This document shows positions 1 through 35,225 of a stretch of 35,225 nucleotides of DNA, one piece after another. The DNA lies in contig ONJB01000036.1 of the NCBI GenBank assembly GCA_900318015.1, positions 1 through 35,225 of the forward strand. Direction: 5' to 3'. This stretch comes from an uncultured Bacteroidales bacterium. GTDB taxonomy: Bacteria; Bacteroidota; Bacteroidia; Bacteroidales; UBA932. Numbering within the stretch: the stretch's first letter is position 1; each line of letters starts with the position of its first letter. Under the pieces are notes generated by a model. That model worked only from the letters and a program-made list of their open reading frames with translations. It had not been told where the DNA came from and searched no databases. Position numbers and translations under genes: made by a program.

Positions 1-714
1 CTCCTGGGAGAAGGGCAGCATCTTGCAGCGCAGGATGATGTTGTCCAGGTGGCCGATGGTGATGTCGTCGTCGCTGTCGAAGATGAAGCAGTCGTCGCGG
101 GTGAGGTTCTTGGTGATGTTGAACTTCGCGGCCACGTAGTTCTCCATCTTGTGGTCGTACCGGTCCAGGTGGTCCGGGGTGATGTTCGTGATGATGGCGA
201 TGTCCGGCTTGAAGTCGTACACGTCATCCAGCTGGAAACTGCTGATCTCCAGCACGTAGTAGTCGAAGTGCTCGGTCGCGACCTGGTAGGCGTAGGACTT
301 GCCGATGTTGCCGCCGAGGCCCACGTTCAAGCCGGCGTTCTGCAGCAGGTAGTAGATCAGCGAGGTGGTCGTGGTCTTGCCGTTGGACCCCGTGATGCAG
401 ATCTTCTTGGCCGGGTCATACCGGCTCGCGAACTCGATCTCGGAGACGATGTGTGTCCCCTGCGCCCGAAGCTTCTGCACCATCGGCACGGTACCCGGGA
501 TGCCCGGGGACTTGACGACCTCGTCGGCATTGAGGATCAGTTCCTCCGTGTGACGGCCTTCCTCGAAGGGAATGTCCCACTTCTTCAACGTTTCGACATA
601 CTCGTCCTTGATCTTTCCCTTGTCTGACAGGAAGACCTCATGACCTTTCACCTTTGCGAGGACGGCTGCGCCCACTCCGCTTTCAGCGCCGCCCAGAACC
701 ACGATTCTCGACAT
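1..714 (-). CDS. murD: UDP-N-acetylmuramoylalanine--D-glutamate ligase (MurD), N-terminal part
   Basis: Cytoplasmic peptidoglycan-precursor ligase that adds D-Glu to UDP-MurNAc-L-Ala using ATP. The first 238 codons are present and the C-terminal half lies beyond the left edge, so there is no stop codon in the window. The N-terminus starts MSRIVVLGGAESGVG, a Rossmann-type UDP-binding start. The ATP-binding Mur ligase loop GSNGKTTT lies near residues 109-116, followed by GGNIGKSY and LEISSFQLD, both typical of MurD rather than of the other Mur ligases. The ATG at 714 lies 24 bp after the mraY stop on the same strand, the usual dcw order (mraY then murD). Identification is firm; only the truncation by the window limits it. 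Confidence 0.95.
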   Translation of the reverse strand, partial: MSRIVVLGGAESGVGAAVLAKVKGHEVFLSDKGKIKDEYVETLKKWDIPFEEGRHTEELILNADEVVKSPGIPGTVPMVQKLRAQGTHIVSEIEFASRYDPAKKICITGSNGKTTTTSLIYYLLQNAGLNVGLGGNIGKSYAYQVATEHFDYYVLEISSFQLDDVYDFKPDIAIITNITPDHLDRYDHKMENYVAAKFNITKNLTRDDCFIFDSDDDITIGHLDNIILRCKMLPFSQE

Positions 715-738
715 ATATACTTATCTTTTTTTCTATTC

Positions 739-2133
739 TTATCTGATTTTCAACAAGGCCAGCGTGGAAACGGCCAGGAGGATCTGGACGATCCAGAACC
801 GGAGGGTGACCTTCACCTCGTGGAACCCGTGTCCGTTGTTCGGCTTGGAGAACCGGTTGTTGAGCCCCTCGGGAATCATCTCCACGTAGGTCCAGGGCTC
901 GGCGCCCTTCACTTTCTTCCAGGACTGGTAGTGATGGTGCAGGGGAGTCATCGACCAGATGCGGCGGCCCTGGCCGCGCTTGATCCGGGTGAACTTGAAC
1001 CAGGTCCGCTGCAGGATCACCGACAGGCTTTCCACGAAGAAGATGCCGCACAGCAGGGGAAGGAGCAGTTCCTTCCGGATGAGGACGGCGCTCACGCCGA
1101 TGATGCCGCCAATGGTAAGGCTCCCGGTATCGCCCATGAACACCTGCGCCGGGTAGGAATTGTACCAGAGGAAGCCGATCAGGGCGCCCACGAAGGCGGA
1201 CATGAAGATGGCAACCTCGCCGGCCCCGGGGATGTACATGATATTGAGGTAGTTCGAGTCGATGAGGTTGCCGCTCAGCCAGGCCAGGATGCCGATCACC
1301 ACGCCCACGATGGCCGAGGTGCCGGCCGCGAGGCCGTCCAGGCCGTCGGTGAGGTTGGTGCCGTTGGAGCAGGCGGTGATCACGAGGACGATCATCAGCA
1401 CGTAGATGGCCCACTTCGCATACCAGCCCCAGGCGCCCTTGAAAGGAGACAGCCAGCGGTAGTCGAACTCATGCCGCTTGACGAAGGGGATGGTGGTCTT
1501 GGTGGACTTGACCACATCTTCCTCCTGGTAGCGGCCGGAGGTGACCTGCGTTTCCGTGTTCACGTCCAGGTCGGAACGCCCGGTGACGACCTCGATGGCG
1601 GGATCGGCCACTTTCTCGCGGACGACGATGTCCGGGCTCATCCACACGGTCAGGCCCACGATGAATCCGAGGGCCACCTGCCCCAGGAGCTTGGCCTTTT
1701 CGGGGAGTCCGTCGTGCTTCTTGGCGTCGCGGACGCCGTTCGCGCTGACGACCTTCTTGTCCTTCAGCTTGAGATAGTCGTCGGCGAAGCCCAGGGCGCC
1801 GCACCAGAGGGTGCTCACGAGCAGCAGGATGACATAGACGCTCGTCAGGTCGCAGAACAGCAGGACGCCGGTGAGGAGGCCCAGGATGATGATGATGCCG
1901 CCCATGGTGGGGACCCCCTTCTTGAGCTCGGCCCCGTCGAGGCCCAGGTCGCGGGGGACGTCGCCGATCTGGTGACGCTGCAGGATGCGGATGATCCGCT
2001 TGCCCACGAGCAGGGTGAACAGGACCGCCGCCACCGTGGCCATCATGGCCCGGAAGGACAGGTAATGCATCAGTCCCATGCCGGGGATGTCCACCCCGGC
2101 CCGTTCGAGATATTGGAACAGATGGTAAATCAT
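739..2133 (-). CDS. mraY: Phospho-N-acetylmuramoyl-pentapeptide-transferase (MraY)
   Basis: Polytopic inner-membrane enzyme that moves phospho-MurNAc-pentapeptide onto undecaprenyl phosphate to make lipid I. Hallmarks are the Asp pair in GFADDYLKLKDKK, the loop NGTNLTDGLDGLAAG and the His-rich loop MTPLHHHYQ near the C-terminus. At 464 residues it is about 100 longer than the E. coli enzyme. The extra sequence is a hydrophilic loop (around residues 170-245) rich in Thr, Val, Asp and Glu, placed between membrane helices. As far as I recall, Bacteroidetes MraY proteins are longer than proteobacterial ones in this region, so I read it as lineage-typical. The ATG at 2133 overlaps the murE stop by one base (TAATG), which implies translational coupling. 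Confidence 0.96.
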   Translation of the reverse strand: MIYHLFQYLERAGVDIPGMGLMHYLSFRAMMATVAAVLFTLLVGKRIIRILQRHQIGDVPRDLGLDGAELKKGVPTMGGIIIILGLLTGVLLFCDLTSVYVILLLVSTLWCGALGFADDYLKLKDKKVVSANGVRDAKKHDGLPEKAKLLGQVALGFIVGLTVWMSPDIVVREKVADPAIEVVTGRSDLDVNTETQVTSGRYQEEDVVKSTKTTIPFVKRHEFDYRWLSPFKGAWGWYAKWAIYVLMIVLVITACSNGTNLTDGLDGLAAGTSAIVGVVIGILAWLSGNLIDSNYLNIMYIPGAGEVAIFMSAFVGALIGFLWYNSYPAQVFMGDTGSLTIGGIIGVSAVLIRKELLLPLLCGIFFVESLSVILQRTWFKFTRIKRGQGRRIWSMTPLHHHYQSWKKVKGAEPWTYVEMIPEGLNNRFSKPNNGHGFHEVKVTLRFWIVQILLAVSTLALLKIR

Positions 2134-3620
2134 TACAGGATCAGTTTGAAGGTTTCAGTAACTATCTCTTTTTCGTCAAAATGCAGTTTTTCGTGCCCGA
2201 TGATCTGATAATCCTCATGGCCCTTGCCCGCCAGCAGGATCGTGGCGCCTTCGGGCGCCGTGAGGATGGCGGTGCGGATGGCTTCGCGGCGGTCCGTGAT
2301 GAACACGGCCTTGGCGAGCCCTTCCCAGTCCAGGCCGGCCCGGATGTCGTTCAGGATGGCTTCCGGATCCTCGGTCCGGCAGTTGTCGGAGGTGACGACG
2401 AGGCGGTCGGCGAGCCGGGCCGCGACCTGCGCCATCTCGGGGCGCTTGGTCTTGTCACGGTCGCCGCCGCAGCCGAACAGGCAGATGAGCTGGCGCTCGG
2501 GGGCGACGTCGCGCAGGGTGCCCAGCACGTTCTCCAGGGCGTCCGGGGTATGGGCATAGTCGATGACGACGGCCAGGTCGCGCGGACCGCGGAGGTTCTC
2601 CAGGCGGCCGGGAGCGGACTGGAGGTTCGACAGGGCCACGAGGACCTCGTCCGGGTCCGTGCCCAGGCACACGGCGGTCGTGTAGATGGCGAGGAGGTTG
2701 TAGGCGTTGTGCGCGCCGATGAGGCGGCTCCAGGTCTCCTTCCCGTCAATCCGGAGGAGCATGCCCTCGAAGCTCTGCTCCAGGATGCGGGCGGTGTGGT
2801 CGGCCGGACGCTTGCATGCGTAGGTGACCACCTTCGCGGCGGTGTTCTGGACCATCACGGGGCCGTTCTTGTCATCGACATTGATGATGGCGTACGCGGA
2901 CTTGGGCAGGTTGTCGAAGAAGAGCTTCTTGCAACGCAGGTACTCCGCGAAGGTCTTGTGGTAGTCCAGGTGGTCGTGGGTGAGGTTGGAGAAGATGCCC
3001 GCGGCGAACCGGAGTCCGGCCACGCGTTCCTGCTCCACGCCGATGGAACTCACTTCCATGAAGCAGTATCCGCAGCCGGCATCGACCATCTCGGCGAGGA
3101 GGCGGTTGATGGTGATCGGGTCGGCCGTCGTGTTGGCGGTCTCCAGCCGGCGGTCGTCCACATAATTGGCGATCGTGGACAGCAGGCCGCAGGGATGGCC
3201 CAGGGCCTTGAACAGGCGGTACAGCAGGGTGACGGTCGTGGTTTTCCCGTTCGTGCCGGTGATGCCCACGAGCGTCAGCTTCCGGCTCGGATGCCCGTAG
3301 AAGGCGTCCGCTGCCATCGCCACCGCGTGGCGGCTGTTCGCCACTTGCACGAACGTGACAGATGGCCGATCGGTGTCGGCCATGACGATTCCGTCATTCC
3401 CGGCTTGACCGGGAATCTCTTCGCAGATGACCGCCACGGCCCCTTTCTCCAGGGCCTGGCCGATATACTTGTGCCCGTCGGAGGCAAAGCCTCGGACGGC
3501 GATGAAAAGGGCGCCGGGCGTCACCTCCCGGGAATCCCCGGTAACGGCGGTGACGTCGATGTCCTGGGAGCCGCGGATCTCCACGGCTTCGATATCCTGT
3601 ATGAGTTCTCTCAGTTTCAT
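2133..3620 (-). CDS. murE: UDP-N-acetylmuramoyl-tripeptide synthetase (MurE) with an in-frame palindromic-element insertion
   Basis: Cytoplasmic Mur ligase adding the third stem-peptide residue (meso-diaminopimelate in most Bacteroidetes) to UDP-MurNAc-L-Ala-D-Glu. Seen: N-terminal UDP-binding domain with DSREVTPGALFIAVRG, ATP loop GITGTNGKTTT (119-129), and C-terminal domain with VVIDYAHTPDAL and GKGHEDYQ. The substrate motif that is usually DNPR in DAP-adding enzymes reads DNCR here (412-415), with the Arg kept and Pro replaced by Cys. Residues 68-87 (EIPGQAGND through DRPS) are encoded exactly by a 60-bp inverted pair of palindromic units and look like an insertion in the linker before the ATP domain. 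The start overlaps the ftsI stop as ATGA; the stop overlaps the mraY start as TAATG. Confidence 0.95.
   Translation of the reverse strand: MKLRELIQDIEAVEIRGSQDIDVTAVTGDSREVTPGALFIAVRGFASDGHKYIGQALEKGAVAVICEEIPGQAGNDGIVMADTDRPSVTFVQVANSRHAVAMAADAFYGHPSRKLTLVGITGTNGKTTTVTLLYRLFKALGHPCGLLSTIANYVDDRRLETANTTADPITINRLLAEMVDAGCGYCFMEVSSIGVEQERVAGLRFAAGIFSNLTHDHLDYHKTFAEYLRCKKLFFDNLPKSAYAIINVDDKNGPVMVQNTAAKVVTYACKRPADHTARILEQSFEGMLLRIDGKETWSRLIGAHNAYNLLAIYTTAVCLGTDPDEVLVALSNLQSAPGRLENLRGPRDLAVVIDYAHTPDALENVLGTLRDVAPERQLICLFGCGGDRDKTKRPEMAQVAARLADRLVVTSDNCRTEDPEAILNDIRAGLDWEGLAKAVFITDRREAIRTAILTAPEGATILLAGKGHEDYQIIGHEKLHFDEKEIVTETFKLIL
3360..3419. repeat. Inverted pair of palindromic units inside murE
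   Basis: Two hairpin units face each other. Unit B (3360-3386) reads AGAT, then arms GGCCGA and TCGGCC around a six-base loop, then ATGAC. A spacer GATTCC follows, then unit A (3393-3419), whose arms TTCCCGG and CCGGGAA surround a five-base loop. On the murE coding strand the order is A, spacer, B. The whole is 60 bp, 20 codons, and stays in frame. Unit A is identical over 27 bp to the copy at 34123-34149. The same A-spacer-B layout in the same reading frame occurs in aroK at 13860-13925. Confidence 0.85.
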
Positions 3621-5782
3621 TTCAAAGTCAGTCGGATGGTTTCTCCCTTCTTGAGGGCGGCGCCGGGCGCCGGATGCTGGGCCGTCACGTGGCCGGTCCC
3701 TTCATACACACACTTGTAGCCGGCGTTCTCCACGGCGTACAGGGCGTCCATCAGGGCGAAGCCCTTCAGGTCGGGCGCCTTGCCGCTCTCCACCTGGATG
3801 TTGCGGGCCGTCATCGAGGGCAGGGAACCGGTGGTGGAGATCCGGCCGGACCAGGTGTCGTCGATGGCGTAGATTTCGTCCACGATTTCCCGGACGGCCT
3901 GGGCGGGTTTGGTGCCGCCGTAGAAGCTCGCGCCGGACAGGTACGAATAGACCGTCACGAGAATGGTGTACTTCGGGTTTTCGGCGGGGAAGAAGCCCAC
4001 GAAGGTGCCCTGGTTCTTCTTGCGGCCCCAAGGGTCGTGGTACGGATCGGCGTTGCCCTTGCGCTCTTTCGGCGTCAGGACCACCTGGGCGGTGCCGGTC
4101 TTGCCCGCCACGGACAGTTTCGCGTCCTTCAGGCGCTTGGCCGTACCGTCGTTGACGACGGCCTGGAGCGCGCGGGTGACCGTATCGGCCGTGGCCCGGG
4201 TGCAGATGTTGTTCAGCACCGAGGGCCCGTACTGCTTGAGCACCTTGCCGTCTTTCTCGACGCTTTCCACCACATAAGGCTTCATCATGCGGCCCTTGTT
4301 GGCGATGGCGTTGTAGAAGGTCACCACGTGGAGCGGCGTGACGGACATGCCGTAGCCGTAGGCGGTGGTGCCCAGGGTGGTGCGGCTCCATCCCCGCGTG
4401 CCGGGCCGGTTCACGACCGGAGTGCCCAGGCCGTCCAGGTCGAAGTCGAACTTCTCGCCCAGGCGGTAGGCGTAGATGTGGTCGAAGAACTCCTGCGGGT
4501 TGCTCCCGTAGTACTTCTCCGGGAGATAGGTGAACACGTAGTTCGAAGAAATCTCGAACCCGTGTTTCACCGTAATCTCGCTGCGGCCGGTCTGCCGTTC
4601 GTAGTCCAGGATGTGGGAATCCTGGTTGTAGCCCGGAACGGCGCCGTGGTTGGTCGGAATAGTTTCTTCAAGGCTATGTACGTGCCCGTCCTCGACCAGG
4701 GACAGGAGCGTGACGGTTTTCATGACGGATCCCTGCTCGCCCACTTCCTTGAGGACGAGGTTGTCCCGTTCCCAGAGCTTGGAGCCCGGGATGGTGTCGC
4801 GGGAGAGGTTCACCATCGCGCGGATGGCGCCCGTCTCCACCTCCATCAGGACGGCGATGCCGGCCCGGATCTGCGGGTCGTCGGCGATCTGGCCGCGGAG
4901 CGCCCGGTCGGCGATGTCCTGGAAGTCGATGTTCAGGGTGGTGCGGACATCGTTGCCGTCCACGGCCTTCACCGTGGTGCTGTCGAAGTCGCGGATATAC
5001 TTGCGGTCGTCGGTGACGCGGCGCCATTCGACGCCTTCCTTGCCGTGGAGTTCGTAGTCGTAGGTGCCTTCGATGCCGATGCGGTTCTGTTCCCGGACGT
5101 AGCCGATGACGCGGCGGGCCAGGGTGTCGTACGGATAGATGCGCTCGTCGTGCTCCTCGGCGATGAGGCCGCCCTTGTAGGCGCCCTCCCGGAACAGGTG
5201 CAGCGTCTTCAGGGTCTGGAGAGTGGCGTGGTTCACATTCCTCCGGATCAGGACATGCTTCTTGCCGTTCTCGCGCCCGGAAATGATGTCGTTATAATAT
5301 TGGTCGGCGGATTTGGCGGGGAAGAGGCGGGCGAGCTCGCGGGAGAGCGTGTCGGCCTTGGCCTGCCAGGCTTTCTCGGCCGCGGCGCCCTTGTACTGAG
5401 GGGCGGGGGCTTCCTTGCCGTCTTCCTGCAGCCGCTTGATCCGGCGCGCTTCCTTCCGGTCCATCTCTTCGAATTCGGCCTTCCGGACGGTGCAGTCCAT
5501 ATAGATGTCGTAGAGGGGGGCCGTGATGGCGAGCGGGCGGCCGTCTTCGGCGAGGATGCGTCCACGCTTGGGTTCCTCCACATAGCGGTCCGGCCGGGGA
5601 CGGAAGAGGTTGATGACCCGCTTGTCCACGGAATAGGTGGCCTGGATATGGCCGATGCAGACGAGGATGCCCGCCGACAGGGCGATGAACAGCGTGGTAA
5701 GGCCGACCATCACCAGGTGGATGCGGTCCCGGTTCTCATACGTGTCCCGGATCTCGGTCTTCTGTTTCTTCTTCGCGCTCAT
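3617..5782 (-). CDS. ftsI: Class B penicillin-binding protein / division transpeptidase with C-terminal PASTA domain (FtsI)
   Basis: Septal peptidoglycan transpeptidase anchored in the inner membrane with its catalytic domain in the periplasm. One membrane segment spans about residues 22-45. A PBP dimerisation region follows, then the transpeptidase domain with all three active-site motifs: SVMK (nucleophile Ser352, Lys355), SSN (412-414) and KTG (561-563). The C-terminus from about residue 655 (APDLKGFALMDALYAVENAG to GETIRLTLK) is a single PASTA domain, giving 721 residues in total. It overlaps the ftsL-like gene upstream (ATGA at 5779-5782) and murE downstream (ATGA at 3617-3620), the normal dcw position. 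All key residues are intact. Confidence 0.95.
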   Translation of the reverse strand: MSAKKKQKTEIRDTYENRDRIHLVMVGLTTLFIALSAGILVCIGHIQATYSVDKRVINLFRPRPDRYVEEPKRGRILAEDGRPLAITAPLYDIYMDCTVRKAEFEEMDRKEARRIKRLQEDGKEAPAPQYKGAAAEKAWQAKADTLSRELARLFPAKSADQYYNDIISGRENGKKHVLIRRNVNHATLQTLKTLHLFREGAYKGGLIAEEHDERIYPYDTLARRVIGYVREQNRIGIEGTYDYELHGKEGVEWRRVTDDRKYIRDFDSTTVKAVDGNDVRTTLNIDFQDIADRALRGQIADDPQIRAGIAVLMEVETGAIRAMVNLSRDTIPGSKLWERDNLVLKEVGEQGSVMKTVTLLSLVEDGHVHSLEETIPTNHGAVPGYNQDSHILDYERQTGRSEITVKHGFEISSNYVFTYLPEKYYGSNPQEFFDHIYAYRLGEKFDFDLDGLGTPVVNRPGTRGWSRTTLGTTAYGYGMSVTPLHVVTFYNAIANKGRMMKPYVVESVEKDGKVLKQYGPSVLNNICTRATADTVTRALQAVVNDGTAKRLKDAKLSVAGKTGTAQVVLTPKERKGNADPYHDPWGRKKNQGTFVGFFPAENPKYTILVTVYSYLSGASFYGGTKPAQAVREIVDEIYAIDDTWSGRISTTGSLPSMTARNIQVESGKAPDLKGFALMDALYAVENAGYKCVYEGTGHVTAQHPAPGAALKKGETIRLTLK

Positions 5783-6120
5783 CGTTCGTCGATCTTGATG
5801 GCCGGCTGCCCCGGCAGCGTCACGTCGGAGCCCAGCTGTTTCAGGCGTTTCGCCGTGGTGGAGGCGCTGTGCAGGCGCACGAGCTCGGCCTCCTTCTCGG
5901 CATGGTAGATTTCCAGGTCCTTGAGGGCCGTCTTGTTCTCCTCCACCCGGGTAAGGGTCCCGTCCACCTTCAGGCTCAGCAGGATCGAGATCCAGGCGAG
6001 CACGAACAGGTAGAGGATGTGCATGTAGTATTTGTGGGCGCCGATGGAAAGGAGAAGTTCTCCCTTGCCCAGCGCACGCCAGAAGTTCTTGAAGCTCCGG
6101 CCGATCCCCTTCAGACTCAT
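5779..6120 (-). CDS. FtsL-like small division membrane protein
   Basis: A 113-residue bitopic membrane protein. A basic cytoplasmic head (about 1-30) precedes one transmembrane segment (MHILYLFVLAWISILLSL, about 33-50). After that comes a charged, heptad-like periplasmic segment (LTRVEENKTALKDLEIYHAEK) that looks like a short coiled coil. It lies between rsmH and ftsI, the FtsL position, and has ATGA overlaps on both sides (6117-6120 and 5779-5782). FtsL-type proteins act with the FtsB/Q complex to activate FtsW-FtsI. Sequence similarity in this family is weak, so the assignment rests mainly on size, topology and position. Confidence 0.82.
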   Translation of the reverse strand: MSLKGIGRSFKNFWRALGKGELLLSIGAHKYYMHILYLFVLAWISILLSLKVDGTLTRVEENKTALKDLEIYHAEKEAELVRLHSASTTAKRLKQLGSDVTLPGQPAIKIDER

Positions 6121-7006
6121 TCCGCGGCCCTCCTTTCGGCTATCCGGAGCTTTGCGCTGCGGGCGCGGGTGTTTCCGGCGATTTCTTCCTCCTGGGGCAG
6201 GACGGGCTTCCGGTTCACGGCGACGAGCGGCGTGACGGCGCGTCCGTACAGGTCCTTCTCTTCCCGGCCTTCCACGTTGCCGGTCTTGATCCAGTTCTTC
6301 ACCATCCGGTCCTCCAGGCTGTGGTAGGTGATGACCACGAGCCGACCGCCTTCCTTGAGGGAGGCCGTGGCGCCCTCGAGGAACTTCTCCAGGGAACGCA
6401 TCTCCTGGTTCACCTCGATGCGGAGCGCCTGGTAAATCTTGGCGAGGACCTTGTGCTCGGCACCCTTGGGAAGGATGCGGGCGACGGCGCGGTCCAGGTC
6501 GCCGGTGGTGCGGATTTCCTGCTGGTCCCGCGCGGCGGCGATCAACTGGGCGACCCGGCGGGGCTGGTCCACTTCGCCGTACAGGCGGAGGATGCGCTCC
6601 AGGTCCTCGACGGCGGCGCCGTTCACGAGGTCGGCGGCGGTGGTTTTCCCGTCCGCGTTCATCCGCATGTCCAGCGGGGCGTCCTCGTAGCGGAACGAGA
6701 AGCCGCGGTCCGCGGTGTCGAACTGGTGCGAGGACACGCCCAGGTCCGCCAGGATGCCGTCGAAACGGACCCCGTAGTGGCGGGCGTAGTTCTCGATGAA
6801 ACGGAAGTTGTTGTGCACCATCGTCAGGCGCTTGTCGTCCGGCGCGTTGCGCACGGCGTCCCTGTCACGATCGAAGGCGATGACGCGCGCGCCATCGTGT
6901 AAGCGTGAAAGAAGTTCGGCAGTGTGGCCACCGCCTCCGAAAGTGGCATCGGCGTAAGGGCCGAAACGCTCTCGTCAAGCATTACAGGGGTATGGTATTC
7001 GGACAT
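6117..7006 (-). pseudogene. rsmH: 16S rRNA (cytosine-1402-N4)-methyltransferase RsmH (MraW), frameshifted as read
   Basis: RsmH methylates N4 of C1402 in the 16S rRNA decoding centre. Translation starts at the ATG at 7006, preceded by a clear GGAGG, and gives MSEYHTPVMLDESVSAL as expected. The expected continuation, DATFGGGGHTAELLSRL with the SAM-binding glycine motif, lies in a different frame. It joins the 245-residue downstream ORF (from 6854) that carries the rest of the enzyme, ending ARSAKLRIAERRAAE. Compared with the usual spacing between the VxxL segment and the DxTFGGGGH motif, about 20-25 nt are missing around 6945-6955. This is a non-triplet deletion, which breaks the reading frame. 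Everything downstream (HSLEDRMVKNW and the C-terminus) is intact. It could be a real lesion or an assembly error; the gene is known to be dispensable in E. coli. Confidence 0.8.
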
Positions 7007-7019
7007 GGTGCGAAACCTC

Positions 7020-7481
7020 CTATCTCTTTGCGGACAGTTTCGCTGCGGTTGCCTGGAACGTTTCGTCCGCCATGAGGGTGGACTCGCGACGTTCCTTGGG
7101 CCAGATTTCGATCTTGTAGCCGACCCCCGCGAACACGACTTCCTTGGTGATACCTGTCTGTTCAAGCAGTTCTGAAGGGATGTTCAGGCGGCCGAGTTTC
7201 CCGTCGGGGACGACATAATAGACGCCGTCGTTGAATTTGCTCCAGAACGCGGCGTGTTCGGGATTGAGTTCAGGGTCGAGTCCTTCCAGGACCTGGTCGC
7301 ACCTGTGGTCCCACTCTGCGCGGGTGAACAGGTTCAGGCAGTTGCCCTGGACGCTCTTCTTGACCACCAGGGTCATGTCTTCCTCGCCCGCCCGGGCGAA
7401 CTCGTCCCGGAAGACGGCAGGGAACACGATGCGTCCCTTGTCGTCCACCTTACCGAGTGCATTTCCGCGGAATCTGACCAT
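7020..7481 (-). CDS. mraZ: Transcriptional regulator MraZ
   Basis: DNA-binding first gene of the dcw cluster, with two SpoVT/AbrB-like repeats. I chose the ATG at 7481 (MVRFRGNALGKVDDKGRIVFPAVFR), giving 153 residues. An upstream in-frame ATG at 7574 exists, but the -7 box and the TGG repeat array lie between the two, so the longer form would be translated across its own promoter. First repeat: about residues 5-50 (GKVDDKGRIVFP). Second: about 80-125 (PDGKLGRLNIPSELLEQTGI), each with the family's DxKGR or DGxxGR turn. In other bacteria MraZ is a ring-shaped autoregulator of the dcw operon. The gap to rsmH is 13 bp. Confidence 0.95.
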   Translation of the reverse strand: MVRFRGNALGKVDDKGRIVFPAVFRDEFARAGEEDMTLVVKKSVQGNCLNLFTRAEWDHRCDQVLEGLDPELNPEHAAFWSKFNDGVYYVVPDGKLGRLNIPSELLEQTGITKEVVFAGVGYKIEIWPKERRESTLMADETFQATAAKLSAKR

Positions 7482-7521
7482 GGCTTTTAGTGTTGAACTT
7501 ATCTTTCTTTCACGCTGAGTG

Positions 7522-7529
7522 CAAAGATA
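7522..7529 (-). promoter_or_regulatory. Probable -7 box of the mraZ/dcw promoter
   Basis: On the minus strand this reads TATCTTTG, matching the Bacteroidetes -7 consensus TAnnTTTG. It ends 40 bp before the mraZ ATG at 7481. No good TTG -33 element is visible at the usual spacing; that position is occupied by the TGG repeats at 7539-7573, which fits a regulated promoter. Confidence 0.65.
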
Positions 7530-7538
7530 GGAAATTCC

Positions 7539-7573
7539 TTCCATTTTCACCCATAAATTTCCAAATTTTTCCA
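7539..7573 (-). promoter_or_regulatory. Putative MraZ operator: four TGG boxes at 10-bp period
   Basis: On the minus strand the sequence upstream of the -7 box contains TGGAA, TGGAA, TGGGT and TGGAA. Their TGG triplets complement CCA at 7571-7573, 7561-7563, 7551-7553 and 7541-7543, exactly 10 bp apart. In E. coli MraZ binds TGGG-type repeats separated by 5 nt, which is the same 10-bp period. The array ends about 10 bp upstream of the -7 box, so bound MraZ would block polymerase. Autoregulation of the dcw cluster is inferred from this. Confidence 0.7.
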
Positions 7574-7651
7574 CAAAAAGTTATCAACAGGCTCTGTGGA
7601 TATCTCCGGGGCGTTTTTGGGAATATTCACAAGTTATTCAGAAATATTGAT

Positions 7652-7659
7652 TAACTTTG
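7652..7659 (+). promoter_or_regulatory. Probable -7 box for the rightward gene at 7694
   Basis: TAACTTTG matches TAnnTTTG and lies 34 bp before the ATG at 7694. The -33 region is AT-rich but without a convincing TTG. With the mraZ promoter it makes the 7482-7693 gap a divergent promoter region. That gap also contains several DnaA-box-like motifs. Confidence 0.55.
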
Positions 7660-7693
7660 CATATTCTGGCGCAGTGTGCGCCGGTGGTGAAGC

Positions 7694-9802
7694 ATGAACA
7701 GGAAAGGTACTATCATAGCGATCGTCGCGATTGCGCTGATGCTGGCAGGCATCGCATGGGCGGTGAGCCGCCTGTATCGGGAAGACAAACCCCGGCAGGC
7801 GTCGGTCAACACCGAATATCCGCTCCTGCGGGCCGTTCCGGCCGATGCCGCCGCGGTGTTCTGTTTCGACGGCAGCGCGAAGGCGCGCGGGGTCCTGGCG
7901 GACTCCGTCGGCGTGCTCAAGGCTTTCCTGGCACCGGAGGACCCCGCGCTGATGGCCTATCTGGCCAAGGCGGGGGAGAACCGGATGCTGGTATCCCTGC
8001 ATAATAGCGGCTCGCTCGTCCCGCTCGTCGCGGCGGAAGTCGCATCCGCTGATTCCACCCTCCTCGCGCCCTATGAGGCCCTGGCCGCGAAAGCCGGTCT
8101 CAAGATGGCCTACCAGGACGGGCTCTTCCTGGCTTCCCGTTCCGAGACGCTCCTCAATTCCTCCCGCCGCCATCTGGACGAGGGAATCTGCATCCTCGAG
8201 GCGCCGGGCCTGGAGGAACTGACAGGCCGCATCGGTGGGGCCGCCGTGGCCTTCCTGTCGGCCCGCCAGACCCCGAAGCTGCTCCAGACCTGGTCCACGG
8301 CCCGGATCCGCCAGCACACGGACTTCGTCCGCACCCTGGCCGACTGGACGGCTTTCGAGCTGGCCGCGGCCGACGACAAGCACCTCTTCCTGAAAGGGAC
8401 ATCCGCCACTCCGGAGAAAGGAACCAGTTTCCTGCGGGCGTTCCGCGGGTTCAAGATGCCGGCGGCTTCCTTCGGGGACGCCCTTCCTTATTTTGCCGAT
8501 TATGCGCTCTCCATCCCCGTCGGGGACGTATCCTCCTATCTGGAACGCTACCGTTCCTTCCAGGATGCGAAAGGAAAGCTCAATCCCTATGACAAAGCGC
8601 TGAAAGACAAGGCGGGACGCGACTTGGGACCCGAGCAGTGGGCCCTCCATTTCGGAATCAAGGAAGTCGTCCGCGCCGCCTATCAGCTGGACGGCATCCA
8701 GCAGGACGTCGTCCTGGTGCGCTCCTCCCGCGACATCCCGTCAGGAAGCAATTTCTATCCTGGCAACCTCGCCACCCTGTTCGGGCGGCTGTTCGATGTC
8801 GTGGACACGTTGTGCGTATCCCTTCCCGGGCACTGGACGGTGATGGGCAGCGCCTCGTCCGCCGGTCCTTTCCTGGACAAGAAGTTCCTGGACTATCCGC
8901 TCCGGGAGCGGCTGTCCGACGCGGGCCTTTCCGTTCCCGCCGGTATCGTGGCTTATGCATCGGCCACGGATTTCCCGGCCGTTCTCACGGATCTTTTCTC
9001 GCCGACGCCGGCCCAGGCCCTCAGCGCTTATGTGACCGGATCGGCCTATGCCCCGGCGCTCGCCGGCGTGGACTTCTCCTCCGGCGATCCGGACATCCGG
9101 GTTTCACTGGACAAGCGCGCCCTCAAGGGCAACAAGGTCCAGGTCCTGGAGCGTGACACCACCGTGGTCATTCCCACCGGACCTTTCCCGGTCCTGAACG
9201 GGGAAACCGGCAAGACCAATTCCTTCTACCAGAACGCGAACCTCTACCTGTGCCTGAACGACGAGAATGGCAAGGGCCTCTGGGGTGTTCCTTTCAAGCA
9301 GCCCCTCTGCGGTTACGTCGAAAGCATCGACTATTACGGGAACGGAAAGATCCAGTTCCTGTTCGCCGCCGGGCAGGGCCTGTACCTGCTGGACCGCCTG
9401 GGCCGCTTCGTGAAGGACTTCCCGGCCGATCTCGGCAAGCCGGTCCTCCTGGGGCCGAAGGCCTATGACTTCACGGGCGCGCACGGGTATACCGTGATGG
9501 TTCTCCACAAGGACAATTCGCTGGAAATGTACAACCTCCATGGCCAGAAGCCGGCCGCCTGGAAGGGCATCTACGCCCCTGAGACGGTCAAGGCGCTTCC
9601 GGAACTCCTGGAGGTCAAGGACAAGAAATACTGGGTGGTCCGCACGTCCATCCGTACCCTCGTGTACGGCTTCGACGGCGGCGAGTCTCTTACCAAGGAC
9701 GAAGGAGGAAAGATGATCCGTCCCGACTCCCAGATCACTCCTTCCTCCCGCGGCATCTCCGTCGACTGTTACGACGGAAAGACCCGGGACATCAAACTGT
9801 AA
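7694..9802 (+). CDS. Membrane-anchored extracytoplasmic protein of unknown function
   Basis: I do not recognise this 702-residue protein with certainty. A single hydrophobic segment at about residues 7-24 (IIAIVAIALMLAGIAWAV), after MNRKGT, makes it an N-terminally anchored protein facing the periplasm. No lipobox is seen. The rest is a long soluble region without obvious catalytic motifs. The first half (PADAAAVFCFDGS, LVSLHNSG, LLAPYEALAAKAGLKMAYQDG) resembles the general style of DUF3352-type periplasmic proteins. The last 200 residues (YYGNGKIQFLFAAGQGLYLLDRLGRFV) read like a beta-propeller-type repeat region. It starts the rightward cluster 29 bp before the acyl-CoA ligase and diverges from the dcw cluster, so a cell-envelope role is possible but not shown. 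Confidence 0.75.
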   Translation: MNRKGTIIAIVAIALMLAGIAWAVSRLYREDKPRQASVNTEYPLLRAVPADAAAVFCFDGSAKARGVLADSVGVLKAFLAPEDPALMAYLAKAGENRMLVSLHNSGSLVPLVAAEVASADSTLLAPYEALAAKAGLKMAYQDGLFLASRSETLLNSSRRHLDEGICILEAPGLEELTGRIGGAAVAFLSARQTPKLLQTWSTARIRQHTDFVRTLADWTAFELAAADDKHLFLKGTSATPEKGTSFLRAFRGFKMPAASFGDALPYFADYALSIPVGDVSSYLERYRSFQDAKGKLNPYDKALKDKAGRDLGPEQWALHFGIKEVVRAAYQLDGIQQDVVLVRSSRDIPSGSNFYPGNLATLFGRLFDVVDTLCVSLPGHWTVMGSASSAGPFLDKKFLDYPLRERLSDAGLSVPAGIVAYASATDFPAVLTDLFSPTPAQALSAYVTGSAYAPALAGVDFSSGDPDIRVSLDKRALKGNKVQVLERDTTVVIPTGPFPVLNGETGKTNSFYQNANLYLCLNDENGKGLWGVPFKQPLCGYVESIDYYGNGKIQFLFAAGQGLYLLDRLGRFVKDFPADLGKPVLLGPKAYDFTGAHGYTVMVLHKDNSLEMYNLHGQKPAAWKGIYAPETVKALPELLEVKDKKYWVVRTSIRTLVYGFDGGESLTKDEGGKMIRPDSQITPSSRGISVDCYDGKTRDIKL

Positions 9803-9831
9803 GTACTGAAACCGACCTTAACAACCTGAAA

Positions 9832-11493
9832 ATGGAATTCAAATCCGTCAACAAGATCATCGAGAACAGCTTCCGGGAAAACTGGGACCGTCCTGCCCTC
9901 TCCAACTACCAGGGCGTGACGCTCAACTACCGGGACGTGGCGCGCCGGATCGCCAAACTGCACATCGCCTTCGAGCAGTGCGGGCTCCAGAAGGGCGACA
10001 AAGTCGCCATCTGCTCCCGCAACCAGGCGAACTGGGGCGTCAGTTTCCTCGCCGCCCTTACCTACGGCGCCGTGGCCGTGCCCATCCTGCACGAGTTCAA
10101 GCCCGGCAACATCCATTACCTGGTGAACCATTCCGAGGCCCGCGTCCTCTTCGTGGACGAGGTCATCTGGGAAGGCCTGACACAGGATGAGATGCCCGGC
10201 CTCTCGGTCGTCGTCCAGATCAATACCTTCAAGTTCCTGTATGCCGACACCGAGGAGCGGCAGAACGTGCGCGAGCACCTGAACGAGTCCTTCGGCAAGA
10301 AGTATCCCGACTACTTCGGCCCCGAGCACCTGGATTACTACGAGGACGGCCCCGAGGAACTGGCGCTCATCAACTATACCTCCGGCACCTCCGGCTTCTC
10401 CAAGGGCGTGATGATCCCTTACCGGGCCCTGTACTCCAACATCGACTTCGCGAAGAACGACGCCTGCCCGATGCTGAAACCCGGCATGCAGTGCGTGTCC
10501 ATGCTCCCGTCGGCCCACATGTACGGCATGATGTTCGAATTCCTCTATGAGATGACCTGCGGCATGCACGTGCACTTCCTGAGCCGCGTCCCCAGCCCGA
10601 AGATCATCATGAAGGCCTTCTCCGAGATCCATCCCGACATCATCATCGCCGTTCCGCTGGTGATGGAGAAGGTATACAAGACCAAGCTCAAACCGCTCAT
10701 CGACCGGAGGAAGATCAAGCTCCTGATGAGCATCCCGGTGCTGGACAAGGTGATTGCCAAGCGTTTCTGCACCGAACTCACGACCGCCTTCGGCGGCCAG
10801 TTCGAGGAGGTGATCCTGGGCGGCGCCGCCTTCAACCCGGAGGTGGAGCAGTTCCTGCACAGGATCGGCTTCCACTATACGGTGGGCTACGGCATGACCG
10901 AGTGCGCCCCGATCATCGGTTACGCACACTGGAACAAGGTCAAGGTGGGTTCCGCCGGCCGTGCGGCCAAGAACATGCAGATCCGCATCGACTCCCCGGA
11001 TCCCCGCAACATCCCGGGCGAGGTGCAGGTCAGCGGCCCGAACGTGTGCCTGGGCTATTTCAAGAACGAGCAGGCCACCCGCGACTCCTTCACCGAGGAC
11101 GGCTGGTTCCGCACCGGCGACATGGGCATCATCGACGAGGACGGCTACCTGTTCCTGCGCGGCCGCTCCAAGTGCATGATCCTGGGCCCTTCCGGCCAGA
11201 ACATCTATCCGGAGGAACTTGAGGCCGTGATCAACAACTACACCTACGTCGTGGATTCCCTCGTCGTGGAGGACGACGGCGGCCTCACGGCCCTCATCTA
11301 TCCCGACTGGCACCAGGGCGAGCTGGACGGCATGACCCGCGACAGCCTGAAGGAGCGCCTCCTCAGCGTCCTCCCGGACATCAACTCCGAGCTCCCGAAG
11401 TATGCGCAGATCCGCAAGGTCGAGTTCATGCCCGAGGACTTCGAGCGCACCCCCAAGAAGAGCATCAAGCGTTATCTCTATCAGAGAAACTAA
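9832..11493 (+). CDS. AMP-dependent acyl-CoA synthetase / long-chain fatty acid-CoA ligase family
   Basis: Adenylate-forming enzyme of the ANL superfamily that activates a carboxylic acid with ATP, then usually forms a CoA thioester. Core motifs are present: the phosphate loop YTSGTSGFSKG (182-192), GYGMTEC (352-358), the aspartate motif GWFRTGD (424-430), the hinge GRSKCMILGPSGQNIYPEEL, and the C-terminal Lys region TPKKSIKRYLY (K near 542-546). At 553 residues it is typical of bacterial FadD-like ligases. The substrate cannot be read from sequence; a long-chain fatty acid is the family default. Its stop overlaps the start of the next gene as TAATG, so the two are probably co-translated although functionally unrelated. 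Confidence 0.9.
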   Translation: MEFKSVNKIIENSFRENWDRPALSNYQGVTLNYRDVARRIAKLHIAFEQCGLQKGDKVAICSRNQANWGVSFLAALTYGAVAVPILHEFKPGNIHYLVNHSEARVLFVDEVIWEGLTQDEMPGLSVVVQINTFKFLYADTEERQNVREHLNESFGKKYPDYFGPEHLDYYEDGPEELALINYTSGTSGFSKGVMIPYRALYSNIDFAKNDACPMLKPGMQCVSMLPSAHMYGMMFEFLYEMTCGMHVHFLSRVPSPKIIMKAFSEIHPDIIIAVPLVMEKVYKTKLKPLIDRRKIKLLMSIPVLDKVIAKRFCTELTTAFGGQFEEVILGGAAFNPEVEQFLHRIGFHYTVGYGMTECAPIIGYAHWNKVKVGSAGRAAKNMQIRIDSPDPRNIPGEVQVSGPNVCLGYFKNEQATRDSFTEDGWFRTGDMGIIDEDGYLFLRGRSKCMILGPSGQNIYPEELEAVINNYTYVVDSLVVEDDGGLTALIYPDWHQGELDGMTRDSLKERLLSVLPDINSELPKYAQIRKVEFMPEDFERTPKKSIKRYLYQRN

Positions 11494-11894
11494 TGGAAAA
11501 ATTCGACCACAGCTACCTGGAAATGGCGCAGATCTGGGCGCAGAACTCCTATTGCAAGCGCCGCAAGGTGGGCGCCCTCCTCGTGAAGGACCGGATGATC
11601 ATTTCCGACGGTTACAACGGCACTCCTTCCGGTTTCGAGAACATCTGCGAAGAGGACGGGGTGACGAAGCCCTATGTCCTGCATGCGGAGGCCAACGCCA
11701 TCACCAAGGTGGCGAAGTCCGGCAACAGCAGCGAGGGAGCCACGCTCTACGTGACGGCGTCCCCCTGCCTGGAATGCTCCAAGCTGATCATCCAGTCCGG
11801 CATCAAACGCGTGGTGTACCGGGACGAGTACCGGCTGACGGACGGCATCGACCTGCTCCGCCGCGCCGGCATCGAAGTGGAAAGAGTGGACTGA
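11493..11894 (+). CDS. dCMP deaminase / cytidine-deoxycytidylate deaminase family protein
   Basis: Zinc-dependent deaminase of 133 residues, closest to the ComEB/dCMP deaminase group. Seen: the substrate-side motif GYNGTPSGFENICEED, the zinc and proton-shuttle motif HAEANAI (His64, Glu66), and PCLEC (Cys92 and Cys95) supplying the other zinc ligands. Such enzymes convert dCMP to dUMP for thymidylate synthesis. The protein is slightly shorter than many family members but has all catalytic residues. The ATG overlaps the ligase stop by one base, and the next gene begins 7 bp downstream, so it sits in the middle of an operon. Confidence 0.9.
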   Translation: MEKFDHSYLEMAQIWAQNSYCKRRKVGALLVKDRMIISDGYNGTPSGFENICEEDGVTKPYVLHAEANAITKVAKSGNSSEGATLYVTASPCLECSKLIIQSGIKRVVYRDEYRLTDGIDLLRRAGIEVERVD

Positions 11895-11901
11895 CCCCGG
11901 T

Positions 11902-13491
11902 ATGGACAACAGACAACAACGCTGGATCCGCATCGCGGAGGTCCTCCTGGGTGTGCTGCTCGGCGTGTTCCTCACGCTCACGGTCGTCCGTTACCGGGAG
12001 ACTCACCGCATCCTGAGCGCCCAGTACATCGAGTGGCGGAAACTGAACCTGATCCTGTCCGAGATCGAGCGGAACTATGTCGACACCCTCGACCAGGCCG
12101 GGATGACGGATGCCGCCATCGCCGGGGCCCTGGCGCAGCTGGATCCGCATTCGGTCTACCTGCCGCCCGTGAAGCGGCAGCAGGCCGACGAGGAACTGGC
12201 CGGCAATTTCGAGGGCATCGGCATCCAGTTCAACGTGCCGAACGACACGGCCATCGTGCTGGAAGTGATTCCCGGAGGCCCGGCCGAGAAGGCGGGCATG
12301 CAGCCGGGCGACCGGCTCCTGAAAGTGGATGACAAGGTCATCGCCGGAGTCAAGTTCCCGCAGGACAGCATGGTCCGGCGGATGAAGGGACCGTCCGGCA
12401 CCAAGGTCGTCGTGACCGTCGGCCGCGGCCGGGACGTCATCCCCTTCGAGATCATCCGCGGGAAGATTCCGCTGCACAGCATCGACGCCGCCTTCATGGT
12501 GGACGACACGGTCGGTTACGTGCGGCTTGCCAAGTTCTCCTCCTCCACGCGGAAGGATTTCGTCGAAGCCTATACGGGCCTGCTGGCACAGGGCATGAAG
12601 CACCTGATGATGGACCTTCGGGACAATACCGGCGGTTTCCTGGACCAGGCGCTGCTGCTGTCCAACGAGTTCCTTTCCCGGGGCGATACCATCGTGTACA
12701 TGGAAGGCCTGCACCGGCCCCGCGAGGTATTCCGTGCCGATGGCAAGGGCCGGCTCCAGGACATCGGCCTGACCGTCCTCATCAGCGAGAACTCCGCCTC
12801 CTCCAGTGAGATCTTCGCCGGAGCCATCCAGGACAACGACCGCGGCACCATCGTCGGCCGCCGTTCCTTCGGCAAGGGCCTCGTGCAGGAGCAGTTCGCC
12901 TTCACGGACGAATCCGGCCTGCGGCTTACCGTGGCACGGTTCTACACGCCTTCCGGGCGCTGCATCCAGAAGCCGTATGACGACTACGATTACGACATCT
13001 ACAACCGGTATGCCGGCGGCGAAGTCTTCTCCGCCGACAGCGTGAAACTGAATACGGAAGATGTCCATTACACCCGTGGCGGCCGCGTCGTCTACGGCGG
13101 CGGCGGCATCATGCCGGATGTGTTCGTGCCCATGGACACGACCAGCGCATCCCCCTTCTACATCGCCTGCAACCGGAAAACAACGCAGATGCGTTTCGCC
13201 GCCGCGATGTTCGACAAGTATTCGAAACAGCTCCTCGCCATCGACAACTATCAGGACATGGATACCTTCCTGAAGCAGATCGACATTCCTAGCCAGTTCC
13301 GCCGCTTCGCGCTCAACCGCGACGGCATCACGGTCTCCGACGCGGAATATGCGGAGACGCTCGAGTACCTGCAGCCGCAGCTGAATGCGCTCGTAGCCCG
13401 ATACTCGAAGCTGAACGAGAACGCGTTCTACAAGTACTATCTGCCGGTAGATGTCACCGTCACTGCGGCCCTCAAGTCCATCCGGGAATGA
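11902..13491 (+). CDS. S41-family C-terminal processing peptidase
   Basis: Periplasmic, membrane-anchored serine protease of the CtpA/Prc type, 529 residues. Order: one transmembrane segment (about 11-30), an N-terminal helical region, a PDZ domain (about 97-180, with GIGIQF, VIPGGPAEKAGMQPGDRLLKV), then the tail-specific protease core. The catalytic region has the SASSSE motif (298-303) and FGKG (K325). The Ser300-Lys325 spacing of 25 fits the Ser-Lys dyad of this family. The C-terminal 140 residues form the helical extension usual in Bacteroidetes members. These proteases trim or degrade periplasmic proteins from the C-terminus. The stop overlaps the start of shikimate kinase as ATGA. Confidence 0.93.
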   Translation: MDNRQQRWIRIAEVLLGVLLGVFLTLTVVRYRETHRILSAQYIEWRKLNLILSEIERNYVDTLDQAGMTDAAIAGALAQLDPHSVYLPPVKRQQADEELAGNFEGIGIQFNVPNDTAIVLEVIPGGPAEKAGMQPGDRLLKVDDKVIAGVKFPQDSMVRRMKGPSGTKVVVTVGRGRDVIPFEIIRGKIPLHSIDAAFMVDDTVGYVRLAKFSSSTRKDFVEAYTGLLAQGMKHLMMDLRDNTGGFLDQALLLSNEFLSRGDTIVYMEGLHRPREVFRADGKGRLQDIGLTVLISENSASSSEIFAGAIQDNDRGTIVGRRSFGKGLVQEQFAFTDESGLRLTVARFYTPSGRCIQKPYDDYDYDIYNRYAGGEVFSADSVKLNTEDVHYTRGGRVVYGGGGIMPDVFVPMDTTSASPFYIACNRKTTQMRFAAAMFDKYSKQLLAIDNYQDMDTFLKQIDIPSQFRRFALNRDGITVSDAEYAETLEYLQPQLNALVARYSKLNENAFYKYYLPVDVTVTAALKSIRE

Positions 13492-14045
13492 TGATTGCCC
13501 TCACAGGCTTCATGGGAAGCGGAAAGACGACAGTCGGGAAGGTCCTCGCGGACTTTCTCGGCTGTCCCTTTATGGACCTGGACGACCTGGTCGTGAAGAA
13601 GGCGGGGAAGAGCATCCCCGATATCTTCGCCCAGGACGGGGAACTGGCTTTCCGGGAGCTGGAAGCCCAGATCCTGCGGAAAACCGTGGCGAAGTACGCG
13701 GAAAGCACGGCCGTACTGGCCCTCGGCGGCGGCGCCGTCCTCGCGCCTGCCTCGGCCGCCCTCCTGCACGAAAAGACCGTCTGCATCTATCTCCGCGCCA
13801 CACTGGACACCCTTCTCGCCCGGCTGGAAGGCGAAACCGCCGGTCGCCCGCTTTTGCAGGAGATCCCCGATCAGGTCGGGGATGACGGTGGTTCGGTCGT
13901 CATGCCCGGCCCCGACCGGGCATCTGTCTCCGCAAGACTCTCCTCCCGCGAACCCCTCTATGAAAAAACCGCCCATGTCATCGTTGACACGGACGGTCTG
14001 TCTCCGGACGAAGTCGCGGACGAGATTATCATCTCGGCCCTCTAG
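13488..14045 (+). CDS. aroK: Shikimate kinase with an in-frame palindromic-element insertion
   Basis: Phosphorylates shikimate to shikimate-3-phosphate in the cytoplasmic chorismate pathway. Walker A is GFMGSGKTT (7-15). The shikimate-binding DLDD and FRELE motifs and the GGGAVL loop are present, as is AGRPLLQ just before the lid. Residues 125-146 (EIPDQVGDD through DRAS) coincide exactly with a 66-bp inverted pair of palindromic units. They interrupt the lid/adenine region between RPLLQ and the ARLSSREPLYEK segment, making the protein 185 residues against about 165-175 for the family. The start overlaps the protease stop (ATGA at 13488-13491); the TAG stop shares CTAG with the convergent parC stop. 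Confidence 0.92.
   Translation: MMIALTGFMGSGKTTVGKVLADFLGCPFMDLDDLVVKKAGKSIPDIFAQDGELAFRELEAQILRKTVAKYAESTAVLALGGGAVLAPASAALLHEKTVCIYLRATLDTLLARLEGETAGRPLLQEIPDQVGDDGGSVVMPGPDRASVSARLSSREPLYEKTAHVIVDTDGLSPDEVADEIIISAL
13860..13925. repeat. Inverted pair of palindromic units inside aroK
   Basis: Unit A (13860-13886) has arms around loop TCAGG. Against the 27-bp unit in murE it differs at five positions, all transitions. Four of these form two compensatory stem pairs (T-A to C-G and G-C to A-T) and the fifth is in the loop. Unit B (13899-13925, opposite orientation) has arms GCCCGG/CCGGGC and a six-base loop. The spacer is 12 bp. The total of 66 bp is 22 codons and stays open in the aroK frame. 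The compensatory changes argue that the hairpin itself is maintained. Confidence 0.85.
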
Positions 14046-16813
14046 AACAATGTCCAGTCGGTGAAATCGGCGGCGGGCTCTTCGGGCTCGTCTTTCTTTT
14101 TCAGCATCGCCGCGGCTTCGCCGCCTTCGGGGGCGGCAGGAGCGGATGCCGGCGTCTCGGGAAGATCCGGAATCTCTTCATCCAGTTCGATGTCGATGGG
14201 CTCCTCTTCCTCGGGTGCGATGTCGTCCTCGGGCTTGTGGAGCGGCTCGATGAACTCGACCGCCTTGAGGTCCAGGCTGCTGCATTTCTTACCCTTGGCC
14301 GTGAGGCCCTTCTTGGCGATGAATTCCTCGGCGTCGATCACTTCCGCCTCGCGGCCTTCCTGGCGTCCGCCGAAGGTGAGCTTCACCTGCGGGTGCAGGT
14401 CGTCGGACAGGTCGACAAGCTTCGAACCCTTGGCGTCGGAGATGAAGGAGACGGGCGTGTTGTTGCTTTCGACGAAGCTGAACCGCTTGATGTAGTAGGC
14501 CTTCGCCGCGTTGTCCCAGTAGAGGACCGTGAAGGTGCGGTTCGGATCCAGCTTGCCGATGCGGATCACGTCGCCCTGGTACTTGTTCACCAGCTCGTAG
14601 TTGGTGGTGTAGTAGGAACCGTCGGAGAAGATGGCGAGGACGCGGTCGTTGCCGCTGTACTGGCCGATGTGTTCGCCGCGGCCGTCCTCGTTCAGGCGCT
14701 GGATGTCCGGGTCGTACCAGATGTCCTTGCCGCCCAGGTTCTGCACGGGATACTTCGTGACGAGGTTGCCCCGGGAGGTGCGGCCCTTGATGCCCAGGGT
14801 GGAGAAGTCGTACTCGAGCTGGGATTTCTTGATGCCCTTCTTCGGGCGCAGGGAGATCTTCACCGTCTCCGCCTCACCGTTGTGGTTCACGCTGAACCAC
14901 AGGATCTTGGACCCTTCGGCGCCGGTGGTGATGTCATACTCCTTGTCGCGGGTGATGGAGGTGATGGCGAAGCGCTTGGCATAGTGGACCGGGCCCTTGC
15001 CGTCGCGGTAGATGACGTTGTAGATGGTGCGGGCGTCGTTCCGGTTGAACACGCCGGCCCACAGGAGGTCCTTCCCGAAAAAGGCCTTGTCGGCCACCTT
15101 GGTCACCCGGTACTTGCCGTCCTTGCCGATGACGATGATCTCCGAGAGGTCGGAGCAGTCGGCGATGTATTCGGCCCCTTCGGAATTCTTGAGGCCGATG
15201 CCCACGAAGCCTTCCGCGAGGTTCGCGTACAGCTTCGCGTTGTTGTTCACGACCTTGGTCGCGGCGATGGTCTCGAAGGAGGTGATCTCCGTGAGGCGCG
15301 GATGGTCCTTGCCGTATTTCTTCTTGAGGGAACGGAACCAGTCGATGGTGTACTGCGTCAGGTGCTCAAGCTTGTCCCGCACGTCCTTCATCTCGTCCTC
15401 CAGGGCGTAGATCTTCTCGTCCAGGGCCTTGGTGTCGAACTTGGAAATCTTGCGGACCGGCTTTTCCACGAGCTTCAGGATGTCGTCCATCACGATCTCG
15501 CGGTGGAGGAGGTCCTGGTACTGCTTCATCTGGGTGAAGATGTCGTCGAGCTGCTCCTCCCAGTCGCGCTGGTTCTGCTCCAGCACCTTGTAGATGCGGT
15601 TCTCGAAGAAGATGCGCTCCAGGGAGTCGTAGTGCCACTGGTCCTCCAGTTCGCCGAGCTTGATCTCCAGCTCGCGGCCCAGGAGCTCGCGGGTGTGGTA
15701 CGTGTCGTACTCGAGGATGTCGTTGACGGACAGGAACTGCGGCTTGTCCTCCTTGATGACGCAGGCGTTCGGGTTGATGGTGGTCTCGCAGTCCGTGAAG
15801 GCGTACAGGGCGTCGATGGTCTTGTCCGGGGACACGTCGGCGGGGAGGTGGATGATGATTTCCACCTTGTCCGTGGTCATGTCCTCGATCTTCTTGATCT
15901 TGATCTTGCCCTTGTCCTTCGCCTTCAGGATGCTGTCGATGATCATATGCGAGGTCTTCCCGTAGGGGATCTCGCTGATGGTGACCGTGCTCTTGTCCAC
16001 CTTCTCGATGCGGGCGCGGATCTTCACCTGGCCGCCGCGGCGGCCGTGGTTGTACTTCGAGCAGTCCGCGAGGCCGCCGGTAGGGAAGTCGGGATACAGC
16101 TCGTAGGGCTCCTCCTTCAGGATGGCGACGGAGGCGTCGATGAGTTCGTTGAAGTTATGGGGAAGGATGCGGGACTGCATGCCCACGGCGATGCCTTCGG
16201 TGCCCTGCGCGAGCAGGAGCGGGAAGCGCACTGGAAGCTCCGTCGGCTCCTGGTTGCGGCCGTCGTAGGAGGTCATCCAGTTGGTGACCTTCGGGTCGAA
16301 GATCACCTCCTTGGCGAACTTCGAGAGCCGCGCCTCGATGTATCGGGCCGCGGCGTTGGAGTCGCCGGTGAGGATGTTGCCCCAGTTTCCCTGGCAATCC
16401 ACCGCGAAGCCCTTCTGGCCCAGCTGCACGAGGGCGCCCAGGATGGACGCGTCGCCGTGCGGGTGGTACTGCATCGCCTGGCCGACGATGTTCGCCACCT
16501 TGGTGTACCGGCCGTCGTCCATCTTGTACATCGCGTGCAGGACGCGGCGCTGGACGGGCTTCAGGCCGTCCACGATGTGCGGGACGGCGCGCTGGAGGAT
16601 CACGTAGGACGAGTAGTCCAGGAACCAGTCCTTGAACATGCCGGAAAGCTTGAACTTCCGGCTGTCGCTGCCCAGCAGGCGGGTGAACTTGCCCGTGGGC
16701 TGCGCATCTTCGTCAAGGGCCTGTTCTTCGTCGAGATTCTGTTCCTCGTCGAGGGGTTCTTCCTGGATGTCGTCGAATTCTTCGCTCATAGTCGGTTTCG
16801 GTTTAGAACTCAT
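14042..16813 (-). CDS. parC: DNA topoisomerase IV subunit A / type IIA topoisomerase A subunit (ParC-like)
   Basis: Breakage-reunion subunit of a type IIA topoisomerase, 923 residues, which decatenates or relaxes DNA together with a ParE/GyrB partner. Seen: LDYSSYVILQRAVPHIVDGLKPVQRRVL (winged-helix region), QYHPHGDASI, and the active-site Tyr158 in ARYIEARL. A coiled-coil tower region around 400-480 and a beta-pinwheel-like C-terminal domain follow. Both termini are acidic and low-complexity (repeats of LDEEQ at 20-40; E/P/A-rich tail). The form matches the shorter Bacteroidetes ParC rather than GyrA. The ATG at 16813 overlaps the end of era by 11 bp; an ATG eight codons later (16789) lies 13 bp beyond the era stop and is an equally good start. 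Confidence 0.9.
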   Translation of the reverse strand: MSSKPKPTMSEEFDDIQEEPLDEEQNLDEEQALDEDAQPTGKFTRLLGSDSRKFKLSGMFKDWFLDYSSYVILQRAVPHIVDGLKPVQRRVLHAMYKMDDGRYTKVANIVGQAMQYHPHGDASILGALVQLGQKGFAVDCQGNWGNILTGDSNAAARYIEARLSKFAKEVIFDPKVTNWMTSYDGRNQEPTELPVRFPLLLAQGTEGIAVGMQSRILPHNFNELIDASVAILKEEPYELYPDFPTGGLADCSKYNHGRRGGQVKIRARIEKVDKSTVTISEIPYGKTSHMIIDSILKAKDKGKIKIKKIEDMTTDKVEIIIHLPADVSPDKTIDALYAFTDCETTINPNACVIKEDKPQFLSVNDILEYDTYHTRELLGRELEIKLGELEDQWHYDSLERIFFENRIYKVLEQNQRDWEEQLDDIFTQMKQYQDLLHREIVMDDILKLVEKPVRKISKFDTKALDEKIYALEDEMKDVRDKLEHLTQYTIDWFRSLKKKYGKDHPRLTEITSFETIAATKVVNNNAKLYANLAEGFVGIGLKNSEGAEYIADCSDLSEIIVIGKDGKYRVTKVADKAFFGKDLLWAGVFNRNDARTIYNVIYRDGKGPVHYAKRFAITSITRDKEYDITTGAEGSKILWFSVNHNGEAETVKISLRPKKGIKKSQLEYDFSTLGIKGRTSRGNLVTKYPVQNLGGKDIWYDPDIQRLNEDGRGEHIGQYSGNDRVLAIFSDGSYYTTNYELVNKYQGDVIRIGKLDPNRTFTVLYWDNAAKAYYIKRFSFVESNNTPVSFISDAKGSKLVDLSDDLHPQVKLTFGGRQEGREAEVIDAEEFIAKKGLTAKGKKCSSLDLKAVEFIEPLHKPEDDIAPEEEEPIDIELDEEIPDLPETPASAPAAPEGGEAAAMLKKKDEPEEPAADFTDWTLF

Positions 16814-17684
16814 AGCCGAAGCGGCGGAGCTCCTTGCGGGACTCGCGCCAGTCCGGATCCACTTTCACGAACGTGGAGAGGAAGACCTTCTTCTGGAAGA
16901 AGTCCTCCATCTCCAGGCGGGCCTCGGTGCCCACCTTCTTCAGGGCTGCGCCCTTCTTGCCGATGATGATGCCCTTCTGGGACTCGCGCATCACGTAGAT
17001 GACGGCGCTGATCTCATAGCGCTCTTCGCCCTCGTGGAAGGCCTCGATCTCCACCTGGCAGCTGTAGGGGATCTCCTCGCCGTAGTTGAGGAAGATCTTC
17101 TCCCGCAGGATCTCCGAGGCGAAGAAGCGGAGGTTCTTGTCGGTGAACTGGTCCTTGTCGAACCAGGCCGGGGCTTCCGGAAGACGGCTGGAAACCGCCT
17201 CCAGGATGCTTTCCAGGTTGAACTTCTCCTGGGCCGAGGCAGGGATGATCTCCGCCTTGGGGAGTTTCTCGTGCCACCACTGCATCAGCTCGACGACCTT
17301 CTCCTGCGAGGAGATGTCGATCTTGTTGATCACGAGGACCACGGGGCACTCCACTTTCGCGAGCTTCTCGATGTATGCCTCGTTCTTGTCACCCTTCTCC
17401 ACCGTGTCGGTGACGTACAGGATGATGTCCGCGTCGCCGATGGCGGTGTCCACGAAGTCCAGCATGCTCTGCTGGAGCCGGTAGTTGGGCTTCAGGATGC
17501 CGGGTGTGTCGGAATAGACGATCTGGTAGTCCTCCCCGTTGACGATGCCCATGATGCGGTGGCGCGTGGTCTGCGCCTTCGCGGTCACGATGGACAGCTT
17601 CTCCCCGACGAGCGCGTTCATCAGGGTGGACTTCCCGACGTTCGGGTTGCCGATGATGTTGACGAATCCTGCCTTGTGTGCCAT
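16803..17684 (-). CDS. era: GTPase Era
   Basis: Essential small GTPase that binds the 3' end of 16S rRNA and assists 30S maturation. The 293-residue protein has G1 GNPNVGKST (12-20), G3 DTPG, and G4 NKID. A C-terminal KH domain contains VIYVMRESQKGIIIGKKGAALKKVG split by its GxxG loop. The length matches the family. The start overlaps the stop of the RluB-type gene as TAATG (17684), and parC follows immediately, so rluB-era-parC is one leftward transcription unit. No irregularity seen. Confidence 0.96.
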   Translation of the reverse strand: MAHKAGFVNIIGNPNVGKSTLMNALVGEKLSIVTAKAQTTRHRIMGIVNGEDYQIVYSDTPGILKPNYRLQQSMLDFVDTAIGDADIILYVTDTVEKGDKNEAYIEKLAKVECPVVLVINKIDISSQEKVVELMQWWHEKLPKAEIIPASAQEKFNLESILEAVSSRLPEAPAWFDKDQFTDKNLRFFASEILREKIFLNYGEEIPYSCQVEIEAFHEGEERYEISAVIYVMRESQKGIIIGKKGAALKKVGTEARLEMEDFFQKKVFLSTFVKVDPDWRESRKELRRFGYEF

Positions 17685-18946
17685 TATACGTACGCCCCCA
17701 TCTTCAGGATGTTCACCTCGCCCTCGGTCAGGTAGCGCCAGTCGCCCTTCTTGAGGCCCTTCTTGGTGAGGCCGGCGAAATAGACGCGGTCCAGGGCCTT
17801 CACTTCGTAGCCCATGGACTCGAAGATGCGGCGGACGATCCGGTTCTTGCCGGAGTGGATCTCGATGCCCAGCTGGCGGTGGTCGCGGGCGTCGATGTAC
17901 TCGAGTTCATCGGCGGCGACGACGCCGTCCGTCAGCTCGATGCCGGCGAGCACCTTCTCCTTGTCCTCCTCGGTGAGGGGATGGTCCAGGACGACCTGGT
18001 AGATCTTCTTCTTGTTGTAGGACGGGTGGGTGAGGCGCTCGGCCATCTCGCCGTCGTTGGTGAACATCAGCACGCCGGTGGTGTTCTTGTCCAGGCGGCC
18101 GACCGGGAAGACGCGCGTCGGGCAGCCCTTGAGGATGTCCATGACGGTCTTTTCCGCGTGCGGGTCGCTGGCGGTGGTGACATAGCCCTTGGGCTTGTTC
18201 ATCACGATGTACACCTTCTCCTCGCCCTTGAGACGCTCGCCGTTGAAGCGGATGTCGTCGGTGAGGACGTTGACCTTGGTGCCGAGTTCGGTGACGACCT
18301 CCCCGTTCACGGTGACGACACCGCTCTGGATGAGCGTGTCGGCCTCCCTGCGGGAGCAGACGCCGGAATTGGCGATGTACTTGTTCAGGCGGACGACCTC
18401 CTTGATCGGGGTCTTCGCGGTATCGTCGTCGGACCAGGCGCTGCCGCTCACCTGCGGCTTGCGGCTGAGCATCGCGCTCATGCCGGCGTCGGCCTCTGAA
18501 CGCTTGCCCATGGGCTTGCGGCCGCGGGCCGGGCCCGGCTTCGTGCCGAAGGACGGCTTGCCGTAGCCGGCCTTGCGGGGCTTGTCGCCATACGGCTTCT
18601 CGCCGTAAGGCTTGTCACCGTGCGGCTTGCTGCCGAACGGCTTGCGCTCGCCGTACGGGCGCTCGCCCTGCGGGCGGTCGCCATAAGCGCGGTGCTCACC
18701 CTGCGGGCGGCCCTCGCCGTACGCTTTGTGTTCTCCATAGCTCCGGCGTTCCCCCTGCGGACGGGCCGGACGGGCGCCATAGGCGCGCTGCGGCTGCTGG
18801 TCCGAATCAAAGGAACGGCTGGTGCTGTAATCTTCCCGATGTGGGCGGTATCCGCCTTCGCGGCGGCCGTATTCCACTTTCTCTGCGCGGCCTTCGGCAG
18901 GCCTCCTGGTGAAATGGGTACGTGTACCCTTCTTGTTGTTTTCCAT
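17684..18946 (-). CDS. rluB: RluB/RsuA-family rRNA pseudouridine synthase with a long repetitive basic N-terminus
   Basis: Cytoplasmic pseudouridine synthase; RluB modifies U2605 in 23S rRNA, RsuA modifies 16S rRNA. The C-terminal half has an S4 RNA-binding domain (about 183-240, RLNKYIANSGVCSRREAD) and the synthase domain with catalytic Asp286 in GRLDKNTTG, then THPSYNKKKIYQV. Residues about 1-175 are low-complexity and strongly basic, with repeated PYGEKPYGDKP, PQGEHRAYGDRP and SYGEHKAYGEG units. They resemble the disordered tails on RNA-binding proteins in Bacteroidetes. At 420 residues it is about 170 longer than the catalytic family minimum. The substrate base cannot be decided from sequence; RluB is the usual ortholog. 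Confidence 0.9.
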   Translation of the reverse strand: MENNKKGTRTHFTRRPAEGRAEKVEYGRREGGYRPHREDYSTSRSFDSDQQPQRAYGARPARPQGERRSYGEHKAYGEGRPQGEHRAYGDRPQGERPYGERKPFGSKPHGDKPYGEKPYGDKPRKAGYGKPSFGTKPGPARGRKPMGKRSEADAGMSAMLSRKPQVSGSAWSDDDTAKTPIKEVVRLNKYIANSGVCSRREADTLIQSGVVTVNGEVVTELGTKVNVLTDDIRFNGERLKGEEKVYIVMNKPKGYVTTASDPHAEKTVMDILKGCPTRVFPVGRLDKNTTGVLMFTNDGEMAERLTHPSYNKKKIYQVVLDHPLTEEDKEKVLAGIELTDGVVAADELEYIDARDHRQLGIEIHSGKNRIVRRIFESMGYEVKALDRVYFAGLTKKGLKKGDWRYLTEGEVNILKMGAYV

Positions 18947-18980
18947 TTTTCTTGCCCCTTCACGGGGGTTCTAAAGTGAT

Positions 18981-19004
18981 AAAAATCAATGACTCACGTC
19001 ATTG
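18981..19004 (-). terminator. Rho-independent terminator of the exbB-exbD-tonB operon
   Basis: Read on the minus strand, 25 bp beyond the tonB stop, the sequence forms CAATGAC-GTGA-GTCATTG, a perfect 7-bp stem with a four-base loop, followed by GATTTTTA. It separates tonB from the rluB-era-parC unit downstream. A perfect DnaA-box sequence (TTATCCACA, minus strand) lies beside it at 19005-19013 and is probably coincidental. Confidence 0.7.
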
Positions 19005-19028
19005 TGTGGATAAAGTGTTGCTTTTCTT

Positions 19029-19820
19029 CTACTGCAGTTTGAAGATGTAGGTGATGGTGCCCATCTGGACGGCGGGCGCGTCGGCCTTGGTGTTGAAGTG
19101 GGCCTTCATGGCGGCGTTGCGGGCGGCGTTCCAGAGGCCGGAGTCGGTGACCGTGGTCCCTTCGACGCCCGGAACGGCTTCCGTGACGTTTCCATATTGG
19201 TCCACCTTGACCCGCACGACGACCGTGCCTTCCAGCTGGGCGTTGTAGGTGGGCCGGGGAAGGGTGCCGACCACGTTGCGCCCGCTCAGGTGCGCGTTGG
19301 CGGCTCCCTGAGTGCGGCCTTCCTTCGTGTTGCCGTCCGGCTGGCCGGCCTTGAAGCCTTCACTGGCCTCGGAAGCGCTGTGCGGCGCCGTGGCCTTGTC
19401 GTCCTGCTGGCTCATGCCCGGGAACGAGGCGCGGGGATCCAGCTTCGGCTCCTCCTTCTTCGGGGGCGCGGGAACTTCCACGTCGCCGTGGCCGTTCTCC
19501 TTCGTCGCCGGCGTCCGGTTGGGCCGGTCGTTCACGTGGGGCGACTCCGCCTTCTGCACCAGTTCCACGGGCTTCGTGGGATCCGTCTCCTCCGCCTGCG
19601 GCTGCCGTCCGACCTTGGTGTCGACCGGCTTCTCGTCCTCCAGGACCTCTTCCTCGAAGTCGATGAGGAAGCTGGTCTCCGGCGGCGGGGGATCCAGGTA
19701 CTTCAGCCCCGCGGTCAGGCAGAAGACGAGGGCCACGACGTGGACGAGCACGGTGGCCGCGAGACCCGTCAGGCGGGCCCGCTTGTCCTCAGTCTGTCTG
19801 GAGCGGAGATACGGCTGCAT
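19029..19820 (-). CDS. TonB-family energy transducer
   Basis: Periplasm-spanning protein that couples the ExbB-ExbD proton motor to outer-membrane TonB-dependent transporters. It has 263 residues: a short cytoplasmic head, one transmembrane segment (about 18-41, with the His common in TonB anchors in VLVHVVALVF), and a Pro/Glu/Lys-rich linker (about 45-170). The C-terminal TonB domain covers about 175-263 (RPTYNAQLEGTVVVRVKV to GTITYIFKLQ). Three base pairs separate its start from the exbD stop. It is the last gene of a three-gene operon. The transporter it serves is not in this window. Confidence 0.9.
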   Translation of the reverse strand: MQPYLRSRQTEDKRARLTGLAATVLVHVVALVFCLTAGLKYLDPPPPETSFLIDFEEEVLEDEKPVDTKVGRQPQAEETDPTKPVELVQKAESPHVNDRPNRTPATKENGHGDVEVPAPPKKEEPKLDPRASFPGMSQQDDKATAPHSASEASEGFKAGQPDGNTKEGRTQGAANAHLSGRNVVGTLPRPTYNAQLEGTVVVRVKVDQYGNVTEAVPGVEGTTVTDSGLWNAARNAAMKAHFNTKADAPAVQMGTITYIFKLQ

Positions 19821-19823
19821 CGC

Positions 19824-20234
19824 TTATTCGGGTTGGGTCGCCAGGATGACCTTGTAGTGGTTCCGCTTGGCGATGTTCATGATACCGACGATTTCGCCCA
19901 CGGGGACGCTCTGGTCGGAGAAGATGGAGAAGGTCGGGTCCTCTTCGCCCGAAAGGAGCTCGATGAGCCCGTCCTCCACTTCCTCGTAGGAGGCCGGGTC
20001 CTGGTCTCCGTTGATGTGGTAGGTGTAGGTGTCGTTGCCCCAGTCCTTGATGCTGACGCTCACCGTGGCCTTCGCCCCGATCTGGCCCGTGCTCTTCGGG
20101 AGGAGGAGCTTGAGGGCGTTCGGGTTGATGAGGGTCGAGGTCACGAGGAAGAAGATCAGCAGCAGGAACACGATATCCGTCATCGAGGATACCGAGAACG
20201 ACGCGTCCACCTTCGTGTTTCTCTTGAGTGCCAT
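19824..20234 (-). CDS. exbD: ExbD/TolR-family biopolymer transport protein
   Basis: Proton-channel partner of ExbB. The 136-residue protein has a short N-terminus, then one membrane segment (about 17-37, SSMTDIVFLLLIFFLVTSTL) carrying the conserved channel Asp20. A periplasmic domain follows (about 40-136, with SIFSDQSVPVGEIVGIMNIAK). The length is normal for the family. It lies between exbB and tonB with 3-bp gaps on each side, so the three are surely co-transcribed. By sequence it could equally be called TolR; the adjacent tonB favours ExbD. Confidence 0.92.
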   Translation of the reverse strand: MALKRNTKVDASFSVSSMTDIVFLLLIFFLVTSTLINPNALKLLLPKSTGQIGAKATVSVSIKDWGNDTYTYHINGDQDPASYEEVEDGLIELLSGEEDPTFSIFSDQSVPVGEIVGIMNIAKRNHYKVILATQPE

Positions 20235-20237
20235 AGA

Positions 20238-20960
20238 CTATTCTTCTCCGGGTTCGTGAAGGACGATGTCGATGAACTGCATCGTGGAGCTCTCCATCTT
20301 GTACACCAGGTTGGAGACCTTGGAGGTGAGCCAGTTGTAGCCGAAGTAGGCGATGATGCCCACGACGAGACCGCCCACGGTGGTGAGCATCGCGGTGTAG
20401 ATGCCGTCGCTGAGGAGGGTGATGTCGATGTTGTTGCCGGCCTTGGACATGTTGAAGAAGGCCTTGACCATACCGAGCACGGTGCCGAGGAAACCGATCA
20501 TCGGGGCGCCGCCGGCGATGGAGGCGAGGATCGGGAGACCCTTCTCCAGGCGGGAGACCTCCACGTTGCCGGTGTTCTCGATGGCGGACTGGATGTCGGC
20601 CATCGGACGGCCCAGGCGGTGGATGCCGGTCTCGATCATCCGGGCGACCGGATTGTCATACTTGCGGCACAGGGTGACGGCCGACTTGGTCTTGCCCGCG
20701 TTCATGTAGTCGCGGATGTCGTTCATGAAGTTGCCGTCGATCTTGGAGGCCTTGTTCAGGGTCCACCACTTCCATCCGATGATGTAGATGGCGAGGATCG
20801 AGAGGGCGAGGAGGACCCACATGAGGGGACCGCCCATCGTGAACATCGAGAAGAGACTCTCGCTCATCTGGGTAGGCTGCGCGGCCGGGGTCGCGGCGAC
20901 CTGCTCCAGGGCCTCTCCGGCGGCCTGGACCAGCGTGTCAGTTTGCAAAAGGAAAAGCAT
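20238..20960 (-). CDS. exbB: ExbB/MotA/TolQ proton-channel family protein
   Basis: Inner-membrane proton-channel pentamer subunit of the TonB energising complex. The 240-residue protein has three predicted membrane segments: about 44-65 (LMWVLLALSILAIYIIGWKWW), about 145-170 (ILASIAGGAPMIGFLGTVLGMV, the family signature) and about 192-215 (TTVGGLVVGIIAYFGYNWL). An N-terminal stretch rich in Ala, Gln and Thr precedes the first. It is the first gene of the exbB-exbD-tonB operon and diverges from the TPR-AraC regulator across an 87-bp gap with a promoter box on each strand. Confidence 0.92.
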   Translation of the reverse strand: MLFLLQTDTLVQAAGEALEQVAATPAAQPTQMSESLFSMFTMGGPLMWVLLALSILAIYIIGWKWWTLNKASKIDGNFMNDIRDYMNAGKTKSAVTLCRKYDNPVARMIETGIHRLGRPMADIQSAIENTGNVEVSRLEKGLPILASIAGGAPMIGFLGTVLGMVKAFFNMSKAGNNIDITLLSDGIYTAMLTTVGGLVVGIIAYFGYNWLTSKVSNLVYKMESSTMQFIDIVLHEPGEE

Positions 20961-20996
20961 ATCGTTTAACTGTTTTGTTCCAATTCTTTCAACCTA

Positions 20997-21004
20997 CAAA
21001 GGTA
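20997..21004 (-). promoter_or_regulatory. Probable -7 box of the exbB operon
   Basis: The minus strand reads TACCTTTG, matching TAnnTTTG, 36 bp upstream of the exbB ATG at 20960. No clear -33 TTG is seen at the usual spacing. Confidence 0.55.
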
Positions 21005-21018
21005 CAAATAATTTTTCG

Positions 21019-21026
21019 TATCTTTG
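21019..21026 (+). promoter_or_regulatory. Probable -7 box of the TPR-AraC regulator gene
   Basis: TATCTTTG matches TAnnTTTG and ends 21 bp before the ATG at 21048. The TGCTAA repeats found at the two downstream promoters are absent here, so the regulator is not obviously autoregulated through that site. Confidence 0.6.
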
Positions 21027-21047
21027 CGTTGAGAAAACCGTGCCGCA

Positions 21048-22712
21048 ATGAAAAAACTGTTGTCCGCATTCCTTTTCTGGATTCTTCTTTCCGTTACCGC
21101 CTGGGCCGGTCCGGTGGAGGACGCCGTCGCCGCCTTCGACAAGAACCCGACCGAGGCCCATGCCGCCGCGTTCTTCGCCCTGCTCCAGCAGGAGGAGTAC
21201 ACGGATGAGCCCGTCGTCTTCGCGCCGGGAACCCCGATGGAGGAGATCTCCGCCCATGTCTGGTACTGGGCCGGTGACTGGTATTACAACCTGCAGGACT
21301 ATCCCAACGCCGTGAAATACGCGGAAAAGTCGCTGCCGGTCATCCCCGAAGGGGACGACGCCGAGCTGCTCAAGGCGGACTGCCTGAACCTCCTCGCCAT
21401 GGGCTATGTCCGGCTGTCGGATTTCGCCAAGGCCGCGGATTACGCCCGGCAGTGCTACGTGCTGGACGAGAAGTCCGGCGATGCGGACCGCATCAGTTCG
21501 TCCCTGAACACGATCGCCGGCATCTACATGGCCGGTGACCAGCCGGAGGAAGGGGAGAAATATATCCTCCGGGCGCTTGAGTACGCCGCCAAGGCCGACA
21601 ATCCGCCTCGCATGGCCGTCCTGCACGGGATGGCCTCCGAGATCTTCCACGCCGAAGGCAAGGACGAGGAAGCGCTGAAATATGCCGATATGGCCTTCGA
21701 GGAAGAGAAGGCGCTCGGGCGGGAGTACCAGGCAGCCGTGCGGCTCACGCAGAAGGCGTCCGCCCTCATCGGCCTGAACCGCTGGGATGAGGCGGAAGCC
21801 CTGCTCGAGAAGGTGATCCCTTACTTCAAGGCCGTGGGCGACGTCCACTCCCAGGGCATCGCCGACAACAAGATGGGCATGACCGTCATGGCCCTCAAGC
21901 GCTATGACGATGCAATCCCGTACTACCGGGAAGCGGCCGACATCTTCGCCGCCATCCAGGACCCCTACAACGAGATCCAGGCGCGCCGGGGCCTGTACGA
22001 GTGCCTCTGGCGGACGGATCGGAAAAAGGAGGCCAACGACGAATTCTACCGCTACAACGACCTCCGCGATTCATTATATAAGGTAGCATCGGCCGAATCC
22101 CTCGCCAAGTACGACGCCGAGTTCGGCAACGACTGGCTGCGCCTGGAGAACCACGCCGAGCGGCAGGCCCGGATCCGGATCACCCTCATCGCCCTCGCCG
22201 TCGCCCTTCTCGCCGTCCTTGTGTGGTGGCTGATGCATCGCCGCAACCGCCGCCAGGCGAAGATCAACGACGAGCTCAACGAGAACATCCGCGACCTCCG
22301 CGAGAAGTACAGCCAGCTCCACATCCACTACGACAACGCCATGCTCACGAACAAGGCCCCGCAGGACGAGGCCGTGGACATGCCCCAGGCGCACCGGGAA
22401 TTCCTGGAGCAGACGGTGGATATCATCAACGAGCTTTTCTCCAAGGAATCCGTCAGCGTGGAGACGATTTCCCAGCGGATGAACATGAGCCCCTACCAGT
22501 TCCGTCAGCGCCTGCAGAGCATCACCGGCGAGACGCCGCAATCCTTCATCCAGACCGTCCGCATGCGCCGCGCCCGCTACCTGCTGGACAACCATCCGGA
22601 GCTCAACATCAGTGAAGTTTCGCGACTCTGTGCCTACGGAGACGTCCCCAGCTTTACGCGCGCTTTCAAGAATGCCTTCGGAATGACACCGAGCAAATAT
22701 CTGGGCAGATAG
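21048..22712 (+). CDS. Membrane-spanning TPR-AraC family transcriptional regulator
   Basis: A one-piece sensor-regulator of 554 residues. It has an N-terminal signal/anchor (1-20), then a periplasmic region of TPR-like helical repeats (about 20-340; NLLAMGYVRLSDFAKAADYARQ, ADNKMGMTVMALKRYDDAIPYY). A membrane segment follows (about 376-397, ITLIALAVALLAVLVWWLM), a short coiled coil, and a C-terminal AraC-type double helix-turn-helix (about 455-554; VETISQRMNMSPYQFRQRL, ISEVSRLCAYGDVPSFTRAF, GMTPSKYL). Such proteins read a periplasmic cue and bind DNA from the membrane. It lies directly upstream of two surface-protein units whose promoters share a 21-bp-spaced direct repeat, so these are its probable targets. 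A hairpin terminator follows it. Confidence 0.9.
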   Translation: MKKLLSAFLFWILLSVTAWAGPVEDAVAAFDKNPTEAHAAAFFALLQQEEYTDEPVVFAPGTPMEEISAHVWYWAGDWYYNLQDYPNAVKYAEKSLPVIPEGDDAELLKADCLNLLAMGYVRLSDFAKAADYARQCYVLDEKSGDADRISSSLNTIAGIYMAGDQPEEGEKYILRALEYAAKADNPPRMAVLHGMASEIFHAEGKDEEALKYADMAFEEEKALGREYQAAVRLTQKASALIGLNRWDEAEALLEKVIPYFKAVGDVHSQGIADNKMGMTVMALKRYDDAIPYYREAADIFAAIQDPYNEIQARRGLYECLWRTDRKKEANDEFYRYNDLRDSLYKVASAESLAKYDAEFGNDWLRLENHAERQARIRITLIALAVALLAVLVWWLMHRRNRRQAKINDELNENIRDLREKYSQLHIHYDNAMLTNKAPQDEAVDMPQAHREFLEQTVDIINELFSKESVSVETISQRMNMSPYQFRQRLQSITGETPQSFIQTVRMRRARYLLDNHPELNISEVSRLCAYGDVPSFTRAFKNAFGMTPSKYLGR

Positions 22713-22729
22713 GCTCATATTTTACGAAA

Positions 22730-22786
22730 TGCTAAAATAATTTGACGGGGTGCTAACAAGCGCCCCGTTTTTGGTCGTTAACTTTG
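22730..22786 (+). promoter_or_regulatory. AraC-type operator and promoter of the BspA-like unit
   Basis: Two direct repeats of TGCTAA start at 22730 and 22751, 21 bp apart; the extended half-site resembles TTTgACGAAATGCTAAAA. The -7 box TAACTTTG starts at 22779, 28 bp after the second repeat. The same spacings, 21 and 28, are found at 28186-28242. AraC-family proteins typically bind pairs of direct repeats about 21 bp apart next to polymerase. The second repeat overlaps the terminator of the regulator gene. Confidence 0.72.
22745..22772 (+). terminator. Rho-independent terminator of the TPR-AraC regulator gene
   Basis: ACGGGGTGC-TAACAA-GCGCCCCGT forms a 9-bp stem (one G-T pair) followed by TTTTT, 33 bp after the regulator's stop codon. 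The ascending arm and loop contain the second TGCTAA repeat of the downstream operator, so one sequence serves both. Confidence 0.8.
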
Positions 22787-22811
22787 CTTTTGGTTAAATG
22801 TACCCTTACCC

Positions 22812-22964
22812 ATGGAGAAAACCGACGAGCAGGAAAAGGCGACCAACTTCGCGTTGAAGTACCTCGAGCACCTCATCGAAAAGGAGCTCGAGGCCTCCGA
22901 ATCCACCCCCACCCCCTCCACCGGCAAGGACGATCCCAAGAAGAAAAATCAAACGAAAAAATAG
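22812..22964 (+). CDS. Small protein of unknown function (50 residues)
   Basis: First ORF after the regulated promoter, ATG at 22812 to TAG at 22964. The protein begins MEKTDEQEKATNFALKYLEH and ends in a Ser/Thr/Pro and then Lys-rich tail (DPKKKNQTKK). The first 28 residues look like one amphipathic, highly charged helix. There is no signal peptide or membrane segment, so it is probably cytoplasmic. It is separated by only a few bases from the next small ORF and its ATG falls at a natural leader distance from the -7 box, which supports it being real. I do not recognise a family. Confidence 0.55.
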   Translation: MEKTDEQEKATNFALKYLEHLIEKELEASESTPTPSTGKDDPKKKNQTKK

Positions 22965-22971
22965 GATGACT

Positions 22972-23124
22972 ATGGAAAAGCAAACTTATGTCGCGCCCGT
23001 AAGCGAGGCAGTCTACGTCAGAATGGAGATGAACATCATGTCCGGTGGAGGCAATAATGGAGGCTATAATGGTGATACGCCTCAGGGCGAAGGATCCGAA
23101 TTTGGTGGTAATGTTTTCCCTTGA
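22972..23124 (+). CDS. Small glycine-rich-tailed peptide (50 residues)
   Basis: Begins MEKQTYVAPVSEAVYVRMEM and ends in a Gly/Asn-rich tail (SGGGNNGGYNGD ... EFGGNVFP). I chose the ATG at 22972 because an AGGA lies 5 bases upstream; another in-frame ATG is at 22966. The layout is a short charged head, then YxAPxxE, then a hydrophobic-charged stretch, then a Gly-rich tail. It recalls small ORFs that I have seen beside surface-protein genes in Bacteroidales and that have no assigned role. No signal peptide and no double-Gly leader cut site of the usual kind is visible. The lipoprotein gene starts 17 bp downstream. Confidence 0.6.
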   Translation: MEKQTYVAPVSEAVYVRMEMNIMSGGGNNGGYNGDTPQGEGSEFGGNVFP

Positions 23125-23141
23125 CTTTAATCTCTAACGAT

Positions 23142-26100
23142 ATGAAAACGCAACGTTTTTTTATTTCAGCGCTCTTGGGGGTTGTTTGCTTAACGGCTTG
23201 TTCTGTCCATGAAATGGATGATGATAAACCGCTTGCGAAAGCACCCAAGGCAGGAGATGTACTGACTTTCAACGCCAGGATTGAAGGGGAGAATCCCAAA
23301 ACACGGACCACGGCAGTGGCGAGCGGGAATAGTTTCCAGCATTGGTGGAGTCCCGGTGATGCCATCAATGTATTTTATGGCGTTTCGGAAGGATACGGAG
23401 CGGAATTTGGAACGGACCTGGAACAGGCCAGCCAAACGGCTACCTTCACAGGTTTACTCGGAGCCTTTTCCGGAGTAACGGAGGGAGGTGATGCCCTGGC
23501 ACAGAATGAATTCTGGGCGACATATCCTTTTTCCGAGAACAACAGTTGTGACGGCTCCAGCGTAACGGTGACAATGCCGGCGCAGCAGATTGCCCCTGCC
23601 GGTTCCTGGGATCCGGCATCCGATCTCTATGTTGCAAAGTCGAAAGGTCTGGACCTGTTTTTTTATCTGGTTGGAACCAGTATCCGTTTTTCTGTCACAA
23701 CCGATGATATCGCCAAAGTCGAGTTCAAGTCGTACGGCCCGGATCCCAAACCATTGGCTGGTACGGTCAGAGTCGCCTTTGACGAAAACCATGAACCATA
23801 TGTCACGGCAGTTGTTGAGGGCACTTCTTCCAATGTCATCTCGGTAACACCGAAAGACGGCATCCATTTTGTTCCGAACGAAGTGTATTTCTTCAATTTC
23901 CTTCCCGGAACTCTTGACCATGGTTTTTCTGTTACATACTATAATGATGACGGTGTTTCTAAAAGCATAGGTTCTTCGAATAGCAAAGAATTCAAGAGGA
24001 AGGAGTACCAGAATATGCTTGGCGTCGATGATGGTCTGTCCTTCGATATCCCTGGCAATGAAATCCGATACAAGACAACGGATAATCAGCCTTTGACCTG
24101 GCCGTCGGATTCTGAATTCCATACTTATGTATCCACCGAAGGGGATGATGGATGGTTTATTCTGAAGATCAGTGCAGATGAAGATGTTCCCTACAATGAG
24201 ATCGTGCCGGCAGGTCTTTTCACGAATAAGACCACGCTGAAGAGTGTCATTGTTCCAGCTTCGGCAGCGGAAATCGGCGTCTCTGCTTTCGAAGGATGTA
24301 CTTCCCTGACACGTGTCGCTTTTACGGGAGGTGATCCCTGTTTCTACGACCGTGCGTTCTATGGTTGTACGTCCATGACATCCTTTGATTTCCCGGACGG
24401 ATGGTATTTCAAGACCAACGATCCCACAACGGTATTTGGCGACACCCCCTTGGTCTGTGTATCTGGCGAAAATACGTCCTCGGACGGGCATGCTGTCGTT
24501 ATTAACGGCGAAATGGTGTACTTCGCTGGCGCCGGATTGACGTCTTACACGATCCCTTCCGAAGTCACCAAGATAGGCTCCAAGGTTTTCCAGAACAACA
24601 CGGATCTAACATCCCTTGTCATCCCGGAGGGCGTCACTGAAATCGGAGCATCTGCGATGGAAGGGATGACCGGCCTCACCAAGCTGACTCTTCCGGCCGG
24701 GCTGACCTCGATCGGTTCCAATGCGTTCAGGGGTTGTGCCAATTTGACCGAGATCCGGATCGAGGAAGCAGACACACCTCCTACCTTGAATGGAGATGAC
24801 CAATTCGACGGATCGACCTGCAGTATCTATGTCCCCTTAGGAACCCTTGCCGATTATAAGACGCAATGGAGTGATTACGAGAGACGCATCTTTGAAATTG
24901 ATAATCTCTATGTGATCAGGTACACCACGACGGATGGTGTCGCGATTAGTCCGACCGTTACAAATGGTTTCGGAGCAGGGTGGGGTAATGCCGACACCTA
25001 TGGCGAATGGAAATTCCACGGGCCGATAACGGCCATTCCGGCGGGTGCTTTTGCGAGCAAGACAACGCTCGCCTCGATTGAAATACCTGACTCCGTCGAA
25101 TCGATAGGAGCAGCAGAAAATTCACACATAAACCCCTTCTATGGATGTAGCGGATTGACGAAATTTACGGGGAAATTTGCTTCTGCAGATGGTAAAGCGT
25201 TGATTTCGGATGGCGGTGTGCTGCTCGCCGTCGCCCCGGCGGGACTTGATTCCTATACGGTTATGGAAGGAATCACGACCATCGGAGGCGCAGCGTTCCG
25301 GAATTGTAGCATTCCGACGATTACGCTTCCGTCGACACTGACCAAAATCGAGTGGCAGGCGTTCCAGAATTGCGGAGCCTACGAACTGACGATTCCTGAA
25401 TCCGTGACTGAAATCGAGCCTATCCGTACTTTTAGCGGCTCCCGCCTGCTCAGTGTCCGTTTCCTGAATCCTGAGCCGGTGATGCCGTACGTAATAACGG
25501 GTAGGGGCAATATTTTCGCGGATACTCCCAGTTGGGCCATCATCGTTCCTGACGGCTGTCAGGACGTCTACCAGAGTTCCTGGAGCCTTTTCGGGAGCAT
25601 GATTGTCCCGGAATCGGCCGTCCTATACTACCAGACCTCTGACCAAGAAGTGGTGAACGTCTCTCCGCGCGCCGGGGAGGATCTGGAAGATTTGGGATAT
25701 TCGGTTGTCAAGACCGGATATAATCCAATGAAAGACCAGGGGCTGATTGCTTTCAATAAACCTTTGAGAATGGTCACGAGTGAGTTGTTCCGTAAGGATG
25801 TTGTTTCGGGTTACGATCCGTCTAACATCACGTCATTGACACTTCCGTCGCAACTGACCATCATCAATACTGGTTTGTCCGATCTTTCCGGACTCACGTC
25901 GCTGACCATTCCGGAGTCCGTCAATACAATCTATAAATATGCTTTCAAGAATTGTAGCAGTCTTACAGATTTCGGAGGCCCTCTTGCGTCCGCGGACAAG
26001 CGTTGTATCATTCGGGACAATAAGGTGATTGCGTTCCTCTCCAACGGATTGACCAGTTATACTTTCCCGGAGGGCGTTGAAGATATCGAATGCAGCGTCG

Positions 26101-28016
26101 GTAATGACAACCTCCTTGAATCGATCACCTTCCCGGAAGGAGTGCGGATCATCGGGGCTAGTTTCAGTGAATCGGCCCATCTTACGACAATCCGCTTCCC
26201 GAAAAGCCTCACCAACATAGGTGCGGATGTATTCAGAGGGTGCACGGCCTTGACGTCGGTGACCCTTCCGAAGAATATCCGTTGGATTGGAATGGGCGCA
26301 TTCTGGCATTGTACGGGTCTTCAGGAGATTGTCCTTCAGGGAACTACGCCTCCCGGGGTTGGGGACAAGGCCCTGGATGGAAATAACGACGACCCCAACT
26401 ATCCAGATGATTATGAATCCAATTGCCCGATTTATGTTCCGACTGCCCTTGTGGAGGAATACAAGGAAGCATTACCTTATTATAAGGATCGGATTGACGG
26501 TGTAGGAACGGCAATCGTCGCGAAGTTCGTGTCCAATTATAGATTCGCTTCGAATGAGGCCTTCAGTTCCAGCAATGATGCTAGATACCTCAGAGATAAT
26601 AGTCATATTGATGGTTTTACTTATGACCCAGACAAGAATGAACTGACGGTGACCTATGCGTCCAAAGTCAATTCGTTCGACGCATCCCTATTTTATGGCT
26701 TTGATTCCAAAATCTACAAACTTACCCTTCCTTCCGAAATCAATACGTTCGGGCCTGCCGCTTTCAGCGGAATGAGTTCGCTCGAGACGATCGATTCCCC
26801 TTACAGTCCGGATCAAAAGGGTATCGTGGACGAAACACATACCTTGGTGGCAGTCGTTCCTACTGTTACCGACTATCACGTCCCGAGTTCAGGCCGGGTG
26901 GCCTATGCGGTTGGTAAAGAGGTTTTCAAGGAGCTTTACGGATTGACTCATGTTTCATTGCATTCCGGCGTTACCTCTATCGGGGAATATGCGTTCTCGA
27001 AAAGTGGGCTCACGGGGACGGTTGATCTTTCTTGCGTAACTGAACTGGGAGAAGGAGCGTTCTCTTTATGCCAGAGTCTGAAGAAGGTCATTTTTAACAA
27101 TGATTTACGTGAGTTTAGTAAAAATGTATTTTCTGGTTGTTTTTCATTGGAATCTGTAACTTGTTCGGGTATCGCGGGAGTGGAAAAGATTGATGACGAT
27201 GCTTTTTCTACTTGTCCTTCCCTTAAAACCTTATCGGGAGCCATCTTGGCGGTCAAGCCGTTCTATATTGGAGAGAATGCCTTCCGCTACTGTGGTTCCT
27301 TGACGACTATCGATCTTCAGTATGCAAGCCATATCGGGAGAGGCGCATTCGAAGCTTGCCGTAATTTGAGCGATATCAGAGGTTTCAGTGAGGAGTTGAC
27401 GAGAATCGAAGATAGAACATTTAGTGGGACCGCCCTGACTGAAATCGATCTCCCTATACTCGTTACGTTCATCGGACAGCGTGCTTTCTTTGATTGTCGC
27501 AATCTTCGTCAAGTGAATCTTTCTCTCAATGTTTCCACCGTAGGGGATGAAGCCTTTGCGGAGTGTTCCAATTTGCTCACGTGTACTTTCGCGCCATGGT
27601 TAAATGTATTGGATCTCGGAAGGGCTGCCTTTAAGAATTGTAGGAGTATGACGAGCATTGTTTTCCCGCCCCATATCAAAAAGCTGAGTGAAGAGGTGTT
27701 CTACGGCTGTTCTTCACTGTTGACTCTTACGATTCCTCAGGTGGAATCTATAGAAAGATATGCTTTTGCTTTTTGCAGTAAGTTGACGGATATTACGATT
27801 CGCGGTGTCGAGACTGTTATTCAGGGCTTTGCGTTTGGAAACTGTGATCAATTGAAACATCTCCGTTTGTATGGGGAGGCTCCGCAATTAATTGAATATG
27901 GTGGATTGTTAACTGTGGATAGTTATTACGAGATCCACGTACAGAAAAGGTATGCTGACAGTTATTATATACATTGGGATTCTGTATTACACACCCGCAT
28001 TGTCGCGGACCTCTAG
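23142..28016 (+). CDS. Large surface lipoprotein: fimbrillin-like N-terminus and BspA-type leucine-rich repeats
   Basis: A 1624-residue predicted lipoprotein. Start chosen at MKTQRFFISALLG because it gives a proper signal with lipobox LTAC (Cys20); the acidic residues just after it (SVHEMDDD) fit a Bacteroidetes surface-export signal. Residues about 40-310 resemble fimbrillin-type N-terminal domains (FNARIEGENPKTRT, WWSPGDAINVFYG). From about 330 to the end there are many LRR_5/BspA repeats of the pattern F.xCxxLTxIxxPxxVxxIGxxAF. Linker segments of the type IYVPLGTLADYK occur near 561 and 1096. BspA-like proteins bind host proteins or other cells; the partner here is unknown. Base composition is clearly more AT-rich than the neighbours, most so in the last 1 kb, which suggests separate ancestry. 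No T9SS tail is seen. Confidence 0.88.
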   Translation: MKTQRFFISALLGVVCLTACSVHEMDDDKPLAKAPKAGDVLTFNARIEGENPKTRTTAVASGNSFQHWWSPGDAINVFYGVSEGYGAEFGTDLEQASQTATFTGLLGAFSGVTEGGDALAQNEFWATYPFSENNSCDGSSVTVTMPAQQIAPAGSWDPASDLYVAKSKGLDLFFYLVGTSIRFSVTTDDIAKVEFKSYGPDPKPLAGTVRVAFDENHEPYVTAVVEGTSSNVISVTPKDGIHFVPNEVYFFNFLPGTLDHGFSVTYYNDDGVSKSIGSSNSKEFKRKEYQNMLGVDDGLSFDIPGNEIRYKTTDNQPLTWPSDSEFHTYVSTEGDDGWFILKISADEDVPYNEIVPAGLFTNKTTLKSVIVPASAAEIGVSAFEGCTSLTRVAFTGGDPCFYDRAFYGCTSMTSFDFPDGWYFKTNDPTTVFGDTPLVCVSGENTSSDGHAVVINGEMVYFAGAGLTSYTIPSEVTKIGSKVFQNNTDLTSLVIPEGVTEIGASAMEGMTGLTKLTLPAGLTSIGSNAFRGCANLTEIRIEEADTPPTLNGDDQFDGSTCSIYVPLGTLADYKTQWSDYERRIFEIDNLYVIRYTTTDGVAISPTVTNGFGAGWGNADTYGEWKFHGPITAIPAGAFASKTTLASIEIPDSVESIGAAENSHINPFYGCSGLTKFTGKFASADGKALISDGGVLLAVAPAGLDSYTVMEGITTIGGAAFRNCSIPTITLPSTLTKIEWQAFQNCGAYELTIPESVTEIEPIRTFSGSRLLSVRFLNPEPVMPYVITGRGNIFADTPSWAIIVPDGCQDVYQSSWSLFGSMIVPESAVLYYQTSDQEVVNVSPRAGEDLEDLGYSVVKTGYNPMKDQGLIAFNKPLRMVTSELFRKDVVSGYDPSNITSLTLPSQLTIINTGLSDLSGLTSLTIPESVNTIYKYAFKNCSSLTDFGGPLASADKRCIIRDNKVIAFLSNGLTSYTFPEGVEDIECSVGNDNLLESITFPEGVRIIGASFSESAHLTTIRFPKSLTNIGADVFRGCTALTSVTLPKNIRWIGMGAFWHCTGLQEIVLQGTTPPGVGDKALDGNNDDPNYPDDYESNCPIYVPTALVEEYKEALPYYKDRIDGVGTAIVAKFVSNYRFASNEAFSSSNDARYLRDNSHIDGFTYDPDKNELTVTYASKVNSFDASLFYGFDSKIYKLTLPSEINTFGPAAFSGMSSLETIDSPYSPDQKGIVDETHTLVAVVPTVTDYHVPSSGRVAYAVGKEVFKELYGLTHVSLHSGVTSIGEYAFSKSGLTGTVDLSCVTELGEGAFSLCQSLKKVIFNNDLREFSKNVFSGCFSLESVTCSGIAGVEKIDDDAFSTCPSLKTLSGAILAVKPFYIGENAFRYCGSLTTIDLQYASHIGRGAFEACRNLSDIRGFSEELTRIEDRTFSGTALTEIDLPILVTFIGQRAFFDCRNLRQVNLSLNVSTVGDEAFAECSNLLTCTFAPWLNVLDLGRAAFKNCRSMTSIVFPPHIKKLSEEVFYGCSSLLTLTIPQVESIERYAFAFCSKLTDITIRGVETVIQGFAFGNCDQLKHLRLYGEAPQLIEYGGLLTVDSYYEIHVQKRYADSYYIHWDSVLHTRIVADL

Positions 28017-28040
28017 GCTTTGGCGGAATAATCCTTATCA

Positions 28041-28074
28041 AGAAACCCGACTCGGCAAGAGCCGGGTTTCTTTT
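28041..28074 (+). terminator. Rho-independent terminator of the BspA-like unit
   Basis: AGAAACCCGACTC-GGCAA-GAGCCGGGTTTCT forms a 13-bp stem with one mismatch, then TTT. It lies 24 bp after the TAG of the lipoprotein gene. Confidence 0.85.
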
Positions 28075-28086
28075 CTCTCCCGTTTC

Positions 28087-28117
28087 CCCGGCCGGCCGCG
28101 AAAAGCAGCCGGCCGGG
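28087..28117. repeat. Perfect GC-rich hairpin in the gap between the two surface-protein units
   Basis: CCCGGCCGGC and GCCGGCCGGG form a perfect 10-bp inverted repeat around an 11-base loop. No T-run follows on either strand, so it is not a classic terminator. It lies 13 bp after the terminator and about 70 bp before the AraC-type operator. It could be a second transcription barrier; its function is unknown. Confidence 0.6.
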
Positions 28118-28185
28118 TTGCCATTTCCACAAATCTGCCGATTCCTGCGAGATACGATGCATTTTTGTGCAGGGTTTATGAAAGA

Positions 28186-28242
28186 TGCTAAAAGTTTTTG
28201 ACGAAATGCTAAAAAGATTCGTTTAGGGGCGTTGTATCTTTG
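28186..28242 (+). promoter_or_regulatory. AraC-type operator and promoter of the M64 peptidase gene
   Basis: Direct repeats of TGCTAA start at 28186 and 28207 (21 bp apart), each within ATGCTAAAA. The -7 box TATCTTTG starts at 28235, 28 bp after the second repeat. Both distances are identical to those of the promoter at 22730-22786, although the flanking sequence differs. The second half-site occupies the place of the missing -33 element, as expected for activation by a regulator that contacts polymerase. Confidence 0.75.
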
Positions 28243-28269
28243 CATTAAGTGAAATCAACCTTGATGCAT

Positions 28270-31200
28270 ATGAAACGCTTTTCTTTGCCTCTGCTGGCCT
28301 TGGCGCTCTGCCTTTTCGGTTGCACGCCCAAGGAAAACCCGACGCCTACTCCGACTCCGGACCCGAAACCGGATCCGCCTACGGAGCAGGTTGTCCCGGC
28401 CAAAGTCACCCTGAATGAAACGTCCGTGTCCCTCACGGGCGAGGGGAGCAAGGTCGTCACCTTTACCTCTGCGACGGACTGGAAGGCGGCCGTCGCCAGC
28501 GGCGGGTCGTCCTGGCTGACCGTGAGTCCCACCTCCGGCAGCGCCGGAACCACCTCCGTCACCGTCAAGGCGAAGGCGAACCCCACCTATGACGACCGCG
28601 AGACGACCTTCACGATCACGGGCACCGGCAAGGACGGGTCCACATCGACGGGAACGGTCCATGTCACCCAGGCCGCGACGCTGGGTATGGTCGTGGAACA
28701 GAAGGCGTTCGATGCCCCTGCGGCCGGCGGCACGGTGACGGTGAAGGTCAAGGCCAACACCGACTACACCTATACCATCGACGCATCCGGCCAGGGCTGG
28801 ATCACGGAAACCACCACCCGCGCTCTCACGGAATACGTGCACACCTTCAAGGTCGATGCGAACGACCGGTACGACTCCCGTCAGGGCACCATCACCTTCC
28901 AGAACACGAAGACGGGGGAGACGGACCAGGTGACCATCACCCAGGGCGCCCTCCTGGGCATGATCGTGGAGCAAAAGGCCTTCGAGGTCGCCGAGACGGG
29001 CGGTTCCATCACGGTGACGGTGAAAGCGAACACCGAGTACGATTACGTCATCTCCGAGTCCTGCAAGGAGTGGATCACCGAATCCACCACCCGTGGCCTG
29101 ACGGAGTACACGCACACCTTCAAGATCGCCCCGAACGACCAGTACGACGAACGCATCGGCGTCATCACCTTCCGGGATACGAAGACCGGCGCGACGGAGG
29201 AAGTGCAGGTCAAGCAGGCCTCGAAGGGGGGCATTTCCCCGGAGTTCGAGGCGGAACGGGCGGCGCTCATGGCCATCTTCAATGCCCTGGACGGGCCGAA
29301 TTGGGAATCCCACGAGTACTGGGGTACGGAAGCGCCGGTCACTTGGTGGCCGAATATCCTGTGTGACGAGGACGGCCATGTCGTTTCTCTGAATCTGAAC
29401 GACCCTGGAATCAAGGGAAGCCTTCCTCCGGAGATCGGGAATCTGCCCTATCTGACGGACCTGAATATGGGAGGCCCTTATGTCGACTGTCATTTCACCG
29501 GCTCCCTGCCGGAAGAGATCGGGAATCTGACAAACCTGAAACGTTTGCAGATGGACAATTGTCCGTTCGAAGGCCGGTTGCCGGAATCCCTCGGGAATCT
29601 GTCGAATCTGGAATGGCTGTATATCGCGCGCTGCGAAAAACTGGCCCCGAGTCCGATCCCGTCCTGGATCGGGAATCTGACGAAGTTGAAGCTCATCCAG
29701 ATCTACGGACACAATTTTACCGGCCAGTTGCCGGAATCCATCGGGAATTTGACCAACCTGGAGCATCTGGATATCAAATACTGCTCACTGGACAGTACCG
29801 TTCCGGCTTCTTTCGGGAACTTGAGGAACCTCAAATTCCTCCGGCTGTCCGAGAACGGCAACCTGCACGGACCGATCCCTGTGTCATTGTCCAATCTCCC
29901 GGAATGGTGGCGTCTCTGGCCCGGTGTCGTTTACGGGAACAGATTCTCCCAGCAGGACATCGTCGATTCCAACCTTCCTGCGCCGAAGGGGCAGAAACTG
30001 ATTGCCAGTGACGGAAGCACCCTCGACCTGGATGCCGTCCTCTCCGGGAACAAATATACGTTGCTCCACGCGTGGGACATCGAATTCCCGAATTGTCTCG
30101 ATTTCATGCAGACTCTCCGCAATTACTACAAGCAGTTGCCTTCCGGAGAATTGTCTGTCTTCGGATTGATGAGTTCCAATCAGCTGGAAAGCGCCCAGGC
30201 CCAGGAAGAATACAATCAGGCGAAGGGCATTTACGCCCAATATGACATTCCTTGGAAGCAGGTCTTTGACGAGGTTTATTCGTACAACCGTCCTTTCGGA
30301 GATGAGTATGGGGACTCCTGTTATCCCTACGGAAGCATCAATGAAGTGGTTCTGTTCAAGGGAGACAAGGTGGTCAGAACTTCCCTTGCGACGGGCATTC
30401 CCAACGACTGTCTCACGTATCTCGCGGATGAGTACGACCTGACGCTGAAGTTCTACGAGTCCACGGACTACTCCCAGGATGGGAAGGTGGAGATGCTCCA
30501 GACTGCAAAGGAAGGGAACGGAATCGACCTGGTCGTGATGGGTGACGGTTTTTCCGACCGGCTGATTGCCGACGGAACCTACCGAAAGACCATGGTCGAT
30601 GCGATGGAGGGCTTCTTCTCGGTAGAGCCGTTCGCCTCGTTCCGAAACCTGTTCAATGTCTATATGGTCACAGCCGTGTCCAAGAACGAGGAATTCTCCA
30701 TCGGCACCGAAACAGCCTTGGCGGGTTACTTCAACGCGACGGGGACTGCGTGTAACGGTTCGATTGCCACCGTCCAGGAATATGCGCGGAAGGCTGTCGA
30801 CGAGACTCGCCTCCAGAATGCGACCTGCCTGGCCATTCTCAACAAGGAGATGCCGGCCGGATATGCCTATATGCTCGATCCGGAAGCGGAGAACGATTAC
30901 GGCTGCGGTACCGGTATCGCCTTCGTAGCCCTCGGAGCTGGCTCGTTCATCGGTTTCGGCGACAATACCATGGCCGAGATCATCCACCATGAGGGCGGCG
31001 GCCATGCCTTCGGCAAACTGGCCGACGAATACTACTACGATTTCAACGGGCCGGTGTCCCAGGATGGTCTGGATTACCTGCACCAGGTGGAGAAATACGG
31101 CTGGTACAAGAATATCGATAGCGAATCCTCCCCGACGGCCGTCAAGTGGGCGAAGTTCCTCGCCGATCCGCGCTACGCCGGTGAACACCTCGGTGTGTAC

Positions 31201-31389
31201 GAAGGTGCGGCCCTGTGCATCTCCGGCCTGTATCGCCCGACCGAGGACAGTATCATGTTCACGAACAAGGGCCAGTACAACGCCCCGTCCCGCGAAGCCA
31301 TCTACTACCGTATCCACAAGCTGGCCTACGGAGCCTCCTGGAAATACGACTACGAGACCTTCGTCTCCTGGGACGCGAAGAACCGGTAA
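28270..31389 (+). CDS. Surface lipoprotein with BACON domains, leucine-rich repeats, thioredoxin-like region and M64 metallopeptidase domain
   Basis: A 1039-residue predicted lipoprotein (start MKRFSLPLLALAL, lipobox Cys18, then a Pro/Thr linker). Order: a BACON domain (about 40-136); two further BACON-like repeats (about 138-226 and 229-318) that are clearly copies of each other (VEQKAF, WITE, LTEY.HTFK, TKTG); leucine-rich repeats of the LPEEIGNLTNL type (about 360-550). Then a region with TlpA/thioredoxin-like pattern but no CxxC (about 570-730); and an M64 domain (about 740-1039; DLVVMGDGFSD). The zinc site reads HEGGGH (907-912) followed by LADEY (917-921). M64 includes an IgA-cleaving protease, but the substrate here is unknown. 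An alternative ATG is at 28264. Transcribed from its own AraC-type promoter. Confidence 0.88.
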   Translation: MKRFSLPLLALALCLFGCTPKENPTPTPTPDPKPDPPTEQVVPAKVTLNETSVSLTGEGSKVVTFTSATDWKAAVASGGSSWLTVSPTSGSAGTTSVTVKAKANPTYDDRETTFTITGTGKDGSTSTGTVHVTQAATLGMVVEQKAFDAPAAGGTVTVKVKANTDYTYTIDASGQGWITETTTRALTEYVHTFKVDANDRYDSRQGTITFQNTKTGETDQVTITQGALLGMIVEQKAFEVAETGGSITVTVKANTEYDYVISESCKEWITESTTRGLTEYTHTFKIAPNDQYDERIGVITFRDTKTGATEEVQVKQASKGGISPEFEAERAALMAIFNALDGPNWESHEYWGTEAPVTWWPNILCDEDGHVVSLNLNDPGIKGSLPPEIGNLPYLTDLNMGGPYVDCHFTGSLPEEIGNLTNLKRLQMDNCPFEGRLPESLGNLSNLEWLYIARCEKLAPSPIPSWIGNLTKLKLIQIYGHNFTGQLPESIGNLTNLEHLDIKYCSLDSTVPASFGNLRNLKFLRLSENGNLHGPIPVSLSNLPEWWRLWPGVVYGNRFSQQDIVDSNLPAPKGQKLIASDGSTLDLDAVLSGNKYTLLHAWDIEFPNCLDFMQTLRNYYKQLPSGELSVFGLMSSNQLESAQAQEEYNQAKGIYAQYDIPWKQVFDEVYSYNRPFGDEYGDSCYPYGSINEVVLFKGDKVVRTSLATGIPNDCLTYLADEYDLTLKFYESTDYSQDGKVEMLQTAKEGNGIDLVVMGDGFSDRLIADGTYRKTMVDAMEGFFSVEPFASFRNLFNVYMVTAVSKNEEFSIGTETALAGYFNATGTACNGSIATVQEYARKAVDETRLQNATCLAILNKEMPAGYAYMLDPEAENDYGCGTGIAFVALGAGSFIGFGDNTMAEIIHHEGGGHAFGKLADEYYYDFNGPVSQDGLDYLHQVEKYGWYKNIDSESSPTAVKWAKFLADPRYAGEHLGVYEGAALCISGLYRPTEDSIMFTNKGQYNAPSREAIYYRIHKLAYGASWKYDYETFVSWDAKNR

Positions 31390-31405
31390 AAGTGAATGGG
31401 TATCT

Positions 31406-31443
31406 TGGATCCTACAGCTGCCGCTGGCTGGCTGTGGGATCCA
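31406..31443. repeat. Long inverted repeat between convergent genes
   Basis: TGGATCCTACAGC and GCTGTGGGATCCA form a 13-bp stem with one mismatch around a 12-base loop. The repeat covers the last codons of the minus-strand DUF3237-like gene, starting 17 bp after the M64 peptidase stop. It may stop transcription from the left, but no T-run follows. Confidence 0.55.
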
Positions 31444-31927
31444 GGCCGGCCGGCGGGCAGTAGATCCGGATCGTCAGGCCGCCGGCGCTGAAGTCGAGCT
31501 GGCCGAGGAGGGTGGCTGTGTTCAGGAAGGAGAGGGCCTTGCTGTCCGTGACGATGAACGGGTGCGTGAAGGGCTCGCGCATGTCGCCGTTGTTCTCGAT
31601 GAAAATATGGCAGTCGGCGCCGGTCAGGTCCTTGCCCACCAGCATGTAGCGGGCGGACAGCGTCCGGCCGGAAGGCTTGCCCACCTGGGTGTCGACCCCG
31701 GTCGGGAGCACCTCGCCCTTGAAATTGGCGCAGTCCACGCTGCCGGCGAAGGGAATCATGGTCACGGACACGGAATCGGCCATCACGGTCTGGGCGCCTT
31801 TGATGTCGATCTGGATGGTGAGCACTTCCTGGTAGCCGGGAGGGACTTCCGGCCTACGGAGAGGGCCCTGGGCGAGGGCGCAAGCGCACAGCGCGGCGAG
31901 CGCAAGAGAAACAATCAGTCTTTTCAT
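31412..31927 (-). CDS. Secreted DUF3237-like protein
   Basis: A 171-residue protein with a Sec signal peptide (MKRLIVSLALAALCACALAQ, cleavage near residue 20). The mature part resembles the DUF3237 pattern of a small beta-barrel: LTIQIDIKGAQ, an IPFAGSVDCANFKGEVLPTGVDTQ segment (where the family has a Gly-rich G.VLPGGADW-type turn), SARYMLVGKDLTGADCHIFIENNG, and TATLLGQ. It lacks a free lipobox, since no L-x-G-C precedes the cleavage site. It begins 11 bp after the uvrD stop and is the last gene of that leftward unit. Function unknown; family membership is moderately sure. Confidence 0.75.
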   Translation of the reverse strand: MKRLIVSLALAALCACALAQGPLRRPEVPPGYQEVLTIQIDIKGAQTVMADSVSVTMIPFAGSVDCANFKGEVLPTGVDTQVGKPSGRTLSARYMLVGKDLTGADCHIFIENNGDMREPFTHPFIVTDSKALSFLNTATLLGQLDFSAGGLTIRIYCPPAGLDPTASQRQL

Positions 31928-31938
31928 AATCTTGGATT

Positions 31939-34119
31939 TTATTCCGGCAGGTCGGCGAGCTTGAGGAAGGCGGCGCGGAGGGAGCGCACCTTGCCGTCGG
32001 CGAATTCGACCTCGAAGGTGGTCCAGTCCTTGTTCGCGGCGCGGATGACGCCCTCGCCAAAGACGGTGTGGGTGACGGTGTCGCCGATGTGGAAGGGGCT
32101 CTTGAGTTCCGCCCGCTCCTCGGTGAAATCGACACTGTCGAGGTCGATGGGGCGGTGCGGGTCGAATTCCTCGTCCAGGACATGGATGAGGTTCCGGGTG
32201 CCACGCCAGAGCTCTTCGGGGATAAAGCCTTCGGTGACAACCATTTCCCGCTTGATTTCCGCCAAGAACCGGGACGGGTACTTGTTCATCTTCGTGGAAA
32301 GGTTGAAGCCTTCCGACTCGGTGAGGAACAGCGCCTTCTCGGCGCGGGTGACGGCGACGTACATGAGCCGGCGCTCCTCTTCCTCGCCGTTCTTTTTGTA
32401 TTCCCGGATGGTCCTGAGGTTCGGGAACACGCCCTCGGACAGGCCGACGATGAAGACGTACGGGAACTCGAGGCCCTTCGCCTGGTGGATGGTCATCAAC
32501 TTGAGGGTGGGGACGTCCTTGCGGTGGTCGTCGTTCGTGTACAGGGCGATGTCCTGGAGGTAGTCGGCGAGGGTGGATTCGTCCGGGGTGCGGACGGACT
32601 CGTAGAAGCGGATGGAGGAGAGGAGTTCGTCCAGGTTCTCCAGCCGGTCTTCGTCCTGGTCCACGCGGATGTCCTGCTTGAGGCCGGAACGGTCCAGCAG
32701 GCGGTTCAGTAGGTCGCTCACGCGGTGCTCCAGGGCATAGGCCTTGGCGTCCTCGATCACATCGACAAAGGCCTGGGCGGTCGGTTTCCCGTAGCCGTCG
32801 CGGAGCTGGAGGGCGCTGAAGAGGGAGACGCCGTCGCGGTCCGCATCGGCCCTTAAAGTGTCCAGGAACTTCTTCCCGAGTTTGCGGGAGGGGACGTTGA
32901 CGATGCGCTCAAAGGCGAGGTCGTCGTCCTGGTTGTTCACGAGACGGAGGTAGGAGAGGGCGTCCTTGATCTCCCTTCTTTCGAAGAATCGGGTGCCGCC
33001 CCACACGGTGTATTCCAGGCGGGCGTTCAGGAGCGCCTGCTCCAGCGCGCGGGACTGGTAGGTGCTGCGGTACAGGATCGCGATGTCATTGACCTTGGCG
33101 TCGTGGGCGAGAAGCGTCTTGATCTGCGCGACGATCCAGTCCATCTCCTCCTTCTCGGACTTGCCGTGGTAGTGGATGACCGCGTGGCCTTCGGCCTTCC
33201 GGGTGAAGAGGTCCTTCGGGATGCGGTTCTTGTTGTGGGAGATGACCGAGTTGGCGACGTCCAGGATCTTCGGGGTGGAGCGGTAGTTCTCGTCCAGGAT
33301 GACGGTCCGGTCGGCCGCGAACTGGACGAAGAGGTCCGGCCGCGCGCCGCGCCATTCGTAGATGGCCTGGTCCGGGTCGCCCACGATGAAGAGGTTGCGG
33401 TGCTTCGCCGCGAGCCGCTCCACGAGGTCCCAGTCGTCCAGGTTGCAGTCCTGCGCCTCGTCCACCATGATGTAGTTCAGCGTGTTCTGCCACCATTCGC
33501 AGGCCTCCGGGAAGCGGTCCAGGATGTATTTTGTGACGTTGATGAGGTCGTCGAAGTCGAGGGCGTAGTTCTTCATCTGCCGGCTCACGTAGCCCGCGAG
33601 GCGGTTGCCCTTCCGCATCTCGTCGGTGATCTTCGCCCCCGGGAGCATGAAGGCCGGGATGTAGCCGTTCAGGGCCTTGTCGACCGAGACCATGTCCAGG
33701 AACTGCTTGACCGTCTTCTCGGTGCGCTTGAGGCCCATCTCGTCCATCGCCTGCTTCGCGATGGACTTGCAGTCCTCCTCGTCCAGGACGGTGAAGCCCT
33801 TGGGGAAGCCGAGGCGGTAGATCTCTTTCCGGAGGAACTTGACGCAGAAGCCGTGGATGGTGCACACGAAGTCGTTGTAGTCGCCGCTGTGGACCATCCC
33901 CGCGATGCGGGCGCGCATCTCCGCGGCCGCCTTGTTCGTGAAGGTGAGGCACAGGATGTTCGCCGGGTCGATGCCGAGGACATTGACCAGGTACGCATAC
34001 CGGTGGGTCAGCGCCTTCGTCTTGCCCGTACCGGCTCCCGCCACGACGCGGATCCTGCCCTCCGTCGTGGTCACGGCCTCCTTCTGGCGGCTGTTCAGTC
34101 CCTCGAAAATATCGGTCAT
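31939..34119 (-). CDS. UvrD/PcrA-family superfamily 1 DNA helicase
   Basis: ATP-driven 3'-5' DNA helicase of repair and replication restart, 726 residues. The start is set at ATG 34119 (MTDIFEGLNSRQKEAV); an ORF reading further upstream runs through the palindromic repeat and across pncA and is not credible. Motifs: Q-motif Gln12, Walker A GAGTGKT (28-34), motif Ia FTNKAAAEM, Walker B DEAQD (220-224), LYRSTYQSRALEQAL, GLEFPYVFIVGL, and EEERRLMYVAVTRA. A Tudor-like C-terminal segment (about 670-720, GDTVTHTVFGEGVI) matches PcrA. It lies between pncA and the DUF3237-like gene. Confidence 0.93.
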   Translation of the reverse strand: MTDIFEGLNSRQKEAVTTTEGRIRVVAGAGTGKTKALTHRYAYLVNVLGIDPANILCLTFTNKAAAEMRARIAGMVHSGDYNDFVCTIHGFCVKFLRKEIYRLGFPKGFTVLDEEDCKSIAKQAMDEMGLKRTEKTVKQFLDMVSVDKALNGYIPAFMLPGAKITDEMRKGNRLAGYVSRQMKNYALDFDDLINVTKYILDRFPEACEWWQNTLNYIMVDEAQDCNLDDWDLVERLAAKHRNLFIVGDPDQAIYEWRGARPDLFVQFAADRTVILDENYRSTPKILDVANSVISHNKNRIPKDLFTRKAEGHAVIHYHGKSEKEEMDWIVAQIKTLLAHDAKVNDIAILYRSTYQSRALEQALLNARLEYTVWGGTRFFERREIKDALSYLRLVNNQDDDLAFERIVNVPSRKLGKKFLDTLRADADRDGVSLFSALQLRDGYGKPTAQAFVDVIEDAKAYALEHRVSDLLNRLLDRSGLKQDIRVDQDEDRLENLDELLSSIRFYESVRTPDESTLADYLQDIALYTNDDHRKDVPTLKLMTIHQAKGLEFPYVFIVGLSEGVFPNLRTIREYKKNGEEEERRLMYVAVTRAEKALFLTESEGFNLSTKMNKYPSRFLAEIKREMVVTEGFIPEELWRGTRNLIHVLDEEFDPHRPIDLDSVDFTEERAELKSPFHIGDTVTHTVFGEGVIRAANKDWTTFEVEFADGKVRSLRAAFLKLADLPE

Positions 34120-34122
34120 GTC

Positions 34123-34149
34123 GTCATTCCCGGCTTGACCGGGAATCTC
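34123..34149. repeat. Single palindromic unit between pncA and uvrD
   Basis: A 27-bp unit with 7-bp perfect arms (TTCCCGG and CCGGGAA) and a five-base loop. It is identical base for base to the unit at 3393-3419 within murE and five substitutions from the aroK unit. It fills the gap almost exactly: one end touches the pncA TAG, the other is 3 bp from the uvrD ATG. The partner B unit is absent here. Confidence 0.85.
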
Positions 34150-34748
34150 TAGATCAGGTGGATCCCTTCCTCCTCCATCGCCTTCAGCGCCTCCACATGG
34201 CCGTCGGCATCGACCCAGGCGAGGGCGTCCTTCAGGACATACACCTCGAAGCCGTCCTTCAGGAGGTCTTCCGCGGTGTTGCGGACGCAGTATTCCGTGG
34301 CGATGCCGCACACGAGGACGTTCTGGATGTCCAGGAGCTTCAGGACCTCGGCGAGGCTCTGCCCGGCGGCGTTTACGCCCTCGAAACCGCTGTACTGCTC
34401 CTTCGTCGGATCCTCTCCCTTGAAGAAGGTCAGGTCCTCCTTCACGTAGGGGAGGAGGGATTCATGGACATCGGCCCCATGGGTGCCCTGGACGCAGTGC
34501 GGCGGCCAGGGACCGCCCTGCGCCGCAAAGGAGCAGTGGTCCGCGGGATGATGGTCCCGGATGAAAAGGATCGGGTACGTGGAAACGACCCCCGTCTCGT
34601 CGGCTTCCGTCCCGGCGGTAAGCTGGTCGATGGCCTGGAGCGTGCCTTCGATGGCCCCGTCGGCCCCCTGGCAGGCCATGGACCCGTCGATGAAGTCGTA
34701 GAGCATGTCCACGACCACCAGGGCGCTGTCTTTCAGTTTCTTTGCCAT
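34149..34748 (-). CDS. pncA: Nicotinamidase
   Basis: Hydrolyses nicotinamide to nicotinate in the NAD salvage pathway. The 199-residue isochorismatase-fold protein has the full Asp-Lys-Cys triad: Asp14 (VVVDMLYDF), Lys110 (FFKGEDPTKEQYSGFEG) and Cys154 (GIATEYCVRNTA). The metal site lies in RDHHPADHCSF (Asp65, His67, His71), with HCVQGT following. Its start is 2 bp from the stop of a gene that looks like pncB, whose enzyme uses nicotinate, so the pair forms a two-step salvage operon. The stop codon abuts the palindromic repeat. Confidence 0.93.
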   Translation of the reverse strand: MAKKLKDSALVVVDMLYDFIDGSMACQGADGAIEGTLQAIDQLTAGTEADETGVVSTYPILFIRDHHPADHCSFAAQGGPWPPHCVQGTHGADVHESLLPYVKEDLTFFKGEDPTKEQYSGFEGVNAAGQSLAEVLKLLDIQNVLVCGIATEYCVRNTAEDLLKDGFEVYVLKDALAWVDADGHVEALKAMEEEGIHLI

Positions 34749-34750
34749 GG

Positions 34751-35225
34751 CTAGTCGATTTCAAATTCACGGATCTGCTTCACCAGGTCGTCGATGAGGC
34801 GCATCTTGGTGTCGTAGAGGTCGTCGGAGATGTCCACCTTGTAGAAGTGCGGGTTGATGAGGCGGGACTCCGCGGGCGAGAAGTGGTGCAGGTTGTCCTT
34901 GAAGAAGGCCTTCTTCTGCATCAGGGTGTGCTGCGGGCACACGCGCTTGCCGTTCGCGATGGCCTGGTGCTGGAGCGGACGGGCCTCGTAGGTCCCGGCC
35001 TCGAAGGTCTTGTACTTGAAGGAGTCGTACTCGTCGCGGACGGTGATGGTCTCGCCCTTCTGGATGGCGAGGTCCATCTTGTCCCCGCGGAGGCAGGTGA
35101 CATCGGCCTTGAACACGTAACCGTCAATCTTGTTGCCCTTGGAGGAGTCCAGGGCGCTGATGCGCCAGGTGATCTGGAAGCCCGGGTTGATGAGCTTGAT
35201 CTTGTCCTCGGAGCGCTTCAGGACG
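34751..35225 (-). CDS. pncB: Nicotinate phosphoribosyltransferase (PncB), C-terminal part
   Basis: The last 157 residues of a gene entering from the right edge; the start is outside the window. The sequence (VLKRSEDKIKLINPGFQ, YVFKADV, PLQHQAIANGKRV, RLINPHFYKVDIS, TKMRLIDDL) follows the C-terminal pattern of nicotinate phosphoribosyltransferases, which convert nicotinate to its mononucleotide. The catalytic barrel is not visible, so the call rests on the C-terminal pattern and on pncA 2 bp downstream. Reading starts in frame from the window edge; GTG at 35116 is internal, not a start. Confidence 0.8.
   Translation of the reverse strand, partial: VLKRSEDKIKLINPGFQITWRISALDSSKGNKIDGYVFKADVTCLRGDKMDLAIQKGETITVRDEYDSFKYKTFEAGTYEARPLQHQAIANGKRVCPQHTLMQKKAFFKDNLHHFSPAESRLINPHFYKVDISDDLYDTKMRLIDDLVKQIREFEID

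Follow-up and report, generated by a model that had tools for sequence, protein, structure and literature searches.

A stretch of 35,225 nucleotides from an uncultured Bacteroidales bacterium (the window) is predicted to encode a one-component trans-envelope activator and its operators, which would switch two neighbouring surface-protein units. We assign this reading a probability of about 85%, based on the domains of the regulator, the operators and their geometry, the co-variation of the repeats with the DNA-binding domain, and the recurring content of the regulon. Near-identical regulators occur in two other Bacteroidales records, RUG253 and RGIG3197, and because the latter is labelled goat reticulum the window bacterium is probably from the rumen.

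The regulator (554 aa; 21048..22712, forward strand) has a signal peptide, a TPR array, a transmembrane helix at about residues 378-396, and a helix-turn-helix at residues 475-552, the membrane-anchored TPR-AraC architecture proposed in the preliminary description. TPR and HTH_18 families were identified by Pfam, the signal peptide and the one helix by eye, and it is these two by-eye features that would place the array on the periplasmic side. The HTH_18 match (PF12833; 1.6e-20, 73.6 bits, cut-off 33.6) identifies an AraC/XylS domain, and the 21-bp repeats before a -7 box would be the direct-repeat operator beside a promoter that is typical of such proteins. TPR-type and HTH families were the only ones found by the Pfam scan, with no histidine kinase or receiver family. 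Among solved structures, a hybrid two-component protein comes closest to the DNA-binding domain (12aw, E 6.5e-13). Residues 175-413 match the NCBIfam FimS model at 5.2e-8, far under the model's cut-off, and TIGR04094 matches below its cut-off (E 1.6e-10) through the AraC part alone. Nearly full-length TPR-AraC proteins are present in at least 15 of 400 genomes of the same genus and, among 392 genomes of the order, at least seven occur in six genomes of one other family (f74) besides the window's own genome, with weaker or partial matches elsewhere; these counts are minima, as three candidates were scored per genome.

The preliminary description had placed TGCTAA pairs 21 bp apart at 22730/22751 and 28186/28207, each with a TAnnTTTG box at 28 bp, and TGCTAA-N15-TGCTAA-N22-TAnnTTTG is matched without mismatch at 22730-22786 and 28186-28242, the box starting 28 bp past the start of the second TGCTAA at both sites. 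The hexamer pairs are exact, but the shared repeat is longer than TGCTAA, a 21-bp unit (TTTnACGAAATGCTAAAA) that had been overlooked. Operator 1 (22720..22761, forward strand; read from the sequence and a repeat scan) is composed of the units TTTTACGAAATGCTAAAATAA and TTTGACGGGGTGCTAACAAGC and is followed by the -7 box TAACTTTG (22779..22786, forward strand). Operator 2 (28176..28217, forward strand) contains one TGCTAA at 28186 and another at 28207, each within a 21-bp unit, the second unit being TTTGACGAAATGCTAAAAAGA, and is followed by the -7 box TATCTTTG (28235..28242, forward strand), both boxes being pattern matches. Between half-sites and box the sequence has diverged from site 1 to site 2, while the half-sites and both spacings are retained, as had been observed before. 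A -7-like box of the regulator's own promoter, TATCTTTG, was read from the sequence at 21019..21026 (forward strand), and the window pair scan found no TGCTAA pair in front of it.

Two full-pattern matches at up to three mismatches occurred in 0 of 100 window shuffles, and the TGCTAA pair alone, at up to two mismatches, gave three matches vs 0.47 expected, equalled by 1 of 100 shuffles. In the 3.2-Mb genome, where the window is contig C38, exact TGCTAA pairs number three vs two for a reversed-pattern control, and the bare pair count was accordingly dropped as proof. The third exact pair is on contig C35, within a 21-bp tandem repeat in an open frame of 525 codons. With the inner TTGACG added, a pattern derived from the two window sites themselves, these sites were the only genome matches at up to three mismatches (reversed control 1+1), and the full pattern is not scattered through the genome. 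We regard the TGCTAA pairs as candidate operators of the neighbouring TPR-AraC regulator.

Behind operator 1, all on the forward strand, are small ORF 1 (50 aa; 22812..22964), small ORF 2 (52 aa; 22966..23124), which has a leader with Y..P and a strain-variable tail, and a lipoprotein adhesin (1624 aa; 23142..28016) with BspA-type LRR_5 repeats. The start of the adhesin is fimbrillin-like by eye only, with no support from a Pfam or PDB search. Operator 2 is followed by a lipoprotein (1041 aa; 28264..31389, forward strand) containing BACON repeats, LRR, and Peptidase_M64.

Operator 1 is kept in both orthologues with 97-99% identical regulators, and both operators are kept in RUG253. In RGIG3197, operator 1 stands alone: both the M64 gene and operator 2 are absent at that place, and similarity to the window begins again at 31937, ~60 bp past the end of the RGIG3197 adhesin gene. 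Two further genomes, G176 and G283, have two sites each, and their regulators are 63% identical to that of the window, a value that holds for the full-length protein and for the DNA-binding domain; all four sites have the N15 and N22 spacing, and the first half of the upstream one is TGTCAA. The extended pattern has seven matches in eight genomes, all within 2.5 kb of a TPR-AraC gene, and no matches at up to three mismatches in three of the eight, those without the regulator at E <= 1e-30. In G176, the genes behind site 1 are a small ORF and a lipoprotein whose LRR_5 match is weak and below cut-off. Site 2 precedes two small ORFs, one of 51 aa that resembles small ORF 1 (52% over 25 residues) and one of 43 aa that resembles small ORF 2, together with a lipoprotein that has no Pfam family but looks fimbrillin-like by eye, and a BACON-M64 protein. 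Gene content was read through in G176, as the G283 contig ends before its second unit is complete. The gene kinds are the same as in the window and their order is different, and the regulon suggested earlier (small ORFs, fimbrillin/BspA-type lipoproteins, and M64 peptidase) recurs in G176 with the peptidase behind site 2. Conservation of the repeats and their spacing in relatives that keep the regulator was thus found in the 97-99% and 63% orthologues; TGCTAA itself is retained in this closest group only, regulators 27-43% identical having other repeat sequences. Both tests of the preliminary description that could be run favoured it, and on sequence grounds its reading appears supported overall.

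Repeat spacing was compared at 18 of 26 gathered loci, with near copies (L045, L061, L124, L129, L137, L139, and L140) and the broken L141 left out. In the 36 unselected upstream and downstream flanks of these 18 regulators, scanned at spacings of 12 to 40, the mean best 16-base repeat match was 10.61/16 at spacing 21 vs 8.77 (SD=0.33) at the others, and 11 flanks scored at least 12 at spacing 21 compared to at most three at any other spacing; eight of the 11 are proposed operators, while the downstream flanks of L127, L136, and L143 are not. Spacing 21 was mildly raised (9.24 vs 8.62, SD=0.41) in 55 control regions taken from these loci, which may include operator 2 and the second G176 site, and coding periodicity may be the source of this rise. 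Spacing 21 was best in 14 of 18 regions picked after inspection, and in 13 of the 18 the proposed target's strand has a box beginning 37-41 bp past the second repeat's start, the regions and the strand at divergent genes both having been picked after looking. Ten of these boxes are strict TAnnTTTG and three are relaxed (L046, L131, and L132); a strict box at that distance is found at 1.1% of all positions in such flanks. On the target strand, L130, L134, L135 upstream, and L136 downstream have no box at 37-41 bp. The box scan called operator 2 in a different register (31 bp), its distance from TGCTAA being 28 bp as for operator 1. An additional box lies 55-56 bp away on the regulator's side in L048, L127, and L130. 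Many single repeats are weak relative to shuffles, which matched them in 22/200 (L046), 30/200 (L130), 17/200 (L136 upstream), 11/200 (L135 downstream), 7/200 (L131), and 6/200 (L127 upstream) cases; the L134 repeat prefers a 32-bp spacing, and the repeat scan against shuffles gave no convincing site in L142 and L143.

Across 15 loci, with half-sites selected by the analyst, half-site similarity followed DNA-binding-domain identity at r = 0.82 (p = 0.0002). Adjacent stretches gave r values of 0.17 (p = 0.05), 0.27 (p = 0.01), and 0.07 (p = 0.23), the first two of which indicate that shared descent plays some part. A relaxed group-B operator pattern, derived from the sites it was tested on, recovered the regulator site in 6/6 genomes plus 15 other places vs 22 for the reversed control, and its only two exact matches are both at regulators. 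In family f74, a similar repeat precedes the regulator gene in L136, L137 and, by eye, L135, which hints at autoregulation; these repeats are weak against shuffles (16-17/200).

In the mechanism that we infer, including its topology, the DNA binding, the cue, and a positive rather than negative effect on transcription, the periplasmic TPR array would sense a cue, probably a protein or peptide, the single helix would span the inner membrane, and the cytoplasmic AraC-type domain would bind the two 21-bp direct repeats. The cue would alter the TPR array, the cytoplasmic domains would pair on the repeats, and both units, the small ORFs with the fimbrillin/BspA adhesin and the M64 peptidase, would be switched on. 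The Bacteroides fragilis promoter consensus has TAnnTTTG at -7 and TTTG near -33 (available text of PMC7366714). Counting from TAnnTTTG at -7 puts the end of the second half-site at about -34, and because this is next to the -33 region the bound protein should contact RNA polymerase.

A protein bound against the -33 region could also block polymerase, and the regulator might therefore repress both units via these sites; we consider this rather unlikely, since site 1 shows no TTTG near -33, which suggests dependence on an activator, and the second half-site lies at the position used in AraC-type activation. It is less probable still that the repeats are bound by a different AraC-type regulator encoded in the genome, with the TPR-AraC neighbour there by coincidence. 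Other such domains are available, as 12 other places in the genome match the regulator, all of them outside the TPR part and within residues 378-554, and seven of them sit in open frames of 977-1399 aa; HTCS proteins, moreover, use 21-bp direct repeats (available text of PMC3878776). All seven extended-pattern matches in the eight genomes nevertheless adjoin a TPR-AraC gene, and half-site sequence tracks the DNA-binding domain of the adjacent TPR-AraC. The two sites, both upstream of lipoprotein genes and 5.5 kb apart, could instead share one origin as duplicated promoter sequence unconnected with the regulator, which we find very improbable: half-sites and both spacings stay while the sequence from half-site to box has diverged, the elements recur before other genes in the 63% relatives, and co-variation with the regulator is far stronger for the repeats than for the flanks.

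Several known systems can be compared with the activator proposed here. In E. coli, AraC is a soluble, arabinose-binding protein with two direct-repeat half-sites 21 bp apart beside the promoter (araI1-I2); the window regulator is like it in half-site spacing but looks membrane-anchored. RRNPP peptide receptors are cytoplasmic TPR proteins that bind a peptide from an adjacent small ORF, and a small ORF is adjacent in the window as well, but the regulator looks membrane-anchored and the small-ORF tails differ among 97-99% identical regulators. Bacteroides HTCS regulators have an AraC-type domain, direct repeats averaging 21 bp, mostly local regulons, and motif similarity that generally follows the DNA-binding domain (available text of PMC3878776). 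The window regulator shares the AraC-type domain and the 21-bp direct-repeat operator with them but has a TPR sensor instead of a histidine kinase or receiver, and it would control adhesins, a peptidase, and small ORFs, whereas HTCS targets, in the same text, are polysaccharide utilisation genes. FimS of Porphyromonas gingivalis is a periplasmic TPR sensor controlling fimbriae, a histidine kinase acting through FimR (available text of PMC11053733); the window regulator has a TPR array predicted to be periplasmic as well, with its FimS model match under cut-off, but combines sensor and DNA-binding domain in one protein. Because kinase and receiver domains are absent, it is a member of neither HTCS nor FimS. 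TIGR04094 (regulator adjacent to YSIRK surface antigens), compared by name alone, is likewise an AraC-type protein beside a surface-protein gene. No description of TPR-AraC one-component regulators was found in searches of an open-access library, including the available portions of PMC3878776, PMC10434189, and PMC2955634. The protein is a new combination of known parts, HTCS-like operators and FimS-like sensing, and its novelty is lowered by the direct repeats averaging 21 bp already published for Bacteroides HTCS regulators (PMC3878776, same portions).

The window shares 97.3% identity with RUG253 over 15001-23042 (15001 being the start of the query) and 96.8% over 28151-32743, and between these flanks there is no blastn match above 100 bases at E <= 1e-5, the best short match being 50 bases at 76%. 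The strain-variable cassette (23043..28150, forward strand) comprises the small-ORF tail and the whole adhesin, with its left edge within small ORF 2, after the leader, and its right edge ~25 bp short of operator 2's first unit. The adhesins of the window, RUG253, and RGIG3197 (1624, 1645, and 1668 aa, respectively) are full-length homologues with BspA-type LRR_5 repeats in all, and are 34% (window/RUG253), 36% (window/RGIG3197), and 37% (RUG253/RGIG3197) identical. Such sharp edges would be better explained by exchange of a diverged allele than by mutation in place, and the regulator with its operators looks like a fixed expression site for exchanged adhesin alleles. This reading draws on three strains, since the RUG253 and G148 sequences do not differ over 15 kb and L045 and L062 represent a single contig. 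A second copy of the small-ORF leader that could act as recombination donor was not found, other matches being 14-20 bases with E of 1.08 or worse. For P. gingivalis fimA, complete fimbrillin allele exchange was shown by experiment (available text of PMC3953592), whereas the exchange proposed here comes from comparing three genomes, with edges at the small-ORF leader and just before operator 2.

In the small ORF 2 family, Y..P is invariant in ten aligned members, and a leave-one-out profile ranked the true ORF as the best or second-best match of its locus in 10/10 cases, with weak scores for five (E 41, 2.9, 0.024, 0.011, and 0.0087). No family passed cut-off among seven small-ORF peptides searched against Pfam and seven against NCBIfam. 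The profile has one copy in the window's own genome at E <= 5 and matches 293 of 400 genus genomes at E <= 0.01, vs at least 15 of 400 with TPR-AraC, which rules out the small ORFs as specific TPR-AraC partners. Only L133 matched among 13 further TPR-AraC loci scanned, with no match in the five f74 loci among them. Profile matches also lie beside a TPR histidine kinase in 3/6 loci and a TPR-LuxR protein in 1/3, the sensor types being confirmed by HATPase_c (kinase) and GerE (LuxR-type); at two kinase loci a lipoprotein comes next, and inspection by eye shows an inverted repeat in the promoter. As AraC, kinase, and LuxR-type TPR sensors can all adjoin this 40-60 aa family, the TPR array may read the small-ORF leader. 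It is a doubtful proposal that the small ORFs are the cue, the array reading the conserved leader or its depletion during adhesin assembly.

The regulator joins a FimS-like sensor to HTCS-like DNA-binding logic within one protein, and for this Bacteroidales regulator class the comparisons suggest an operator rule, a 21-bp repeat with the second copy ~38 bp before TAnnTTTG and the regulon behind. The locus has a conserved control region while its surface adhesin appears to be exchanged between close relatives. If the small ORFs are the cue, expression would depend on the export state of the adhesin that is present at the site.

The small open reading frame at 22966-23124 of the window belongs to a family with further members at four other loci (L054, 3415-3630; L056, 3697-3834; L052, 8558-8689; and L049, 14268-14408). 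No Pfam or NCBIfam model passed its cut-off when the peptides were scanned against both databases. A profile search matched the family in 293 of the 400 genus genomes, and its members also adjoin TPR histidine kinases and one TPR-LuxR protein. Two loci encoding FimS-like TPR histidine kinases, L054 and L056, share the element GGGACATACATAAAAATATGTATTTACT, which is located between the kinase gene on one side and the small ORF on the other and within which an inverted repeat was seen by eye.

Within 23043-28150 of the window, the entire adhesin and the small-ORF tail differ from those of the relative RUG253 (34% protein identity), whose flanks are 97% identical, and from sequence comparison the segment looks like an allele exchange. 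A UvrD-like helicase gene (31939-34311) is convergent with the M64 peptidase gene; its product has many matches to GajB models, as is expected from a UvrD helicase.

Open frames of 943-1040 aa match the TPR part of the regulator profile in four genomes (G142:C5, G728:C31, G499:C28, G672:C63, and G672:C46). In G142, G728, and G499, an AraC match lies on the same contig in a frame equal in length to the TPR-matching frame, and these are possibly TPR-HTCS hybrids. The TPR-AraC gene of L141 (G667:C5:277133-279247) is seemingly in pieces, with an internal stop codon.

At locus L134, a direct repeat 3' of the regulator (14/16 matches) has a spacing of 32 bp, not 21. Weak 21-bp repeats are located 5' of the regulator gene itself at L136 and L137, and, judged by eye, at L135, hinting at autoregulation in another family.
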